Source: Acidobacterium sp. S8 (GTDB lineage: Bacteria; Acidobacteriota; Terriglobia; Terriglobales; Acidobacteriaceae). From it: a stretch of DNA of 64,000 bases. The translations under genes were made by a program, and so were the position numbers. Below are positions 1 through 64,000 of this stretch, piece by piece. Every line of letters begins with the position of its first letter. Positions within the stretch are counted from its first letter, which is position 1. The stretch spans positions 1-64,000 of the forward strand of contig NZ_LMUM01000027.1 in NCBI RefSeq assembly GCF_009765985.1, in the 5' to 3' direction. The notes below the pieces were generated by a model that saw only the letters and a list, made by a program, of their open reading frames with translations, was not told the origin of the DNA and did no database searches.

Positions 1-179
1 CGGCACCAGAAATCTTATCGAAGAATGATGGTTCACCACGAACCGTCGATGCGGCACTTGCCCGCCGGGACAACGAAAGAGTCCGGCTGCTCCGGCTCCG
101 CAATACCGGAAGAAGCGAATCCGAAAGCGGAAAGCGAGAAGAACCCGTTGCGAAGAAAGGTGCGGCGACCAAGGCCCAT
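1..179 (-). pseudogene. Tat-exported cupin-like protein, 5' part, frameshifted and cut by window edge
   Basis: Not in the ORF track. Reading leftward from ATG 179, a GGAGGG ribosome site 6 bases upstream starts a 48-codon frame. It begins MGLGRRTFLRN with a hydrophobic stretch, which is a twin-arginine export signal, followed by FVVPAGKCRIDGSW and a stop at 33-35. A neighbouring frame continues RGEPSFFDKISGA to the window edge. Secreted cupin proteins often have an FVV-x-AGK...G segment followed by a KxSGxDTGG-type strand, so the two frames together look like one gene broken by an indel near base 35. The cupin assignment is by pattern only. It could instead be an intact 48-residue peptide, but the well-placed ribosome site and Tat signal argue for a once-larger exported protein. 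Confidence 0.4.
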
Positions 180-340
180 ACGAATCCCTCCGAACAACAT
201 TTGTTTACCACCACTCTCGCGAAGGCGGATGGTTACTGAAAAACGGTCTTCGCGGGAGTGGGGCGATCACCGTAAATCCGACATCCCAAGAACATGACTA
301 CACTCCGCGTCGCGCGCGGCGAGAATTGTTCTGCGGCGAT

Positions 341-670
341 TCAGAAACTGGACTTCGGCATTCGCTCTGCGGCCGGCACAATCTTACCTTCCACGAGGAT
401 TAGATCAAAGTTCGCTGCCCCCTCGCGACGCTTCTTCACTTCCTGATAGGCAGGGCTCGCGTACCAATGCCGTGCCTCTTCCATCGAAGAAAATTCAAAC
501 AGGACGACCCCTAGCACACCACCATTGCCTTCAAGAACCTCGAACGGCGCATAGGCGACAAGAGGCTTGGCTTCAACTCCCTCAAACGATGGCGCAACAT
601 TGGCCCAGTAATCTTCGAGGCGCTTCCGGTCGGTAACGTCTCTGCACAGTGAAATCAGATAAGCGGGCAT
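341..670 (-). CDS. DUF1330 family protein
   Basis: A 109-residue single-domain protein of the DUF1330 ferredoxin-like fold. The start MPAYLISLCRDVTD is chosen over the longer ORF start at 769 because a GAAGGAG ribosome site lies just upstream of ATG 670. Family landmarks visible are the YLI strand at the N-terminus, a central GGxLGVV-LFEF strand pair, the helix around EEARHWYASPAYQEVKKRREGAA and a closing IL/VEG strand. Family members are small cytosolic proteins of uncertain role, structurally related to dimeric alpha-beta barrel monooxygenases. The neighbours are a DoxX protein and a TetR-regulated oxidoreductase cluster, which fits a redox or detoxification context, but no substrate can be inferred. 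Confidence 0.85.
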   Translation of the reverse strand: MPAYLISLCRDVTDRKRLEDYWANVAPSFEGVEAKPLVAYAPFEVLEGNGGVLGVVLFEFSSMEEARHWYASPAYQEVKKRREGAANFDLILVEGKIVPAAERMPKSSF

Positions 671-837
671 GGCTTCTCCTTCTTGGCTCGCCTGGTTCGG
701 TGACACTTCTATCCGTAAGGATATCGGAGCCCGAGTTCCGTTCACACCCGGGTGATAGAGCATTCTCACGATTCGCGATCGCGGTCATTATCGATCACAG
801 ACGATCAAGCCGACTCGTAAGGACCGATCGTTGAGCG

Positions 838-1206
838 CTAGAGCGGACTAAGGGCGAAGCGACCGTACGCGATAAAAGCCATGACAACACCGAGGACAAC
901 GCTCATGACGATGGGCGTCTTCTCGGTGTACTTTATGTGAACCCAAATGAATAACAGGCTTTCGAAACAAAGAACGACTGCGGCAATGGCAGTGAGCCCT
1001 GTGTATGACTTCAGTAAGCCAGGGAGGATGAGTGCAATGGTGCCCAGAAGTTCCAGAATGCCGAGGGCTGTCCAAACGGGGCGCGGAAGTACGCCGAAGG
1101 ATGGGACGTCCTTAGTGACTTTGTCGAAGAAGAAGAGCTTCATCAAGCCCGAGGCAGCGTAGAGAAGCGCGGTGACGATTTGGAGAACCCACAATAGGAT
1201 GTTCAT
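838..1206 (-). CDS. DoxX-like membrane protein
   Basis: A 122-residue integral membrane protein with four predicted transmembrane helices (about residues 3-22, 44-65, 70-90 and 98-118). The ASGLMKLFF segment after the first helix and the LGILELLG motif in the second are typical of the DoxX/DoxD-like family. The start MNILLWVLQI is preferred to the ORF start at 1308, since the extra 34 residues are non-hydrophobic and a GGAG sequence precedes ATG 1206. DoxX proteins are small inner-membrane proteins often placed next to oxidoreductases and linked in some bacteria to redox stress. The gene reads away from the tetR gene that follows. The function here is not determined. Confidence 0.8.
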   Translation of the reverse strand: MNILLWVLQIVTALLYAASGLMKLFFFDKVTKDVPSFGVLPRPVWTALGILELLGTIALILPGLLKSYTGLTAIAAVVLCFESLLFIWVHIKYTEKTPIVMSVVLGVVMAFIAYGRFALSPL

Positions 1207-1443
1207 GGAGAAGAGATCTCCGCGTATCAGTGATGGGCTTGGTGCCGATGGCTTGACGATAGCATAGCGTGGTAGCTGCTTCACTAAATCTGGCAACGCT
1301 GTTGCCATTCTGGCCCTGCTTCCCTCGTACCTACAAACGACGGAGACCCACGACGCGTAGGTCAGGTGGATAACTGGAACGCTCTTCAGTTTTCATTCCT
1401 GACGACAAGCCGACCTCTCAGCACTTCACATCGACTCAGAACT

Positions 1444-1466
1444 TATAATCCTTTTGGTTCAGATGT
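1444..1466 (+). promoter_or_regulatory. tetR promoter -10 box with downstream GGTTCAGATGT element
   Basis: A consensus -10 TATAAT lies at 1444-1449, followed at 1456-1466 by GGTTCAGATGT, 17 bases before the tetR ATG. The same 11-mer recurs inverted at 3117-3127, and a 9-base core (TTCAGATGT) recurs at 2998-3006. A repressor binding just downstream of the -10 box would block its own gene. No convincing -35 box is visible at standard spacing. Confidence 0.5.
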
Positions 1467-1483
1467 GTATCCAATAAACAGCC

Positions 1484-2092
1484 ATGGCGAAGACGATAGA
1501 CAATTCGAAGATGGGCCGCCCAAGGGGGTTCGACACGACGGCCGCGCTGGACGCGGCGATGCGTGTGTTTTGGGAGAAAGGGTACGAGGGGGCTACCTTG
1601 AGCAATCTGACCGACGCCATGCGAATCAACCGTTCGAGCATGTGGGCTGCGTTTGGCAATAAGGAAAAACTCTTCAAGCAAGCCTTTAAACGGTACATCG
1701 ATGTCTACCAGACTCACATGCACCAGGCGCTAGAGAAGCCAACGATCCGAGAAGTCATAGAAGCTGCCTTGCGCAGGACCGTCGATTTCCTTTCTACGCC
1801 GGGTAATCCAAAAGGATGCTTGTCGGTTCACGGAGCATTGGCCGTCGGTGACGAAGCGAATCCCATCAAGCAATGGCTCATCGAAGGAAGGAGGAGCGGC
1901 GAAGGTCGCGCGCGCAAGCGCTTCGAGCAGGCGAAAAAGTCGGGTGACCTGAGCACGGATGTTGATGCAGCTGCCTTGACCAAGTATGTCGCAACGATTA
2001 TTCAGGGCCTTGGTGTTCAGGCGGCGAGTGGAGCAACAAGAGCTGAGCTGACAAAAGTCGTCGATATCGCCCTCCGCAACATGTCGTATTAA
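1484..2092 (+). CDS. TetR/AcrR family transcriptional regulator
   Basis: A 202-residue one-component repressor-type regulator. The N-terminal DNA-binding domain (about residues 12-60) shows the TetR helix-turn-helix: ATLSNLTDAMRINRSSMWAAFGNKEKLF, with the F-x-NKEKLF segment that closes the recognition helix. The C-terminal helical domain (about 80-200) should bind a small ligand and mediate dimerisation. It is transcribed convergently with an SDR gene and separated from it by a strong hairpin terminator. The shared GGTTCAGATGT motif at its own promoter and in the SDR/NmrA divergent region suggests it controls both. The ligand is unknown; related regulators answer to electrophiles or xenobiotics, which would suit the adjacent reductases (inference). 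Confidence 0.9.
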   Translation: MAKTIDNSKMGRPRGFDTTAALDAAMRVFWEKGYEGATLSNLTDAMRINRSSMWAAFGNKEKLFKQAFKRYIDVYQTHMHQALEKPTIREVIEAALRRTVDFLSTPGNPKGCLSVHGALAVGDEANPIKQWLIEGRRSGEGRARKRFEQAKKSGDLSTDVDAAALTKYVATIIQGLGVQAASGATRAELTKVVDIALRNMSY

Positions 2093-2116
2093 GGTCTGGA
2101 GCAGCTTCAACGAAAA

Positions 2117-2147
2117 GGCTCACGAGCAACTGCTCGTGAGCCCTTTT
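2117..2147. terminator. Bidirectional intrinsic terminator between tetR and SDR
   Basis: A near-perfect inverted repeat, GGCTCACGAGCA against TGCTCGTGAGCC, is flanked by AAAA on the left and CTTTT on the right. It sits exactly between the convergent ends of the tetR (2092) and SDR (2162) genes, so it can terminate both transcripts. Confidence 0.85.
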
Positions 2148-2161
2148 CAGCAGAAGTGTAC

Positions 2162-2932
2162 TTAGAACGCGAAACCGCCGTTCACGTGGAAGTTCTGGCC
2201 TGTGATCCAGATAGCACGCGGCGAAAGCAGAAAAACCGAAGCTTCAGCGATGTCTGAAGGGATGCCGAGGCGCCCTAGCGGAATCATCTGAGCAGCAGCC
2301 TCCGGCGGGGCGCCCATCGCGGCCATGAGCTCGTTGCGGATGATGTCGCCGCCCGGCGTTTCTACGCCACCAGGAGTGACGATGTTCACGCGAATCTTGT
2401 GAGCAGCGCCCAATTCCTTCGCCATAGCCTTCGTGTAGTAGTTCATCGCCGCCTTGCTCGCGCCGTAATGAACCAAAGGCCCGTTGCCAGGGAGATCGCT
2501 GCCGGAAGAGATGTTCAAAATAGAACCCTGAGTGGACTCCTTCAATGCCGGCAACGCCGCGTTCGTCACGCGGACTACTGACAATAGGTTCGATGAAATC
2601 GTCCGCTGCCAAAGCTCATCCGAGATGGCTTCGGAGTTTGGCAATACCAGCTTTGCCTCCGCGGCATTGTTGACCAGGATGTCCAGTCCACCAAGGGCCT
2701 TGATGGACTCTTCAACGAGCTGTTTGCAACCCTCGAGCGTGAGGATGTCGCCCTTGATGAACGTAGCGCCCGCAGGCGTTTGCTCATGTCGGTTGCGCGC
2801 GACAACTGCGACCTTAGCGCCGCCATCAAGGAGTCGCTGTGCGATGGCGGCACCGATACCTCGGGAACCTCCAGTAATCAGAGCGCGGCGACCCGCGAAC
2901 TCTTTCGATAGATCAATAGCTGAATTCGACAT
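2162..2932 (-). CDS. Short-chain dehydrogenase/reductase (SDR)
   Basis: A classical SDR of 256 residues. The start MSNSAIDLSKEF is chosen over the ORF start at 2971 because an AGGAGAG ribosome site lies upstream of it. Motifs seen are the cofactor loop TGGSRGIGAA near residue 20, NNAA for the central strand, the catalytic Ser in NISSGSD, YGASK as the catalytic Tyr-x3-Lys, and a TPGGVETPGG loop. The family uses NAD(P)H to reduce carbonyls; Arg in the ITGGSR loop suggests NADP preference. It diverges from the NmrA-like gene at 3174 across a 240-base gap holding two copies of the TetR-associated motif, so co-regulation is likely. The substrate cannot be read from the sequence. Confidence 0.9.
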   Translation of the reverse strand: MSNSAIDLSKEFAGRRALITGGSRGIGAAIAQRLLDGGAKVAVVARNRHEQTPAGATFIKGDILTLEGCKQLVEESIKALGGLDILVNNAAEAKLVLPNSEAISDELWQRTISSNLLSVVRVTNAALPALKESTQGSILNISSGSDLPGNGPLVHYGASKAAMNYYTKAMAKELGAAHKIRVNIVTPGGVETPGGDIIRNELMAAMGAPPEAAAQMIPLGRLGIPSDIAEASVFLLSPRAIWITGQNFHVNGGFAF

Positions 2933-2995
2933 ACTTTTCTTCTCTCCTGGATAAGCAATGTGATAGGTCATAGGCTTGAGATATCAGAACCTATC

Positions 2996-3127
2996 GATTC
3001 AGATGTAGCGCTAGGATTTTCGGATTCAACTTTTCGCGTGATTTGCCGATGCAGACTGATTCTCCAATAGCGACCCGCAAACCAAGAGCAATTTTGAATC
3101 TATGCGCCGTGATTAGACATCTGAACC
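2996..3127. promoter_or_regulatory. Divergent promoter region with two TTCAGATGT operator-like elements
   Basis: TTCAGATGT lies at 2998-3006 (plus orientation), preceded by CGA, and ACATCTGAACC, the exact reverse complement of the element at the tetR promoter, lies at 3117-3127. The two sites face each other across the region dividing the SDR gene (minus) from the NmrA-like gene (plus). This arrangement fits a repressor silencing both directions. Confidence 0.5.
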
Positions 3128-3173
3128 GAAAGATACGGAATTGAGGAATTCTGATAAGTGAGGGTCCACCACA

Positions 3174-4046
3174 TTGGGAAAAATCTTAGTTACGGGCGCT
3201 AGCGGCGTCGTCGGTAGGCATACACTTCTCCACTTGCTTAAGCACAAGTCAGCCAATCAATTGGTTGGCCTAGTCCGCGATCCTTCGAAGGCAGAAGACT
3301 TGACCGCCAAGGGTATCGAGTTGAGGCAGGGAGACTACCTCGATCCGGAAGCACTCGATCGTGCTTTTGTCGGAATCGACAAGCTCATGTTGACCGCCAC
3401 GCATGCGTTTACGGATCGCAATACTGCTCATTCGAACGCGATCAAGGCAGCGGTGAAGGCTGGGGTGAATCACTTGGTGTCCATGCCAATCATGCGCAAA
3501 CCAAATTCGGCCTTCACGATGAAAGAGATCACGGAGGAAGACATCTTCACCAAGAAGAAGATTCTTGCATCAGGGCTCGCCTACACCTTCGCGGAGCATC
3601 CGCCGTTCCTCGATAACATCCATTTCTACATCGGGCAAAGGGCGCACGAAACAGGCGTGTTAGTCCCGACTGGCGACGGTAAGTTCACCGCAGCTACTCG
3701 TGATGATTTGGGAGCGGCTCATGCCGCGATCCTGGCTGGCATTGGTCACGAGGGCAAGACTTACCGTTTGACCGGAAACCCAGCTATCAGCTTCGCCGAA
3801 ATTGCAACCACTCTTTCTGAGGTCACAGGCAAAAAGGTTCCGTACAGGGCTGTCTCTGAGGAGGAATACACCCAGATCAAGGCTGCTGAGGGCTGGCCTG
3901 CGTTTGTCGTGGATTTCGCAAAGGGATGGGTACACGGAATGAATACCAATGAGTGGGCTGAGGAAACCAATGATTTGGAAACCCTCATAGGTCACAAGCC
4001 AACCTCTCCGACAGATTTCTTCCGCAAGCACTACATCACAGCCTAA
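3174..4046 (+). CDS. NmrA-like NAD(P)H-binding oxidoreductase (atypical SDR)
   Basis: A 290-residue atypical SDR. The dinucleotide-binding loop is VTGASGVVGRHTL at the very N-terminus, followed by GLVRDPSKAEDL and RQGDYLDPEAL, the pattern of NmrA/QorB (NAD(P)H:quinone oxidoreductase 2-like) proteins, including the acidic D-Y-x-D after the second strand. The C-terminal half contains TAATRDDLGAAHAAIL and YRLTGNPAISFAEIA, also usual in this group. Translation must begin at TTG 3174 because no ATG precedes the Rossmann motif; a GAGGG sequence lies about 10 bases upstream. It is followed 29 bases later by an F420-type reductase gene and is probably co-transcribed with it. The substrate is unknown. 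Confidence 0.85.
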   Translation: MGKILVTGASGVVGRHTLLHLLKHKSANQLVGLVRDPSKAEDLTAKGIELRQGDYLDPEALDRAFVGIDKLMLTATHAFTDRNTAHSNAIKAAVKAGVNHLVSMPIMRKPNSAFTMKEITEEDIFTKKKILASGLAYTFAEHPPFLDNIHFYIGQRAHETGVLVPTGDGKFTAATRDDLGAAHAAILAGIGHEGKTYRLTGNPAISFAEIATTLSEVTGKKVPYRAVSEEEYTQIKAAEGWPAFVVDFAKGWVHGMNTNEWAEETNDLETLIGHKPTSPTDFFRKHYITA

Positions 4047-4075
4047 TTTCGCGATCGAAGGGTAAAGGAGACAGT

Positions 4076-4684
4076 ATGCGAATCGGATTTATCGGAGCCG
4101 GTGGTGTTGCCCAGACCATCTCAAAGCACGTTTTGCCTATCGGCCATCGGGTGTTGTTGAGCAACACTCGCGGCCCAGAGTCTCTCGCCAAAGTGGTGAA
4201 GGAGTTAGGCCCCGGCGCGGAGGCAGCAACGCCTCAGCAAGCCGCAGAGCAAGACATTGTCATACTCGCGGTCATGTGGCCGCACGTCAAAGCGGCACTC
4301 GCCTCTGTCTCCGATTGGCGGGGACGTGTCCTAGTCGACGCGACCAATCGAATTGCAAGCATGAATCCGTTCAGCCTTGGAGATATCTCAGGGCCCACTT
4401 CGAGCGAGATCGTCGCAAACCATGCGCGAGGAGCTAAGATGGTCAAGGCTTTCAACTCAGTTCCCATGGCGTGGATATCGGACTTTACTGTTTCGAAGCC
4501 ACGTACGGTTCTTTTCATGTCCGGTGATGATGCTGGGGCTAAGAAACCCGTCAGTGATCTCATCAACCAAATTGGCTTCGAACCTCTTGATCTCGGTTCG
4601 CTTGAAATCGGAGGACGACTCCAGCAACTTGGAGGCTCGCTTGCTGGCGTGAGGTTGATCTTCAACGAGAGGTTGATTCTTTAA
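4076..4684 (+). CDS. NADPH-dependent F420 reductase-like oxidoreductase
   Basis: A 202-residue protein with an N-terminal Rossmann fold: MRIGFIGAGGVAQTISKHV, then the NTRGPESL turn that replaces the usual acidic residue and favours NADP. Later segments include VILAVMWPHV, LVDATNRI, MVKAFNSVP and FMSGDDAGAKKPVSDLI, all standard for the F420-dependent NADP oxidoreductase (Npd/Fno-like) domain. Many bacterial members work without F420, so the cofactor partner is uncertain. AAAGGAGA precedes ATG 4076. It follows the NmrA-like gene and probably shares its TetR-controlled promoter. A truncated paralogue lies at 7798-7951. Confidence 0.85.
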   Translation: MRIGFIGAGGVAQTISKHVLPIGHRVLLSNTRGPESLAKVVKELGPGAEAATPQQAAEQDIVILAVMWPHVKAALASVSDWRGRVLVDATNRIASMNPFSLGDISGPTSSEIVANHARGAKMVKAFNSVPMAWISDFTVSKPRTVLFMSGDDAGAKKPVSDLINQIGFEPLDLGSLEIGGRLQQLGGSLAGVRLIFNERLIL

Positions 4685-4827
4685 ACGAATCGCTAGTAGA
4701 CCAAATACCGTAAGAAAAAACTGGTGATCGCTCCTGGCAAACGCGTTTAGCACTACTTGAGAATTGGAAGCATGCGATGTGGATTATGATGAGATATGAT
4801 AATCTATATCGCATAGGAGGAAGCATC

Positions 4828-5511
4828 ATGCCCTCTAGTGCTCTCACGAATCCGACTCGGCATCAGCATTGGGACGTTCAGGAAGGCGAGGCGCAGGAGA
4901 TCGCACCCCGTCTCAAGAACATTGCAGCTCGTGCGCTCGTGTTTGTCTCCAGCGGCAAGGATGACGACCAGCGCACCAAAGCCAGGTTCGATACTCTCCG
5001 TCAAGCATCAGAACTGATCGACTTGCTCTTGGACGCGAAACAGGAAGACCGCTGGAAGGCGCTCGTCGAGGCTCTGACCCCGGATGTTCCCCTCAGCCCG
5101 AACCGGCTCATCGAGGCCGGCATGTTTGCGCAGGCCATTCAGGGCATCGTTGAGAGCAAGGATTTTGCCAAGGCTGCCGACATCGCCGACGCCGCCCATT
5201 TCAGCAAGACGAATCCAAGTTCCCAGCCGAATCGCTGGAAGAAAGCCGGGTTGATCTTCGCGGTTCCATATAAAGGCGCTGACCTCTACCCGATCTATGC
5301 GTTGGAGTTCAAGGAGGGCGCGCGTCCTCTTCCGGTCATGGAGAAGGTCCTGAGCATCCTTGCCGACAAGGATGATTGGCAGAAGGCGTTCTGGTTCGGG
5401 AGCGTGAACTCCTACCTTCATAACAAAATGCCAAAAGACCTCCTTAAGTCGAAACCTCAGGAAGTCCTGCGAGCCGCTGAGATCGAGGCCGCAGGCATTC
5501 AGCATGGGTAG
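4828..5511 (+). CDS. Antitoxin of a RES-type toxin-antitoxin module
   Basis: A 227-residue protein directly upstream of a RES-domain protein. The start at ATG 4828 (MPSSALTNPT) has an excellent AGGAGGA ribosome site; the longer ORF start at 4777 has none. The C-terminal third reads WKKAGLIFAVPYKGADLYP...VLSILADKDDWQKAFWFGSVNSYL...LLKSKPQEVLRAAEIE, the MbcA/ParS/Xre-type antitoxin segment that buries the toxin active site. The N-terminal half is helical and longer than in the simplest antitoxins. An inverted repeat GATAT...ATATC sits about 20-35 bases before the start and may be an autoregulatory operator. Assignment rests on the C-terminal motif and the gene order. Confidence 0.75.
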   Translation: MPSSALTNPTRHQHWDVQEGEAQEIAPRLKNIAARALVFVSSGKDDDQRTKARFDTLRQASELIDLLLDAKQEDRWKALVEALTPDVPLSPNRLIEAGMFAQAIQGIVESKDFAKAADIADAAHFSKTNPSSQPNRWKKAGLIFAVPYKGADLYPIYALEFKEGARPLPVMEKVLSILADKDDWQKAFWFGSVNSYLHNKMPKDLLKSKPQEVLRAAEIEAAGIQHG

Positions 5512-5519
5512 GAGCGGTT

Positions 5520-6155
5520 ATCAAGACTCCGACTGGCAAACTCGACGCAACCATCCTTTCCTGGGGTAAGGGTGAGACCGTCTACCGCGTTCACTCGGAT
5601 GCGTATGGCGCCGTGGAGTTCAACCCTTCGTCCACTGGAAATGCCAGATTCAGCCCGCTTGCTGACACCGCAGGAGCGGTTATTCCCACTCTTTATGCGG
5701 GGACGACTCTGGATTGCGCGTTGATGGAGACCGTCTTCCACGATGTGCCTTTTGTTGCCGGGCCGAAGATGTGGTCCAAGGCGACGCATGTGGTCGGGAA
5801 AGTGTGGTCGCAACTGACCCTCAGCCGAGACCTAGCCCTAATCGACTTGTCGGCCGTCCCTTTGCGTAAGCTCGGGATCTCTCGAAAAGACCTGATCGAG
5901 TGCGATGGATCGCAGTATCCGGAAGCTCGCGCGTGGGCCCGGGCATTGCACGATCAATGTCCGGACGCCGAAGGTCTCACCTGGACATCTCGCCAAGCCG
6001 ATCCCGCGCGAGCTCTCGTCCTGTTTGAAGACCGCCTCAAGGGGCATGTATTGAACCCGAGCGGTTTGCCAACACCATTACTTCTCTCGGATGGCAGTGC
6101 GACGGTAGAAATCCTTATGCTCGCGCAGCGGCTGGGCGTACTATTGACGCCGTAA
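5520..6155 (+). CDS. RES-domain toxin (NAD+-degrading family), start codon abnormal
   Basis: RES toxins degrade NAD+ by phosphorolysis. The frame contains the RES landmarks VYRVHSDAYGAVEFNP (with the active-site Arg), YAGTTLDCALMETVFHDV (with the catalytic Glu) and TWTSRQADPARALVLFEDR. The ORF track begins at GTG 5613, but that would remove the VYRVHS strand. The open frame reaches back to 5481 with no ATG, GTG or TTG. An AGGAG sequence at 5510-5514 lies 5 bases before ATC at 5520, exactly where a start belongs, so either a rare ATC start is used or the start codon has mutated and the toxin is silent. It begins just after the antitoxin stop (5511). Confidence 0.7.
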   Translation: MKTPTGKLDATILSWGKGETVYRVHSDAYGAVEFNPSSTGNARFSPLADTAGAVIPTLYAGTTLDCALMETVFHDVPFVAGPKMWSKATHVVGKVWSQLTLSRDLALIDLSAVPLRKLGISRKDLIECDGSQYPEARAWARALHDQCPDAEGLTWTSRQADPARALVLFEDRLKGHVLNPSGLPTPLLLSDGSATVEILMLAQRLGVLLTP

Positions 6156-6166
6156 TCGAGTGCGAG

Positions 6167-6463
6167 CTATTCGGTTTCAAGGAAGTATTGCGGGTTTTTT
6201 CCATAGAGATCAGCGAGCAGAATGAGTTCCATCACATCCAGGCGCCGGTCGCCGGACTCAGTCTTCGATATCCACGAATGAAACATGCCAAGCCGCTCGG
6301 CTACGTCTCTCTGGGTGAGCCCCGCTTCTTCTCTTGCCCTGATTAGCTTTGCCAAAAAGCCGTTGTAGCGCGCCTGATACGGCACCGTCCTCGCCTTGCG
6401 AGACTTCCGAGTTTCACCCTCCGCAGGCTGGACCATTCCCCTAGTGTGGGTAGGCCCTTGCAT
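6167..6463 (-). CDS. XRE-family HTH transcriptional regulator
   Basis: A 98-residue protein with a Cro/C1-type helix-turn-helix at about residues 38-92: LIRAREEAGLTQRDVAERLGMFHSWISKTESGDRRLDVMELILLADLYG. The first ~30 residues are basic and unstructured. It is read convergently to the RES toxin, ending 11 bases from it. A 17-base palindrome (6465-6481) lies immediately upstream and overlaps its AGGAAA ribosome site, suggesting self-repression. It may control the small gene at 6507 and perhaps the vir fragment, though this is only inferred from position. Confidence 0.85.
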   Translation of the reverse strand: MQGPTHTRGMVQPAEGETRKSRKARTVPYQARYNGFLAKLIRAREEAGLTQRDVAERLGMFHSWISKTESGDRRLDVMELILLADLYGKNPQYFLETE

Positions 6464-6464
6464 C

Positions 6465-6481
6465 GTTTCCTAATAGGAAAC
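6465..6481. promoter_or_regulatory. Palindromic operator overlapping the xre ribosome site
   Basis: GTTTCCT-AAT-AGGAAAC: perfect 7-base arms around a 3-base centre, placed 1 base before the xre start on the minus strand and 25 bases before the divergent small gene at 6507. On the minus strand the right position of the palindrome doubles as the ribosome-binding AGGAAA, so protein binding would hide the translation signal in the DNA or block transcription. Confidence 0.55.
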
Positions 6482-6506
6482 AGAATGGTGGTACGAGGTT
6501 TAGAGA

Positions 6507-6722
6507 ATGTCTTCTCCAATCATCGATTGTCCAGAGGTCGTAGGTAAGACGATACGCTCCCTCAAGCTGCACGCAACGAACTGCGACAGTGTCGAGATCA
6601 TGATCGAGTTCACCGACGGAACATCCTTTTCGAGCGCATACGAGAGCCGTGCGGTTCACAAAGCCGCACTGATTCGGACAGGTGTAGGGACTCCAGAAGT
6701 GCTCAAGACGTATACCGATTGA
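6507..6722 (+). CDS. Small hypothetical protein
   Basis: A 71-residue acidic protein of no recognised family. It reads SLKLHATNCDSVEIMIEFTDGTSFSSAY, a pattern of alternating beta strands resembling a small beta-sheet protein, then a helix-like VHKAALIRTG tail. A GAGG sequence sits about 7 bases before ATG. It diverges from the XRE regulator over a shared palindrome, so regulator and small protein probably form a unit. Its position inside the T4SS remnant region suggests it belongs to the mobile element. Confidence 0.55.
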   Translation: MSSPIIDCPEVVGKTIRSLKLHATNCDSVEIMIEFTDGTSFSSAYESRAVHKAALIRTGVGTPEVLKTYTD

Positions 6723-6930
6723 GTCCTGCTATTCCTGTACGGAATAACAGCAATACGGAGAGTTATTGGACTCGTAGTGGGGAATGATTCTAGGTTTGCG
6801 CCATGCTGATGAACGCAATCAGCGGAGGTGCACATTGGCTCATCATCTTCCCATACTCCGATCGGATCGAACCTCCGTTCGGTTGCCCTTTCGACTCAAC
6901 CAACCTATTAAATTCAGTTGCTCGAATGCG

Positions 6931-7257
6931 ATGCCCGGAGGCTCGCTCAAAAGAGCTACAGCCCGTTTGCTTCGAGCTCTGTTGCCCGCGATTCTCAGCT
7001 TGTCCGTTGCCAGCGTAGCGCACGCACAAGGAACGATGGACTTCTCAGGAGCTCAAACGCTTATGGGAACCTTCAAAACCTTCGCTGTATACGCAGGCGC
7101 CGTCATCTGTTTCGGCGGACTCATCTTCGCCGGAATCCGCATGATGAGCGGACGATTTCAGGACGCTATCCCAGGACTCTTTGGCGCGCTGTTCGGCGCC
7201 GGAGTGCTCGGCTGGGGAGCCGGTTGGATCGGCTCTCTGACCGGACAGTCGATGTAG
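6931..7257 (+). CDS. virB2: VirB2/TrbC family conjugative pilin
   Basis: A 108-residue pilin precursor of a type IV secretion system. The N-terminal signal peptide is LLRALLPAILSLSVASVAHA, probably cleaved after AHA. Two membrane helices follow (FAVYAGAVICFGGLIFAGI and GLFGALFGAGVLGWGAGWI), separated by the short basic loop RMMSGRF, as in TrbC/VirB2 pilins. The ORF start at 6784 adds 49 residues without hydrophobic character, so MPGGSLKR at 6931 is chosen. VirB3 follows 13 bases later, the standard order. With the truncated virB4 next to it, this is what remains of a conjugation apparatus. Confidence 0.8.
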   Translation: MPGGSLKRATARLLRALLPAILSLSVASVAHAQGTMDFSGAQTLMGTFKTFAVYAGAVICFGGLIFAGIRMMSGRFQDAIPGLFGALFGAGVLGWGAGWIGSLTGQSM

Positions 7258-7270
7258 GAGGTGCATCGAC

Positions 7271-7531
7271 ATGACCAGGCGTGGAGAACCGTCACCAATC
7301 AATGGCGCACTGAATCGACCCAGGACCAAGTTAGGTCTCGAACTGTCAGCGTGGATGTCCATTGTCTTCGTCACGGTGACGGTTTTCCTCGCCGGTTTCA
7401 AATGGCTCGCCATCTTCAGCTTTCCCGCGCTGCTAATCGGCGCGTGGCTGGTTGTTCGCAAGCACCCCAAGATGTTTCAACTCTGGTCTCTGAGCCTAAA
7501 GCAGAGGAGCTACTATGACCCGCGAAAATAA
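7271..7531 (+). CDS. virB3: VirB3/TrbD family T4SS inner-membrane protein
   Basis: An 86-residue protein with the VirB3 layout: a short cytoplasmic N-terminus (RRGEPSPINGALNRP), two closely spaced membrane helices (about residues 27-45 and 47-62, with WLAIFSFPALLIGAWLVV) and a polar tail ending YYDPRK. GGAGG precedes ATG. Its end overlaps the start of the virB4 fragment by 17 bases, the translational coupling normal for virB3-virB4. Confidence 0.8.
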   Translation: MTRRGEPSPINGALNRPRTKLGLELSAWMSIVFVTVTVFLAGFKWLAIFSFPALLIGAWLVVRKHPKMFQLWSLSLKQRSYYDPRK

Positions 7532-7799
7532 CGCACCGTGGTTCACGAAAGCCGGAGCAGCGACAGGGATCATGCCGCTGTCACACTTCGTTAGCGAAAA
7601 TATCTTCGCGCTCAAGGGCGGCGGATACGGTTGCCTCTTCTCCCTGGTTGGGATCGACGAAGAGAGCAGGACCGACGAGGACTTGGACGTTCGTGTTCGT
7701 GGGGTGGAAGCGTCGCTACGTGGCCTGCCTCCGGGAGCCTGTCTCTATCAGTACACCCGCGTCATGACTGGCTTCTCTCTTCCTCGCCGGAAGGAGTAT
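7515..7799 (+). pseudogene. virB4: VirB4/TrbE ATPase, N-terminal fragment
   Basis: The first ~95 residues match the VirB4 N-terminal domain pattern: GIMPLSHFVSENIFALKGGGYGCLFSLVGID, then RVRGVEASLRGLPPGACLYQYTRVMTGFSLPRRKEY. Intact VirB4 is about 800 residues and carries Walker motifs, none of which are present. After residue ~95 (base ~7797) the frame runs antisense into the start of an F420-reductase-like gene and stops at 7901. This is a deletion or recombination joint that destroyed the T4SS ATPase, so conjugation from this site cannot work with these genes alone. Confidence 0.75.
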
Positions 7800-7951
7800 G
7801 CAGCCCGCGCACGCGAACCGAGTTCACTCAACTGCCTCGCAAGGGTGTCCGGGCCGCGGCTATTGCTGAGCTCTACCTCGTGCCCCGAAGCCAACAGGTA
7901 ACGGGCAAATGCCATCGCTACCGATCCCGCACCAATCATTCCAATTGTCAT
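7798..7951 (-). pseudogene. F420-type NADP reductase, 5' fragment
   Basis: Starting at ATG 7951, with AAGGAG upstream, the product begins MTIGMIGAGSVAMAFARYLL and continues ELSNSRGPDTLARQLSELG. This parallels the intact paralogue at 4076 (MRIGFIGAGGVAQTISKHVL...LSNTRGPESLAKVVKELG). Similarity ends about residue 51 (base ~7798), where the virB4 fragment begins in the opposite strand. The gene has therefore lost about three quarters of its length. It lies 70 bases downstream of the arsR gene in the same orientation and was probably the last gene of the tautomerase/arsR group. Confidence 0.75.
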
Positions 7952-8021
7952 TAGTAGTTCTCCTTCTGATGAGGTCTGTACAAGTCTTGATCGGAGGCGC
8001 AGCCTGGATTTGACCCAAGGT

Positions 8022-8387
8022 TCAACACGGAAGCCTGGAGATACAAGTATGTTCGGCAACTGCGATTTGGAGTGGGTCTTGGGATGGCGGTGCATCGCCA
8101 GCGAGATTCGAAAGTTCGGAAAGATAGGCCCGCCATGTCGAAGGGCGGCCCGTCAGCAAGCGATACTGGCGATCTTTCGTCACAGAGATGAGGTCGGCCC
8201 TCGCGAGTTCGCGAACACGGTGCGATGCGGTCGCGGCGGTCACAGAAAGTTGACCCGAGATGCTGCCGACGATCATTGGACCGTCCCGATAAATCAGCTC
8301 GAGTATCTGAAATCGCGTTTCATCCGCGATGGCGCGGGAGATCAAATGCACTTGCGTAAGGCTCAATGCTTGCTGCAATCGCGGCAT
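8022..8387 (-). CDS. ArsR-family transcriptional regulator
   Basis: A 121-residue winged-helix repressor-type regulator. The start MPRLQQALSL at 8387 is preferred over the ORF start at 8429 since GGAG lies 6 bases upstream of it. The DNA-binding core is IADETRFQILELIYRDGPMIVGSISGQLSVTAATASHRVRELARADLISVTKDRQYRLL, the ArsR/SmtB layout. No CVC metal-binding motif is present, so it is likely a non-metal sensor, like many ArsR proteins next to oxidoreductases. Upstream is the tautomerase gene and downstream the truncated F420 reductase, all on one strand. Confidence 0.85.
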   Translation of the reverse strand: MPRLQQALSLTQVHLISRAIADETRFQILELIYRDGPMIVGSISGQLSVTAATASHRVRELARADLISVTKDRQYRLLTGRPSTWRAYLSELSNLAGDAPPSQDPLQIAVAEHTCISRLPC

Positions 8388-8454
8388 AGCGGTCTCCGGT
8401 GGGATGTTCGACGAACGGACGGGCACCATCCGCGATGGTGCCCGTCTGAACGCG

Positions 8455-8844
8455 TTAGTAAGCCTTCGCTGCGGAGAGGCCGTTTCCGAACGACCAGTCT
8501 TCGAGGTAGGTGTTCACATCGAGGGAGACGAAAATGTCCTGCGGATTAATACCCGGACTCTTCGAAAGGTTCTCCGCGATACTGGCGTAGAGAGCGTCCT
8601 TCTCGCCGACACGTCGAGCGTCTGCCTTGATGTTCACGATCATGAAGTCATCAGAGCGCGGCACCTTCGTGACGAAGTTGCGATCAAACCGTAACTCACT
8701 GGGTTCCTTCAGTTCGAAGATCTGAAAGTGATCTCCCTCGGGCATGGCATACGACTTAACGAGGGCATCGTAGATCCCCTTGGAGACGGCGTCCAGGTAT
8801 TCGGGCGATTTTCCTTTGAGCAGCGTTACGCGAACGAGTGGCAT
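8455..8844 (-). CDS. Tautomerase superfamily protein
   Basis: A 129-residue protein starting MPLVRVTLLKGKSPEYLDAVSKGIYDALV. Cleavage of Met would expose Pro-1, the catalytic base of 4-oxalocrotonate tautomerase/MIF-type enzymes. An AGGAG ribosome site precedes ATG 8844; the ORF start at 8961 has none. At twice the length of 4-OT it matches the fused two-unit tautomerases (MSAD/cis-CaaD-like), with GDHFQIFELK and IFVSLDVNTYLEDWSFGNG in the second half. The exact reaction is unknown. It follows the Old Yellow Enzyme gene by 123 bases and probably shares its operon. Confidence 0.85.
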   Translation of the reverse strand: MPLVRVTLLKGKSPEYLDAVSKGIYDALVKSYAMPEGDHFQIFELKEPSELRFDRNFVTKVPRSDDFMIVNIKADARRVGEKDALYASIAENLSKSPGINPQDIFVSLDVNTYLEDWSFGNGLSAAKAY

Positions 8845-8967
8845 AAAGACTCCTGATTCATCGAACTGTGGAAGTACCCATGGACATAGAGGCCCGAGAC
8901 GCGAACCTCCTCTGCGGAATTCCTCTAGGGACAGTCCTCCATTTAGGAGAACTGGTCCCATAGCGGG

Positions 8968-10104
8968 CTAGTGGCTGCCGGCGGAGGATGCCGCAGCGAC
9001 CGACTCTTGATAGAACGGGTAATCGTTGTAGCCGCGCGCATCGCCGCCGTAGAAGCGCGAGCGATCGTACTTGTTTAGCGGAAGGTTGTTCTTCAGACGT
9101 TCGGGGAGGTCTGGATTCGCGGAGTAGAACCGGCCAAACGCAACAAGGTCCGCTTCGCCGCGTTCGAGGATCGCCTCAGCACTTTCACGATTGAAGCCAC
9201 CAGCTGCGATGAGAGTGCCCTTGTAGACTTTGCGAAGGTGTGCGGACGCGATAGGAGCCATCTTGTCGGCGTCTTCTTTCGAATGGTCACCGACGATGCG
9301 GGGCTCGACGACGTGAAACCACGCGAGCTCAAATTCATTCAGACGACCCGCCAAGTAACTGAAGAGGGCGTCCGGGTTGCTGTCGCCCATTTCGTTGAAT
9401 TCACCGCTCGGTGTGACGCGGACACCCACTCGACCCGGTCCCCACACTGATACTGCCGCCGCGACAACCTCAAGCAGGAACCGCGTTCTGTTTTCGAGGG
9501 AACCCCCGTATGCGTCGGTGCGTTTGTTAGAGGTGTCCTCCAGAAACTGATCGAGGAGGTAGCCATTTGCGCTGTGAAGCTCTATGCCGTCGAATCCTGC
9601 TTTCTTGGCGCGCTCAGCCGCTGCCCGAAACTCTTCAACCACGCCGGCAATCTCTCCAAGCTCCAGGGCGCGCGCGGGAGAAGCAACGACCTCGCCCTCG
9701 CGTGTTGCTGCATGCCCGGTAAATGGGACTTCAGAAGGTGCCACAGGTGCTTCACCGTTGGGCTGCAGTGAAAAGTGCGACACTCGACCACCATGATAGA
9801 GCTGAGCGAAGATCAAGCCGCCCTTTGCGTGGACGGCATCCGCGATCTTTTTGAACCCCGGAATGAAGCGATCGTCATGGATGCCAGGAGCGCCCTGATA
9901 GGAGTTGCCTTTTGGCGAGACCACAGAGCCTTCCATAATCAAGAGGGCATTCTTGGATGCCCGCTGCCCGTAGTGCTCCACCATGATGTCGCTCACGGTG
10001 TCGTCCGGGTTCGACCGCATGCGAGTCATCGGCGCCATCACGACGCGATGTGCCAACGTAAAGGGACCAACCGATACTTTTGAGAATAGCTTTGACGTGC
10101 TCAT
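8968..10104 (-). CDS. Old Yellow Enzyme family alkene reductase (NADH:flavin oxidoreductase)
   Basis: A 378-residue FMN-dependent TIM-barrel enzyme that reduces activated C=C bonds such as enones, maleimides or nitro compounds. Visible family motifs are HRVVMAPMTRMRSN at the N-terminus, GAPGIHDDRFIPGFKKIADAVHAKGG, QLYHGGRVSH, IELHSANGYLLDQFL (the His/Asn pair holding the substrate), GVRVTPSGEFN, and the C-terminal FGRFYSANPDLPERL with DYPFY. AAGGAG precedes ATG. It resembles classical NemA-type rather than thermophilic-like OYEs. A 36-residue ORF lies 56 bases upstream and the tautomerase downstream, so a detoxification operon controlled by the nearby ArsR or Rrf2 proteins is plausible. Confidence 0.92.
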   Translation of the reverse strand: MSTSKLFSKVSVGPFTLAHRVVMAPMTRMRSNPDDTVSDIMVEHYGQRASKNALLIMEGSVVSPKGNSYQGAPGIHDDRFIPGFKKIADAVHAKGGLIFAQLYHGGRVSHFSLQPNGEAPVAPSEVPFTGHAATREGEVVASPARALELGEIAGVVEEFRAAAERAKKAGFDGIELHSANGYLLDQFLEDTSNKRTDAYGGSLENRTRFLLEVVAAAVSVWGPGRVGVRVTPSGEFNEMGDSNPDALFSYLAGRLNEFELAWFHVVEPRIVGDHSKEDADKMAPIASAHLRKVYKGTLIAAGGFNRESAEAILERGEADLVAFGRFYSANPDLPERLKNNLPLNKYDRSRFYGGDARGYNDYPFYQESVAAASSAGSH

Positions 10105-10160
10105 AAAAACTCCTTCTTGGGGTGTCGCTAAGTGTGTTGTGTTTCAAATTCTGTTCAGGG

Positions 10161-10271
10161 CTAGCAACGACTGCACTGCATGTTCGCCCTAGCCAGAGGT
10201 CGAGAGAACTGAGCACCGCGGCGTAGTGCATGCATGAATGTGATGTACAAAAGCACAATAAGATCCATCAT
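10161..10271 (-). CDS. Small membrane protein, 36 residues
   Basis: Too short for the ORF track. ATG 10271 is preceded by AAGGAGATGGAG, one of the strongest ribosome sites in this region. The product is MMDLIVLLYITFMHALRRGAQF followed by a basic, cysteine-containing tail ending MQCSRC. The first 16 residues could span or insert into the membrane. It sits 56 bases upstream of the OYE gene in the same direction and may be a leader or a small membrane protein. No family is recognised. It could also be a leftover of a longer gene. Confidence 0.4.
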   Translation of the reverse strand: MMDLIVLLYITFMHALRRGAQFSRPLARANMQCSRC

Positions 10272-10422
10272 TTTCTCCATCTCCTTTCTCAAGCGGCCAT
10301 GGACCCAAAAGGGAGCCACAAGCGGTGTGTCGGTTGCGAATTGCTATGCGTTGGCATGAGGCAAGCGTAGACAGACGGTGCCGCACGATATAGCAACAAA
10401 AAGCTACTTTTGCGGATTTCAG

Positions 10423-10869
10423 CTACTTGGCTTGACGCGTCTGTTTACCTGGAAGTCTGACTCGTTGGACCATGTCTGCGAGAGTGGTTCTCGCAAGGAC
10501 CTGTTCGAAACTGTTCTGCGCTTCAGGCAGGATATCCAGCATGATCTTCTTGATGTTCGAACTCGTACGGCAGGTCTTCTCCACTGGATAGTTATGTACC
10601 GCGAATGTTGCCGGTGCTTCGCTTGCTCGGTAGATATCAGCGAGCGTGATCGCCGCTGCTGGGCGAGCCAGCACACAGAATCCGTGCTTGCCACGTGTCG
10701 CCACTACAAGACCAGCCTTCACAAGCTTGGAGAGCGATTTCCGGACGAATGTGGGCTCAGTGTTGACGCTTTCCGCCAAAAACGCGGAGTTCACATGCTC
10801 GTCGTTGTGATCGGCTAACGCCGTCATGATGTGTGCAGCCACTGAGAACTGAAAGCTCGTCGTTGCCAT
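10423..10869 (-). CDS. Rrf2-family transcriptional regulator
   Basis: A 148-residue regulator with the Rrf2 N-terminal winged helix: SFQFSVAAHIMTALADH...VNSAFLAESVNTEPTFVRKSLSKLVKAGLVVATRGKHGFCVLARPAAAITLADIYRA. The iron-sulfur cysteine triad of IscR/NsrR is absent; a few scattered cysteines (in GFCV and KTCRTSS) remain. It is therefore probably a cluster-free member (YwnA/SaiR-like) responding to thiol chemistry or another signal. It lies 57 bases after the outer-membrane factor gene of the RND operon in the same direction. ATGTGTTTATGA occurs just upstream and again in front of the RND operon, which suggests it governs that operon and itself. Confidence 0.85.
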   Translation of the reverse strand: MATTSFQFSVAAHIMTALADHNDEHVNSAFLAESVNTEPTFVRKSLSKLVKAGLVVATRGKHGFCVLARPAAAITLADIYRASEAPATFAVHNYPVEKTCRTSSNIKKIMLDILPEAQNSFEQVLARTTLADMVQRVRLPGKQTRQAK

Positions 10870-10870
10870 A

Positions 10871-10891
10871 ATGTGTTTATGATGCTCACAT
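10871..10891. promoter_or_regulatory. Rrf2 operator candidate upstream of the rrf2 gene
   Basis: ATGTGTTTATGATGCTCACAT has ATGTG...CACAT ends in an inverted repeat, lying directly against the rrf2 ATG. Its first 12 bases are identical to 16854-16865, upstream of the RND operon. The closeness to the start codon implies a very short or leaderless transcript, or a site that blocks initiation. Confidence 0.5.
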
Positions 10892-10926
10892 TATCGTTCA
10901 AGATTCAAGCGTTTGGATCCATGGCG

Positions 10927-12348
10927 CTATTTCCATCCCCCTCCGAGCGCAACATAAAGCTGGACTATAGAAAGCGCCTCAACCTCTTGAGCCTGAGAAA
11001 GGCTCAACTGCGCCTCGTACAGGTCAGTGTCGGTTGTGAGCACCTCAAGATAGCTGGTGTCACCGCCAGAGTACCGAATCCTTGCCAGACGGACGGCATC
11101 CGTTGCTGATTCGACCTGCTGTGCCTTGGAGCTTCTGCGTTCTCGAACTTCGCGGTAGCTTGCTAGAGAACTTGACACATCTTTGAGGGCATTCAGGATG
11201 GTCTTTCTGTACTCCAAGAGCATCTCTTGCTGCTGTTGTTGCGATAGGTGGTAGTTGCTTCGAATCCTTCCCCCGTCAAAGACGGGTTCTGAGAGCGAAG
11301 CGGCAGCATACCAATAGGTGCTCTTACCGGAGAGGACAGACTGGAGCTGACTGCTAGCCGCTCCTCCGAGGCTGCTTAGCGAGATGTTGGGGAAGAACTG
11401 AGCTTTGGCGACGCCGATCCTGGCGTTTGCCGCAATAAGGCGCTGCTCAGCCTGTTGGATGTCGGGTCTGCGTTCGAGCAATTCCGAGGGAACACCCACG
11501 GGCACCTGTGCCGGATGCGGTTGCTCTCCGACAGATAATCCGCGGGTCACGTCTCCAGGATTACGTCCAAGGAGCAGGCTCAGTATGTTCTCTTGAAGCG
11601 CGATCTGTCTGCGAAGCTCAGGCAGATTTGCTTCCGCTGCATGAAGGAGCTCCTCTGCCTGCCGGGTGTCGGCGAGGGATCCGGCACCGTACTTCTGAAG
11701 CGTCACAACCAATTTCAGGGAATCGGTTCTTGCTCCGATTGTCTTGTTTGTAATCTCCAGTTGCGCGTCGAGGCTCCTAAGCTGAAAGTAGGCTTCGGCC
11801 ACGTCTTCGACAATCGCAACCCGAGTAGCCCGCTGTGCCCAACCAGTCGCCAGCAGGTCAGCCCGAGCCGCTTCAGACTGACGTCGATAGAGGCCCCAGA
11901 AGTCCAAGTTCCAAGCCGCCGAGGCACTCGGTCCTCCGCCATCGAAGAACGTGGCACTCTTCGATCCGTCGGAGTTCTTGGTTGCAAACGAAGCAGGAAG
12001 CTGGAGCGCAGAATAGGATCCTCCCGCGCTCACACTCGGATATTGCTGGGAACGAGCGATACCGAGCTGAGATTGAGCTTCAAGAACTCGTTCTGCGGCG
12101 ATTTTAAGGTCCAGGTTGTTATCTAAGGCTTCCTTTACGAGGGACTGGAGCGCGGGATCGCCAAAGATGGAGGTCCACTGCTGATCGGCAATGGTCGTCG
12201 TTCCTCCGGCGGCGATCTCGGGTGCAAGCGCTCCACGAAAATCGGCCGGTGTAGAGACGGTGGGGCGCTTGTAGTTGGGACCAGCTTTGCATCCCACTAT
12301 GAGGAGAAGGCCCGCGAGTAACGTCGTCGATTGAAGTGTCTTTTTCAT
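10927..12348 (-). CDS. RND efflux outer-membrane factor (OprM/NodT-like lipoprotein)
   Basis: A 473-residue TolC-type channel subunit when started at MKKTLQSTTLLAG. The signal peptide ends in the lipobox LIVGC, so the mature N-terminal Cys would be lipidated. NYKRPTVSTPADFRG follows, the usual opening of NodT-family factors. Two OEP repeats are visible (about residues 60-260 and 270-465), containing LDLKIAAERVLEAQSQLGIARSQQYPS, SVAEAYFQLRSLDAQL and ELLERRPDIQQAEQRLIAANARIGVAKAQFFPNISL. It forms the exit duct for the RND pump and adaptor encoded upstream in the same operon, 39 bases after the adaptor gene. Confidence 0.93.
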   Translation of the reverse strand: MKKTLQSTTLLAGLLLIVGCKAGPNYKRPTVSTPADFRGALAPEIAAGGTTTIADQQWTSIFGDPALQSLVKEALDNNLDLKIAAERVLEAQSQLGIARSQQYPSVSAGGSYSALQLPASFATKNSDGSKSATFFDGGGPSASAAWNLDFWGLYRRQSEAARADLLATGWAQRATRVAIVEDVAEAYFQLRSLDAQLEITNKTIGARTDSLKLVVTLQKYGAGSLADTRQAEELLHAAEANLPELRRQIALQENILSLLLGRNPGDVTRGLSVGEQPHPAQVPVGVPSELLERRPDIQQAEQRLIAANARIGVAKAQFFPNISLSSLGGAASSQLQSVLSGKSTYWYAAASLSEPVFDGGRIRSNYHLSQQQQQEMLLEYRKTILNALKDVSSSLASYREVRERRSSKAQQVESATDAVRLARIRYSGGDTSYLEVLTTDTDLYEAQLSLSQAQEVEALSIVQLYVALGGGWK

Positions 12349-12387
12349 GCCTGCTGCCCTCATTGGTCTAATCCGTGGTGCGCACCG

Positions 12388-13638
12388 CTAATTGCGAATC
12401 TCGACATGTTCGCCCTCAGTCAGCAGGTCGTTCGGCGTGGTAACAAGCGCCTCATTGCCCTGAAGCCCGCCGATAACCTCAATCGTGGTGCCCAAATCTT
12501 TCCCTATTACCACGGGGAGGAAGTGGATGGTATGGTCCGCACTTACTGTCACCACATGGGTACCGGCATGATCAATTACCAGCGAGCTAGTTGGAATGAT
12601 GGTGGACTGGCGCTGCTGAGGAAGGGTGAACTTCACTTGCGCGTACATACCGGCTAGAAGCGATCCGTCGCGATTGTCGACCTGGACTTCAGTCAACATC
12701 GTTCTCGCCGCTCCGTCCAAAGACGTCGCGTTCCGGATAATCGTGCCCGTGTACTTCTTACCCGAGCGTTCTTTGACATCCAGCGAGACAGTCTGTCCAT
12801 TGGCAATGTTCATCGCCTCAGACTGCGGCACATCGATTTGAATGCGCAGCGTGTCGCTTTGGGCAATGCTGAACAACGGCTTCGGTGCATCTTTACCCGT
12901 GCTCACCAGGTCTCCTCGTTCAATGTTTCGAGCGGTAATCACACCGGAAAAGGGAGCGACGATACGCTCGAACCCTTGGATCTGTTGCAACCGGCTCACG
13001 TTGGCACTGTTTGCTGTCACATTCGCTTCGGCGGCTGTGACGTTGGCTTCCGCGGCTGCTACATCAGCAACCCGTGCGTCGAATGTCTGTACAGCCGCAT
13101 CCACGACTTGCTGCGAGATGGCATGTTGCTCTCCGAGCGGAACATCCCGTTCCTTGGTCAGGCGGCTTAATTCCACGTTCGCCTTCGCTTGCCCAAGGGC
13201 GGCTTTGGCCTGCAGAACCGATGCCTGCGCCTGTGCGAACGCTGCCCGAGCCTGGAGCAGTTGCTGATCAACTTCAGGGGCGGAGATCACCGCGAGGAGC
13301 TCGCCGGCTCTCACCTTGCTGCCAATGTCGACGTTCCGGCGTTCGACATAACCGTCGATCCGGGCATACAGATTCGCCGTGTACAACGGTTGAATGTTTC
13401 CAGGTAGAAAAAGCTCGGACGTGGGCTCTCCCTTCGCGGGGTGAGTAATGCCGACCACTGGGTGGGTAGCAGCTGCCTCGTTCACAGCTGCCAACGCTTC
13501 GCGGTCCCGTGCGAATCGCGGAAAGATGCCGATAGCGACGAGAACGAGAACAAGGACGACCGCACCGATTACCCGGACGACAATGGCAGATCTCTTACTG
13601 GTTGCCTGCGTGGAAGTATTCATAGTCTGCTGCGTCAT
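12388..13638 (-). CDS. RND efflux periplasmic adaptor (membrane fusion protein)
   Basis: A 416-residue HlyD/AcrA-type adaptor. An N-terminal membrane anchor (AIVVRVIGAVVLVLVLVAIGIF) precedes the split biotinyl-lipoyl domain (YARIDGYVERRNVDIGSKVRAGELLAVI and RIVAPFSGVITARNIERGDLV). Between these lies a long helical hairpin rich in Ala and Gln, including a tandem VTAAEAN repeat. Barrel and membrane-proximal domains follow (LRIQIDVPQSEAMNIANG, MYAQVKFTLP). AGGAGG precedes ATG. Its start overlaps the pump stop codon by ATGA, so translation is coupled. It links the pump to the outer-membrane channel. Confidence 0.93.
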   Translation of the reverse strand: MTQQTMNTSTQATSKRSAIVVRVIGAVVLVLVLVAIGIFPRFARDREALAAVNEAAATHPVVGITHPAKGEPTSELFLPGNIQPLYTANLYARIDGYVERRNVDIGSKVRAGELLAVISAPEVDQQLLQARAAFAQAQASVLQAKAALGQAKANVELSRLTKERDVPLGEQHAISQQVVDAAVQTFDARVADVAAAEANVTAAEANVTANSANVSRLQQIQGFERIVAPFSGVITARNIERGDLVSTGKDAPKPLFSIAQSDTLRIQIDVPQSEAMNIANGQTVSLDVKERSGKKYTGTIIRNATSLDGAARTMLTEVQVDNRDGSLLAGMYAQVKFTLPQQRQSTIIPTSSLVIDHAGTHVVTVSADHTIHFLPVVIGKDLGTTIEVIGGLQGNEALVTTPNDLLTEGEHVEIRN

Positions 13639-16600
13639 GCTGCCTCCTGTTGGCTGCTCGCGTTACGTCCATGGATCAGGGTGAACATCAATGGAACAAA
13701 GAAGAGAGTGGCGAATGTTGCAACGGTGAGGCCACCAATGACGGCACGCGCCAGAGGCGCATTCTGTTCACCGCCTTCTCCGAGTCCGAGGGCCATTGGT
13801 AGCATTCCGACGATCATGGCAAATGCCGTCATAATGATCGGGCGAAGGCGCGTAAACCCTGCCGTTACGGCGGCCTCCAGAGGAACCTCGCCCTTATCAC
13901 GCATGACTTCATTTGCGAACGTGACGAGAAGAATCGAATTCGCCGTTGCGACACCGATGGACATGATCGCGCCCATGAGACTTGGCACGTTAAAGGTCGT
14001 CTGTGTGAGAAACAGTGCCCAGACGATACCTGTGAAAGCACCGGGAAGAGCACAGATGATGATGAAGGGATCGAGCCAACTCTGGTAATTGACCACCATC
14101 AGCAGATAGACCATGAGGGCGGCAAATGTCAGACCGAGACCCAACCGGGTAAAAGCTTCATTCATACTCTCGACTTGCCCGCGCACGATGATCTTCGTTC
14201 CCGGAGGAAGGTTTTTGCTCTCCTCAGCGACAATCCGTTTCACTCGGGCGGCTACCGATCCTAAGTCGCTGTCCTGGACATTCGCAAAGATGTCGAAGAC
14301 CGGCTGCCCATTGTGATGGTTCACGTTCACGGGGAGCACAGCTGGAGTGATCGTCGACATGTTGCCCAACACTTCACTTCTGTTGCTGATCGTCCGTAAC
14401 GGAATAGGAGTGTTCTGTAGGGCATTGATGGAATTCAGGGTCGGTTGAGGCGTTTGAGCGGCAACCCAATAGGTAAAGCCCGTTTTAGGGTCAAACCAGA
14501 AGTTTGGTTGCACCGCAACGCTGGACGCCAGGGACACATAAATGCTGTTCGCCACATCTTCTTGCGTTAGACCGAATTGCGCGGCGCGAACACGATCGAC
14601 GTCAACGTGGAGATCTGGTGCGTCCACGACCTGGTGCAGATGAACATCGACCGCACCTTGGACACCGGCGAGGCGCTGCCGAAGTTTGCGGGCGATATCG
14701 TAGTTCGCTGGGTCGTACCCTTGAACCTGCACATCGATAGGTGACGGTAGTCCGAAGTTCAAGATTTGCGTGACGATGTCAGCCGGTTGAAAGAAGAACG
14801 TGAGATCAGGAAACTGCTTTTGCAACTGAGAACGAAGTTTCTTTACGTACTTCTCGCTGGGACCGTGGTGTTTCTCGTCGAGCGAGATGAGGATCTCGCC
14901 GTCGGCACTGCTAATCGTTGCGCCGTCTCCGAAAGCGTAGTCAAAGGTCTCTGGAGTCAGTCCGATGTTGTCGATCATGAGATCCAGCTCTTTAGGTGGG
15001 ATCGTCTTTTTGATCTCCGCCTCAACCTCGCTGAAAAGCACCTTCGTTGTCTCGACCCGAGTCCCGGGTTGGGCCCGCACGTGCAATCTGATTTGCCCAG
15101 CATCGACGGCAGGGAAGAAGTCACGACCAACCAGTGGAAGGATGAGGAACGCGGTAGACATGATCGCAATCGACGCAATGAGAGAAATCCGCTTGTGGCC
15201 AAGCACGAGCCGTAGGGTGTTCGTATAGCGGTCCTGAACCCAGGAATATCCTTCATTGAAACGATCATGCAATCGTCTGAAAAAACCGCGGTTCAGGGAG
15301 CTATCTTCTACACCTGTTTCGTGTCCGGCGATATTCTCGGCTCCTAACAAGAAATGTGCCATGACCGGAACGAGCGTCCGAGAGAGGATGTAGGAAGCAA
15401 GCATCGCAAAGACGACCGCCAGCGCCATGGGAGTGAAGAGGTACTTTGCTGGCCCGGTCAGAAACACTACAGAGACAAACACTATGCAGATGGTCAGAGT
15501 AGAGACAAGGGTGGGAGCGGCGATCTCTGACGCACCTATGAGGACAGCTTCATAAAGAGATTGACCGTCCATATGCCTGTGGATGTTCTCGATCGTGACT
15601 GTTGCGTCGTCAACCAGGATGCCGATGGCGAGTGCGAGTCCGCCCAAGGTCATCGTGTTCATCGTTTCCCCAAAGGCACTGAGAATGATGATGGAACTCA
15701 AGATGGAGAGGGGGATCGAAATCGCAATGATCAACGTGCTGCGCCAACTTCCAAGGAAAAGAAGAATCATCAATGCAGTAAGGCCGGCAGCAATGATCCC
15801 CTCTCGCAACACACCCTTGATCGAGGCGCGAACAAATACCGACTGATCGAACAGTTCGCTGATCTTCATACCTTTAGGTGCAGCGGCGCGAGAGGCAGGG
15901 AGGACATCATTCTTGATTTGGTTGACGATATCCAGAGTTGAAACGGAGCCCGTCTTCATGATGGGCATGAGGACCGCCGTCTTACCATTCGCCCGGACAA
16001 CGCTTTGCTGCACCGACCATCCATCGCGGACGTGCGCTACATCACGCATATAAACCAGAGAGCCATTGATGGTTTTGATCGGAACATCATTGAGGCTGAG
16101 CGCCGCGATCGGACTCGAGTTTGTGCTCACGCTGTACTCCCGAGTTCCAATCTTTGCGGAGCCGGAAGGTAGCGTTAGGTTTTGCGCGTTGATCGCCGTT
16201 ACAACGTCCGCAGGGCTCAACCCCTTCGCAAGAAGTGCATTCTGATCCAGGTCGACCATGATCTGGCGCGCGACACCACCAAACGGAGTCGGCAGAAGTG
16301 TTCCAGGGACAACCGATAGCTGTTGACGCATCCTGAAGAGTCCGTAGTCGTACAGTTCCGACTCTGAAAGGGTGTCACTCGACAGCGAAACTTGAATGAT
16401 TGGCACCGTCGACGCACTGAACCGGAGAATCCAAGGTGGGTTTACTCCGGGTGGCATTCGGAACTTGATCGATTGCACTGCGGCTCCTACTTGCGCCATA
16501 GCCGCATCGATGTGGACTTGCGGCTGGAAAGAGATCTTGATGACGCTCGCACCCTTGATCGTCTGCGAGTCAATCGCCTTCACATCGTTGACGACTGCCA

Positions 16601-16811
16601 TCACAAACTCGCTGAAGTTTGTGATCCGTCCTTCCATTTCTTTTGCGGAAAGGCCGTTATACGTCCAGATGACGGTGACGACTGGAATGTCGATGTTGGG
16701 GAAAACGTCAGTCGGCGTGGTCGCGATCGACGAGACACCGAGAACCAAGATGAGGATTGCCGCAACCACGAAAGTGTAGGGGCGCTTCAGAGCGAGCTTT
16801 ACTATCCACAT
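13635..16811 (-). CDS. RND-family efflux pump permease (HAE/heavy-metal-like superfamily)
   Basis: A 1,058-residue inner-membrane proton-driven transporter with 12 membrane helices and two large periplasmic loops. Seen are the first helix KRPYTFVVAAILILVLGV followed by TPTDVFPNIDIPVVTVIWTYNGLSAKEMEGRI, GLALAIGILVDDATVTIENIHRH (the proton-relay Asp pair in TM4), FFPAVDAGQIRLHVRAQPGTRVE at the second loop, and VMVYLLMVVNYQSW with GAIMSIGVATANSILLV in the C-terminal half. This composition resembles the MdtB/CusA-neighbouring branch found in many acidobacteria. The substrate is not predictable. GGAG lies before ATG. It is first in the pump-adaptor-channel-rrf2 operon. Confidence 0.93.
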   Translation of the reverse strand: MWIVKLALKRPYTFVVAAILILVLGVSSIATTPTDVFPNIDIPVVTVIWTYNGLSAKEMEGRITNFSEFVMAVVNDVKAIDSQTIKGASVIKISFQPQVHIDAAMAQVGAAVQSIKFRMPPGVNPPWILRFSASTVPIIQVSLSSDTLSESELYDYGLFRMRQQLSVVPGTLLPTPFGGVARQIMVDLDQNALLAKGLSPADVVTAINAQNLTLPSGSAKIGTREYSVSTNSSPIAALSLNDVPIKTINGSLVYMRDVAHVRDGWSVQQSVVRANGKTAVLMPIMKTGSVSTLDIVNQIKNDVLPASRAAAPKGMKISELFDQSVFVRASIKGVLREGIIAAGLTALMILLFLGSWRSTLIIAISIPLSILSSIIILSAFGETMNTMTLGGLALAIGILVDDATVTIENIHRHMDGQSLYEAVLIGASEIAAPTLVSTLTICIVFVSVVFLTGPAKYLFTPMALAVVFAMLASYILSRTLVPVMAHFLLGAENIAGHETGVEDSSLNRGFFRRLHDRFNEGYSWVQDRYTNTLRLVLGHKRISLIASIAIMSTAFLILPLVGRDFFPAVDAGQIRLHVRAQPGTRVETTKVLFSEVEAEIKKTIPPKELDLMIDNIGLTPETFDYAFGDGATISSADGEILISLDEKHHGPSEKYVKKLRSQLQKQFPDLTFFFQPADIVTQILNFGLPSPIDVQVQGYDPANYDIARKLRQRLAGVQGAVDVHLHQVVDAPDLHVDVDRVRAAQFGLTQEDVANSIYVSLASSVAVQPNFWFDPKTGFTYWVAAQTPQPTLNSINALQNTPIPLRTISNRSEVLGNMSTITPAVLPVNVNHHNGQPVFDIFANVQDSDLGSVAARVKRIVAEESKNLPPGTKIIVRGQVESMNEAFTRLGLGLTFAALMVYLLMVVNYQSWLDPFIIICALPGAFTGIVWALFLTQTTFNVPSLMGAIMSIGVATANSILLVTFANEVMRDKGEVPLEAAVTAGFTRLRPIIMTAFAMIVGMLPMALGLGEGGEQNAPLARAVIGGLTVATFATLFFVPLMFTLIHGRNASSQQEAA

Positions 16812-16853
16812 GATAGGTTCTCCATCAGACGTAAACGTTGAAAGGTTGACAAA

Positions 16854-16865
16854 ATGTGTTTATGA
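16854..16865. promoter_or_regulatory. Rrf2 operator candidate upstream of RND operon
   Basis: ATGTGTTTATGA, an exact 12-base match to the sequence in front of the rrf2 gene (10871-10882), lies 43 bases upstream of the pump ATG. The surrounding 16846-16870 stretch is AT-rich and contains TTGACA on the plus strand. The remaining gap to the SDR gene (to 17101) holds no recognisable gene. Confidence 0.5.
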
Positions 16866-17101
16866 AATATGCAAAATGGAGCACGGTTTGCTGCGTGTGG
16901 ACGAAACCGTGAAGCTCATCACAACGCTAAGGTTGCCACCAAGCCTGTCATTGGACTTGAGCCTAGGGAATCGCTTGGCCGGTGGATAGAAACAAAAGCT
17001 CAGATAGAGCCGTTTTCATCGCGGATCGCGGACTCGCCTTCACTTCGAGGACAGGGACTCGCCGCTTCGGATTGAAGCGGCGAGCGCCAGGTAATAAAGA
17101 G

Positions 17102-17833
17102 TTAAATCTGAGCGGTGCCGCCATCGACGAACAACTCGATACCGTTCACAAAGCTGGAGTCGTTCGATGCGAGGAACAAAGCGACCGTGGCGATTTCCTC
17201 CGGACGACCAATTTCCCCACGGGGCACGAGCGACGCGAACATTGCCTTCGCATCCGGACCCAAGGGATCCAGAATCGGAGTATCAATGGTCCCAGGACTC
17301 AAGATATTCACTCGAATGTTGCGCTCCTTGAGATCTACGAGCCAGGTCCGAGCGAAAGATCGCACGGCAGCCTTCGTGGCGCTGTAAACGCTGAATGCCG
17401 GGAAGCCCTTGATGCTGGCAATCGAGCCATTCAAGAAGATCGATCCGCCGTCGGTGAACAGCGGAAGCGCCTTTTGGACGGTGAACAGGGTGCCGCGAAC
17501 GTTGAGATCAAAGTGCTTATCGAAGTGTTCCTCGGTGACTTCACCTATCTTCGCGAACTCTCCGAGGCCTGCGCTTGCGAAAAGGACGTCGATTTTTCCC
17601 TTTTCTTTCTTGACGATCTCGTAGAGACGATCAAGGTCGGCCAGCTTGGATGCATCGCCCTGGACGCCGGTGACATTGCGCCCAATCGCTTTGACCGCTT
17701 CATCGAGCTTGTCTTGGCGACGGCCTGTAATGAACACATAAGCGCCTTCCTCTACAAATAGCTTGGCAGTTGCCAAGGCCATTCCTGATGTTGCCGCAGT
17801 AATGACCGCGACCTTACCGTCTAATTTTCCCAT
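17102..17833 (-). CDS. Short-chain dehydrogenase/reductase (SDR)
   Basis: A 243-residue classical SDR, started at [24 protein letters not shown] with AAAGGA upstream; the ORF start at 17890 adds 19 poorly matching residues. The cofactor loop is [11 protein letters not shown], where the usual GxG is altered to TSGMA as in many SDRs of this type. Also seen are ASAG for the central strand, NGSIAS with the catalytic Ser, YSATK as Tyr-x3-Lys, and [15 protein letters not shown] after the second strand favours NADP. The gene is followed upstream by an EgtD-like methyltransferase on the same strand. The substrate is unknown. Confidence 0.9.
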
Positions 17834-17962
17834 TGATTCATCCTTTCGCATTTCGAACACTGCTATCGGTTTTCCGTAGGTTGTCGACACGCATCAACAT
17901 AGATTCCGAGTCGTAGGATTAAGATTCAAAAATGACCGGTCGTCTATGACGCGACTGTTTTA

Positions 17963-18943
17963 CTACGCCGTTGCTAGGGCTAAAGCGAAGGAGCATGCGC
18001 AATCATGCCAAGTCTCCTTCATTGTGAAGCCTGACCAGATGAGCAATGATGCCAATGTTGCAAAGGTGAACTTGTAGCTGGACTTAGTCTGAATTGTCTC
18101 GTCCGTCCTGAATGCAAGATCCAGTCGTGGATAGCCGGCTACTGGGGGAATCGTGACGCCTTGAGTTGTCACCGACCGCAGGTGCATCTCAATCAAGGCT
18201 TCATGGCGGTTCCAGACGACTTTATGTGCAAATTGTTCCACTTTGAAGTTTGCTCCTAAAACCTTGTTCAGCCTTTCGAGGGCGTTTCGACTCAGGGCTT
18301 GATGGCAGCCCGATCGGTCGTCATAGGTAGACATGAGCGTTTCTTGGTCCTGGACGAGGTCAACGCAGAGAAGGAGTGAGTCGCCGCTTTCAAGTTGGCT
18401 ATGAAGATTGAGTAAAATGTCCTGAGCCTCCGGACGAGAGAATGTTCCAATGGCGGAGTTAGCCCAAATTGCCAACGTGCGGCCACCGTGCCAACGCTTG
18501 ATCTGATACGAGTCCTTGATCAGGTTCGCAACCCGCGGACGAGATACGACTCCCGGAATCTTGGACGCGATGTCAAACTCCGCGAAATCCAACGCGGCCC
18601 GTGAAATGTCGACTGGCTGGTAGAGCACCGATCCTTGACTGCGGACAAGAGATCCAAGAAGCAATCCACTCTTCGCTGCCGATCCTGCCCCGAGTTCGAC
18701 AATAGTCAAAGGGCGATATCCAGCAGCCATTCGAAGGACTTCGATCGCGTTGTGTTGCAACAGATCAGTCTCGGTTCGATTCGCGTGGTGTGCCGGGAGA
18801 CGCGCGATTTCATCAGACAATATGACACCCCGCTCGTCGTACGGCAGCCATGGTGGAAGCGTCTTCCTCGATGCTGAAAGACCCGTGTGGGCACCACGAG
18901 CTACAGCTTGGACGACCTCCGCAGATGCGTAGTCAGCGACCAT
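17963..18943 (-). CDS. EgtD-like (histidine-specific) SAM-dependent methyltransferase
   Basis: A 326-residue protein of the EgtD/Methyltransf_33 family. Visible features are LPPWLPYDERGVILSDEIARLPAHHANRTETDLLQHNA, the family N-terminal pattern, then the SAM-binding loop VELGAGSAAKSGLLLG, YQPVDISRAALD, LLLCVDLVQDQETL and the closing EALIEMHLRSVTTQGV with RTDETIQTKSSYKFT. EgtD trimethylates histidine in ergothioneine synthesis, but no egtB, egtC or egtE gene is nearby. The active-site residues that fix histidine specificity cannot be confirmed by eye, so another amine substrate is possible. AGGGAG precedes ATG. It is flanked by an SDR and a response regulator. Confidence 0.75.
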   Translation of the reverse strand: MVADYASAEVVQAVARGAHTGLSASRKTLPPWLPYDERGVILSDEIARLPAHHANRTETDLLQHNAIEVLRMAAGYRPLTIVELGAGSAAKSGLLLGSLVRSQGSVLYQPVDISRAALDFAEFDIASKIPGVVSRPRVANLIKDSYQIKRWHGGRTLAIWANSAIGTFSRPEAQDILLNLHSQLESGDSLLLCVDLVQDQETLMSTYDDRSGCHQALSRNALERLNKVLGANFKVEQFAHKVVWNRHEALIEMHLRSVTTQGVTIPPVAGYPRLDLAFRTDETIQTKSSYKFTFATLASLLIWSGFTMKETWHDCACSFALALATA

Positions 18944-19075
18944 ACCACTCCCTTAGCGCATCACTACCCGCGAACAGCAGGAACACGAGCAATGTGCTGA
19001 TTCTTCTTTGGGTCGAGCGTACGAGTCGGATCCATCCGGCGTATTGAATGAATCAATCGCTTTCGGCGATTAGCG

Positions 19076-19522
19076 TCATTCCGTGTATGGGAAGATACGG
19101 CCACCGGGTTGGCTGAGAATGGTTCTTATCTCCATAAGCAAGCAGGACGGATCAATCGGCTTGGATAGGAGCCTGAAGCTGAAGCCTAGACTACGCGCTT
19201 CGCAAAGCAGATCGGCCGTCTCAGCCTGTCCCGACAGAAGCAGTACCTTACAGGTCGGCCAGCGGGATGTCATTGTGATTGCAAGATGCACGCCGCTCAT
19301 TGTCGGCATTGCGACATCCGAAAGCAGAAGATGAGGAGCAGCCCGGACCGCTGCGCGGAGGGCCTCCTCGGGCACAGTAAACCAGGCTGTGCTGAATCCT
19401 GCATGAGTCAGAATTAAGAAGAGAGTCATGGCGATCAGGCGCTCGTCGTCGACCACGAAGACCAGGAGCTGAGAATCGACGGATTCATCCGTAGGTGAGA
19501 GTCGCTGAAACGCCTGTGACAT
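19076..19522 (-). CDS. Single-domain response regulator (receiver only)
   Basis: A 148-residue protein consisting of one CheY-type receiver domain (about residues 19-138). The acidic pocket is VVDDE, the phospho-acceptor Asp is in LLLSDVAMP, and the conserved Lys in LLSKPID. There is no output domain, so it should act by protein contact or as a phosphate relay. No histidine kinase is adjacent. The same layout (SDVAMPxMSGVHLAI) is frequent for orphan regulators in soil bacteria. It diverges from the tetR gene at 19731; the 200-base gap between them shows no further gene. Confidence 0.88.
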   Translation of the reverse strand: MSQAFQRLSPTDESVDSQLLVFVVDDERLIAMTLFLILTHAGFSTAWFTVPEEALRAAVRAAPHLLLSDVAMPTMSGVHLAITMTSRWPTCKVLLLSGQAETADLLCEARSLGFSFRLLSKPIDPSCLLMEIRTILSQPGGRIFPYTE

Positions 19523-19730
19523 ATCAATTGCTTTCCCCGCTGATTGGCATCTGCCAGGGAGGCATTGATGGAGATGCGAGTCTCGTGTTCAGCATGGCAT
19601 GAGATTAGGGGGCGCGTGAAATGGCGTATAGACAGATCGAATCGCTTTTGCCGGATATGAGCACCGTCCATCAGTGAGCGCGCAAACTCCCAGAAAGCTA
19701 ATCGACTATCATCAGGGATGTGGAGGCCGC

Positions 19731-20330
19731 GTGGCAAAACGTAATGTCGGCGAGAAGATTTTCGAAGCTGCCTCTCGCAGTTTTCATGAGTACGGCTACA
19801 ACGCGACTGGAATCCAAGAGATCGTAGACTCTGCAGGTGTTCCGAAAGGCAGCTTCTACGCTCACTACAAGAGCAAGGAAGCTCTCGGTCTCGAAGTCTT
19901 GAGGATTGACGCCGAGGCTACACTAAATAGTCTCGTGATGAATGAGAATTCACCGGCGCTTGACTCTCTCAAAGAACACTTCCGCCTCCTGGCTAACGAT
20001 TACTACAGATTTAAATATCGATCAGGATGTTTGGTCGGCGACTTTGCGTCTGAGTTGGCGAGCAATGCGAAGTTCCGCACAGCGAGTCTTGCGTATATGA
20101 ATGCTTGGGCGGCCAAGATCGAAGAGGCACTCCGCATCGCCCAGGAAGCGAAAGAGATTCCGAAGCAAAAGGATCCTGCAGTTCTATCTCGTTTTCTTCT
20201 CGCAGCATTCTTCGGTGCAGCTCTGAGAATCAGGCTGTTGAAGTCGCTCGTGCCCTTCGAAGAATTTATTGAAATTGCGTTCGGAGACCTCTTGATCAAT
20301 TCCAAACAGACAGCAGCCAAGGCGAAATAG
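19731..20330 (+). CDS. TetR/AcrR family transcriptional regulator
   Basis: A 199-residue regulator. GTG 19731 is chosen as the start because GGAGG lies 6 bases upstream and the protein then begins VAKRNVGEKIFEAASRSFHEYGYNATGIQEIVDSAGVPKGSFYAHYKSKEALGLEVL, the TetR DNA-binding domain at the expected offset. The ORF start at 19674 would add 19 residues without a ribosome site. The C-terminal half (RSGCLVGDFASELASNAKFR) resembles the TetR_C_6/AcuR-type ligand domain. It is convergent with the SDR operon that ends at 20337. Its probable target is that operon or the receiver gene, by position only. Confidence 0.88.
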   Translation: MAKRNVGEKIFEAASRSFHEYGYNATGIQEIVDSAGVPKGSFYAHYKSKEALGLEVLRIDAEATLNSLVMNENSPALDSLKEHFRLLANDYYRFKYRSGCLVGDFASELASNAKFRTASLAYMNAWAAKIEEALRIAQEAKEIPKQKDPAVLSRFLLAAFFGAALRIRLLKSLVPFEEFIEIAFGDLLINSKQTAAKAK

Positions 20331-20336
20331 AAGTTC

Positions 20337-20501
20337 TCAGCGTCTGCTACCTGCTATCGTCTGGCTCAATTCAAGTGTTTCCAAGGTAGGTGCGCTGAGG
20401 CTTTCCTTCCGGCAATCGTAACGGTCGCGCGGCGAGGCATCGAAGCTCGCTATAACGAAGGTGAGGATTGCCGGAAGGGTGGTTAGTATCAAAATTCCCA
20501 T
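20337..20501 (-). CDS. Small hypothetical protein with membrane anchor, 54 residues
   Basis: Not in the ORF track in this frame. ATG 20501 starts MGILILTTLPAILTFVIASF, a hydrophobic N-terminal anchor, then a charged tail with RDRYDCRKES. It lies 26 bases downstream of the SDR stop on the same strand, in an operon-like position, with a weak GAGAAAA ribosome site. It recalls the 36-residue membrane ORF next to the OYE gene in having a short hydrophobic head and a polar cysteine-bearing tail, but there is no clear sequence similarity. It may be spurious. Confidence 0.35.
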   Translation of the reverse strand: MGILILTTLPAILTFVIASFDASPRDRYDCRKESLSAPTLETLELSQTIAGSRR

Positions 20502-20527
20502 GACGTTTTCTCAGTAGAAGCAGTTGA

Positions 20528-21271
20528 TTAGAGGCCGCCGCTCGCGACGACAATCTCACCTGTCAACCACGCGGAATCTTCAGAAGCGAGAAAGATCGCG
20601 ACTGCTGCGATATCGTTTGGCTGGCCAGCACGGCCGAGAGGGGTCTGTGAAACCAGCCCCGTCTCAAAATCAGAGCCCATGACGCCTGTACTGTGGGTGC
20701 CTTCTGTCTCGACAAGCCCGGGGTTGAGAGAATTGACACGGATTTTCTTCGGCGCGAGTTCCTTTGACAGGACCGACGTAATCATGTCGACTGCGCCCTT
20801 GGTCGCCGTATACACCGCGCTCGTGGCCGGCTTCAGCCGCGTGATACTGGATCCAATATTGATGACGCTGCCACCTTCGCTCAGATGCTTTGCCGCTGCC
20901 TGGGTCGTCAGCAGCAGTCCGAGCACGTTGATGTTGAATTGCTTATGGAAGGACTCCTCAGTGATGGCCTCAAGCGGGGCGAATTCATAAACCCCGGAGT
21001 TGTTCACCAAAATATCCAAACGTCCGTAGTTCTTAATCGCGGCGTCGATGATGCCTGTAGCCTCGAGGGCCTTCGTGACGTCGCCGGATACCGCAACAGC
21101 CTTGCCGCCAGCCGCCGTGATTGCCGCCACGACAGTCTCAGCGCCCGACTTGCTGGAAGCGTAGTTAACCACCACCGAAGCACCTTCGGATGCTAACGAC
21201 TTTGCGATTGCGGCACCGATGCCCTTTGAAGCGCCCGTTACGACGGCGACTTTACCGTTGAGTTTGCCCAT
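20528..21271 (-). CDS. Short-chain dehydrogenase/reductase, FabG-like
   Basis: A 247-residue classical SDR started at MGKLNGKVAVVTGASKGIGAAIAK, preceded by GAGGAAAA; the ORF start at 21367 lacks support. Motifs are TGASKGIG, NYASSK after strand two (NADP-type), NNSG, NIGSSIT with the catalytic Ser, YTATK (Tyr-x3-Lys), and LNPGLVETEGT. It is a 3-oxoacyl-ACP-reductase-like enzyme with unknown substrate. It diverges from an ArsR gene at 21427, and a perfect 23-base palindrome lies between them, so ArsR control is very likely. Confidence 0.9.
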   Translation of the reverse strand: MGKLNGKVAVVTGASKGIGAAIAKSLASEGASVVVNYASSKSGAETVVAAITAAGGKAVAVSGDVTKALEATGIIDAAIKNYGRLDILVNNSGVYEFAPLEAITEESFHKQFNINVLGLLLTTQAAAKHLSEGGSVINIGSSITRLKPATSAVYTATKGAVDMITSVLSKELAPKKIRVNSLNPGLVETEGTHSTGVMGSDFETGLVSQTPLGRAGQPNDIAAVAIFLASEDSAWLTGEIVVASGGL

Positions 21272-21372
21272 GATGTTTTCCTCTATCCGTTTCTTCCTCG
21301 CTCGGCTATGACCCTCGCGTTGGACGCCCTCAAGTACGAGCTTTGTATGTGATGGGTGAGTTTTCAATAAGT

Positions 21373-21395
21373 TTCAATAGTTCATAACTATTGAA
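21373..21395. promoter_or_regulatory. Perfect palindrome between SDR and arsR genes
   Basis: Arms TTCAATAGTT and AACTATTGAA are exact reverse complements separated by CAT, and a further half-site TTCAATAA precedes them at 21363-21370. Position between divergent SDR and arsR-type genes is the classical place for an ArsR dimer operator controlling both. Confidence 0.75.
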
Positions 21396-21426
21396 CTAAG
21401 GAGATGATCTCGACTAGACTGACATA

Positions 21427-21813
21427 ATGAAGCCGCTCGTCCATCCCGCGTTGCGAGACATCACGGTGGAGGGTATCCTTCATGCACTCTCTGACCCCGT
21501 GCGGGTGGCGATCTACGCCGATATTGTGGGCTCGGACTGTTCACAGACCTGCTCCAATTTCGTCAACATTGTGGATAAGCCGGTTCCGAAGTCCACCCTG
21601 TCCGTTCACTTCAAAGCCCTGAGAGAAGCTGGCTTGATTCGCGGAGAACGTAGAGGAGTGGAGATGTATAACGTTTCGCGTTGTTCAGAGATCGACGGCC
21701 GATTCCCTGGACTGATCGCAGCGATCGTCAAGGCACATAACATTCAGTCAGAAGAAAGCCGAACCCCGAAGGTAAAGTCCGGTTCTCTCAAAAAAAGGCG
21801 TTTAGAGCGCTGA
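21427..21813 (+). CDS. ArsR-like winged-helix transcriptional regulator
   Basis: A 128-residue regulator with ILHALSDPVRVAIYADIVGSD, then PKSTLSVHFKALREAGLIRGERRGVEMYNVSR as the recognition helix and wing. The insert between them, CSQTCSNFVNI, carries two Cys residues that are spaced differently from the ELCVCDL metal site. The family act as dimeric repressors released by metal or small-molecule effectors. No strong ribosome site is visible. It diverges from the SDR gene over the palindromic site. A basic C-terminal tail (GSLKKRRLER) extends beyond the fold. Confidence 0.82.
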   Translation: MKPLVHPALRDITVEGILHALSDPVRVAIYADIVGSDCSQTCSNFVNIVDKPVPKSTLSVHFKALREAGLIRGERRGVEMYNVSRCSEIDGRFPGLIAAIVKAHNIQSEESRTPKVKSGSLKKRRLER

Positions 21814-22128
21814 CGATAGCGATCCTAAGCCTCCTCGTGGACCGCCGTATTGCATCAGGAGACTAGATTTGTCGATTTTAAGCATGATGCAGACGTTCAC
21901 AGATTTCTGTCTAAAGCGATCACTATAGGCATTTCTGACTCTTGCCTTTGCGCGGTAGATGCAGGGATGACAAGATCCGCCGGTTACGGCGAAATGATGC
22001 AAGATATCTCGAAACATCTAGCCTAAATTCGATGCGGGTCCTGAAGACACTCCTACGGCCACGACTGAGTCGCTGGCAAGGAGTTCGTGCTGGAATCTTC
22101 ATCCCGAGCCATTTAGGAGCAAACACTG
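21814..22128. other. Intergenic stretch, no gene seen
   Basis: About 315 bases between the arsR-like gene and folE. Short ORFs here are on the minus strand or lack start signals. The last part carries an AGGAG ribosome site for folE. No terminator hairpin, repeat or RNA gene was recognised. Confidence 0.5.
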
Positions 22129-22722
<594 letters not shown>

Positions 22723-22908
22723 AGCGGCCTTTACGCCAGCCCTTCGCGAATGAAAAGAGGTGTTCGAGGCCGGAAAACGACTTGCCTATTCGAAGGGGCA
22801 AATCTATCTTCGGGCGGTCGCGGCTGACTCATCCGGAGTTCCGTTGTCGGCTTGCTCTAGCTAAGTAGAGTCCCGTAGGGGGATAATTCAGGTGTCATAG
22901 GAGATTCC

Positions 22909-25233
22909 ATGCTTTCGCCTGAGTCTCGAACACGAACCGAAGCGTTCCTTGCCGTGGAACAGCGAACACTAAGGATGATCGGCGAGGGCGCGCCTCTGAA
23001 AGAGATTTTGAACGAGCTCTGCGTAGCGTTCGACACCCAAGTACCCGAGGGCCTATCCACGATCACCCTGAAAGACCCTGATGGAGAGTGGCTCATCCCG
23101 GTCGTTGGGCCGCGGATACCGAGTGTTTATGCAAAACGGTTTACGCGAATGCCCATTCAGCCAGGAGGGTCTTGTAACGCATCAGCTTTTTTCAAGAAAC
23201 GCGTTGTCATTTCTGATATCGCTACCGACCCTACGTGGCCCGAAGAGCATCGGCAGCCCGCAATTGACGCTGGACTAAAAGCCACCTTGTCACAACCGCT
23301 GCTCTCCTCGACGAACGATATTCTTGGAACGCTGGCGTGGTGGTACACCGAAACGCGAACTCCCTCGGCACAAGAGATCGAGTTGGTCGAGGCCGCTGGG
23401 CAGATAGTTCAGTCCACTATTGAGAGGGAACGGTCTGCCTCTTCGCTCAGAATGGCGCTCAAAGAGTCAGAGAAGTCAGCATCGGAACTCAAAACGCTCA
23501 TCGACACAATTCCGACTCTCGTTTGGTGTGGGAAACCTGACGGCTCAAGCGAATTCGTAAACCAGCGATGGATTGCGTACACCGGGCTCACCGCGCAAGA
23601 CCTATTGGGCTTGGGCTGGGCGAGAGTGATTCATCCCGACGATTACTTCGAACTGACGACGAAAGTGACCGATTCGTTTGCCACAGCCGAAACCTTTGAG
23701 GTTGAAGCGAGGTTGAAACGGCTTGACGGCGAATATCGTTGGTTTCTCCTTCGTTTCGAGCCGGTTCCGGGGCAGCTGAACAAGGTTGACAGGTGGTATG
23801 GCTCCGCTACTGACATCCACGTGATGAGGCAGGGACTGGAGACTGTACGCCAGGAGCAGGCCGAACTATGGAGGATGGTGGATTCAATCCCGGCCGCAAT
23901 CCACTTCATGGATGCACAGGGAAAAGTCTTATACGTCAATCAAGCCTCGCTTGAGTACACAGGGCTGCAAGCGAAGGATGCGGACGATCCAAATTTCCGC
24001 GACAAGATTTTTCATCCCGACGATGAGAAAGCACTTCGGGATTCGCGGAATAGGAGTTTCGCCGCGGGAGTTCCGTTTCAGCTTGAGACAAGGGCACGTC
24101 GGCGTGATGGCGTGTATCACTGGTTTCTTATTCACTACAAGCCTTTCTACGACGGTAGCGGGAAACTGATTCGCTGGTACGCAACCGGCACGGACATTGA
24201 AGACCGCAGAAGGGTCGAGAACATGGTTCGCAACGAGAATGTCGCGCTACGCGAAGACGTCGTTCGATCTTCCATGTTTGAAGAGATTGTCGGCTCGTCC
24301 GAAGCTCTGCGTAAAGTCCTTGTTCAAGTCTCAAAAGTCGCTCCAACCAGCGCTTCGGTCCTAATTTTGGGCGAGACGGGAACAGGAAAAGAGCTGATTG
24401 CACGAGCTATCCACAACGCGTCTCCCCGAGCGAAGAGAGCTTTCATAAAGGTGAACTGCGCTTCCATCCCCTCTGCACTGATCGCGTCCGAACTGTTTGG
24501 TCACGAGAAGGGCTCGTTTACCGGTGCTCTTCAGCGTCACTTAGGGCGATTTGAGTTGGCAGATGGCGGCACCATATTTCTTGATGAAGTTGGCGAACTC
24601 CCTACAGAAACTCAAGCTGTTCTGCTGCGCGTCCTTCAAGAACGACAATTTGAGCGAGTTGGTGGAAGCCAAACTATCTCTGTCGACGTGCGAGTCATTG
24701 CAGCGACAAATCGAGATATTGAGGCGGCAGTCGCCGAAGGTATATTCCGTCAAGACCTGTTGTATAGACTCAACGTCTTCCCGATTCAGGTTCCGTCCCT
24801 GCGAGAGAGAACGGGCGACATCCCCTTGTTGGTCGCATACTTGGTCGATCGATATGCCCACAAAGCCGGAAAGAAGCTTCGGAATATCAGCAAACAGACG
24901 ATGAGCCTATTCGAGTCATACTCGTGGCCCGGCAATATTCGCGAACTGCAGAATGTGATCGAGCGCGCCGTAATCTTATGCGATTCCGAAACTTTCTCAG
25001 CCGACGAGTCTTGGTTCAAGCAGGCTTTTTCAAAGCCGGGCATGACGCGCGTTCCTCTGCTCGAAGAACTCGTGGAACGCGAACGAGAAATGATCGAAGC
25101 GGCGCTGCGAGAATGCCATGGCATCGTGGGCGGCAAGAACGGCGCAGCCTCCAGACTTGGGATTCCCCGACAGACGCTAATCTCGAAGATCAAGAAGCTG
25201 GGGATCAATCAACACCGTTTCAAGGCTGTTTAG
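22909..25233 (+). CDS. Sigma-54-dependent activator with GAF and two PAS domains
   Basis: A 774-residue transcriptional activator. In order: GAF domain (about 20-165, GGSCNASAFFKKRVVISDIATDPTWPE), PAS 1 (about 185-300, LVWCGKPDGSSEFVNQRW...HPDD), PAS 2 (about 315-430, same pattern), then the AAA+ sigma-54 interaction module (about 455-690). The module has Walker A GETGTGKE, the loop GSFTGA (usual GAFTGA), Walker B GGTIFLDEVGELP and the Arg-finger region. A Fis-type helix-turn-helix (GAASRLGIPRQTLISKIKKLGI) closes the protein. Sensory input is likely cytosolic, by redox, light or a small ligand. No -24/-12 promoter was pinned down nearby. Confidence 0.92.
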   Translation: MLSPESRTRTEAFLAVEQRTLRMIGEGAPLKEILNELCVAFDTQVPEGLSTITLKDPDGEWLIPVVGPRIPSVYAKRFTRMPIQPGGSCNASAFFKKRVVISDIATDPTWPEEHRQPAIDAGLKATLSQPLLSSTNDILGTLAWWYTETRTPSAQEIELVEAAGQIVQSTIERERSASSLRMALKESEKSASELKTLIDTIPTLVWCGKPDGSSEFVNQRWIAYTGLTAQDLLGLGWARVIHPDDYFELTTKVTDSFATAETFEVEARLKRLDGEYRWFLLRFEPVPGQLNKVDRWYGSATDIHVMRQGLETVRQEQAELWRMVDSIPAAIHFMDAQGKVLYVNQASLEYTGLQAKDADDPNFRDKIFHPDDEKALRDSRNRSFAAGVPFQLETRARRRDGVYHWFLIHYKPFYDGSGKLIRWYATGTDIEDRRRVENMVRNENVALREDVVRSSMFEEIVGSSEALRKVLVQVSKVAPTSASVLILGETGTGKELIARAIHNASPRAKRAFIKVNCASIPSALIASELFGHEKGSFTGALQRHLGRFELADGGTIFLDEVGELPTETQAVLLRVLQERQFERVGGSQTISVDVRVIAATNRDIEAAVAEGIFRQDLLYRLNVFPIQVPSLRERTGDIPLLVAYLVDRYAHKAGKKLRNISKQTMSLFESYSWPGNIRELQNVIERAVILCDSETFSADESWFKQAFSKPGMTRVPLLEELVEREREMIEAALRECHGIVGGKNGAASRLGIPRQTLISKIKKLGINQHRFKAV

Positions 25234-25470
25234 TCCCCTTTACCCGCGCTGCGCACTGCTGTTGCGGTAGATCGGACTGAGCGTCAGACATAGCACGATC
25301 TCTCATCTTGGGATCGTTCGTCTTCGCATTTCATCAAGTTGCTTGTTGAGCTGAGTTTTCGGCACCTGCCGAGATATCGGCGCGCCTGCGCGCCTGCGAG
25401 TCCCTTATAAATCAATGAGTTGGCGAATGGCGTTCAACCTGCACGTAGTGGGATTGAGCGTTGTCCAAAC

Positions 25471-25725
25471 ATGCTGAAAATTGAACGATCGTCTGACGGC
25501 AATGTCACGACGCTTCATCTGATTGGTCGACTCCAGGAGGAGCATATTCCAGAGCTGGTTCGCGAAATCGAGAAGAGCGGCTCCGTCATCCAGATTTCCA
25601 TGGCAGAAGTCGATCTCGTTGATTTGGCCGGGATCCGTTTTCTTGCCAGATGTCGATCAGAGGGTATCCCTCTCCTTAGTTCTTCGCAGTACATAACGGA
25701 ATGGATCGATAAGGAGCTTCTATGA
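25471..25725 (+). CDS. Small STAS-like protein
   Basis: An 84-residue protein starting MLKIERSSDGNVTTLHLIGRLQEEHIPELVREIEKSG, then VIQISMAEVDLVDLAGIRFLARCRSEGIPLL. This beta-beta-helix order and the VDLVDLAGIRFL segment resemble STAS/anti-sigma-factor-antagonist domains, where a Ser after the D-x-x-G turn is often phosphorylated; here the turn reads VDLAG without the Ser. The ORF start at 25420 adds 17 unlikely residues. A 14-codon ORF (ATG 25722, preceded by AAGGAG) overlaps its stop and leads toward the araC gene. The role is unknown; it may be a degenerate regulator partner. Confidence 0.6.
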   Translation: MLKIERSSDGNVTTLHLIGRLQEEHIPELVREIEKSGSVIQISMAEVDLVDLAGIRFLARCRSEGIPLLSSSQYITEWIDKELL

Positions 25726-25783
25726 GCACTTCATTCGAACGGTTGATGAAGCAGGTAACCCACTAGGAAGGATCGAAGGACGC

Positions 25784-26776
25784 ATGTATCTGACTGCATC
25801 GTACGAAGAACAAAGTCTATGCCGGATGATGCGTTCAACTTACAGCATCGTCGATCGTCCGATCCTCGTTCTGAGGGAACGCGCAACACTGCAGTCAGCT
25901 ATCGCAAGAATGACTTCACAAGCGGGTTTTCCTGATCCGGTGGAGGGCTTACATTCGACTAAAGCATTTCTCATAGCGGTCCATCTCGTCGCCTCTGCTG
26001 GGGAAATGCGTGATTCCCACATGGATGGTAGAGCAGTAACGTCGGAATCTTGGACGATTGGTGGGGTGACCATCTACGACCTTGACGAAGCCCCACCGTT
26101 TTTCAGGACATGTGCTTTCGACTGCGTCCACTACTACCTGCCTCGCGCGACAATTGACGCATACACAGATTCGGCTGGTTTAGCACGGATTGGAACTCTC
26201 CGTTGTCCCAAGGGTAAGTACGATCACGTCCTTTACCATCTCGCCCAAGCACTCTTGCCGATGCTCGCACAGCGCGATCTGATATGCGAGATGTATCTCA
26301 ATCACTACTTGCCGATGTTATGTGCGTATCTCGTTCGGTGTTATGGATCAGTTCGGCCACCCAAAGCCCGGGGCGGTCTTGCCCCGTGGCAAAGACGGTG
26401 CGTTACTAGCATGATTCGAAGCGATCTCAGGGGTGACGCGAGCATGAGCAAACTTGCAGAGACATGCGGCCTCTCGGTCAGCCATTTTGCTCGCTGCTTC
26501 CGGACGACGTTTGGAATTCCTGTTCATCGCTATGTCGTTCAGGAACGGATTGAGGCAGCTAAGAGAATGCTCTTAGACCCGGGAAATAGTCTGACTCAGA
26601 TTGCGCTCGAAACCGGCTTCTCCGACCAAGCTGCTTTTGGCCGTACATTCGGCAGCCTCGTGGGGCTGACTCCTGCAAAGTGGAGGAAGGAACGTCTTTA
26701 CGCCACAATTCAGCAAAGCGCACCGATCATGGATGGGATCGAACTGCATCAGGAGGTGGCTGGGACGACGCGCTAA
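25784..26776 (+). CDS. AraC-family transcriptional regulator
   Basis: A 330-residue regulator with two C-terminal helix-turn-helix motifs (about residues 200-305): MSKLAETCGLSVSHFARCFRTTFGIPVHRYVVQERIEAAKRMLLDPGNSLTQIALETGFSDQAAFGRTFGSLVGLTPAKWRK. The N-terminal ~190 residues are a ligand or sensing region without clear cupin signature. GAAGGA precedes ATG 25784. It follows the STAS-like gene closely. Its target could be adjacent cargo genes. Confidence 0.9.
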   Translation: MYLTASYEEQSLCRMMRSTYSIVDRPILVLRERATLQSAIARMTSQAGFPDPVEGLHSTKAFLIAVHLVASAGEMRDSHMDGRAVTSESWTIGGVTIYDLDEAPPFFRTCAFDCVHYYLPRATIDAYTDSAGLARIGTLRCPKGKYDHVLYHLAQALLPMLAQRDLICEMYLNHYLPMLCAYLVRCYGSVRPPKARGGLAPWQRRCVTSMIRSDLRGDASMSKLAETCGLSVSHFARCFRTTFGIPVHRYVVQERIEAAKRMLLDPGNSLTQIALETGFSDQAAFGRTFGSLVGLTPAKWRKERLYATIQQSAPIMDGIELHQEVAGTTR

Positions 26777-26977
26777 GAATGCTGCTTGCTGCTTCGGTTT
26801 GGTTAGTCGCAATCGGCAATTCGACGAAAGTTGGTCGCCTCCTTATGGGATAGACCGCAAGCAGGCGATTGTTCGGCTGTAATCGCAAAAGGTTTTCGCG
26901 AACGACAAGCCCCAGAACGGACGGCATTGTTCAGATCAAAAGAGCAGGAAATATCTGCTGGGCCAGGATGCAGAGAT

Positions 26978-27265
26978 TTGTCCCTCCCAATCGAAATCCG
27001 TCTGCAAGTAACAGCAATCGTCCTCGCCGAGGAACTGAGTTTCACTAGGGCGGCGGACCGCCTCAAAATTACTCAGCCGGCACTCAGTAAACGAATCGTC
27101 GAACTCGAAAGCAGAGTCGGCTTCGCGATCTTCAAGAGAGACCACAGGACAGTAGAGCTAACGAACGCCGGACAGGTCTTCATCAGGGGTTGCAAAGACT
27201 CCTCTGCTTTGCTCGAAAAAGCTGTGAGGCTAGCTTCTGCGACTATCGATGATTCTGTCCAATGA
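26978..27265 (+). pseudogene. LysR-type regulator, DNA-binding part only
   Basis: The frame contains the LysR helix-turn-helix LAEELSFTRAADRLKITQPALSKRIVELESRVGFAIFKRDHRTVELTNAGQVFI, but ends after LASATIDDSVQ, before any substrate-binding domain (intact proteins are ~300 residues). The N-terminus IEIRLQVTAIVLAEEL matches the family only loosely and no ATG sits at the expected place; TTG 26978 is the nearest start. Truncated LysR-like reading frames also occur near conjugation genes, so a functional 95-residue DNA-binding protein cannot be excluded. It marks the right edge of the cargo block before the relaxase gene. Confidence 0.6.
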
Positions 27266-27383
27266 CTTTTGGGCTTTCAATTATTCCTCCCAGGAATAAG
27301 AGACCCAAGATGTTCATATCAAAGGACGTTCCGTCCATCGCAGCGGTTTCATCCGGCTCGCAAAGGCTTAATAGCGGAGCGCG

Positions 27384-27415
27384 CTATTCAAACATAGGGC
27401 GATATCTTTGAATAG
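27384..27415. repeat. Inverted repeat upstream of the relaxase, possible oriT element
   Basis: CTATTCAAA and TTTGAATAG form perfect 9-base arms with 14 bases between them, flanked by GCG and TCGC, about 110 bases before the MobF relaxase start. MobF origins commonly carry an inverted repeat near the nick site adjacent to the relaxase gene. No known nic sequence was recognised, so this is only a candidate. Confidence 0.35.
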
Positions 27416-27524
27416 TCGCCAGGACTCAGAGCCGATTGAATCGCCGGTCATGCTGGTCCGAAGCATTAGCGCAGAGAATCTACCGCACTTGCAATGCGAT
27501 TTCGAACAGCCGTAGCGTCGCCTT

Positions 27525-30212
27525 ATGTTGACGATTCGGGCGATGACCGGCAGCGCTGGATATGCACAGAGGCATCTAGAGCATAGCGACTACTTCGATC
27601 AGAACCGGACCGTGCAGGGCGAGTGGCATGGACGGGGAGCCGAGCTGCTCGGACTGAATGGCACGGTAACGCACGAGCAGTTCGAAGCCGTTCGTGAAGG
27701 GCTCCATCCTGAGACGGGGGAGTTTCTGCGTCCGCGTCATAGTGCGGATCGAACTGCTACTGATGGCGCAGTTGAAAGCAACGCGCGTTCGCTCTACGAC
27801 TTTACGTTTTCGGCTCCGAAGTCTGTCTCAGTCCAAGCTCTCGTCGGTGACGATGACAGGCTGCTGGAAGCGCACCGTCACGCCGTGAGCGTGGCTTTGC
27901 AGGAAGCAGAGCGCTACGCGGGGACAAGGGTGCGCCTGGACGGAGCGAATCATGATCGTCAAACGGGAAATCTCGTCATCGCTGCATACACGCACGACAG
28001 CAGCCGTCAGCTTGATCCTCAGCTTCATACACACGCGGTCACCGCAAACCTGAGCTACGACGGAGTCGAGGGAAGGTGGAAGGCACTCCAAGCCTCAGGG
28101 GTATATGAGCGCCGTGCCTACATCACGGAGGTGTATCGGAATGAGCTGGCGCGCGAGGTGCGTGGGCTTGGGTACGAGATTGAGAGTCAGCGGAATGCAA
28201 AGGGAGTCGATAACGGATTCGAGATTAGAGGCATTTCCAAAGATGTCCTGGAGCGATACTCACAGCGAAGCGAGCAACGGGACGAATCCATACGGCAGTT
28301 TGCGGCGGAGCATGGACGCCAGCCTACGGATAATGAAGTCGCTGTTCTCGTGCGGGAATCTCGCCCGGACAAGTTGCATGAGATTAGCTCGGCGGAGGTT
28401 CACCGATTACAGGTAGATCGCATATCGCCGCAGGAACATGCAAACTTGCTCGATCTTCGGGAGACATCTATGGAGCACAGCCAACCGCTCGTTCCTGAAC
28501 GAACATTTGCCGTCCAATCCCTTCAACACGCGGAGGAACATCTCTTTGAGCGCAAGACCGTCTCCAAAGATCATGAGTTGATGACGGGGGCCTTACGCCA
28601 CGGCAGGGGAAAGCTCGACCTCGGCGATTTGCGAGGGAGCTATGAGTTTGAGGTATCGCAGGGCAAGCTGCTTCAGGTCGGCGGCAACGTAGCGACTCAA
28701 GCAAGCCTTGAGCGCGAGCGCAGCATGGTTGCTGTCGTCGATCAAGGCATTCATCGCTATCCGGCGCTGGGTGGCAGCGATCACTTTGAGCCGAAGGTAA
28801 GTCTTCGGTCCGAGCAGCGTCACGCTGCCGAAACGATACTTGCGTCTCAGGATTTTGCTATCAATCTGCGGGGTGCCGCAGGCACCGGGAAGACGGCAAC
28901 CTTGCAGGAGATTGATCGCGGCCTCCACGCTGCAGGGCATGAGGTCTTGGCTGTCGCTCCGACGCGAAGTGCTGTCGAAGAACTACAGAAGGTGGGCTTT
29001 GGAAACTCGATGACGGTCTCCCGATTGTTAGAAGACGAGACGGCTCAGCAAAGGCTTCGGGGCAATGTGCTGATCGTAGACGAGGCGGGCATGATCTCAG
29101 GGCGACAGATGGAAGGTCTGCTCGACCTGGCCCGGCGTGAGAATGCGCGGATTCTTTTCTCAGGTGACACACGCCAGATACAGAGTGTCGAATCCTCTGA
29201 TGCTCTACGGATTCTGGAGCGCGAATCGCGTATGACGAGTGTTTCCCTGACGGGCATCCAACGCCAGTCGAACCTCGAATATCGAGACGCTATTGAAACC
29301 TTTCGGAAGTCACCCGATCAAGGCTTTGCCAAGCTGCAAGACATGGGAGCCGTGCGTGAGGTGCCTTACACGGAGCGAGCGCAAGCTGTGGGCGACGTGT
29401 ATCGAGAGCTGACCGCAGTGCAGAACCGCAAGGTGCTCGTCGTTGCTCCGACGCATGAAGAGATCGGCAGAGTGACGCAAGCTATCCGTGAAGATCTCAA
29501 GCAAAGAGCCGTTCTGGGTGACGGCGAGACGCTGCACCGCCATATTCCTTTGCAGTGGACGGAGGCACAGAAGAAGGACATCTCGAACTATCAGCCCGAT
29601 CAGGTGTTGGTGTTTCACCGCGCCTCACATGGAATTGAGAAGCATGAGGCGCTGACCGTGACAAACGTATCCGGCTCCAGCATTCAAACGCTGAACGAAC
29701 GTGGTGAGGAGAAGTTTGTCAGTCTGACGCAAGCAAGATCGTTCTCTGTGCATGAGCGTATGGAGATTGAAGTCGCTGCTGGAGACAAACTCCTGATGAT
29801 GGGCAATCGCAAAGAACCAGGATTTCGAGCGACGAACGGAGAGCTGACGACCGTCCGGAGTGTAGAGCGCGGCATCATCAACTTAGAAGACGGTCGAAGC
29901 GTACCAGCAAACTATCGTGAGTTCACGCATGGGTACGCTGTCACGGCGCACCGGAGCCAAGGCAAGACGGTCGATCACGTCATCGTCTCAGCAGACGTGA
30001 TGAAGCAAGAGTTGTTTTACGTGGCAGCATCGCGCGGTCGTGAGGGCATTTCTATCGTCACGTCAGATGTAGAGCGCCTGGGCGAATCACTGGGAGTCTC
30101 GATGGCGCGTCCGTCTGCGATGGAACTTGCGAACGACATAGCCCAGCAAAAGATGTCGCCCAAGGATGACATCAGGCACGAGATCAGTTTCGAGATGGGA
30201 TTGAGTCTGTGA
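27525..30212 (+). CDS. MobF-type conjugative relaxase/helicase (TrwC/TraA-like)
   Basis: An 895-residue protein that nicks oriT and unwinds the transferred strand. The relaxase domain (about 1-300) shows MLTIRAMTGSAGYAQRHL, YDFTFSAPKSVSVQALVG and the metal-binding His cluster LDPQLHTHAVTANLSYD. The helicase half (about 420-880) has Walker A AAGTGKTATLQ, Walker B VLIVDEAGMIS, GDTRQIQSVE and the motif YAVTAHRSQGKTVDHVIV. The frame is complete, so the relaxase may still work and mobilise the element with help from another T4SS, since the local virB4 is broken. A second, decayed MobF copy lies at 60.8-61.2 kb. Confidence 0.92.
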   Translation: MLTIRAMTGSAGYAQRHLEHSDYFDQNRTVQGEWHGRGAELLGLNGTVTHEQFEAVREGLHPETGEFLRPRHSADRTATDGAVESNARSLYDFTFSAPKSVSVQALVGDDDRLLEAHRHAVSVALQEAERYAGTRVRLDGANHDRQTGNLVIAAYTHDSSRQLDPQLHTHAVTANLSYDGVEGRWKALQASGVYERRAYITEVYRNELAREVRGLGYEIESQRNAKGVDNGFEIRGISKDVLERYSQRSEQRDESIRQFAAEHGRQPTDNEVAVLVRESRPDKLHEISSAEVHRLQVDRISPQEHANLLDLRETSMEHSQPLVPERTFAVQSLQHAEEHLFERKTVSKDHELMTGALRHGRGKLDLGDLRGSYEFEVSQGKLLQVGGNVATQASLERERSMVAVVDQGIHRYPALGGSDHFEPKVSLRSEQRHAAETILASQDFAINLRGAAGTGKTATLQEIDRGLHAAGHEVLAVAPTRSAVEELQKVGFGNSMTVSRLLEDETAQQRLRGNVLIVDEAGMISGRQMEGLLDLARRENARILFSGDTRQIQSVESSDALRILERESRMTSVSLTGIQRQSNLEYRDAIETFRKSPDQGFAKLQDMGAVREVPYTERAQAVGDVYRELTAVQNRKVLVVAPTHEEIGRVTQAIREDLKQRAVLGDGETLHRHIPLQWTEAQKKDISNYQPDQVLVFHRASHGIEKHEALTVTNVSGSSIQTLNERGEEKFVSLTQARSFSVHERMEIEVAAGDKLLMMGNRKEPGFRATNGELTTVRSVERGIINLEDGRSVPANYREFTHGYAVTAHRSQGKTVDHVIVSADVMKQELFYVAASRGREGISIVTSDVERLGESLGVSMARPSAMELANDIAQQKMSPKDDIRHEISFEMGLSL

Positions 30213-30364
30213 TGTTCTCGCGCAGAAATTATTTTCGTGTAACGCCTCGCGATGCTGAGCAACACATTGCGCTCGTGTGCAACTCTGAGTAATTCATTGC
30301 TCTCCGCAGCCCTCTGGACAAGCATCGCACTTGGCCGCATTGTGGACATAGGGAGTCAAGAGCC

Positions 30365-30595
30365 ATGTCCAATCCTTCCATATCTAACGGGGCTTTTTTG
30401 AATACTGACGAAGCAGCCGCGATGCTGGGTGTCCATCCGAAGACATTGCAGCGACTGGCACGTTCAGGGCGCATCACTGCTTACCGGGTTGGCAAGCTAT
30501 GGAGATTCCAGGCCCGGGACTTGTGTGCCGATGTTGCCGTGCGGGTCGTGCCTCTTGATCGGCTCTACGACCATGTCGCTCCGATGAGCATTTGA
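30365..30595 (+). CDS. Excisionase-like HTH protein
   Basis: A 76-residue MerR/excisionase-type DNA-binding protein: FLNTDEAAAMLGVHPKTLQRLARSGRITAYRVGKLWRFQARDL, the helix-turn-helix_17 pattern with a wing ending in W-R-F. Such proteins bend attachment-site DNA or regulate integrase direction. A GGGAG sequence lies before ATG. It is a close paralogue of the protein at 32262 (KTLQRLAR-GR-T-YRVGKLWRF shared). The tail VPLDRLYDHVAPMSI differs from the paralogue. Confidence 0.85.
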   Translation: MSNPSISNGAFLNTDEAAAMLGVHPKTLQRLARSGRITAYRVGKLWRFQARDLCADVAVRVVPLDRLYDHVAPMSI

Positions 30596-30621
30596 ATCTC
30601 AGGTCGTTCCGACTGCCGTAA

Positions 30622-31818
30622 TCAGACTTGTGGATACAGCCTTGGGAAAAGTTCTTCTAGTGCGCTCTCTGGGAAACGAAGTGAGACTGGACCCTTCGGG
30701 GTAGAGGACGCTAGCAATCCAAGCTCTGTCACGTCAGCAAGAACGCGACGTGCGGTGCGTTCTGGAAGGCCAGTGATGCGGGCAATCTCTCCCCGCTCAA
30801 ACTCTCCCCGCATAAGCGCCTCTTCCAAGAGAGCTGCAGCTTGAGGTTTTAGAGTGCGGCTTCTTTCAACAAGCGTCTTAAGCCTTTGCCTCAATTCATT
30901 CAGGTCGAACAGTCCAGACATGAACTGAACTTGATCCAGGCAGACCTGAAGAAACCAGAGCACAAAGCTTTTCAATGCCTTTAGAGAGAGATTCCCTCGT
31001 CCGTCGAAGTCTCCCTGTCGTGGCATATCTGCCATGTCCATCACGCTTTTGTACTCGCCTCGGCTCTCAAGGCCTCGTGCGAGTCCACGCGAGATCGACC
31101 ACAACCCATGCGCTCCGATGCCGGTCTGATGTGCCATTGCGTGGCTCATCAAACGGCTCACACGCCCGTTCCCATCAGGGAATGGATGGATGTAGTTCAG
31201 ACGGTGGTGCGCGGCTGGGATGGCCATAATGCGGCTAGCGGTTCCAAGTTGCAAGAGGCTGTATCGCTGCTCAAAATACTGCATGAAGTCCGCCACGCGC
31301 TCGCTGGAAGGCGGAAGATGACGACCCACAGCATTATCGTGTTCGGGCCGCGAACGCCATTGGCCTGGGGCCATCACGATTTCTCGCGATTCGTTCTTGA
31401 GGGTGAGCATTGCGCGGGGAGCATCCCGATAAAACTCGTTGTGAATCCACTGAATGAATCCGGCGGATGTCGCGGGGGGCAGAGTACCCAAGAGAAACAT
31501 TCGGTCTATTTCTGTCTGAACCCTGACATGCGCCGCCGCTTCGATTTGCAGGTTGCGGCGTTCTTCATTCTGATCCAACTCACCCGAGAGGGCGCGTTCA
31601 ATGTCGCGTGGCCGCGTATTGTGACCTTCGATCAGATTGCTGTAATAGGTATTCATGATGCGTACCGCATCGGCCAAGTTTGCGGCTGTTACAGGATGCA
31701 AAAATTTACCGAGGACGGATACGGTTGCCGTCAGATCTGCAACTACGTCGGCGATAGCTGACGAGGGTTCATCGATCAGGGCTGGTTCGATTCGACTTGG
31801 AATCTCAATATCCGACAT
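30622..31818 (-). CDS. Fic-domain protein (AMP-transferase family)
   Basis: A 398-residue Fic protein, a family that usually attaches AMP to target proteins. The active-site loop is complete: [13 protein letters not shown] (about residues 215-227, His catalytic). The N-terminal helix carries SNLIEGHNT, matching the (S/T)xxxE(G/N) inhibitory motif, so it should be a class II, self-inhibited enzyme. A C-terminal winged helix ([27 protein letters not shown]) suggests it may bind DNA. Repeats and a 14-base palindrome lie 67-112 bases upstream. It is read opposite to the two excisionase-like genes flanking it, typical of accessory cargo near an integrase. Confidence 0.9.
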
Positions 31819-32261
31819 GGGTTTAGTTGGCCGAACTTATACAGGGGAAATATCACGTATCCACTGATGATACGCCACAACATAGGCCAATGTTGGCCGA
31901 TGATGTGGCCGATGTTGGTCGATGTTGGTCAATCTCAAACATACGGAGAGAAGCTAGCTGAGATCAGTTGTCGGCTGGTGCGTTGTGGAGAATGGCAGGA
32001 GCGTTGAGCGCTAAGTTTACGTGATAAGGGCACCACCCCAAGATCAGCGCCTTCGACGACCGTTCGCGGCCCACGGCAAACTATTTTTTGCCAGTTTTCC
32101 ACAGGCATATCGTGTCCGTAGAGTTCCCAAGAATTCCTTAGAAGACACTGCAACGACAATACGGGCCTTAGACTCCGAAAGACCTCTGCCGTAACCGCCT
32201 TGTCGGCCCATAGACAAACCCAAACGCATGTTCCATCGTGTGTTCAGGAGGCGTACGAGCC
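31819..32261. other. 443-base non-coding gap upstream of fic, with repeats
   Basis: Contains a 6-base inverted repeat CGTATC-N7-GATACG (31856-31874), the GATGTTGG repeats described separately, and, toward 32245, the AGGAGG site of the second excisionase-like gene. Minus-strand ORFs 31935-32159 and 32044-32229 share the stretch but have no recognised similarity. I cannot exclude a decayed gene there. Confidence 0.5.
31885..31930. repeat. Iteron-like tandem repeats and palindrome
   Basis: Four near-tandem units: AATGTTGGCC, GATGATGTGGCC, GATGTTGGTC and GATGTTGGTC. The first overlaps the perfect palindrome GGCCAATGTTGGCC (31885-31898). A further TTGGCC lies at 31828-31833. The array is 67-112 bases before the fic start. 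It could be a regulator-binding array or a small replication-type iteron cluster of the element. Confidence 0.5.
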
Positions 32262-32507
32262 ATGTCCGAATTCAAGTTTGTTTCTGAACCGTTCCTGGAT
32301 AGCGATCAAGCCGCCGCTATCCTTCGCATTCACCCTAAGACCCTTCAACGCCTTGCGCGGTGCGGTCGTGTCACCGGCTACCGCGTTGGGAAGCTGTGGC
32401 GATTTCACGCCTCCGACCTCGAAGGCCGCAACGATAGCTTCTCTTCCACACTCGACTCCGGCACTGCCGAGCGGTACGCTTTAAGTACCACTTGTGCCCG
32501 CAACTAA
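32262..32507 (+). CDS. Excisionase-like HTH protein, next to integrase
   Basis: An 81-residue protein: FLDSDQAAAILRIHPKTLQRLARCGRVTGYRVGKLWRFHASDL, paralogous to the product at 30365. ATG 32262 is preceded by AGGAGG; the ORF start at 32238 is an upstream GTG without signal. It ends 15 bases before the integrase start, so the pair xis-int is probably one operon, with this protein acting as the recombination directionality factor. Confidence 0.87.
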   Translation: MSEFKFVSEPFLDSDQAAAILRIHPKTLQRLARCGRVTGYRVGKLWRFHASDLEGRNDSFSSTLDSGTAERYALSTTCARN

Positions 32508-32522
32508 ACAGGAGGAATATCC

Positions 32523-33704
32523 ATGTTTGTTCGGTCACGATTTCAATATGGCAGTCTGCGGCTACGGAAGCGCGAACGGAGTACCGACGTGTGGGAGTTT
32601 CGTTATTACGAGACCAGCCCGGTTGGCAAACGGATCAGGCAGAGCGTCATCCTTGGGGATCAGGCTCTCTACCGGACCGAGGCCGACGCACGGAAGGCAA
32701 CGCAAGCTCTTCTCATGCGGCTCAACGACGAAGCTCCACGCGCTGAGATGGAAGCTCCGACGTTCGGGGCTCTGCTCGATAGGTATATCGAGCATGAGTT
32801 GCCAGAGCGACACTCGACTCAGAGGTCGCATCTCTCGAATATTCGGAAACACATCAGGCCGCGTTGGAGCGATCAACCGATTAACAGGATGAAGCCGATG
32901 GCGATGGAGCAGTGGCTGCGCGATCTGCCGCTTGCACCCAAGTCAAAGGTTCACATCCGAAGCTTGATGCACCTGGTTATGAAGTGCGCGGAACGATGGG
33001 GAGTCATAGAGATTGGCAAGAACCCCGTTGCTCTAGTGCGCGTTAAGAACGCAAGCAAGCGGCTGAAGCGGCCCCAGATCCTCGAAGTGGCTCAGTTCTT
33101 CGAGATGCTCAAGCATCTCGCGGAGCCGTACCGAACCATGGTGATGGTGGCGCAATGTACGGGACTTCGCATCAGCGAAATCCTTGGCCTGCAGTGGGGC
33201 GACTTCGATTTTGAAGCGCACACCTTCATGGTTCAGCGCAGCGTTGTCAGCGGAAGGGTAGATGCGGTGAAGACGGAATATTCAAAGGACTACGTTCCGC
33301 TCGATCCGCGTCTGGAAGGACTGCTGTTGGAATGGCGGACCTTCAGCGCATATCCCAGCGATGCAGATTGGGTTTTCGCCAATCCGCAGACCGGGAAGCC
33401 CTTTCACCAGGAAAGCCTCAAGAAGCATCAGCTGCACCGGGTTGCCGAACTCATCGGCCTGCCGGACGGGATCGGATGGCACACGTTCCGCCACACCTAC
33501 CGTTCGTGGCTGGACGAGACCGGCGCTCCTATGAAGGTGCAACAAGAGCTGATGCGACACGCCTCGATCCAGACGACGATGAACATCTACGGACGGGCGA
33601 TGAACGATTCCAAGCGCAAAGCCAACAGCCAAGTCGTTGGGCTGGCATTCGGCGAATCGATGGAATCGAGAAGGGAGGGATTAAGCACAACAGCCCTTCA
33701 GTAG
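32523..33704 (+). CDS. Tyrosine recombinase (integrase) of the mobile element
   Basis: A 393-residue site-specific integrase. An Arm-DNA-binding N-terminus (SRFQYGSLRLRKRERSTDVWEFRYYE) is followed by a SAM-like core-binding domain (about 80-170) and the catalytic domain, with TGLRISEIL (first Arg), HTFRHTYRSW (His-x2-Arg), and the tyrosine in TTMNIYGRAM. AGGAGG precedes ATG. It faces the 3' end of an initiator tRNA gene 86 bases downstream, the normal arrangement for an integrase targeting that tRNA. A remnant with the same N-terminal pattern occurs at 62157. Confidence 0.92.
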   Translation: MFVRSRFQYGSLRLRKRERSTDVWEFRYYETSPVGKRIRQSVILGDQALYRTEADARKATQALLMRLNDEAPRAEMEAPTFGALLDRYIEHELPERHSTQRSHLSNIRKHIRPRWSDQPINRMKPMAMEQWLRDLPLAPKSKVHIRSLMHLVMKCAERWGVIEIGKNPVALVRVKNASKRLKRPQILEVAQFFEMLKHLAEPYRTMVMVAQCTGLRISEILGLQWGDFDFEAHTFMVQRSVVSGRVDAVKTEYSKDYVPLDPRLEGLLLEWRTFSAYPSDADWVFANPQTGKPFHQESLKKHQLHRVAELIGLPDGIGWHTFRHTYRSWLDETGAPMKVQQELMRHASIQTTMNIYGRAMNDSKRKANSQVVGLAFGESMESRREGLSTTALQ

Positions 33705-33712
33705 AAGGGCTG
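33691..33712 (+). terminator. Hairpin at the integrase stop
   Basis: CAGCCCTTC and GAAGGGCTG form a 9-base stem with loop AGTA, overlapping the integrase stop codon. No U-run follows, so it may be a weak terminator or a structure within the attachment region between integrase and tRNA. Confidence 0.4.
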
Positions 33713-33789
33713 AATCAGTGGCCATTTCCGATTGGGGGATAATGGGGACTTAATTGGGTTTTTCGTTTCTCGTAACTGCTTGATTTGAT

Positions 33790-33866
<77 letters not shown>

Positions 33867-34044
33867 ATCTGATATTAACAATCCATTGCGGGTAGGTCAA
33901 ACGGCGCAAGTTATGCGCCAACCGTGCTGAAGTTGTTTTTTGTGATCACCATAGAGCCTCATTTCAAGAAGGGCGGTTCTGGGGGCGCTTATTTTGCTTT
34001 CAATTCAGGAGCAATCGCCAATTAGCGGCATAATCTTCGATGGG

Positions 34045-34755
34045 TTAGTAAATTGGTTTTGGGACTGGATCATATGCGCTGCCGAATTTGTTGTCGTGGT
34101 TGGCGAGAGCGGGTATCGGAATTTTTATTTGTCCAAGATCAACGGGCCGGCCAGATAAATGCACATTTCTATTCAATCCGCTGAGAATCGATGGTGGTAC
34201 GCTTTCGATCCAGACGTGCAATCGGTAATCACCGGCCGGAATGTCGGGAAGCACAAACGCATCGTTCGCGGCCGCAATTGCAAAGAAAGGAGTAGATAGC
34301 GTCAAAACGACAGCGCTCATTTCCGGATGAATGTTGCAGAAAATATATGAAATACCTTCACGCGGGAAAACGACCGATTTGCTGGAACCCGCTTCATAAA
34401 GCCCGAGGTCAAAACGCTTGCCATCAAAAAGTGAGAAGACATTGTGAAAGAAAGGATCGCCGTTGGGAAACTCGACACTGCTGCCCGTAGGGATAACCTG
34501 AAGGTGTGGAATAAACGTACGGTTTTTCTGTTGAAGGGTGTAATGTCCATGAGGAAGAAACGGGGGCGAATCGGTTCCGGCCAACGGTTCGAGCCAAATG
34601 ACCGCAGGTACAAAGCGCTGCTTTCCGGCTGTAGAGGGAATGATACGCAGACGTAATTCTGAGGTTGTTTCGGCAACACGAATCTGCGCGCATAGCATCT
34701 GCAACGCCAGAGCCGCGACGCAGAATAGCCATTTGCCAAATCGCTTTCTGCTCAT
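34045..34755 (-). CDS. Exported cupredoxin (MauL-like blue-copper protein)
   Basis: A 236-residue protein with signal peptide LFCVAALALQMLCAQ. The cupredoxin core (about residues 45-155) contains IIPTGSSVEFPNGDPFFHNVFSLF with the first copper His, and YIFCNIHPEMSAVV with Cys, His and Met, a complete type-1 copper ligand set. A second beta region follows, with FVLPDIPAGDYRLHVW, a carboxypeptidase-regulatory-type strand pattern. It should carry electrons in the periplasm. It is last in an operon with response regulator, kinase and porin; its ATG overlaps the porin stop. Likely controlled by the TTGTCA repeats at the operon head. Confidence 0.85.
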   Translation of the reverse strand: MSRKRFGKWLFCVAALALQMLCAQIRVAETTSELRLRIIPSTAGKQRFVPAVIWLEPLAGTDSPPFLPHGHYTLQQKNRTFIPHLQVIPTGSSVEFPNGDPFFHNVFSLFDGKRFDLGLYEAGSSKSVVFPREGISYIFCNIHPEMSAVVLTLSTPFFAIAAANDAFVLPDIPAGDYRLHVWIESVPPSILSGLNRNVHLSGRPVDLGQIKIPIPALANHDNKFGSAYDPVPKPIY

Positions 34756-36341
34756 CAGAATTTGTATCCTGCTCCCAAACCGATGACATTACTGTCAGCG
34801 GGAAGTCCCGTGACAGGTGAACTTGTCAGATGCCGGTACTCGAGAGAGAAGAGCAGATATGCGCTTGGACTGTAAATTATATTGCTGGTATATGTACGAT
34901 TTCGAGCCAGATTCATGTACATAGAGCCTCCGGGAACCGCATAACGCCGCAGTTCCCCTGCGAATACGTTGTCCAAACCAAAGGCCTGGTTCATCTGGAT
35001 TTGTTCACTGAACTTCTCCTTAAGTTGCATCCATCCGCCAACATCATCGAGTGGCCGGATGTAGTAAACGCCTGATTCCGGATCTGCGCGATATGCGAAA
35101 TCCTTGTATGCGCCGCCGCCGAGGCCGCCGAGGGCCATTCCGCGGTAAGCACTCGCCGTCAATTCAAAATGGGTTGACAGGGCCAGCCGCGAATCGAGCG
35201 TACCTGCCCAGGAATCGAAGCTGTGCCCCAGAGCGCTGCGATGAGGTGCGAAATATCCGCCGGCACCAAAACTACTGGCTTGTTCGCCGGAACCGAGCAA
35301 GGCGATGTGAGTCTCGACCCCGGGCCATCGGCTCTGTTCCGCACTGTTGGCGATCGATGCCTGAGATTCGGTCATAGAAGGAGATATCGAAGGAGTTAAA
35401 GGCGCATCGCTTACATCGACCAACGCGGCTTCCAATTGCAGGCTACGTGAGCCGGCAAGCCTCAGGTTCTGCGTTACACCTGCTTGTGGGTTCCAGGTCC
35501 ATAGATTGCCAGACCATGCGAGAGGTGGGACGGAAACCGCCGTCAGGGAAGTCGGCACATCGGGGCTGAAGATCGGACGATCAAGTGAGAAATAGGCTTT
35601 GGTGCGGTCCCATTCCAGAAATGCATGAGCGGTGCGGAGTCGTAGTATCATGCTGCTCGTGCCGTAATATCCCGAATAACCTGCAACTTGACTGTCGGAT
35701 TGTGAGTTTCCATCGAAGTCCACACGCAGATCAGCATAGCTGCGTGCTCCAAAGAGTTGCGGACCGCGCGCATCGAATCCCAGTACCGTCTGCCTCACGG
35801 AGGCTCCTGTGCTGCCTCCTCCCGGAATGGCCAAAGTCGGCGTTGCCGCCACATCGACCGCGCTTGTATTGACAAAGGTATTCAATAGCAACAGGCCGGT
35901 GATTTTCACTGGAAACTTCGACTCACTCTCCACTTTGGTTTGTTCGTGGGTTGCAATCTGGGAGGCCTGCATCGCTTGGCGTTCCTGAATGTCTTCGATC
36001 GCTTCCGCAGTATTAACAGGCGCGGCCGATGATGCTTCCTGTGTCCGAGTTGAGGATAGTGGACTCGTACTCGATCCACTGTTTGCGATTTCGCGTTGCA
36101 AAGCAGTCAGTTGCTGCCGCATTTCATCCAGTTGATGTTGAGATTGCTCAAGTTGCGTCTGCGTACGTGTCATCGCTTCAATTAGATTTTGAATCTGCTG
36201 TTGCAAACTTGTTTGATCTACAGTTTGTGCGAGGAGACTGTTCACCCGGAAGCAGTGCAATATCAGGACAAGGAATAACACTCCACTCACGCCAAGACGG
36301 CAACCATAGGGATGCCTTCGTCTAAATCTGTACATTCTCAT
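34755..36341 (-). CDS. Outer-membrane porin-like barrel with N-terminal coiled coil
   Basis: A 528-residue exported protein. After the signal region (VLFLVLILHCFRVNSLLAQ), residues ~42-95 form a coiled coil (LIEAMTRTQTQLEQSQHQLDEMRQQLTALQREI), then a linker and about 350 residues of alternating beta strands with aromatic ends, closing GLGAGYKF with a terminal Phe, the outer-membrane assembly signal. This layout is common in acidobacterial porins partnered with cupredoxins. The ligand transported is unknown. It overlaps the histidine kinase stop by 20 bases and the cupredoxin start by one base, so all three are translationally coupled. Confidence 0.82.
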   Translation of the reverse strand: MRMYRFRRRHPYGCRLGVSGVLFLVLILHCFRVNSLLAQTVDQTSLQQQIQNLIEAMTRTQTQLEQSQHQLDEMRQQLTALQREIANSGSSTSPLSSTRTQEASSAAPVNTAEAIEDIQERQAMQASQIATHEQTKVESESKFPVKITGLLLLNTFVNTSAVDVAATPTLAIPGGGSTGASVRQTVLGFDARGPQLFGARSYADLRVDFDGNSQSDSQVAGYSGYYGTSSMILRLRTAHAFLEWDRTKAYFSLDRPIFSPDVPTSLTAVSVPPLAWSGNLWTWNPQAGVTQNLRLAGSRSLQLEAALVDVSDAPLTPSISPSMTESQASIANSAEQSRWPGVETHIALLGSGEQASSFGAGGYFAPHRSALGHSFDSWAGTLDSRLALSTHFELTASAYRGMALGGLGGGAYKDFAYRADPESGVYYIRPLDDVGGWMQLKEKFSEQIQMNQAFGLDNVFAGELRRYAVPGGSMYMNLARNRTYTSNIIYSPSAYLLFSLEYRHLTSSPVTGLPADSNVIGLGAGYKF

Positions 36342-38247
36342 GTGCAGCCACCTGATCGCGATGTTTTGATTCAGTTACTGTCATGTCTTGCTCAGGAAGG
36401 TTGCGTGCTACCTTCATTTGAAAAATTGTTTCTCCGGGACGACTGCTTAGCAGAACCACTTCTCCTCCATGTTCCGCAGCAATGCAATGAGCGAGCGTGA
36501 GGCCTAATCCGGTCCCTTTTTGCTTGCCTTCGCTCACAAATGGCTCAAAAAGAGTATTCCGAATGTTTTCGGGAACGCCTGCCCCATTGTCAATTACCTT
36601 GATGAACACATAATGCGCTTCCGTCTGCAAAACTATCGCAACTTTCGCCGCGTCTTCCGATGCACGAACGGATTGGCACGCATTGATTAGCAGGTTGAAA
36701 ATGGCGCGCTCAATCTGCTTTCCGTCCACGACGACTGCGGTCTCTGTGGGCTCACCGTATTGTGCTTCCATCACAACGCCTTCCGCATCTGGATGCTGAC
36801 GTGCCAGCGAAGTTGCTCGCTCCAGCAGCGTAACCATCAATTCCGCGGACCGTCTGGTACCTTTGCCTGATCGGCTGAAGATGAGCAGTGATTCGATCAT
36901 GTCGGTTGTGCCATGAACGGCAGAACGGATATCTGCAAATATTTCCGATCGCTCTTTTGATAAGAGCCGGTCCGAGGCAAGAAATTCCGCATTAGCGTAT
37001 ATGGCTGCCAGATAGTGGCGAAGATCGTGAGATACCGAGCTAGCCATGCGGCCAATCGTTGCCAGCCGCTCTGATTCCAGGAGCGCCCCATTCACTTGCT
37101 GGATTTCGTCTCGCATGCGAGCAAACGCCGAGCTTAGCTGCCGCACTTCCTGAGTGCCATGCTGCGGGATGAGGTATTCCCTGTTGCCGATGCCAAATGC
37201 CCTTACGCTCTTTGAGAGCTCCTCAAGAGGGCGGGTCACCAATCGAGAAAGGCCAATCATCAGCCCAGTACCAAGAAGCAATGCCATCAAGCCTGCTAGA
37301 ACAATTGTGCGATCGATGCGACTGATCCAGCGTTCGGCCGGTCCAAATGATTTCAGAACAACCAATTGTAATGGCGAAGTTGCGGTAGCAGAGAGGTCTT
37401 CCGAAAAGGCAAGAAAACGCGTATCTCCAAGTTGCACAAATGCGGGCGTCCGGAGCATTTTAGAAATCAGGGGAGATTTTTGAGCCAGCTCCGGCTGAAT
37501 GGACGACGGAAGGGTGCTGGCGACAATCTGACCGCGGCTGAGAAATGTCGCTTCGACCGCGGTGGGTTGGCTCATCTGTCGCACCGTGCGCTCGGTGGAT
37601 GAGCCACTGACCACGTATCCCAAGAGCGTTCCTTCCTCGTCGCTCCCGAAGTAAAACGGTCGAACGGAACAAGCGTATAGCGACTCGCCATCAATGAGAT
37701 AGTGTTTGTCGGGATGAGCCAATAAGGTTTTCAGCCCCTGCCGGAGCTTTGTGTCAGCGGAGGGAACTTTCGTATATGCCGCGACAATCCGACCAGTTGC
37801 ATCTGCGAGAGCAAACAGATCAGCACCGCTAAGTTGCCAAAATTCAACTGCGCCATCTTGAATCGTAAGATCGTCGCCACTGGTCATCAATGCCTTCAGT
37901 GGAGGCAGATCAGCGAGCAGTGCGTTCTCGCGCTCGAGCGCTTCCAGACGTTCGGCCTGCAGACTTTGAAAAGTAACGACGGAGTGGTTCAGATCCTGCG
38001 ACAGATTGTCCGTTATTTGGACACGGAGATCCTGGCGAATGAGAAAGAGGCTGAGACTGGTGATACTCACAATTACCAGTGCCATTGCAAAGACAAGCAG
38101 CACATGCGTGCGTGCGCCCTGCCTGTCGTTCCTGCCTGTGGCCTTGTTTGGTCCGTTTTCGGACGGAAGGTCGGCTTGGCCATTAAGGGACAAATTTATA
38201 CCCTGCACCGTAGATGGTAAGTAGATGTCTTGGATTCGCCGGATCAT
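36322..38247 (-). CDS. Membrane sensor histidine kinase
   Basis: A 641-residue two-component kinase. TM1 (VLLVFAMALVIVSITSLSLFLI) and TM2 (TIVLAGLMALLLGTGLMIGL) bracket a ~220-residue periplasmic sensor with Cache-like features (GESLYACSVRPFYFGSDEEGTLLGYVVSGSS). A HAMP linker follows, then the dimerisation helix with phospho-acceptor His (SSVSHDLRHYLAAI) and the ATPase domain (NLLINACQSV, DNGAGVPENI, GTGLGLTLAHCIAAEHGG). The start is uncertain: ATG 38247 overlaps the response-regulator gene by 65 bases; TTG 38193 also overlaps it slightly. It should phosphorylate the regulator encoded just upstream. Confidence 0.92.
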   Translation of the reverse strand: MIRRIQDIYLPSTVQGINLSLNGQADLPSENGPNKATGRNDRQGARTHVLLVFAMALVIVSITSLSLFLIRQDLRVQITDNLSQDLNHSVVTFQSLQAERLEALERENALLADLPPLKALMTSGDDLTIQDGAVEFWQLSGADLFALADATGRIVAAYTKVPSADTKLRQGLKTLLAHPDKHYLIDGESLYACSVRPFYFGSDEEGTLLGYVVSGSSTERTVRQMSQPTAVEATFLSRGQIVASTLPSSIQPELAQKSPLISKMLRTPAFVQLGDTRFLAFSEDLSATATSPLQLVVLKSFGPAERWISRIDRTIVLAGLMALLLGTGLMIGLSRLVTRPLEELSKSVRAFGIGNREYLIPQHGTQEVRQLSSAFARMRDEIQQVNGALLESERLATIGRMASSVSHDLRHYLAAIYANAEFLASDRLLSKERSEIFADIRSAVHGTTDMIESLLIFSRSGKGTRRSAELMVTLLERATSLARQHPDAEGVVMEAQYGEPTETAVVVDGKQIERAIFNLLINACQSVRASEDAAKVAIVLQTEAHYVFIKVIDNGAGVPENIRNTLFEPFVSEGKQKGTGLGLTLAHCIAAEHGGEVVLLSSRPGETIFQMKVARNLPEQDMTVTESKHRDQVAAHENVQI

Positions 38248-38920
38248 GTTCCAGCTTCTGGCGCAGCTTCAGTATCTGATTATCTACAGTTCGTGTAGTT
38301 GGATAAAAATTATATCCCCATACTTCATTGAGCAAGATATCGCGAGTAAGTACCCGTTCTGCATTTTCGGTAAAAAACTTCAATAATTTGAATTCATGCG
38401 CAGTCAGCATCACAGTACTGCCGGAACGTGCGGCTGTCATTTTCTTAAAATCGATCTCGCAATCTGCAAAACGATAAACTTCTTGGGAAGTTGGTTTGCG
38501 CTGTCGACGAATTGCAGCCTGGACACGCGCCGTAAGCTCGCGGGGACTGAAGGGCTTGGTGACGTAATCATCGGCGCCCAGTTCAAGAAGAAGTACTTTA
38601 TCGACAACTTCGGTAATTGCGCTGAGAACGATGACTGGGATGTTGCTGGAGAGGTTTTTAAACGTCTGGCAAAGTTCGCGACCGGACAGGTGCGGCAGAA
38701 TGAGGTCGAGCACGACGGCCAAAGGCCGCTCAGTGCGAAACATTTCGAGGCCCGTTTGGCCGTCTCCTGCAACCAGGATGGAGTAGTGCTCTTCCGTAAA
38801 GATTCGACGGAGCACCTTCTGCATGCGTGGATCGTCTTCGATGACTAGAATTGTGCCGAGAGTCATTAGCGGAGCTGTGTCTTCTGCCATTTCTGCTACT
38901 AGTTCTCTGTCCTTAATCAT
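38183..38920 (-). CDS. OmpR-family response regulator
   Basis: A 245-residue regulator. The receiver domain (about 22-135) has ILVIEDDPRMQ, the phospho-acceptor Asp in VVLDLILPHLSG and Lys in YVTKPFSPREL. The winged-helix output domain (about 150-245) has MLTAHEFKLLKFFTENAERVLTRDILLNEVWGY and RTVDNQILKLRQKLEHDPANPRHLLTIYGAGYKF. AGAGG precedes ATG. OmpR-family proteins bind direct repeats one helical turn apart; exactly such TTGTCA repeats lie 68 bases upstream of this gene and before neighbouring operons, so I propose it regulates itself and the cytochrome/receptor genes. Confidence 0.93.
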   Translation of the reverse strand: MIKDRELVAEMAEDTAPLMTLGTILVIEDDPRMQKVLRRIFTEEHYSILVAGDGQTGLEMFRTERPLAVVLDLILPHLSGRELCQTFKNLSSNIPVIVLSAITEVVDKVLLLELGADDYVTKPFSPRELTARVQAAIRRQRKPTSQEVYRFADCEIDFKKMTAARSGSTVMLTAHEFKLLKFFTENAERVLTRDILLNEVWGYNFYPTTRTVDNQILKLRQKLEHDPANPRHLLTIYGAGYKFVP

Positions 38921-38987
38921 GATTCAGACCTCTTCTGCTCTATTCTGAACCACGGAAATCTAGTTCAGGCGCCTTTTACGTTAGAAA

Positions 38988-39004
38988 TGACAATGGGATG
39001 ACAA
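38988..39004. promoter_or_regulatory. Direct-repeat operator TGACAA-N5-TGACAA upstream of the response regulator
   Basis: TGACAATGGGATGACAA: two identical hexamers with 11-base period, 68 bases upstream of the regulator ATG. In the direction of that gene it reads TTGTCA-N5-TTGTCA. The same arrangement occurs at 40486-40513, 40558-40574, 48096-48112 and 48142-48158. Confidence 0.7.
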
Positions 39005-39029
39005 TTTTGTTGCTCTACAGCTACGTCTA

Positions 39030-39527
39030 TCAACAGGCTGATAGTAACGAATGCCCATAACGCAGTGACAGATCGAATGGCTCGATATCAGCTAAGCCGC
39101 GCATAAGGATAAAGATAAGAAAAGCAAGGAACGGCGTTTTTGTGTGGCCTGCAGGCAGCTTTCGTATCTGCAGATACATACTGCCGTAAATTCCCAGGAA
39201 TATGCAAACACCGATTAATCCATAAGCATAGAACTGCTGTATCAATTCGTTATGCGCCTGTCGAGCCTCAAATTGATCTGGACCAAAAAGGGGAATTACG
39301 TGCCACGGAATGGAATCCATGCCCGATCCACGGGTGTTGCATCGCTTCGGTGAGAATGTAAAGCCCCAGATGCCGATGCGCCCGGTCAACGTTTCCGGCT
39401 GGCTTCCTGCGTTACTGTAAACGTCGTAGTACGAAGACAGCAGTGTCCCAAATAAACCTACGATAACGACCGCAGCGAGAACAAGCCACAATTTGTTTTT
39501 ACGGCTTATGGATCTGTCATGCATCAA
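39030..39527 (-). pseudogene. O-antigen ligase/polymerase (Wzy_C-like) C-terminal fragment
   Basis: A 165-residue frame with two or three membrane helices. LTGRIGIWGFTF and a downstream GSGMDSIPWHVIPLFG, QFEARQAHNELIQQFYAYGLIGVCIFLGIYG resemble the C-terminal part of O-antigen ligase family proteins, where LTGR-x-IW and AHNxxLQ-x5-G-x-G are conserved. Intact members have 400 or more residues and 10-12 helices; here the first ~250 residues are missing and the part between TGRIGIW and GSGMDS looks altered (FSPKRCNTRG), possibly by indels. It lies downstream of the cytochrome gene on the same strand. Considered a decayed remnant. Confidence 0.55.
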
Positions 39528-39569
39528 CAGGAAGGATTCGCTGATGATAAATGCAACGATGGATATGCC

Positions 39570-40040
39570 TTAGTGCGTATACATTTCTGGAACGCCCTGA
39601 CTGCCGGCCGGAGGCAGGTGGCGCAGAAAAATTACAATCGACCATAGCTCATCATCGCTGAGAATCCCTTTAGAACCAGGCATTCCAGATGGTCGGATGC
39701 CAAAGTCGAGAATCCACTTTAGCTGGCCATCGGTGTATTGCTGTACCTCCCTTGAAGAAAGTGAAGGAATAGGAGGTGAAATATGATCAGCGAACGGTAC
39801 ACCCGTATTCTGGCCGTCCATGCCATGGCAGGCAACACAGTAATGCGAAAACGCCTCTTTTCCGTCGGCGATGGTCTCCGGACTTTCCACTAAAGGGTTA
39901 GCCTGCCTTTTATTGCCAATGAAGAAATGATGTTTGGCAGTGGTAACGATCTTTGTCTCAAGCTTGCCGGGGGGACTGGCTTTGCAAGCGATCAAACCAA
40001 GCATAACGGTAGCGGCAGTTGTCAGTATAAGACAACGCAT
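39570..40040 (-). CDS. Mono-haem cytochrome c lipoprotein
   Basis: A 156-residue exported class-I cytochrome c. The signal peptide ends in LGLIAC, a lipobox, so the protein is probably anchored by a lipidated Cys. The haem site is YCVACHGMDG (CxxCH) at about residue 68, with GIRPSGMPG supplying the axial Met and DDELWSIVIFLRHLP as the closing helix. It follows directly on the CuA-type gene (stop and start adjacent, 40041/40040), so the two are one transcription unit and their products likely exchange electrons. Confidence 0.9.
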   Translation of the reverse strand: MRCLILTTAATVMLGLIACKASPPGKLETKIVTTAKHHFFIGNKRQANPLVESPETIADGKEAFSHYCVACHGMDGQNTGVPFADHISPPIPSLSSREVQQYTDGQLKWILDFGIRPSGMPGSKGILSDDELWSIVIFLRHLPPAGSQGVPEMYTH

Positions 40041-40406
40041 CTAATCCACCACGTGCAAGGTCAACTTCATCGAACCGTGACCGGAGCCGCAAAATACCGA
40101 ACAGTGCCCGACGAAATCTCCTGTCTTTTCCGGTGTGAATTGTGTCTGCGCCGGAATGCCTGAACGGGCTCTCAAGTCAACGTTCAGTTCACGAAAGCGC
40201 AGTCCATGGGCAACATCCGAGCTTTTGAGCACAAGGATCACGGGTTGTCCCTTCTTCAGTGTGATATCAGCCGGATCGAAGCCGAACTTCTTAGCGTTGA
40301 TTTCAATAGTTCGAGGCCCACTTTGGGCACGGATTATTCCTGGGGAACAGGCCATAGGTATCAGAACCGCAAATAATAAGGCCAGCCGTATGCTCTTACC
40401 TTTCAT
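40041..40406 (-). CDS. Soluble CuA-type cupredoxin (COX2/NosZ-like domain)
   Basis: A 121-residue protein with signal peptide MKGKSIRLALLFAVLIPMACSPGIIRAQ (possible lipobox MAC). The mature domain is a cupredoxin with IEINAKKFGFDPADITLKKGQPVILVLKSSDVAHGLRF and GHCSVFCGSGHGSMKL. The spacing C-x3-C-x3-H-x2-M plus the upstream His in AHGL reproduces the binuclear CuA ligand set of cytochrome oxidase subunit II and N2O reductase. Here it stands alone, without an oxidase subunit I gene, as a free periplasmic or lipid-anchored carrier. It is first in the operon with the cytochrome c lipoprotein. Confidence 0.88.
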   Translation of the reverse strand: MKGKSIRLALLFAVLIPMACSPGIIRAQSGPRTIEINAKKFGFDPADITLKKGQPVILVLKSSDVAHGLRFRELNVDLRARSGIPAQTQFTPEKTGDFVGHCSVFCGSGHGSMKLTLHVVD

Positions 40407-40485
40407 ACTGTCTCCTCGACTCGTGGTGACGGCCCAATCCAGCGACCATGTTCTATCCCACGTTATCGATTGGGAGGTTGCTGAG

Positions 40486-40513
40486 TTGTCATGTGGTGGT
40501 TAATCAATTGTCA
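40486..40513. promoter_or_regulatory. TTGTCA repeats between CuA and Oar genes (plus orientation)
   Basis: TTGTCA at 40486-40491 and 40508-40513 are 22 bases apart, with a degenerate middle copy TGGTTA at 40497-40502, giving three hexamers on an 11-base period. They lie 80 bases upstream of the CuA gene (minus) and about 140 upstream of the Oar gene (plus). Confidence 0.6.
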
Positions 40514-40557
40514 TGATTTTGTCGTCCGTGCTTCGCGTGCACATCGGGACAAAAGAG

Positions 40558-40574
40558 TGACAAGTCAGTAACAA
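40558..40574. promoter_or_regulatory. TGACAA-N5-TAACAA repeat upstream of the Oar gene
   Basis: TGACAAGTCAGTAACAA, again an 11-base period, 78 bases before the Oar-like receptor ATG and in the opposite orientation to the neighbouring site, so each divergent operon may have its own copy. Confidence 0.6.
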
Positions 40575-40651
40575 CTCGCGGCCATGGCCATTTCATACTC
40601 TGTCTCGATACCAGGCGAATCTGTCGAGGAACACCCGATGAGTGACGAGCT

Positions 40652-43600
40652 ATGAAAACCCATTTACTGCGAAGGTATTTTGTTGTTTCCGCGATTCTAT
40701 TTCACTTGCTCGTGAACGTAGCCATGGGCCAGACCCCCGGAACAGGCGCGATCTCAGGCATTGTGTACGATCCGTCGGACAGAGTCGTGGCAGATGCAGA
40801 AGCGCGGGTCGTGAATGACGCAACTCAGATATCTCGCTCAGTAAAGACAACTCCGGAGGGAGTGTTTCGGGTGCTACTGCTATCCCCCGGAACGTATGAG
40901 CTTACGGTGAGCTCTCCAGGGTTTGCCTCCTATACCGTCCATTCGATTCAAGTGACGGTAAGCGAGACTAGTTCTGTAAATGTGAAACTTTTCGTCGCTG
41001 GGACGAACACAAGCGTACATGCGGACAGCGTCGCGAAAATTGTAGACTTGGAAAGCTCGACCTTGGGTGGGCTGGTGAATCAAGCAGCGATTCAATCGCT
41101 TCCGTTGTCAAATCGCAACTACACGCAGATACTCGGGCTTTCGCCCGGTGTTGTAGTCGACCTTCCAAACGCGACGGCACTGGGGAGTGGAACTCAGAAC
41201 GTTGCGTCTGATGGCGCAACACCACTGGCGAACAATATCCAGTTCAATGGCATCGATGCGAACAACCTCTCAGAAGATTCGGCGGCCAACGCTGAAACCG
41301 ATGCAGGAACGGCTATTCCCGCGCCGGATACGATCGAGGAATTTCGGGTGCAAACCGCGAACTTCGATGCTGCGTATGGACGCGGATCAGGAGCGAACGT
41401 CGACCTGGTGAGTAGAAGCGGGACAAATAAATTTCATGGTAGCGCATGGGAGTTTGTGCGTAATACAGCATTGAATGCAAATGACTTTTTCTCTAAGCTC
41501 GACGGGCAGCCACGTGCCGACCTGAAACATAATCAGTTTGGCGCAGCTTTGGGTGGCCCAATACTGCGCGACCGAACATTTTTCTTCACTTCTTATCAGG
41601 GTCTAACAGAAGTGAATGGCCTTGGTGATGAGCAGCATCCGATTTTGCCCCTGCTCACCGCAGACCGCTCGGCCGCAACACTGGGCGCGCAGTTTTGTCC
41701 GGCAGGGCATTTGGACAGTGGAGGAGGTCCCGCAACTGGTTATTTAACACAAGCGGGCGGTGTACAGGTCGCATGTGATGGATCGAACATCAATCCAGTA
41801 GCGCTAGCCATCCTCAACGCGAAGTTGTCAAATGGGCAGTTTGTGGTGCCGAGCCCGCAAGTCATACTTCCTGCAACCGGGCAGGATGCTTCGGACCAAG
41901 TGCCAATGGGACAGTCCACTTATGCGATGCCTGCTCATTTTCGGGAAGACCAGTTCACCGTCGATATCGACCAGGTGCTGAGGCAAAAGAATGCCCTTTC
42001 GGGAAAGTTTTTTTACTCGCGTGCTCCTACCGCACAACCGTTCTCCCCAAATGCGGCGAATGTTCCGGGTTGGGGAACTGACAAGCTGAATCGAAATACG
42101 ATGTTCGTGCTGGCTGATACGCATGTCTTCAATGCCAGACTGGTGAACATCGCCCGTTTCGGATATATGCGCTACGACGGGCTTTCAACTGTGCAGAATC
42201 CGCTTACGGCTGCGTCGCTCGGTCAAGGTACGCCAACAGGTGTCGCGAGTCTTACGGCCAATGCTCCAGGGCTGACTGTTGGTGGCTTCACGATCGGTGA
42301 TGCAGGCACGCCTTCGATGTGGCAGGTGACGAATTCATTTATCTGGCAGGATACCGTCGCGATCACGAGTGGCCGACATTATTTTCGCTTTGGTGCGGAA
42401 TTCAAGCGGCACCAAGTTGATCAGGATTTTCCAGAAGAAACCGATGGACTGCTGCAGATCGGCACGTTCAATGATTTTCTGCTTGGACAGAGTGCAACAC
42501 AGAATGGCAGCCCATTTGGCCTGAGCAATGTGAGCACAAGCTTTGCAGGGGCGGGCAATTTTCGCGCCAACGAGCGATATACAGATTCAGCCATTTTCAT
42601 GCAGGACGATGTAAAGCTGACGCAGCGACTGACCATCAATGCAGGCCTGCGCTATGAGGTATTCGGGGCGCCGACTGAGATCAATGGGAGGTTGTCAAAT
42701 TTCAATCCGAACATCGCTACTATCGGACCGATTCCTGCTACCGGGACCCTCAAAGGATTTACGCTAGCCTCGAATTTTAAAGGTTCTGTACCGCCAGACG
42801 TGGTTAGAACGTCATACGCCAGTCTTTACAGAACTCCCTTCGGCGACATTTCGCCGCGGTTGGGTTTCGCATGGCAGGTAATGAGTGCGCCGGCTCTCGT
42901 ATTGCGTGGTGGATACGGTATCTACTATGACCGGCATTCAGCTACGGTTGCTGAGCAGATCATTAATGACCAGCCTTTCACGCTTTCGCAGATTGTTTCT
43001 GGTGCTCCAAATGGTGGCGCAACGCTACAGAGCCCTTTCGTTCCGCTGGTTCCATCTAGTTCCGCCTTTCCGGTATTCATACCTCTCACGCCCACTTCGA
43101 CGCCGTTTATAGAGGCCACCAACCCGAATCTGAGGGATGGGAAGACTCAGGAGTACAACCTCAACGTGCAATATGACATGGGCCACGGGTATTTGCTGGA
43201 GGTGAGATATGTAGGAACAAGATCGGCACAACGCCCAGGGCAAGTCGAATTCGATCAGGCTCTCCTTGCCAGCCCTCAGCATTCAGTGAACGGGGAAACA
43301 ACAAATTCAATCAGTAACGTGAATGCCAGAATGCCGATTCAAGGCATAAGTCAAGGATCGCTCTATACCGACTCGTCATTCATTGCAAACTATAACGCAC
43401 TGCAGGCGAGCATTACGAAACGGATGACCCGCAGTTTTCAGCTTCAGGCAAGCTATACATGGTCAAAGAATCTCGACGAAGTGAATGGTGAAGTCGGTAC
43501 CGACTTCTTCGAACTGCAATTACCGACGAACAATCAGCGCGATTTGCGGCATTCATCCTATGGTCCGGCGGGCACTGATCGTGACCAGAGAGTTGTAGCA

Positions 43601-44179
43601 AATTTCGTTTGGTCGGCGCCTAAGTTCTCTTCAACTCCTAGGCTGGCCCGGTACGCCTTCGCAAATTGGGAATTCTCCGGCATCGCGGTGCTTCAATCAG
43701 GCATCCCTCTCAGCATCTTTGACGGCAATGCAGGTTCTGTTTATGGGCTGATTCCCGGCGAGGTGAGAGCGGAGCGCACAGGAGCCGAGCCCAGGACGCA
43801 CGGCTCGTTGTTCTCGCGTGTCATCAATGGCTATATTGATCCGAATGCATTTACACGCGCCCCAATGGCCCCGTTTGGGACGAGTCTCGCTGACCAGGAT
43901 TTTGGCAATAGTGGCGTGGGCATTATGCGGGGGCCTGGGCAGCACAATCTGGATCTCGCAGTTGAACGCTCCTTTCCAATAAAGGAAGCGGTCAGCTTTC
44001 GCTTCCGGACCGAGTTTTTCAATTTCACGAATACCCCGCAATTCGGAAATCCAAACACAAGCTTGGGTTATACCGATCCGACACTTTTAAATCCATCGGC
44101 GAGTCCAACTTTCGGCAGGATCACGAGCACAGTTGCCAATCCGCGCATCATCCAGTTCGCGGGAAAATTCGTTTTCTAA
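40652..44179 (+). CDS. Oar-like TonB-dependent outer-membrane receptor
   Basis: An 1,175-residue outer-membrane protein of the type expanded in acidobacteria. After the signal peptide (ILFHLLVNVAMGQ) comes a carboxypeptidase-regulatory-like beta sandwich (about 27-115: GAISGIVYDPSDRVVADAEARVV...GTYELTVSSPGF), a plug domain (SLPLSNRNYTQILGLSPGVVVD...FNGIDANN...PDTIEEFRVQTANFDAAYGRGSGANVDLVSRSGTN), then a long beta barrel ending in FAGKFVF with terminal Phe. Such receptors import or handle large substrates such as polysaccharide fragments or peptides with TonB energy. It heads an operon with an HprK-like kinase and an MFS transporter; the operator-like TTGTCA repeats lie just upstream. Confidence 0.92.
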   Translation: MKTHLLRRYFVVSAILFHLLVNVAMGQTPGTGAISGIVYDPSDRVVADAEARVVNDATQISRSVKTTPEGVFRVLLLSPGTYELTVSSPGFASYTVHSIQVTVSETSSVNVKLFVAGTNTSVHADSVAKIVDLESSTLGGLVNQAAIQSLPLSNRNYTQILGLSPGVVVDLPNATALGSGTQNVASDGATPLANNIQFNGIDANNLSEDSAANAETDAGTAIPAPDTIEEFRVQTANFDAAYGRGSGANVDLVSRSGTNKFHGSAWEFVRNTALNANDFFSKLDGQPRADLKHNQFGAALGGPILRDRTFFFTSYQGLTEVNGLGDEQHPILPLLTADRSAATLGAQFCPAGHLDSGGGPATGYLTQAGGVQVACDGSNINPVALAILNAKLSNGQFVVPSPQVILPATGQDASDQVPMGQSTYAMPAHFREDQFTVDIDQVLRQKNALSGKFFYSRAPTAQPFSPNAANVPGWGTDKLNRNTMFVLADTHVFNARLVNIARFGYMRYDGLSTVQNPLTAASLGQGTPTGVASLTANAPGLTVGGFTIGDAGTPSMWQVTNSFIWQDTVAITSGRHYFRFGAEFKRHQVDQDFPEETDGLLQIGTFNDFLLGQSATQNGSPFGLSNVSTSFAGAGNFRANERYTDSAIFMQDDVKLTQRLTINAGLRYEVFGAPTEINGRLSNFNPNIATIGPIPATGTLKGFTLASNFKGSVPPDVVRTSYASLYRTPFGDISPRLGFAWQVMSAPALVLRGGYGIYYDRHSATVAEQIINDQPFTLSQIVSGAPNGGATLQSPFVPLVPSSSAFPVFIPLTPTSTPFIEATNPNLRDGKTQEYNLNVQYDMGHGYLLEVRYVGTRSAQRPGQVEFDQALLASPQHSVNGETTNSISNVNARMPIQGISQGSLYTDSSFIANYNALQASITKRMTRSFQLQASYTWSKNLDEVNGEVGTDFFELQLPTNNQRDLRHSSYGPAGTDRDQRVVANFVWSAPKFSSTPRLARYAFANWEFSGIAVLQSGIPLSIFDGNAGSVYGLIPGEVRAERTGAEPRTHGSLFSRVINGYIDPNAFTRAPMAPFGTSLADQDFGNSGVGIMRGPGQHNLDLAVERSFPIKEAVSFRFRTEFFNFTNTPQFGNPNTSLGYTDPTLLNPSASPTFGRITSTVANPRIIQFAGKFVF

Positions 44180-44194
44180 ACGCAGTGGAGATGG

Positions 44195-45205
44195 ATGATG
44201 CTAACGATTGAACAGATAGAGTCTGCCTGCGATGCTTCTCTGCAGTTCGATTTTTCTCGGCACGAGATTGAAGCGCCGGAACTTAAATTGTGCTGTACGT
44301 ACTATCCATACGGCTTTCCGGTTGAAGTGAAAACGAATTCGAATGAGGTGCTGGAACAATTCAGTCAGCTCTGGGGAAGATTCACCAAGATGCATGACAC
44401 AAAGCCGCTCTGCACGGACGTGCATGTGGTGGACAACGACGCAACCGATTGCCCGCCAGCGCCGAGTTACCGAATCATGCTTCCTCTGTTGATATGTGTC
44501 GCAGACGTCGATAACTACGGCATTATCGACCTAAATAGTTGCCGCGGAAAGATCACTGTCTCACGTGCTGCACTGCGTTATCCGCTCTATAGCCAGTATT
44601 TTCTTTTGGGGATGGCAGCGTCCGGTATCGCGACACGGTACACAACGCCCATCCATGCTGGCTGCGTGGCGCTGGACGGTCGAGGTGTTCTGTTATGCGG
44701 TGATTCGGGGGCAGGCAAATCGACATTGTCATATGCCTGCGCGAGCGCCGGCTGGACATATCTAAGCGACGACGCAACTTTTCTTGTCAATGGTGGAACA
44801 GATCGTTTGGTGACAGGAAACTGTCACCAAGTTCGCTTTCGTCCTTCAGCTGTGGAGCTCTTTCCTGAACTTCAAGGGCTTGAAGTTACCCCGCGCGCCG
44901 CTGGCAAACCCTCGATCGAGCTGCCTACCGCACCAATGAAATACATCGAGCGAGCGGACACGGTGCGAGCGGACTTCATAGTCTTTTTGAAGCGGCGGGA
45001 TGGAGCTCAGGCGCGACTAGTCCCTTATCGCAAAGATGTGGCGCGACAGTTCATGCGGCAGGCGCTATATGGACTGACGGAATCACTGGCTCTACAGTAT
45101 GCAGCCATCGAGCGACTATTAGCTGCTGACGTTTTCGAGCTTACTTACAGCAGTCTGGATGCGGCCATTGACCGCTTACAACGCCTAGTGCGGAGAGGGC
45201 AGTGA
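44195..45205 (+). CDS. HPr kinase (HprK)-like serine kinase
   Basis: A 336-residue protein with an HprK-type nucleotide site: HAGCVALDGRGVLLCGDSGAGKSTLSYACASAGWTYLSDDATFLV, where GDSGAGKST is the Walker A and the LSDDA segment the following acidic strand. The ~140-residue N-terminal region is variable. No HPr protein or PTS genes are nearby. Proteins of this type also occur in peptide-modification clusters (for example lasso-peptide kinases), so the substrate may be a peptide or small molecule. GGAGATG precedes ATG. Its stop overlaps the MFS start (TGATG), so the two are coupled, and the Oar receptor is 15 bases upstream. Confidence 0.82.
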   Translation: MMLTIEQIESACDASLQFDFSRHEIEAPELKLCCTYYPYGFPVEVKTNSNEVLEQFSQLWGRFTKMHDTKPLCTDVHVVDNDATDCPPAPSYRIMLPLLICVADVDNYGIIDLNSCRGKITVSRAALRYPLYSQYFLLGMAASGIATRYTTPIHAGCVALDGRGVLLCGDSGAGKSTLSYACASAGWTYLSDDATFLVNGGTDRLVTGNCHQVRFRPSAVELFPELQGLEVTPRAAGKPSIELPTAPMKYIERADTVRADFIVFLKRRDGAQARLVPYRKDVARQFMRQALYGLTESLALQYAAIERLLAADVFELTYSSLDAAIDRLQRLVRRGQ

Positions 45206-46488
45206 TGGAAGGGCTGTTGAATTCAGCTCAATGTGTCGCGAAAGCAGTCTCCTTCTGGAAAAATCCTTACGCTTGGTTGCTGGACAAAAGACTGAGTCGC
45301 GGTTACTGGGTATTTTTTTCGGCCGCTTTCTTCTTCGATGCGGGTTTTGCTGTGTATTTCTTCCTATTCAACCTTTATTTGCTGGATTGCGGCTTCAATG
45401 AGCGTTCGATGGGCTGGATCGGCGGTGCGATGACGCTCGGGTCGCTAGCTGCGACGTTGCCAGTCGGCGCACTCGGGCGAAGGATCGGCGTGCGGCCTCT
45501 GCTAATCATTCTTTTTATTAATGCTCCGCTAACAAATGCCGTGCGCGCTATATGGGTTTGGGAGCCCGCGCAGATTGCTTTCGCGTTTCTTACCGGCGTC
45601 GCCATGAGCAGTTGGGGTGTGTGTTTTCTTCCAGCCGTCGCTCGACTCACGAATGAGAGAAACCGGACTTCAGGATTCAGTCTGATCTTCTCCGTGAGCG
45701 TCGGAACCAGTATGCTGGGCGGCATCGTGTGTGGCTATCTTGGCAAGTGGCTCGGTTTGGCCGGGTTCATGATTCAGCCTCTCGCGGTGAAAAGGCTGAT
45801 CTTGCTAGCTGCCTGTGGGATAGCACTTGTAGGGCTGTTTCCGGTGTTGCGTCTGCATGTGCCATCGCAACAGGATGCGTTTATCACGGAGCACGGACAT
45901 AGAAAATGGTTGAAAGCAGGGAAGTCAAACCCGTTTTTGATACGCTTCCTCCTCTGTATGGCGTTGTGGTCTGGAATCCTGGCCGCATTCACTCCTTTTG
46001 CGAATGTGTATCTGACAAAAGACCTGCATATCTCGATGACGAAGATTGGACTGATTTTCTCGAGCGTGCAGGTAGTGCAGTTATGTATGGGGCTCTTAGC
46101 TCCAGTCCTTTTTCGTGCGTTGGGATTGGTGAATGGAATCGCCATTACCCAGATTGCTGCAGGAATTGTATTAGTCCTTCTATCCAAAGCAGCAAATGAG
46201 AGAGTGGCCATAATCTTGTATCTGATTTATTCGGCTGCTCAGTGGATGAGTTCTCCGGGACTCTATAACTTGTTGATGAGTAAGACTCCAGACGAAGATC
46301 GAAGCAATGCTGCTGCCGCAACGATGTTCTGCAATTCCCTGGTTGCTTCGGTGGCTACAGCAGGAGCTGGAATTCTCTTTGCACGGTTTGGCTATTCACC
46401 CGTGCTATTGCTTCTTGGGGCAGGAGCGTTGCTGATCGCCTTTTTATTCCATTCTCTTATTTCGCCTTTGCAAAACGGAGCGGGCTAA
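45205..46488 (+). CDS. Major facilitator superfamily transporter
   Basis: A 427-residue inner-membrane transporter with 12 predicted helices. The first helix region is YWVFFSAAFFFDAGFAVYFFLFNLYLLDCGFNERSMGWIGGAMTLGSLAATLPVGALGRRIGVRPLL, with the G-x3-GRRIGVR loop between helices 2 and 3, typical of MFS. A central loop (HVPSQQDAFITEHGHRKWLKAG) separates the halves. The start may be GTG 45202 or ATG 45205; GGAGAG suits both. In context it may export or import the substrate handled by the HprK-like kinase and Oar receptor. The substrate is unknown. Confidence 0.88.
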   Translation: MEGLLNSAQCVAKAVSFWKNPYAWLLDKRLSRGYWVFFSAAFFFDAGFAVYFFLFNLYLLDCGFNERSMGWIGGAMTLGSLAATLPVGALGRRIGVRPLLIILFINAPLTNAVRAIWVWEPAQIAFAFLTGVAMSSWGVCFLPAVARLTNERNRTSGFSLIFSVSVGTSMLGGIVCGYLGKWLGLAGFMIQPLAVKRLILLAACGIALVGLFPVLRLHVPSQQDAFITEHGHRKWLKAGKSNPFLIRFLLCMALWSGILAAFTPFANVYLTKDLHISMTKIGLIFSSVQVVQLCMGLLAPVLFRALGLVNGIAITQIAAGIVLVLLSKAANERVAIILYLIYSAAQWMSSPGLYNLLMSKTPDEDRSNAAAATMFCNSLVASVATAGAGILFARFGYSPVLLLLGAGALLIAFLFHSLISPLQNGAG

Positions 46489-46512
46489 GGTGGGCTACGA
46501 CTTCGACTGGAG

Positions 46513-46701
46513 ATGACAGCGTTGGCCTTTCAACCGGACAAATATTTTTCGCAATATGACGGCATCATTGCGGGATTTCAATTGTGGGATCGCATCGGTG
46601 AGAATGTAGCGGCTGCGGTGCAGGCGCTAGGATCAAACGATGAACAGGTTGCCGACCGCTACAGGAGTTGTGGCACAAGCGCCGAAAATGTTATGGATTG
46701 A
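46513..46701 (+). CDS. Small hypothetical protein at the end of the Oar-HprK-MFS operon
   Basis: A 62-residue frame 24 bases after the MFS stop: LAFQPDKYFSQYDGIIAGFQLWDRIGENVAAAVQALGSNDEQVADRYR, mainly helical with many aromatics. It overlaps the convergent cytochrome gene end by 11 bases. No ribosome site is clear, since GGAG lies too close to ATG. It could be a true small protein, perhaps the substrate of the neighbouring kinase, or the truncated start of a lost gene. Confidence 0.4.
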   Translation: MTALAFQPDKYFSQYDGIIAGFQLWDRIGENVAAAVQALGSNDEQVADRYRSCGTSAENVMD

Positions 46702-46996
46702 AGAAGCGCAATAGTTCCTGCTCGTCGTGCTGACTGAGAGAAGCGCGTACACGCATGTGGCGCACGACGGTACCTGAAATATTGGGAGAGAAGCCCTCGG
46801 GCGCTGTGTGACAGCGCGAACAATGCGCCTCAAAGAGACGTTGACCTTCATCCTCATGTGGCTGAGGTTTGTTCGATGTGGGTGAGTGCTTGTCTGTTGG
46901 ATTCGGAGGGACTTGCTCAGTCTTCTGTGACTTGGCCTCGGGTAGGGGCAGTGCAAGCGCCCCCAAAATGATGGCAAGAAAATATTTCTTATTCAT
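46691..46996 (-). CDS. Small cytochrome c
   Basis: A 101-residue exported cytochrome. Signal peptide MNKKYFLAIILGALALPLPEAKS, then a Pro-rich linker, the haem-binding FEAHCSRCHTAPEGF (CxxCH) and a closing region RVRASLSQHDEQELLRFFNP with a possible Met ligand in RHMRV. AAAGGA lies upstream of ATG 46996; the ORF start at 47053 adds 19 residues from the overlapping barrel gene. The ATG overlaps the barrel stop (ATGA), so the cytochrome is co-translated with an outer-membrane protein. Confidence 0.85.
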   Translation of the reverse strand: MNKKYFLAIILGALALPLPEAKSQKTEQVPPNPTDKHSPTSNKPQPHEDEGQRLFEAHCSRCHTAPEGFSPNISGTVVRHMRVRASLSQHDEQELLRFFNP

Positions 46997-48042
46997 TTCA
47001 TTTTTCCTTTCCAGGTGGGGAAAAGAAACCGGTAAACAATTCCCGTTTCCCAAATGTTCGTATCGCCGGCCGACGAGAACTGCCGCGCATAGCTGGTAAG
47101 AATTCTCGTGTTGTGCGGCAGGTTATAATCCAATCCGAAATCGGCGCGCTGTACGTTCGTCAGCGGTAGGCCATCGCTCGCAACGTTGTCACGGCGGAAT
47201 GTCTGCTGCATACGAAATAGAGGTTCGAAACGGCCGATCCAACTATTAAGGCCTCCGAACGCCTGCGTCCTGTAGTCGGCTTCGATCCAATAGCCTTGTG
47301 CATGACGACCGCGCGCGAACTCAGAACGCAGCCGAAAAACGGTGTCTTTTGGCTCCCACCATAGATGTGCACCGTAAAAGTTTTCTTGTGTATCCTGCAG
47401 TTGTCGGTCATACGACAGGCCCAGTTCAAGACGGCTACCAGGCAGATAGAGGCTGGCGCGCCCGCCGAATGAACGTTTCGCGTTGAATTGTTCATTATCA
47501 CTGCGAGCAGAGAACCATGTAGCGTAATCAACGGAGTACTTTCGGCGTGACACTGCGGAACCGCGTAACATTCCACCTAATCCTGAACCGCTCGATAGCA
47601 GCCCTAGACTGGCGATAAGCGGGCCATCTTGAAAATTGCCGATCCAGACTGGGGATAACCTCTCGTTATAGGTGTTAAACGGAAGCAGAAAGCTGCCGCC
47701 GACCAGGGTGAAATGCGGAGAAACAATGTAGTCGCCTTGGAGATAAGTGAATCCGGCGAAATGAGTGTGATCGTATCCGTTGCTGTCAGGAGAAAAGGTT
47801 TCGAGTATCGTCGCCCGTGACTCTATGAGTAAATGCTTGCCGATCGGCGCAGCCAGCAAAGGCTCGATCAATGGTTGATAGGTGGTATTACCTCCATTCG
47901 TGCTGGTAAGAAACGCAACACCTCCGGAGATGAGGGGCGTGTCCTGCGCGACTCCACAGCGGGCACAGAAAACGAGGGCCAACGAAAAAATGGCGCCCAT
48001 CGTCATTTTCAAATATCGATATCTCAGAATCAGGTGGGGCAT
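46993..48042 (-). CDS. Outer-membrane beta-barrel protein of unknown function
   Basis: A 349-residue exported protein with signal sequence MGAIFSLALVFCARCGVAQ. The rest alternates short aromatic beta strands (LVGGSFLLPFNTY, RASLYLPGSRLELGLSYDRQ, FRLRSEFARGRHAQGYWIEADYR), typical of outer-membrane barrels. It is not recognised as a named family. Its tail GIVYRFLFPTWKGKMK is not a classical terminal Phe. Two TTGTCA-type repeat pairs lie 54-116 bases upstream. It is coupled to the cytochrome c gene that follows, a porin-cytochrome pairing suggestive of electron transfer across the outer membrane (inference). Confidence 0.7.
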   Translation of the reverse strand: MPHLILRYRYLKMTMGAIFSLALVFCARCGVAQDTPLISGGVAFLTSTNGGNTTYQPLIEPLLAAPIGKHLLIESRATILETFSPDSNGYDHTHFAGFTYLQGDYIVSPHFTLVGGSFLLPFNTYNERLSPVWIGNFQDGPLIASLGLLSSGSGLGGMLRGSAVSRRKYSVDYATWFSARSDNEQFNAKRSFGGRASLYLPGSRLELGLSYDRQLQDTQENFYGAHLWWEPKDTVFRLRSEFARGRHAQGYWIEADYRTQAFGGLNSWIGRFEPLFRMQQTFRRDNVASDGLPLTNVQRADFGLDYNLPHNTRILTSYARQFSSAGDTNIWETGIVYRFLFPTWKGKMK

Positions 48043-48525
48043 GCTGCCACATTAGCGAGAACGGCGGAGCGGCGTGTCTCGGCATCGTCTGGCCTTTGTC
48101 AATTGATTGTCACTTGCGTTCGGCATCCGTCGTAACAAGCGTGACAATCGTATGACTCTGATACGACAACTGTCCGAATCGGCGGTCAACGAGATCGCAT
48201 TGTCTGAGGTTGTGCTTATAACGCAGAAGTGCTCAGCGCAGAACTGCTAATGGAGAATTGTGCGACCAAGGTCGTACATGAGTTTTTGCAAAATATGTAG
48301 GCACTATATTAGGGATTCGCCGTGTCGGTACTCACGCCCGATGAGAAACAAAAACGAATTCTTCCGACTGGAACAGTCGTGAATGAATCGAAAACACCTA
48401 TGCTTGTCGATACAGAGTAGGACTTGATGCCGGCCGAACGCAACAGGCAAACAGAGTAGCTTTGCAGTGAGATGCCTTGATACCATCCGTCGCGATTGCG
48501 AAGGATGGCATCAGGGTCGGGACTA
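48043..48525. other. 483-base intergenic region with operator repeats and inverted repeat
   Basis: Holds the two TTGTCA repeat pairs near the barrel gene, a weak copy of the CACTTGTCCGA-type repeat (48165-48190), and the inverted repeat GATACCATCC...GGATGGCATC (48479-48512) just after the htpG stop, which may act as its terminator though no U-run follows. No gene is seen. Confidence 0.5.
48096..48158. promoter_or_regulatory. Two TTGTCA-type direct-repeat operators upstream of barrel/cytochrome operon
   Basis: TTGTCA-ATTGA-TTGTCA at 48096-48112 and TGACAA-TCGTA-TGACTC at 48142-48158, each with the 11-base period seen at 38988. They lie 54 and 100 bases before the barrel gene start, in opposite orientations. 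A TAACAA at 48133 may be a further partial copy. Confidence 0.65.
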
Positions 48526-50391
48526 CTAGATTGATTGGCTCAGGACCCGGTTGAGGCGTTGAACGAAGATCGCCGGGTCTTTAATTGGCACACCTTCGAG
48601 CAGCAGAGCCTGCTCGAAGAGCAGCCACGCGGCATCCTGTGCGGTGCCATCGTCGCTCCGGGCGACTAGTTTTTTGATGATCTCGTGGTTGGGATTGATC
48701 TCGAGTATCGGCTTTAGCTCGGGCATATCCGTCTGACCCATGGCTCGCATCATCTGGCGCATGCGTGCAGAGGGCTCGTCTTCATCTGAAACAATGCACG
48801 AGGGGCTGTCGGCGAGGCGTGTTGAGACGCGGACGTCCTTGACGTTGTCACCTAGCGTGGTCTTGAGCTTTTCCAGCAGCGGCTTTAAAGTCTCGACATC
48901 TTCGGGCTCAGATTCGTCCTTGAGTTCTTCGCCAGCTGCGGACTTATTGACGGCTTTTAGGTCGATATCGCCGTACTTCTCAACGGTGGAGAAGACAATC
49001 TCATCGATATCGTCATCAAGGATTAGAACCTCGATGCCCTTCTTCTTGTAAATCTCGAGCAGCGGTGAGGTGCGCAGCAGAGCTTCAGTTCCGCCGGTGA
49101 TGTAGTAGATGCTCTTCTGTTCAGCCTGCATGCGCGACTTTGCATCTGCGAGGCCAGTAAGTCCATCAACCTTAGTCGACTTGAAACGAATGAGGTCAAT
49201 CAGCGTCTCGCGGTTGGCATAATCGCCATAGAGACCTTCCTTGAGTGGGCGGTTATACTCGGGGATAAACTTCGCATATTTCTCGGGGTCGTTTGCGGCG
49301 ATGCCCTTCAGTTCTGAGAGGATCTTTTTGACGCTTGCGGTCTTGATGCTGGTGAGGATCTTATTCTGTTGCAAGATCTCGCGGCTGACGTTGAGCGGGA
49401 GGTCTTCGCTGTCGATGACGCCGCGGACGAAGCGGAGATATTGTGGCAGTAACTCCTTAGAGTCATCCATGATGAAGACACGCTTAACGTAGAGTTTGAC
49501 ACCGGTCTTGTAGTCCGCCTGATAAAGATCGAGAGGTGCCTTGGCGGGAATATAAAAAAGCGTGGTGTACTCGAGCGAACCTTCGGCGCGCGTGTGGAAC
49601 CAGAAGAGTGGGTCTTCCCAGTCGCCGGTAAGGGATTTGTAAAGTTCCTTATAGTCCTCATCCTTAAGTTCGTTCTTGGATCGGCGCCACATTGCACTGG
49701 CTACGTTGATCTGTTCGGTGACGCGGGTCTTGATGGACTCCTTCTTCTCGGCGTTCCATTCGCTTTTGTCATAGGCAAGAAAGATGGGGAAGACGATGTG
49801 GTTCGAGTACTTCTTAACGATCTCCTGCAAGCGCCAGCTGTTGGCATACTGCGCTCCCTCTTCGTTGAAATGAAGAAGAATGGTAGTTCCAGCGACGGCG
49901 CGCTCCGCGGGCTCGATTTCGAAGCTGGTCTTTCCGTCGGAGATCCAACGCCAGGCTTTGTCGTCTCCGGCCTTGCGAGAGAGAACCTCGACCTTATCGG
50001 CGACCATGAAGGCAGAGTAGAAGCCGACACCGAACTGCCCAATGAGATTGGAGTCTTTACGTGCGTCGCCAGAGAGCTGCGACAGGAAGTTTTTGGTTCC
50101 GGAGCGAGCGATGGTGCCGAGGTGCGAAACAAGGTCCTCCTCGTTCATGCCGATGCCGGTATCGGAGATCGTGAGAGTCTTGTGCTCCTCGTCGAGTTCA
50201 AGGTCGATGCGAGGATCGAAGGGAAGCGACTTATAGGCTTCGTCAACGAGTGTAAGGTGGCGCAGCTTGTCGAGGGCATCGGATGAGTTGGAGATCAGCT
50301 CGCGAAGGAAGATTTCAGGGTGCGAATAGAGTGAATGCACGATGAGCTGGAGAAGTTGGCTTACTTCTGTTTGAAATTCACGTTTGGACAT
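48526..50391 (-). CDS. htpG: Hsp90-family chaperone HtpG
   Basis: A 621-residue cytosolic ATP-dependent chaperone. The ATPase domain (1-230) shows FQTEVSQLLQLIVHSLYSHPEIFLRELISNSSDALDKLRHL, the DTGIGM and GQFGVGFYSAFMVADKV signatures, and FEIEPAERAVAGTTILLHF. The middle domain (about 230-490) has DPLFWFHTRAEGSLEYTTLFYIP, RVFIMDDSKELLPQYLRFVRGVIDSEDLPLNVSREILQQN. The C-terminal dimer domain ends the protein. Its length agrees with bacterial HtpG. It is a single gene with no partner chaperone nearby. Confidence 0.97.
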   Translation of the reverse strand: MSKREFQTEVSQLLQLIVHSLYSHPEIFLRELISNSSDALDKLRHLTLVDEAYKSLPFDPRIDLELDEEHKTLTISDTGIGMNEEDLVSHLGTIARSGTKNFLSQLSGDARKDSNLIGQFGVGFYSAFMVADKVEVLSRKAGDDKAWRWISDGKTSFEIEPAERAVAGTTILLHFNEEGAQYANSWRLQEIVKKYSNHIVFPIFLAYDKSEWNAEKKESIKTRVTEQINVASAMWRRSKNELKDEDYKELYKSLTGDWEDPLFWFHTRAEGSLEYTTLFYIPAKAPLDLYQADYKTGVKLYVKRVFIMDDSKELLPQYLRFVRGVIDSEDLPLNVSREILQQNKILTSIKTASVKKILSELKGIAANDPEKYAKFIPEYNRPLKEGLYGDYANRETLIDLIRFKSTKVDGLTGLADAKSRMQAEQKSIYYITGGTEALLRTSPLLEIYKKKGIEVLILDDDIDEIVFSTVEKYGDIDLKAVNKSAAGEELKDESEPEDVETLKPLLEKLKTTLGDNVKDVRVSTRLADSPSCIVSDEDEPSARMRQMMRAMGQTDMPELKPILEINPNHEIIKKLVARSDDGTAQDAAWLLFEQALLLEGVPIKDPAIFVQRLNRVLSQSI

Positions 50392-50703
50392 AAGTAATTA
50401 ATTATCGCCAAAAATAGGGAAGTTTGCAGTCGACGAAATAGGACAAGACATCATCACCATGATGTCTTCCCAACGCCGGCCCTTCTCATTCATGGAGAGG
50501 CGGAAGCGCATTTAATCGTACTCATCGAAAAGATGAGCACCGATTGGCGAAGAAAGCACTGGTAGCAACTTCAGCAGCACCCTCGACAATTTTGCTCAGA
50601 CGTCGGCCGTACCACGGCAGAAATCAGTGCTGAACTCATCGCCTACTCAAATTCGAGAGTGCTGATTTAGCGATATGCCCTGTTCTCAAGTCGAACGAGA
50701 AGG

Positions 50704-50726
50704 GCACTTGTCGGAAGGCGAACTAT
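50704..50726 (+). repeat. Dispersed repeat copy 1
   Basis: GCACTTGTCGGAAGGCGAACTAT, a variant of the element CACTTGTCCGA-N3-GCGGACTAT found again at 50933-50975, 55491-55513, 58007-58034 and 58139-58162. Confidence 0.5.
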
Positions 50727-50932
50727 GGGGTATGTGCATTTTTTCGAAGAATCGGCCAATCATTCATAGCAGTGACACGCTGATTCACGCCAAGTAGTGG
50801 AGCGCTTGAAGTCGGCGCTATCGGCTCGGTTTCCGCGCGCAGGCCAGGATACTCATCTGAACTGTTCAGATCGATTATGTTTCGGGCAAGTAATCGACGA
50901 ACCGTGTATCCGAGATGTGATTTTCACATGTG

Positions 50933-50975
50933 CGGACGTATAGTCCACTTGTCCGACAAGCGGACTATACGTCCG
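50933..50975. repeat. 43-base palindrome, dispersed repeat copy 2
   Basis: Left arm CGGACGTATAGTCCACTTGT and right arm ACAAGCGGACTATACGTCCG are reverse complements at 19 of 20 positions around CCG. It is the longest inverted repeat noticed in the window and the full form of the dispersed element. Confidence 0.75.
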
Positions 50976-51299
50976 GGCGACAAAGCCGTCTTTCGTCAGC
51001 AATCTTTCTTGACGAGAATCGCCTTGCCGAATGTTCTGTTGCATTGACTTTGGGCGAAGGGGCCGGCTTTTTTTGCCGATCTGATGGATTATTGGGCGAT
51101 TTGGTAACAACTGAGGCGTTGTTCACCCACTTGGACATTTTGTTTGCAGTGTGATCGCCACTTGCATCGGTAGTTTGTCGCCAGAGAAGTTTGAACCCAC
51201 TATTTTAGATCAAAGATATATCCGCTCTCAGTCTCGTCATTTCATCGAGTTTTAATGCGGCGGCTCGCAACAGTTGAAACGATGGTGTGTGGTATCGAG

Positions 51300-53119
51300 A
51301 TGCAGTTACAGTCTACTAACCAGGGTTTTCGATCTATCGGCAGTCTGTTAATCACCCTTAGTGTTTTGCTAATCCTATTTTGCAGTCGGCCGCTGCACGC
51401 CCAAGAGATGCCAGAAGAAATCTGTGCACGTCCACACATCGGCAGCGTGGTCGAAGAGCCGGCAGACGTCCGAAGTACTCATGGCGTGCTCGAAATTACC
51501 CTGACTGCTTTCAATGCCGCGCAAAGCGATGGCAGCACACGCTACTGTTTTATAGATGCGCAGGGCCGTGAATCTCCCAATCTACGTGTCAATCCAGGCG
51601 ATTTAGTGATTATTCATTTGAAGAATGCCATTACAGAGCCGAACCAGGGGGATCCGGAGGCATCGCATGTCCACTCACGAATGACCGGTAACGCCTGCAC
51701 GAGTGGGACAATGAGCATCTCGTCCACCAATCTGCATTTTCACGGACTGACGATCCCGCCGGTCTGCCACCAAGACGATGTTTTGAAGACTTCGGTACAG
51801 CCGGGCGACCCTCCGTTTGAATATCGCTTTCGCATTCCGGAGAATGAGGCGCCCGGGCTTTACTGGTATCACCCGCACATTCATGGATTCAGCAAGCAAC
51901 AGGTTCTTGGCGGCGCTTCCGGCGCGTTGATCGTCGAGGGAATTGAGCGCGTGAAAAGGGAAGTGGCCGGACTGCCGGAGCGCGTCTTCATTATCCGCGA
52001 TCAGGACCTGATCAACCCGAATGCGTCACCGTCGAAATCGGAGCCCGCGGTGCCAAAATTCATGATCGATCGCGACGGAGATGCAGCCAATAACGGCACA
52101 GGCTTCGGCAAGCCTGCCAAAGACCTGTCGATCAATTACGTGCCGGTGCCATTTCCGGATTACCCGCCAGCGATAGTTCAGATGAAACCGGGAGAGCGGC
52201 AGCTATGGCGAGTTTTGAATGCGTCGGCGATTACCTATCTAAATCTCGAGGTTCTCTTTCAGCGTTTCCCACAGCCATTGGGTATCGTGGCCATGGATGG
52301 TGTGCCTATCGGATATGGAGTCGACACTCAGGCAGCAGGGGAATCCTTGAACTGGCAGACGCATCTCGGCATTCCGCCCGGAGCGCGCGTGGAATTTATT
52401 GTGCAAGGACCACCTGCCGGCGAGACCGGTCTTTTGGTTAACGCGCACGGTGGACACGGGGCCGGGCGGAGAGAACGACACCAACAGGATGCTCGCGAGG
52501 ATTATTCCAACACCGAATGCTCCGGAACCACGCTTTAGATTGGAGAGTTCTCCCCAGCCGATACCCTCGCCGAATCTGAAATGGCTCGGCGATGTCGCTC
52601 CAGTGCGCGTGCGGCGATTGTACTTCTCAGAGAAACTGGCCGATCCTAATGATCCGACCAGTGCGGTCGAATTTTATCTGACCGAAGAAGGCCAAACGCC
52701 GAAGATGTTCGACATGGACGCTACACTCCCGAATCTCGTGGCCCCAGCAAGGAACGGTCGAAGACTGGATCATTGAAAACCGCTCGCGCGAGCTGCACGC
52801 CTTCCATATCCATCAACTGCATTTTCTGCTGCTTGAATACATGGGCAGGCAGGTGAACGAGAATTTTGTGAGGGATACGGTTAACGTGCCCTACTATGAC
52901 GGCCGATTGCTTAGCTATCCCAGTATTCGGGTTCGCGTTGATTTTCGCGGCCCGAATATTGTCGGGACATTTCCGTACCACTGTCACCTCCTCGAGCATG
53001 AAGACAAAGGCATGATGGGGTCGATAGAGGTTGTTCCGCAAAAAGCGGCTGAATCGCCCTTAGCGGACATGATTCCTGAGTCAGCGAAGAAAATTCACAA
53101 AGGCGAAGCCCAGCGATAA
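51300..53119 (+). pseudogene. Multicopper oxidase, broken by two single-base insertions
   Basis: Three consecutive frames (51255-52538, 52399-52776 and one running 52748-53119) together encode a ~600-residue exported multicopper oxidase. Copper motifs are in order: NLHFHG (HxHG), YWYHPHIHG, HAFHIHQLHF and FPYHCHLLEHEDKGMM (HCHxxxHxxxxM), the four conserved regions. The signal peptide is LITLSVLLILFCSRPLHAQ. Frame 1 leaves at LLV (extra T near 52438, LV-TRTVDTGPGGEND restores sense) and frame 2 leaves at NLVA (extra C in a CCCC run near 52743, restoring QQGTVEDWIIENRS). Both shifts are +1 in short homopolymers, so they could be real decay or sequence error. Confidence 0.85.
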
Positions 53120-53251
53120 GAAATCTCATTCGTTGCGAAATTTCCGTCTGCATTTCTATTCACGAACCGTTAACCAGATAAATACATTGTTGCAATGTTT
53201 TGGAGACTATTCTTCCTCGGGTTGGGTCCGAGCCCCAACACAGGAGGAAGT

Positions 53252-55316
53252 ATGACTTCCACGCAGTTTGCGTCCACAGCCATGCGAACGATGCGCGCGG
53301 GACTAGTTTCCGCCACCATCTTTCAGCTGGCAATCGGCAATGCTTTTGCCGCAAATCCCCCATCACGCGACAACGACACTAGTTCGCCTATCAAGCATGT
53401 AATTGTCATCATCGGTGAAAACCGAAGCTTCGATCACGTCTTCGCAACATATGTACCCAAGAAAGGCGAAAAGGTCTGGAATCTTCTTTCCGAGGGTATT
53501 ATCAAGGCTGACGGAACACCCGGTCCGAACTTTTACAAAGCAGAGCAGAGCGCAGCTTATGATGAAGCTCCTGATGCGTTCATGCTCAGCCCCGTCAAGA
53601 CTACTTTTCCAAAGGATGTACTTCCTGCCCCGCTCGTCGGCGGAGCAACAGACTCCTATGTCAAGAACGACAGCCTCAAATTGGCAAGGCAGTCCGAGAA
53701 CGGTCTTCCTGCCGATTATTATGGCTACCTTGTGACAGGGGGCACCGGTCTAACCGCTAAGACTCCCGATACGCGCATCACGAATGTGAACAATCTTGCT
53801 CCGGGGCCATTCCAGCTGACCAATGGCGATTCGTTTACCTATAACTCTTATGCGGCGAGCCCTGTGCACCGCTTCTATCAGATGTGGCAGCAGTTGGACT
53901 GCAATGCCACTAAAGCCACATCCAGAAATCCTTCCGGCTGCAACTCAGGCCTGTTTTCCTGGGTGGAAGTAACAGTAGGCGCAGGCACGAACGGTATCAA
54001 GCAGCCTGCAAACTTCAGTACCGAATATTCGGCAGGAGATGTCACCACTGGAGAAGGCTCAACCGCCCTGGGCTTTTATAACGTCCAGAACGGTGATGTG
54101 CCTTACTTCAAGAGCCTGGCAGATCGCTACGCGATGAGTGACAACTTCCACCAGTCGGTAAACGGCGGAACCGGCGCCAACCACATCATGCTCGGCCACG
54201 GTGACGCAATCTGGTTCAGCGACGGCAACGGACATCCTCTACCGCCGCCCCACAAGAAGGAAGTTGCCTCGGGCACAGCCAATGCGGGAGTTGTAGACGA
54301 AGTCGAAAACCCGAAATCCAGCTAAGAACACCAACAACTGGTACTCTGAGGACGGTTACGGTGGGGGTTCGTTTGGCTCGGCATCGTACGGCGGCGGCTC
54401 ATATTCCAACTGCTCTGACAAAACACAGCCCGGCGTTGGCCCAATCGTTGAGTATCTGGAATCTCTCAGCACGCCGATCCATGCACACTGTCAGAAGGAC
54501 CATTACTATCTCCTGAACAACTACAACCCTGGCTACTTCGGAAATGGCAATAATGCCTACACCGATACGAATGCCAACAACACGGTCTTCACCATCCCGC
54601 CGTCGTCTGTCCCCAGCATCGGCGACACTATGCTCAACGCGAAGATTTCGTGGAAGTACTACGGCGACCAGTGGAACAACTACGTCAATGACCCATATCA
54701 GTTGAACTACGGGGCCATCGGAAAAGACACCGACGAATACTGCAACATCTGCAATCCCTTCCAGTACGACACCTCGATCATGGCTGATGCATCGATTCGC
54801 AACGCTCACATTCAAGACACGGCCAATTTATACGAGGACATCAAAAACGGTACGCTGCCCGCAGTCTCTTTCGTCAAGCCCAGCGGCCTTGTCGACGGAC
54901 ATCCGGCATCGTCGAAGCTCGATCTTTTTGAAGGCTTCACCAAGAAAATCGTGGATGAGGTAAAGAAAAATCCAAGACTCTGGAAGGATACCGCAATCTT
55001 CATTACCTTCGATGAAGGTGGCGGTTACTATGACTCCGGTTATGTACAGCCGCTCGATTTCTTCGGTGACGGCACGCGTATTCCGCTGCTTGTCGTATCA
55101 CCTTACACGAAGGCCGGTCATATTTCGCATGAATACTCAGACCACGTTTCGATCCTGAAATTCATCGAGCGGAATTGGGGTCTGGACACCGTCACGCGTC
55201 GCAGCCGTGACAACTTCCCCAACCCGGTTACGGCAGCCGACAACCCGTACGCACCGGTCAACAGCCCCGCCATTGACGATCTCTTTAGCTTGTTCGACTT
55301 CCCGAACAACGACTAG
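53252..55316 (+). pseudogene. Acid phosphatase/phospholipase C-type phosphoesterase, one frameshift
   Basis: Two frames (to 54325 and from ~54313 to 55316) make one exported phosphoesterase of ~687 residues. AGGAGGAAG precedes ATG 53252; the signal region ends GNAFA. The metal and catalytic region IKHVIVIIGENRSFDHVFATYVP begins the AcpA/PLC fold, with GGTGANHIMLGHGD, FVKPSG...HPASS, and TAIFITFDEGGGYYDSGYVQP as later metal-binding motifs. The first frame ends at VENPKSS-stop; deleting one A from GAAATCC near 54317 gives VENPNPAKNTNNWYSEDGYGGG and continues to the end. Upstream of a strong terminator. Again a +1 event in a homopolymer. Confidence 0.88.
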
Positions 55317-55335
55317 GGCAGCGCGTAATCCGTGA

Positions 55336-55366
55336 AAGCCGGAGCCGGGTAACGGCTCCGGCTTTT
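55336..55366 (+). terminator. Intrinsic terminator of the phosphoesterase gene
   Basis: AAGCCGGAGCC-GGGTAAC-GGCTCCGGCTTTT: an 11-base GC-rich stem with a T tail, starting 20 bases after the phosphoesterase stop. Confidence 0.9.
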
Positions 55367-55490
55367 GCGTCGGCGCGATCATTATTTAGGATTCGCACGC
55401 GCTCAAAAGTTTTGCTGGCCCGATCTAGTTAGTCAAACTGGTGAAGCGAGTTGTTGGGACAGGTGATTGCAATATCGATCTTTGGCGGCC

Positions 55491-55513
55491 AAGTGCCGAC
55501 AAGCGGACTATAG
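55491..55513 (+). repeat. Dispersed repeat copy 3 (half element)
   Basis: AAGTGCCGACAAGCGGACTATAG; the right half GACAAGCGGACTATA is identical to the palindrome at 50933-50975. Confidence 0.55.
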
Positions 55514-55772
55514 GAGGGCCACGTACCTCGATTTCGTTGGTCGATGAGTGGCTCGACGATTTTGTTCTCATCGGGTTTCTTTTTTTGCAGCAACCGTGGT
55601 CGCGCGCTGCCACGGTTAGAGCGCAACTTCTCACCAGCGAGGGTGGTCAGTGAATCGTTATTCCAATGGCCGTTCTAAGCCCAGAGACGCTAGAAACCTG
55701 GTTGCTAGAGCTACGGCGACGGCATAGGCCGATCAGTTTATTGATTTGTCCTAGGCAGGTTCCGAGACAGAA

Positions 55773-55797
55773 ACGGGCTACTACCTAAGTAGCCCGT
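55773..55797 (-). terminator. Intrinsic terminator of the His-rich small gene
   Basis: ACGGGCTACT and AGTAGCCCGT form a perfect 10-base stem with loop ACCTA. In the minus direction the stem is followed by TTTCTGTC. It begins 18 bases after the stop of the gene at 55816. Confidence 0.75.
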
Positions 55798-55815
55798 CAA
55801 GGCATGTGAATTCAG

Positions 55816-56016
55816 CTACTTCTTCGCTTTCTCCTGGGACTTTTTATGTGCTGCATTGGTCAGTTCGTGCGCTTTCGTAGAATGTTGGTGGGCCTCCTGT
55901 GAATGCTTATGGCCCTCGTCGTGACTGCCCTTTTCGTGCAGCTCGGCCGCATTGCGATGCGATTTCGCTGCGTTTTCGTGATGCTCGGCGGCTTGCTTAT
56001 GTTCCTCGTGTGCCAT
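55816..56016 (-). CDS. Small histidine/alanine-rich helical protein
   Basis: A 66-residue cytosolic protein made of an irregular heptad-like repeat: HKQAAEHHENAAKSHRNAAELHEKGSHDEGHKHSQEAHQHSTKAHELTNAAHKKS. It contains about 13 histidines and many Ala/Glu/Lys, so it should form one or two amphipathic helices and could bind metals. Similar short His-rich proteins are widespread in soil bacteria without known role. A well-formed terminator follows it. It sits alone between the phosphoesterase and the phosphate transporter. Confidence 0.75.
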   Translation of the reverse strand: MAHEEHKQAAEHHENAAKSHRNAAELHEKGSHDEGHKHSQEAHQHSTKAHELTNAAHKKSQEKAKK

Positions 56017-56164
56017 AAAACCTCTTTATTGCGTATATAAAATACGCTTATGTTATGGGAGTAGGGAATCGACCGCGCGGTTGCCGCCGCGGTGGAATAA
56101 TTAACGCTTCGAACATATCGATTGAGATAGGTGAATGTTTTCTTTCAGTCCTTTTGATTCAAGA

Positions 56165-57217
56165 TTAGTGAATGAAAGGCTGGATGGCAAAGTGGGCAAA
56201 AGCGTACCCCGCAGCTCCAATAAGTGCGGCTCCCGGAAATGTCAAAACCCAGGCAACTACAATTTTTTCTCCCCAGATCCAGCGCACCGCGTGCCAGCCA
56301 CGCGTAGCACCAACTCCCGAAACCGCGCCGCCGATGGCATGAGTTGTTGAAATTGGGACCTTTGCAATTGTAGCTAGTCCAATTGTGATCGCGGCCGCCA
56401 TCTCAGCTGAAAAGCCGCCGACTGGACGGAGGTGAGGAGTGATGCGAGAACCGATCGTCTTTACGATTCGCCAACCACCGCACATTGTTCCCAATGCCAT
56501 AGCTGCGTGACAACTGAGAATGATCCACCAGGCGATCTCATGTTTGCCGACGAGTCCCTGAAAACCGGACTTGCTTGCTTTTCCCCACTGTTCATGGCCC
56601 GCGGCTGCCAGCAGCGCGACGATAATTCCCATGGTTTTTTGTGCGTCGTTTGTTCCATGACCAAGGGAATAAAGACCGGCAGATATCAGCTGTAGGTGCC
56701 TGAAGCGCTTTTCGGTCCTATAGCGCTCCGAACGTCTCGTAAGCCACGCAACAGTGGTCATAATGGCCCAACCCAGAATCATTCCGATAATGGGCGAAAT
56801 GATCAGAAACGCGATAACTGGTATCCACCCTTTGACGAGGATCGCCTTGAAACCAGCCTTTGCAATCGCTGCCCCCGCATAACCGCTAATGATGGCATGT
56901 GAGGAGCTGGTCGGAAGTGCCATGAGCCAGGTGATGATATCCCATACGATGGCACCGATGAGGCCACCGCAGATCACGTAAACATCCACTGCGGAAGGAT
57001 TAATAAGTTTGTTGCTAATCGTTTCGGCAACGCCAGTGCCAAAAAGAAATGCAGCCACAAAGTTGAAAAATGCAGCCCACAGGACTGCCTGTCCGGGCGT
57101 AAGCACACGAGTAGTGACAACTGTTGCAACAGAATTGGCGGCATCATGGAAGCCGTTGAAGAAGTCGAAAACAAGGGCAACCGCGACTAGAGTAAATACG
57201 AAGTAAAGGATCGGCAT
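56165..57217 (-). CDS. pit: Inorganic phosphate transporter, PiT family
   Basis: A 350-residue inner-membrane symporter with about ten helices. The two PiT signature repeats are clear: FDFFNGFHDAANSVATVVTTRVLTPGQAVLWAAFFNFVAAFLFGTGVA near the N-terminus and LYSLGHGTNDAQKTMGIIVALLAA in the second half, each with the GxND/DAAN-type substrate motif. ISGYAGAAIAKAG and STTHAIGGAVSGVGATRGWHAVRW are also typical. The length suits the short bacterial Pit branch, which usually takes up metal-phosphate. It follows the DUF47 gene by 9 bases, the standard pair. Confidence 0.95.
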   Translation of the reverse strand: MPILYFVFTLVAVALVFDFFNGFHDAANSVATVVTTRVLTPGQAVLWAAFFNFVAAFLFGTGVAETISNKLINPSAVDVYVICGGLIGAIVWDIITWLMALPTSSSHAIISGYAGAAIAKAGFKAILVKGWIPVIAFLIISPIIGMILGWAIMTTVAWLTRRSERYRTEKRFRHLQLISAGLYSLGHGTNDAQKTMGIIVALLAAAGHEQWGKASKSGFQGLVGKHEIAWWIILSCHAAMALGTMCGGWRIVKTIGSRITPHLRPVGGFSAEMAAAITIGLATIAKVPISTTHAIGGAVSGVGATRGWHAVRWIWGEKIVVAWVLTFPGAALIGAAGYAFAHFAIQPFIH

Positions 57218-57226
57218 AGAGGTTTC

Positions 57227-57850
57227 TTAACCGTTCTTGAGCAACACTCGGGCTAGAGTTTCGGTGGCTTCTTCACTTCGTTCGATGGCCTCCTCGAGAA
57301 GATCATGTAGTTCTTTTTTCTTGATAACTTCGAGCGGATCCGGACTGCCGCTGAATAAGTCTCGTAGAAAGGTTTCCCTGTCTCGCTTCACCAGTTCCAT
57401 TACGTCAGACACCGCATCAAGACTGGGCTTGAGGTCCTTCAGTTTTTTCTGGTGACGGAGACTATGGATAATTTCATTGAGTTCACCTGAGATCGTCGAG
57501 AGATTCTTGACCTGTCCAGTCAGCGTAGGGTGCAAATCTTTCAATTGGTAAAGGCGAAATCGCTGAGAAAGCTCCGCGACCCGATCGACGACGCCGTCCA
57601 TCTCGTTAATGAGACCAAGAATGTCCTCCCGATCAAGAGGGGTGATGAAGGACTGGTCCAACCGGAGAACTGACTCGCTGAAGATCTTGCGCGCGGCAAG
57701 TCTATCTTGTTCGATCTTATTGAGTTGGCCATCGAAGTTTGGAAAGCTCGAGACAACTGCTTCGAGCTGCTTCGCCGTGCTTACCACGCGATCTGACAGT
57801 TGCTCTAACTCGTCATAAAACTTGTCGTCCTTTGGAAGGAGGTTAAACAT
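57227..57850 (-). CDS. DUF47 (PhoU-like) partner of the phosphate transporter
   Basis: A 207-residue all-helical protein: KDDKFYDELEQLSDRVVSTAKQLEAVV...FITPLDREDILGLINEMDGVVDRVAEL, with the acidic E/D pairs that bind metal clusters in PhoU-type bundles. DUF47 proteins are commonly encoded directly before pit genes and are thought to control the transporter. GGAG lies before ATG 57850. It is upstream gene of the two-gene operon, whose regulation is not visible. Confidence 0.92.
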   Translation of the reverse strand: MFNLLPKDDKFYDELEQLSDRVVSTAKQLEAVVSSFPNFDGQLNKIEQDRLAARKIFSESVLRLDQSFITPLDREDILGLINEMDGVVDRVAELSQRFRLYQLKDLHPTLTGQVKNLSTISGELNEIIHSLRHQKKLKDLKPSLDAVSDVMELVKRDRETFLRDLFSGSPDPLEVIKKKELHDLLEEAIERSEEATETLARVLLKNG

Positions 57851-58006
57851 GATCGCTCCAGTCCAATAGTCAGATGGCTTCCATCGTTACATTTATGTCA
57901 ATTTAATAATCCTTGCGAGATGCCGTGCGTGGGTCCAGTCACTCAGTAGGGTGGCATGATCCCTTCTGGTTGAGGAGAATCGAGTATTCGATAGCAATAC
58001 AAGTTA

Positions 58007-58034
58007 GCGAATAGTCGGCATCTCGGACAGTTGG
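58007..58034 (-). repeat. Dispersed repeat copy 4
   Basis: On the minus strand it reads CAACTGTCCGAGATGCCGACTATT, matching the CACTTGTCCGA-N3-GCGGACTAT pattern with a few changes. Confidence 0.45.
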
Positions 58035-58138
58035 TAGCCAGAAACAATGTCGCAACACTACGAATAGCCGGTTACATGGCGACTTGAAGAGATGCCGATT
58101 GGCGCTAACCCTTGTTATCGATAACCATGAATATAAAG

Positions 58139-58162
58139 GCACTTGTCCGATTTGCGGACTAT
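58139..58162 (+). repeat. Dispersed repeat copy 5
   Basis: GCACTTGTCCGA-TTT-GCGGACTAT, the cleanest non-palindromic copy; both conserved halves are exact. Confidence 0.6.
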
Positions 58163-58310
58163 CGAAACTTGTTCTCTCCGCGTATCGGGCAAATGAACCC
58201 AGGCACAGCTGGTATTTCCCTTAGATGCTTTGCATCTAGAGCTAAATCGAGCTCCGGCCTGCTGAACCCACCTCCATATTGTGTGCAGGCCACAACTTCG
58301 CATCCGCGTC

Positions 58311-60179
58311 TTAGGGAGCGACGGGCCTTCCGCTAACCCTCGGTGTAGCTACCGGTGAGGCCGCGCCCAAAAGTTCGGTGACGAAAGCTGGCGGATTGTC
58401 ATCATCCAATACCCACACATTACCGCTGCGGTCGACAGCAATACCATTGCGAGGAAATTTGATGAGTCCTCCGGCGGTGAAACCGCCTGACGGACTGAAC
58501 GCGTTTCCGTTCGTATCCAGCTCGGTAACTGTGTCGTTGCCGAAGTTGTTCACCCATACATGGTTTGCGCTGTCGGTTGTGATGCCCCAGGGTTGGCTTG
58601 TCGAAGTAATTCCACCCACCGCAACTGGTCCTAACGTGACCACGGGTATGGCCGAATCGTGGATTTTCGTAACGCTTCCGGTGGTATTGGCCACCCAGAC
58701 ATCTCCATCGTTGTCGACTGTGATTCCTTGTTGCGCACCTTGACCTCCGCCAGAGACTACGGCGCCTGTCAGAGTGAGAATGCCATAGTCGACGATTTGT
58801 GAAACGCCTCCGGTGCCGGTGTTGGAAACCCAAATAATATTTGGCAATACCGTGGTGTCGGCGGTCATGCAAGAGGCGGTGCCAAGACCAAAGCCACCCA
58901 CCCAGAAGGAGAAGTCACCGGCGGTTGTGCTTACGCTAAGCTCTCGCGCGGTATTTGTTGTCTCACTATCGGCGATCCATAGCTGGCTGAAGGAGTCGGC
59001 GACGATGCTCGTGGGATTAAAGAAGGCTGTGCTTCCGAACGGAGCGACGACGACCTTACCTGAACTGTCGATCGCTTCGACTGTGTTTCCGACAAAATTT
59101 GTGATCCAGATCTTGCCACTGGTATCAAAAAAGAGCTCTTCCGGGTGATTCAGGCCGGCTGGCTTATAGCCTCCAGATGGTGATATCTCCACTCCGACCG
59201 GGTTTAATTCTGTGATGCTACCCAGAGTGCTGCTGCCGCCGGTGGAATTCGCAATCCAGATATCCCCGGCTTGATCGATTGCCATGCCCCTGGGAGTGCT
59301 GATGTCTCCGGGAACGAATTTTAAGGCAAGAAGCAAGTCGTTCGGCGCAGTCGGAAGTACGGGATTGTATGGCAGCGCCACCGGCACATGCGAAAGCAGA
59401 TCATAAATCGCCGCCACGTTCTTCCCGGGGCTCAGCGCGATATCCAGCGCTGCCTGCAAGGTGTTCGTGGGAGCGCTGCCGCCGGCAGGAGGACTAACCG
59501 CCGAATACAAGGTGTTGCAATTGCTGAACGGGGACGGCGAGTTCACGCAATAGACAAGAATATCGGCAAGCGTGTTGAGAGTCTCAGGAGAGTTCGGGCT
59601 TGTGCTGAGAAATTTCGCAGGTTTACCCGAAGCGATATCGATGACATTTGTAGCGAGGGTAAGGCCGGAGTTGATCATGCCGATATATTGCGTTGAGCGG
59701 GGAATCCCAATGGTTCCGATTTGTGCGGGATTTTGCGGATTCATGAATTGCGCAAATGTGTAGGCAGCGGCGACGGTGGAAAGCTCATTGATAACAACAT
59801 TGTTGGGGAGGTTGTTGCACGGACCAAGCATCGCAATGAGAAATATATTGGCATTGACGCCGTTTCCCGCGTCGCCGCCAGAGGCCGTGATGTAGAGCTG
59901 CGAAGGTGCATGCCGGCAGCTGAATGAGGTGATGGAAAAATTTCCGTTCGCGTCGCTGGTGGCGCGGGCAAGAGTTGCGCTGGAAGTCTTTCCAAATGTG
60001 CCCGCTTCTACAAGAAGAATGGATGAACCGGAAACAGGTTTCCTGCCGCCCATGACGCGGGCGGACAGCATGGCTTGTGTGCTGGTCGTAGAAGTGGGAA
60101 TCGTGCTGGTAGAGCAACCAGTGCAGACTATTGCAGCGATGAAACCCCACAGTATGAAATTCAGTTTGGGAATTCGCAT
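58311..60179 (-). CDS. NHL/SMP-30-type beta-propeller lipoprotein
   Basis: A 622-residue exported protein. The signal peptide ends IVCTGCSTS, a lipobox, so the mature protein is probably lipid-anchored. Residues ~30-130 form a carboxypeptidase-regulatory-like domain (LSARVMGGRKPVSGSSILLVEAG...TSDANGNFSI). The C-terminal half is a beta propeller with repeated blades such as MAIDQAGDIWIANS, LFFDTSGKIWITNF, ITVDNDGDVWVANT, TTDSANHVWVNNF and IAVDRSGNVWVLDD. GAGAGGACG precedes ATG 60179; the ORF start at 60236 is weaker. Such proteins are common in acidobacteria; the ligand is unknown. Confidence 0.85.
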   Translation of the reverse strand: MRIPKLNFILWGFIAAIVCTGCSTSTIPTSTTSTQAMLSARVMGGRKPVSGSSILLVEAGTFGKTSSATLARATSDANGNFSITSFSCRHAPSQLYITASGGDAGNGVNANIFLIAMLGPCNNLPNNVVINELSTVAAAYTFAQFMNPQNPAQIGTIGIPRSTQYIGMINSGLTLATNVIDIASGKPAKFLSTSPNSPETLNTLADILVYCVNSPSPFSNCNTLYSAVSPPAGGSAPTNTLQAALDIALSPGKNVAAIYDLLSHVPVALPYNPVLPTAPNDLLLALKFVPGDISTPRGMAIDQAGDIWIANSTGGSSTLGSITELNPVGVEISPSGGYKPAGLNHPEELFFDTSGKIWITNFVGNTVEAIDSSGKVVVAPFGSTAFFNPTSIVADSFSQLWIADSETTNTARELSVSTTAGDFSFWVGGFGLGTASCMTADTTVLPNIIWVSNTGTGGVSQIVDYGILTLTGAVVSGGGQGAQQGITVDNDGDVWVANTTGSVTKIHDSAIPVVTLGPVAVGGITSTSQPWGITTDSANHVWVNNFGNDTVTELDTNGNAFSPSGGFTAGGLIKFPRNGIAVDRSGNVWVLDDDNPPAFVTELLGAASPVATPRVSGRPVAP

Positions 60180-60789
60180 GTCACGTCCTCTCAGGGATGA
60201 AACGTGGAGGGTTTGCGTCACTATGCAATTGCGCAATGTGACGGATGGACCATCCCGTGCGCATTTCTACTGGGTTCTGACGTCGTTATGCCGGTGCGGC
60301 CAACGGTCTACAGCTCAGGTGTGAGCAAGGTGTGTTGAATCGTTCTGCAACAGGGGAAACAAAGCCGCAAGAATCTGACGTGCTGTCGAAGCGGCTTATC
60401 GTCCCTTCGATCAGGCTCACCGATTATCACGCCGACTCGGAGGAGTGTCAAAAGGATTATGAACCCGCGGCAAAACGACGTTTAGTAGATGAAGATAAAA
60501 AATACCCGCGGAGTTACGGTGGGGTTATATTGTGCGTGTCCTTGTAAGGTTCTAGGAGTCTCCTGTTGCCGCTAGAGCTTATTCCGGTCCCATCTCAATC
60601 ACTATACGCCCGTGATCTATCAGCATTTCCCCGACAAGTGGCACATTATTGATGAGTTGAGCAGCGAGACGATCGGGCTGATGGTTCAAAACTTCGACGC
60701 GATTGCCACTAAATATGTTGCACCGAAAGAGCGTCTTTTTGCGATTCACGAGGCATGATTCAATTCTGCATTGCCCATCCACAACAGTT
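60180..60789. other. 610-base stretch without an intact gene
   Basis: No supported gene. The minus-strand frame ending at 60579 (NRVEVLNHQPDRLAAQLINN...HGRIVIEMGPE) may be the tail of a lost gene, but is not recognised. The left part is the probable promoter zone of the NHL lipoprotein. Confidence 0.4.
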
Positions 60790-61215
60790 CCGTAACGCTC
60801 GCGACAGCATCTTCGAGCGCGAGGCCGTGGCGGATGAACGCGATTCTTCGGGATGCTCTTCGCCGCGGCATAGGCCAGGCGACATATCGGGACATTTAGG
60901 CAGAGTTTATTTCGCGCCGAGACACGAGCGAATTTTGCTCTGTGGATAGAATGAAGCAGGACTCTGGCCGTAGCTTCACAACACCCGAGACGATCGCAGC
61001 TGAACGCGCTAATATCCGCTTTGTCTTGAATGGTCGCAATGCTGTCGAACCGATCATGGACGCAGAGAGATCGCGGGAGCAGGCCCCGATCCTTCCTAAA
61101 CGAGTCACAACATCGAGTGATAGAGGAAGTGCTGAACTCAGCAGACCGGGTCCACGGACTCCAAGGGCTCGCCGGAACCGGAAAAACTACAATGCTCCAG
61201 AGCCTGTTCGATGAT
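60790..61215 (+). pseudogene. MobF relaxase/helicase remnant
   Basis: Fragments of a TraA/TrwC-type relaxase in several frames: ARDSIFEREAVADER, then ILRDALRRGIGQATYRDI, SGRSFTTPETIAAERANI, and LNESQHRVIEEVLNSADRVHGLQGLAGTGKTTMLQSL with a Walker A motif. Their order matches the segment before and at the helicase start of MobF proteins, where FEREAVVDER, DALRR-G, GRxFTTxEM-x-LER and GLQGxAGxGKTT follow one another. Frameshifts and stops separate them. It is not a copy of the local relaxase at 27525, whose sequence differs, but of another element. Confidence 0.65.
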
Positions 61216-61667
61216 GCGCTCAAAGGTCGCAACTCTCGCCTTGCGCTGTTTGTCGCAGCGGCTTTCCTCGGCCTCGTACTGCTTCTGTTGACGCTCGAAC
61301 TCGGCCTTCCGCTCCTCCCCCTTGCGCTCCTGGTCTGCCTGGTACTCCGCCTGCTTGCTTCGTGGTCGGCTGCTCGTTGTGCTACCTCCTCGACCGACTC
61401 CTCCCGGGCGCGGGTGCCATGATAGTCGGCGGTGCGACAGATTCTCGAGGAGCGTGGTTGGTGTGAACTCGGCATTCATCGTCCAGGTAAACCGTCACTT
61501 GTGCGTCCAATGTGCTTTCCATACGCGATGATGGCAGCTTTCGCGCTTGGGCAGGGTGGTTCTGCATCGGGTTAACAGGCTTTGCAAGTTCGCGGTACTG
61601 GTGTTTGTAACCTTGCGCCGAAGGAGACGTGGTATGGCTCAATTCGCATAGCTCGTTGAATGACGTC
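61216..61667. other. Degenerate stretch between relaxase and RES remnants
   Basis: On the minus strand part of it encodes a highly charged coiled coil (KAEFERQQKQYEAEESRCDKQRKARVATFERIIEQAL) inside ORF 61138-61479. Its end overlaps the relaxase remnant, so the frame as listed is not a real gene, but the coiled coil may be a leftover of another protein. Confidence 0.35.
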
Positions 61668-62160
61668 ATGATCGATGCGGACGTGCCTGAGGAGTGCAGA
61701 GAGAAAGTTGCCGAGCTGGTGTGCTGTCCGTATTGCGGCACCATCACGACATTTGGGATGAGGTTGGGATCAAGTCTCAAGGAGAATTACGCTAAGAGGC
61801 TCTGATGGGCGAGTGGTTTGCGAAGGACGCAAACCGATTGGATGAGTTTCGTCAATTTCTTACGAAGTACCCATACTGCAAGGAGCTCCGAGATGGCATC
61901 GCCAAATTTTCGTCAACGACGCTGACAGATCAGGTATTTTATCGTGCACGGCGAATTAGGAGCGGGAAGTCTATATGCTCACCGACTTCATACCTCCTGA
62001 TCCAGCGAAACATTCGGTAGGGGAGGGAAAGCGCCGTCTCTGGCGCTTCATCAAGGAGGAGATTCTCGATTGGTTTGAGAAGCGTTCCGAGATCCAAAAA
62101 CGGCCCCCGGCGCGTAGCATAGACTCAGCCATCAGCGCTCATGCAAGGAGATCTACATGA
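61668..62160 (+). pseudogene. RES-domain gene remnant
   Basis: Three overlapping frames read MIDADVPEECREKVAELVCCPYCGTITTF (a zinc-knuckle N-terminus), then EWFAKDANRLDEFRQFLTKYPYCKELRDGIAKFSSTTLTDQVFYRARRI, and MLTDFIPPDPAKHSVGEGKRRL. This order fits larger RES-domain proteins, whose RES core starts with a YRAR motif and goes on to F-x-PPDP-x-GEGRxN. Stops and shifts occur near 61755-61800 and ~61970, and the catalytic remainder after GEGKR is missing. A dead toxin-like or effector gene of the graveyard element. Confidence 0.5.
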
Positions 62161-62324
62161 CCCGGTTCCAAGAAGGAAGTCTATTGAGGCTGAAGCGCAA
62201 AACGGCCTCGCCCACTTCGTCGAAGCTTCTTGAGGCGGAAAATATGGAGGGAAGAAGTGCCGCTGAAAGGCACCTGAAGGGGCAAGGGAATGTTCAGCAC
62301 CCTCGCCAGTGCCCTTTTTCGTGA
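62157..62324 (+). pseudogene. Integrase N-terminal remnant
   Basis: ATG 62157 with AAGGAG upstream begins MTRFQEGSLLRLKRKTAS, closely resembling the start of the intact integrase at 32523 (SRFQYGSLRLRKRERSTD). Similarity is lost after about 18 residues and the frame ends at 55 residues. It lies 49 bases from a tRNA-Asp 3' fragment, as expected for an integrase gene at an attachment site. Confidence 0.5.
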
Positions 62325-62372
62325 CTGTCACTTTGGTCCGTTGCCACAAACTCTTTATTTTATGGAGTTTAG

Positions 62373-62419
62373 TGGCGGGGACGACGGGGCTCGAACCCGC
62401 GACCTCTGCCGTGACAGCG
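62373..62419 (-). tRNA. tRNA-Asp (GUC) 3' fragment, probable att site
   Basis: A 47-base minus-strand sequence matching the 3' half of tRNA-Asp: anticodon loop CTGTCAC, then GGCAGAGGTCGCGGGTTCGAGCC and CCGTCGTCCCCGCCA. The 5' half is absent: bases before the loop (TTTCG) do not pair with GGCAG. Such partial tRNA copies are left where an element integrates at a tRNA gene; the complete tRNA should be elsewhere. Confidence 0.75.
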
Positions 62420-62812
62420 AAAAGGAAGGTCGTAACTTACAGAAAACAAGCGTCACGGATGGCTTCTTTTGGCGCTGTAAGGCACGATCGGGAACCGTTA
62501 TCGAACCCATATCAAACCCACGACCTCTGCCCTGTAGACCTCTGCCCGGCCCTTAATCTTACCGGCGATTTCGGTTCAACTTCTGCCCCAGCTCGGCAGA
62601 AGTCATAAGTTCGTGCCGAAGCCCCCACTCGGCAAGTAGGCCCGCTCTCGGTTGCTTTCCTGCCAACTCCTACATCTGGGCACTTCATCCTTTCGCGCAA
62701 CTTTATTGCGCGTCGATTATCCGCCGGCAGGAAATTGGCTCTTTTCCACAACTTTCTTCTTCTTTCGTTGAATGGATTTCTGAGTCGACGGTATTTATAG
62801 GTGGAGGAAAAA
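62420..62812. other. ~390-base gap, no gene seen
   Basis: The ORFs here (62290-62556 and 62309-62608) are translations of the tRNA fragment in the well-known artefact frames (ARTRDL, TGLEPATSA). The final part has the GGAGGAAA ribosome site of the next gene. Confidence 0.5.
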
Positions 62813-63529
62813 ATGCTGAAAATTGCGAGGGATCAGCGATGCGATGGATCGGGACGTGCAAATGCCGGGAGTCAGAGGCAGATTCAGTTTTACGTGAATG
62901 AGAAACCATCGTTGTTGAACCGCGCAATCGAGAATGCCTTTGACCGTGAGTCTCGATTGCGGTGGGTTTCACCGCTCAAGGATGAGCACTACCAGGAATA
63001 CAAGGACGTCGAGTTCCTGGCGGAACTAGGCATGAGCAAGCACGGACAACAATTGAGGGATTTTTGGCCGAAAGGTGGGCCGCGGTGGGATGCGCTCGCT
63101 TGCGTCGAATCCGAAGCTGGCGGCATTCTGCTTGTGGAGGCCAAGAGCCATATCCCGGAGATGTATGCGGGAGAATGCAGAGCGACTTCCTCGACTTCCC
63201 TGAAAATAATAGAGGCGTCGCTTACACATACGAAAACCTGGTTGGGTGTGGATGGTACGGTGAATTGGCAGGGCCGTCACCGGTATCACCTTAAGGCAAC
63301 AGAAAGAACCGGATGCCTGTATCAGACGGCTAACCGCCTTGCACACTTGTATTTGTTTAGGGAAGTGCTGGGGATCGATGCCTGGTTCGTGAACCTTTGC
63401 TTTGTTGACGACCCTCATTCTCGAACGACCCGAGCGGAGTGGGAGCTGGGGTTGGCGGAGGCCAAAAGAAAGATGGGAATCAAGACTGTTTCGTTTGCGG
63501 CCGATGTGTTTTTGCCGGCAGCAGAATAG
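62813..63529 (+). CDS. PD-(D/E)XK nuclease-like protein
   Basis: A 238-residue protein of no named family. ATG 62813 follows GGAGGAAA, so the upstream GTG at 62801 is less likely. Residues ~90-112 read GPRWDALACVESEAGGILLVEAKSH: Asp93 ... Glu109-Ala-Lys111 matches the PD-(D/E)XK nuclease signature, with the hydrophobic LLVEA strand. The C-terminal half (RHRYHLKATERTGCLYQTANRLAHLYLFREVLGIDAWFVNLCFVDD) is conserved-looking but unassigned. It might be a restriction-like enzyme or other host-defence nuclease. A HEPN-like gene follows 134 bases later. Confidence 0.55.
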   Translation: MLKIARDQRCDGSGRANAGSQRQIQFYVNEKPSLLNRAIENAFDRESRLRWVSPLKDEHYQEYKDVEFLAELGMSKHGQQLRDFWPKGGPRWDALACVESEAGGILLVEAKSHIPEMYAGECRATSSTSLKIIEASLTHTKTWLGVDGTVNWQGRHRYHLKATERTGCLYQTANRLAHLYLFREVLGIDAWFVNLCFVDDPHSRTTRAEWELGLAEAKRKMGIKTVSFAADVFLPAAE

Positions 63530-63663
63530 GTTCGGGATCCCTCCCTTTTCTTCTCGCCGGTCCCGATGAGAAAAGGTGGTCTCTCAATTAACGAGTAAAA
63601 GTGGCTGCTCCGCAAAGGAGCTACGGACCGGTTCTGGCGCCGTTTCCGATGTAGATTCGTACT

Positions 63664-64000
63664 ATGTCCATGCCTGAGCCCTCGCTCTTATTCTTTCGAT
63701 CGCACCCGGCGAGCGACGAATCCCGCATTGCTCTCGCCAGTTCGATGCAATCTTTGGACAGTGTCCTTCTCCTTATCGCATTAAGGCGTTACCCACACGC
63801 GCTAATTACATGTGATGCGGCCATAGAGAGCGCAATCAAATCGTCCTCGGCTGGCAAAGCCTTGCCGGAAAGAGTTGGCTTCCAAAAGCTGATTGAGGCG
63901 GCAAAGCGCGCATCGAACGAGTTGGCAGCGCTCGCCGACAAAGCACTTTCAGACTTTAGGGCCGCCCGCAATCGGATGACCCACGAAGGCTTTAGTCCAC
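63664..64000 (+). CDS. HEPN-like protein, 5' part, cut by window edge
   Basis: Not in the ORF track because it runs off the end. ATG 63664 opens a frame of 112 codons: a helical region AIESAIKSSSAGKALPERVGFQKLIEAAKRASNELAALADKALSDFRAARNRMTHEGF. RNRMTH (R102-N-x3-H107) matches the RNxxxH motif of HEPN ribonucleases, commonly toxins or effectors. No clear ribosome site is visible, so an earlier start cannot be excluded. It may form a module with the nuclease-like gene before it. Confidence 0.5.
   Translation, partial: MSMPEPSLLFFRSHPASDESRIALASSMQSLDSVLLLIALRRYPHALITCDAAIESAIKSSSAGKALPERVGFQKLIEAAKRASNELAALADKALSDFRAARNRMTHEGFSP

Follow-up and report, generated by a model that had tools for sequence, protein, structure and literature searches.

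Do the TTGTCA repeats that surround a two-component system of Acidobacterium sp. S8 serve as operators of its response regulator, and which genes would they connect? The initial annotation of this locus, which lies in an analyzed stretch of 64,000 nucleotides (the window), had proposed that TTGTCA-N5-TTGTCA pairs with an 11-base period at five places tie about ten scattered genes into one system. A sequence scan recovered all five. Perfect matches are present at 38988-39004 (minus strand) and 48096-48112 (plus strand), two of the three found in the 5.44-Mb genome, and positions 40486-40513 read TTGTCA-N16-TTGTCA with the degenerate middle unit TGGTTA, as had been described. The repeats at 40558-40574 and 48142-48158 deviate by one (TTGTTA) and two mismatches (GAGTCA), respectively, which had gone unflagged. 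Likewise, the 11-bp period was borne out, but the hexamer pairs are only parts of longer tandem arrays, with further units located at 40519-40524 (TTGTCG), 40547-40552 (TTGTCC), 48085-48090, 48074-48079 and 48164-48169. The arrays are intergenic without exception.

The predicted sites precede four operons. The first encodes the response regulator (38183-38920, minus strand), an ordinary OmpR/PhoB-type protein with a receiver (PF00072) and a winged helix domain (PF00486), both above cut-off. Among 13 orthologs its phospho-acceptor D72 lies in an invariant LDL motif, the acidic residues E28-D29-D30 and K122 are invariant, and the recognition helix, including an invariant TRTVDN, is almost unchanged and conserved together with the DNA motif. 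The overlapping gene of the same operon (36322-38247, minus) codes for a histidine kinase with a dCache_3-like sensor, HAMP, HisKA and HATPase domains, whose phospho-acceptor motif SVSHDLRHYLA is invariant in 6 orthologs. Receiver and winged helix, a kinase in the same operon, the acceptor aspartate and tandem repeats spaced by about 11 bp are the features of OmpR/PhoB-family two-component systems. The operon continues with an outer-membrane porin-like protein carrying an N-terminal coiled coil (34755-36341, minus; ortholog in 40 of 40 loci) and ends with a secreted cupredoxin-like protein (34045-34755, minus; ortholog in 39-40 of 40 loci), which has no Pfam match and in which FFHNVFSL and FCNIHPEM are conserved.

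The second operon comprises a CuA/cupredoxin protein with a COX2-like domain (40041-40406, minus; PF00116/PF13473) and a cytochrome c (39570-40040, minus; PF13442/PF00034). The third encodes an Oar-type TonB-dependent outer-membrane barrel (40652-44179, plus; PF25183, PF13620), an HPr-kinase-related kinase (44195-45205, plus; HprK_rel_A-like, with a score below the curated cut-off) and an MFS transporter (45202-46488, plus; PF07690). The fourth consists of an outer-membrane beta-barrel (46993-48042, minus) and, overlapping it downstream, a small cytochrome c (46691-47053, minus; weak PF13442), an adjacency that is conserved. The barrel, 67-80% identical among 15 orthologs, belongs to a family that matches no Pfam or NCBIfam model; its predicted structure is strand-rich at low confidence (mean pLDDT 51). 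The scattered system of about ten genes amounts to 11 genes in four operons, and almost all of the predicted regulon in Acidobacterium sp. S8 is made up of one cluster and a single additional gene.

The arrays share a common architecture. The regulator operon is preceded by a predicted two-unit site at 38988-39004 (minus), an exact match that reads TTGTCATCCCATTGTCA in gene direction; its consensus, AATTGTCAtncgATTGTCATTT, is kept across 34 orthologous promoters, and a distance of about 43 bp separates the site from the AT-rich element of this promoter. Upstream of the CuA-cytochrome c operon, a four-unit array (40486-40524, minus; CGACAA-N5-TGACAA-N5-TAACCA-N5-TGACAA on the gene strand) is followed after 20 bp by TAACGT (40460-40465), and both the four-unit pattern and TAnnnT are retained in 24 orthologous promoters. 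The Oar-HprK-MFS operon has three units (40547-40574, plus; GGACAA-N5-TGACAA-N5-TAACAA), with CATACT 19 bp further on, and these units recur upstream of Oar in locus L095. The barrel-cytochrome c operon, which had been assigned two sites, has one of them, 48096-48112, as part of a four-unit array (48074-48112, minus; TGACAA-N5-TGACAA-N5-AGACGA-N5-AGACAC) that ends 19 bp ahead of TAATGT (48049-48054) and kept in 18 orthologous promoters. The other, 48142-48158, belongs to an orphan array (48142-48169, plus; TGACAA-N5-TGACTC-N5-CGACAA) that fronts no recognizable gene here. Footprints across orthologous promoters revealed the 11-bp period and a fixed step of 19-20 bp to TAnnnT, and 94 sites carried additional units at +22 in 30% and at +33 in 38% of cases (off-phase mean 3%). 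The orientation of the array relative to the promoter is opposite at the regulator gene and at the targets, so that the sign of regulation cannot be read from the sequence.

A short motif noticed by eye might simply reflect chance, and within the window alone the number of sites that deviate at no more than two positions is indeed not significant (9 versus 5.4 expected; 11 of 100 shuffles reach 9). On the scale of the genome, by contrast, the clustering stands out: besides two of the three exact sites, the 9-kb stretch holds 5 of the 17 genome-wide sites with at most one mismatch, overlapping units not being independent. We compared 40 orthologous loci of the same family (Acidobacteriaceae), in which these sites are again found in front of the corresponding genes. 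These loci contain 32 exact sites, 29 of which are intergenic, although only 8% of the bases are; 40 permuted hexamers yielded 0.75 on average, the two high scorers among them being shifted versions of the motif. The site upstream of the regulator gene is present in 31 of the 40 loci and, allowing one mismatch, in 34 of 45 held-out loci unused in motif discovery (L239 and L249 were left out owing to a wrong upstream slice), as compared with 0.13% of shuffles. The 11 held-out loci without such a site within 150 bp of the regulator start mostly show less than 51% kinase identity. This conservation in independent loci refutes a chance origin, to which we assign a negligible probability.

Next, 51 family members, 31 with and 20 without the kinase, were scanned; several are close relatives, and hence the counts are not fully independent. 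The kinase-bearing genomes contain 106 exact sites and the others 3, corresponding to 0.64 and 0.038 sites per Mb, respectively (Mann-Whitney p = 1.4e-8), the latter being the chance level. The reversed control pattern was equally frequent in both groups, and a regulator ortholog at 50% identity or more was absent from all 20 genomes without the kinase. More than half of the sites (55 of 106) lie on a contig other than that of the regulator or at a distance of over 40 kb from it, at a density about nine times that in genomes without the regulator. Random placement, which the initial annotation had named as the refuting outcome of a genome scan, is thus not what we observed: the sites are intergenic and the dispersed ones front the same gene families, even where members of these families are encoded outside the locus. 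For some dispersed sites, the gene behind shows no obvious link (AhpC/TSA, type III PKS, S15 peptidase). In two regulator-bearing genomes (G024 and G095) no exact site is present; their loci (L096 and L107) have one-mismatch sites. Directly observed are the presence of the sites, the extent to which they are conserved and the fact that they occur together with the regulator, and these cross-genome tests remove reasonable doubt about the repeats. Enrichment of the repeats is limited to genomes carrying the sensor-regulator pair, so that this pair very probably controls the surface and electron-carrier genes behind the arrays. The proposal that the local OmpR-type regulator is the binder is supported by phylogenetic co-occurrence, by which it is the best candidate, and by the held-out loci; judged from sequence, the repeats are very probably its binding sites and would control the array-fronted operons.

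Other binders have to be weighed against this assignment. The sites could be Pho boxes, occupied by a PhoB homolog under phosphate starvation and not by the local regulator, given the similarity of TTGTCA-N5-TTGTCA to CTGTCAT, the core of the E. coli PHO box (PMC4415409). The best PhoB-like protein of the genome is indeed another gene (C6:165674, 236 bits), likewise below the PhoB equivalog cut-off of 296.2. However, of the 30 genomes examined, 29 encode a PhoB-like regulator, among them 19 of the 20 that lack the local kinase, and in the latter the motif does not exceed chance. As such a regulator is found in both groups, the sites are not simply Pho boxes; they track the local regulator locus instead. 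Moreover, no phosphate uptake or phosphatase genes were recognized among the annotated site-associated genes, the annotation covering part of the downstream genes. Based on the co-occurrence pattern and the targets we rejected this improbable reading. An equally doubtful variant, in which a merely co-occurring OmpR-type regulator binds the sites and the local one has a different target, could draw on the at least nine OmpR-type regulators in the genome and on the similar hexamers that members of this family can share. It is at odds with the regulator's own gene bearing the most consistently conserved site and with its operon being the one unit that practically all of the retrieved loci retain.

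Even less probable, the repeats might be conserved promoter elements such as the -35 hexamers that an alternative sigma factor recognizes, as at the target promoters the final unit lies near the -35 position with TAnnnT 19-20 bp on. Three to four units, the 11-bp period, two orientations and the distance of the regulator site from its AT-rich element do not match a sigma factor, and the presence of the repeats tracks the regulator/kinase locus.

With the local regulator as the binder, we infer binding, phosphorylation, sign, signal and physiological role as follows. Upon some signal the dCache-type kinase would phosphorylate the regulator, whose protomers would bind head to tail to hexamers 11 bp apart. 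The three- and four-unit arrays in TGACAA orientation, just upstream of the -10 element, would control the CuA-cytochrome c, Oar-HprK-MFS and barrel-cytochrome c operons, most likely activating them from the -35 position, and the two-unit site of opposite orientation would mediate autoregulation.

How does this system relate to known ones? The E. coli PHO box likewise has a repeat period of 11 bp, and its repeats face the promoter the other way round from those of the target arrays. The regulator scores 192.1 bits against the PhoB equivalog, below its cut-off, and its annotated predicted targets include no recognized phosphate gene. Resemblance to PhoB extends to the type of regulator, to direct repeats with a TGTCA core and to tandem head-to-tail binding (PMC4415409), the last being a proposal in the case of the regulator studied here. 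PhoP of M. tuberculosis binds period-11 direct repeats (a 7-bp motif plus a 4-bp spacer) as a cooperative tandem dimer, and more tightly to three- and four-unit arrays (PMC4832192); the period is shared, whereas hexamer sequence and targets differ. The best full-length match among NCBIfam models (195 bits) and solved structures (2gwr) is MtrA of MtrAB, but the score stays below the MtrA cut-off of 300, and kinase sensor and gene context differ.

A further parallel is with regulators of Wzx/Wzy exopolysaccharide loci. In relatives, across Granulicella, Edaphobacter, Terriglobus and Acidicapsa, the two-component system sits inside an NTP_transf_5-Wza-Wzz-Wzx-GT4-Wzy exopolysaccharide operon fronted by an array. 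There, the barrel gene (minus) and NTP_transf_5 (plus) are divergent, the operon beginning at the position of the orphan array (48142-48169), and full-length Wzy orthologs of about 428 aa lie between cytochrome c and the regulator. The Acidobacterium sp. S8 genome contains no ortholog of this operon; at the corresponding place we found a C-terminal Wzy-type polymerase remnant (39030-39527, minus; about 165 of 428 aa, weak Wzy_C PF04932). As read from these remains, the operon is lost here, with the Wzy remnant and one orphan array left, and the CuA, cytochrome and cupredoxin partners are unusual for such a locus. The ancestral role may have been joint control of the Wzx/Wzy-type locus and of copper and cytochrome proteins in the periplasm; Acidobacterium sp. 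S8 would have kept the surface and electron-carrier part. Tentatively, a lineage-specific Acidobacteriaceae system might couple exopolysaccharide production to periplasmic copper/cytochrome proteins as well as to a novel family of outer-membrane barrels. If so, it would represent a previously undescribed connection between the polysaccharide of the envelope and the handling of electrons or copper outside the cytoplasm, and Acidobacterium sp. S8 a natural experiment with the polysaccharide half deleted and a regulatory array persisting.

The regulon appears undescribed: a literature search found no description of it, and the main text of a Granulicella WH15 omics paper mentions neither cytochromes nor response regulators. 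It offers a testable set of regulator, motif and targets for a widespread soil family, and a regulatory handle on the exopolysaccharide locus of relatives and on genes without assigned function (the barrel family, HprK-related kinase, NTP_transf_5 and secreted cupredoxin). If the assignment is correct, deletion of one regulator gene should show when these bacteria make surface polymer. A lasso-peptide (RiPP) reading of the HprK, nucleotidyltransferase and ABC genes was dropped, because the 703-aa protein is a GT87 and not an asparagine synthetase, and its neighbors are Wzx/Wzy polysaccharide genes.

TTGTCA-N5-TTGTCA repeats are present at all five places named in the initial annotation, two of them as exact sites, a third as a 22-bp pair whose middle unit is degenerate, and the last two with one and two mismatches, respectively. 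In the window alone their count is unremarkable, with 9 sites at up to two mismatches versus 5.4 expected. Genome-wide there are three exact copies of the motif, two in this stretch and the third at position 62809 of contig C19. With one mismatch allowed, the genome contains 17 sites versus 16 for the reversed control pattern, and 5 of the 17 lie inside this 9-kb stretch; the genome-wide scan proposed earlier therefore yields one tight cluster above a chance background at this stringency.

In the orientation of the gene that follows, the sites form hexamer arrays with one unit per 11 bp. The CuA gene (40041-40406) is preceded by CGACAA/TGACAA/TAACCA/TGACAA (40486-40524), followed after 20 bp by TAACGT, and the barrel gene (46993-48042) by TGACAA/TGACAA/AGACGA/AGACAC (48074-48112), followed after 19 bp by TAATGT. 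The TonB-dependent barrel gene Oar (40652-44179) has GGACAA/TGACAA/TAACAA (40547-40574) and, after 19 bp, CATACT. The same four-unit form is found upstream of a TIGR03118-family gene on C19 of the source genome G000 (62809-62846; loci L003 and L295), with TAGTCT after 19 bp. The response regulator (RR) promoter comprises two units in the orientation opposite to the other arrays. When the genome was scanned with the three-unit CuA pattern, allowing up to three mismatches, ten matches including the Oar and C19 arrays were obtained versus six for the reversed control, with the CuA array at the top and the barrel array sharing second place.

Arrays in the window lie upstream of four transcription units, which together contain eleven genes: RR-kinase-porin-cupredoxin (38920 to 34045), CuA-cytochrome c (40406 to 39570), Oar-HprK-MFS (40652 to 46488) and barrel-cytochrome c (48042 to 46691). 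The true barrel start may be further in, since the proposed -10 element precedes the annotated one by only about 7 bp. The outer-membrane barrel family is highly conserved (67-80% identity among 15 genomes), and no Pfam or NCBIfam model matched it. The RR (38183-38920) has receiver and winged-helix domains and scores nearly equally with the MtrA (195 bits) and PhoB (192 bits) models, below both cut-offs. The kinase (36322-38247) contains HAMP, HisKA and HATPase domains and a dCache_3-like sensor slightly under the Pfam cut-off; roughly 30 of 298 genomes from the order have orthologs of its sensor half at 55-65% identity, and more divergent ones exist besides.

The motif co-occurs with this two-component system. 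We counted 106 exact sites in 165 Mb from 31 genomes with the kinase versus 3 in 80 Mb from 20 same-family genomes without it, although these counts overstate independence somewhat because some genomes are close relatives. The reversed control gave 7 and 4 sites, respectively, equal in both groups. More than half of the sites (55 of 106) are over 40 kb away from the RR or on a different contig, and their density is still about nine times that in genomes lacking the regulator. Downstream of the dispersed sites the same families return: the barrel, an HprK-related kinase, PhyH oxygenase, NTP_transf_5, GT87 and B12-radical SAM. No RR ortholog at ≥50% identity was found in the 20 genomes without the kinase, 19 of which encode a PhoB-like regulator. 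The repeat finding is real, and the link to the local regulator, the candidate named initially, is about as strong as sequence comparison allows.

In 40 fetched loci (765 kb, 8% intergenic), RR, kinase and porin are never missing, and the cupredoxin is found in 39-40 of them. Of the 32 exact sites in these loci, 29 are intergenic, as are 85 of the 97 one-mismatch sites, whereas forty permuted hexamers gave means of 0.75 and 5.6 sites, respectively, the two high-scoring ones being frame-shifted versions of the same motif. Sites lie upstream of the RR in 31 loci, CuA in 16, the barrel in 16 plus 3 truncated, NTP_transf_5 in 8 and PhyH in 7. In aligned promoters (RR, n=34; CuA, n=24; barrel, n=18), column conservation picks out the units, the flanking DNA having otherwise diverged. 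Of 94 unique exact sites, 30% carry an extra unit at +22 and 38% at +33, versus 3% off phase. A separate scan of named genomes yielded 75 loci, almost throughout from Acidobacteriaceae (Granulicella, Edaphobacter, Terriglobus, Acidicapsa, Acidipila, Occallatibacter, Terracidiphilus and Silvibacterium). After exclusion of the loci used earlier and of two with faulty upstream slices, 34 of 45 held-out loci carried a site in the 150 bp preceding the RR with no more than one mismatch, either A or C being accepted at position five of the second unit, versus 0.13% of shuffled sequences.

It is well established that regulators of the OmpR/PhoB type bind in tandem to direct repeats with a period of 11. 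Mycobacterium tuberculosis PhoP does so as a tandem dimer, with tighter binding to arrays of three and four units (PMC4832192). The array unit resembles CTGTCAT, the core of the E. coli PHO box (PMC4415409). The step between the last unit and TAnnnT is fixed at 19-20 bp, a distance that fits activation from the -35 position, repression being the alternative. The system is of an ordinary kind; apparently, neither the regulon nor its gene content has been described before.

Many relatives have the order barrel (-) / NTP_transf_5-Wza-Wzz-Wzx-GT4-CuA-cytochrome c-Wzy-RR-kinase-porin-cupredoxin (+), that is, a Wzx/Wzy-type polysaccharide locus with the two-component system inside. The window retains the order CuA-cytochrome c-Wzy-RR, with the Wzy-type polymerase (approximately 428 aa in relatives) reduced to a C-terminal remnant (39030-39527). 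An NTP_transf_5 ortholog is absent from the whole source genome, and the array at 48142-48169 has no recognisable gene downstream. The most parsimonious interpretation is that the polysaccharide genes were lost in the source lineage and the remaining regulon was kept.

Directly left of the module, a tyrosine integrase gene adjoins tRNA-Met (33790-33866; together 32523-33866), and a TrwC-type relaxase is encoded at 27525-30212, which suggests that a mobile element has integrated at the tRNA next to the regulon. Further right, a multicopper oxidase-like gene (51255-52776) shows a Cu-oxidase_3 domain match only, followed by an overlapping frame, and is possibly truncated or frameshifted. A PF04185 phosphoesterase-family gene (53195-55316) comprises two open frames and is apparently interrupted.
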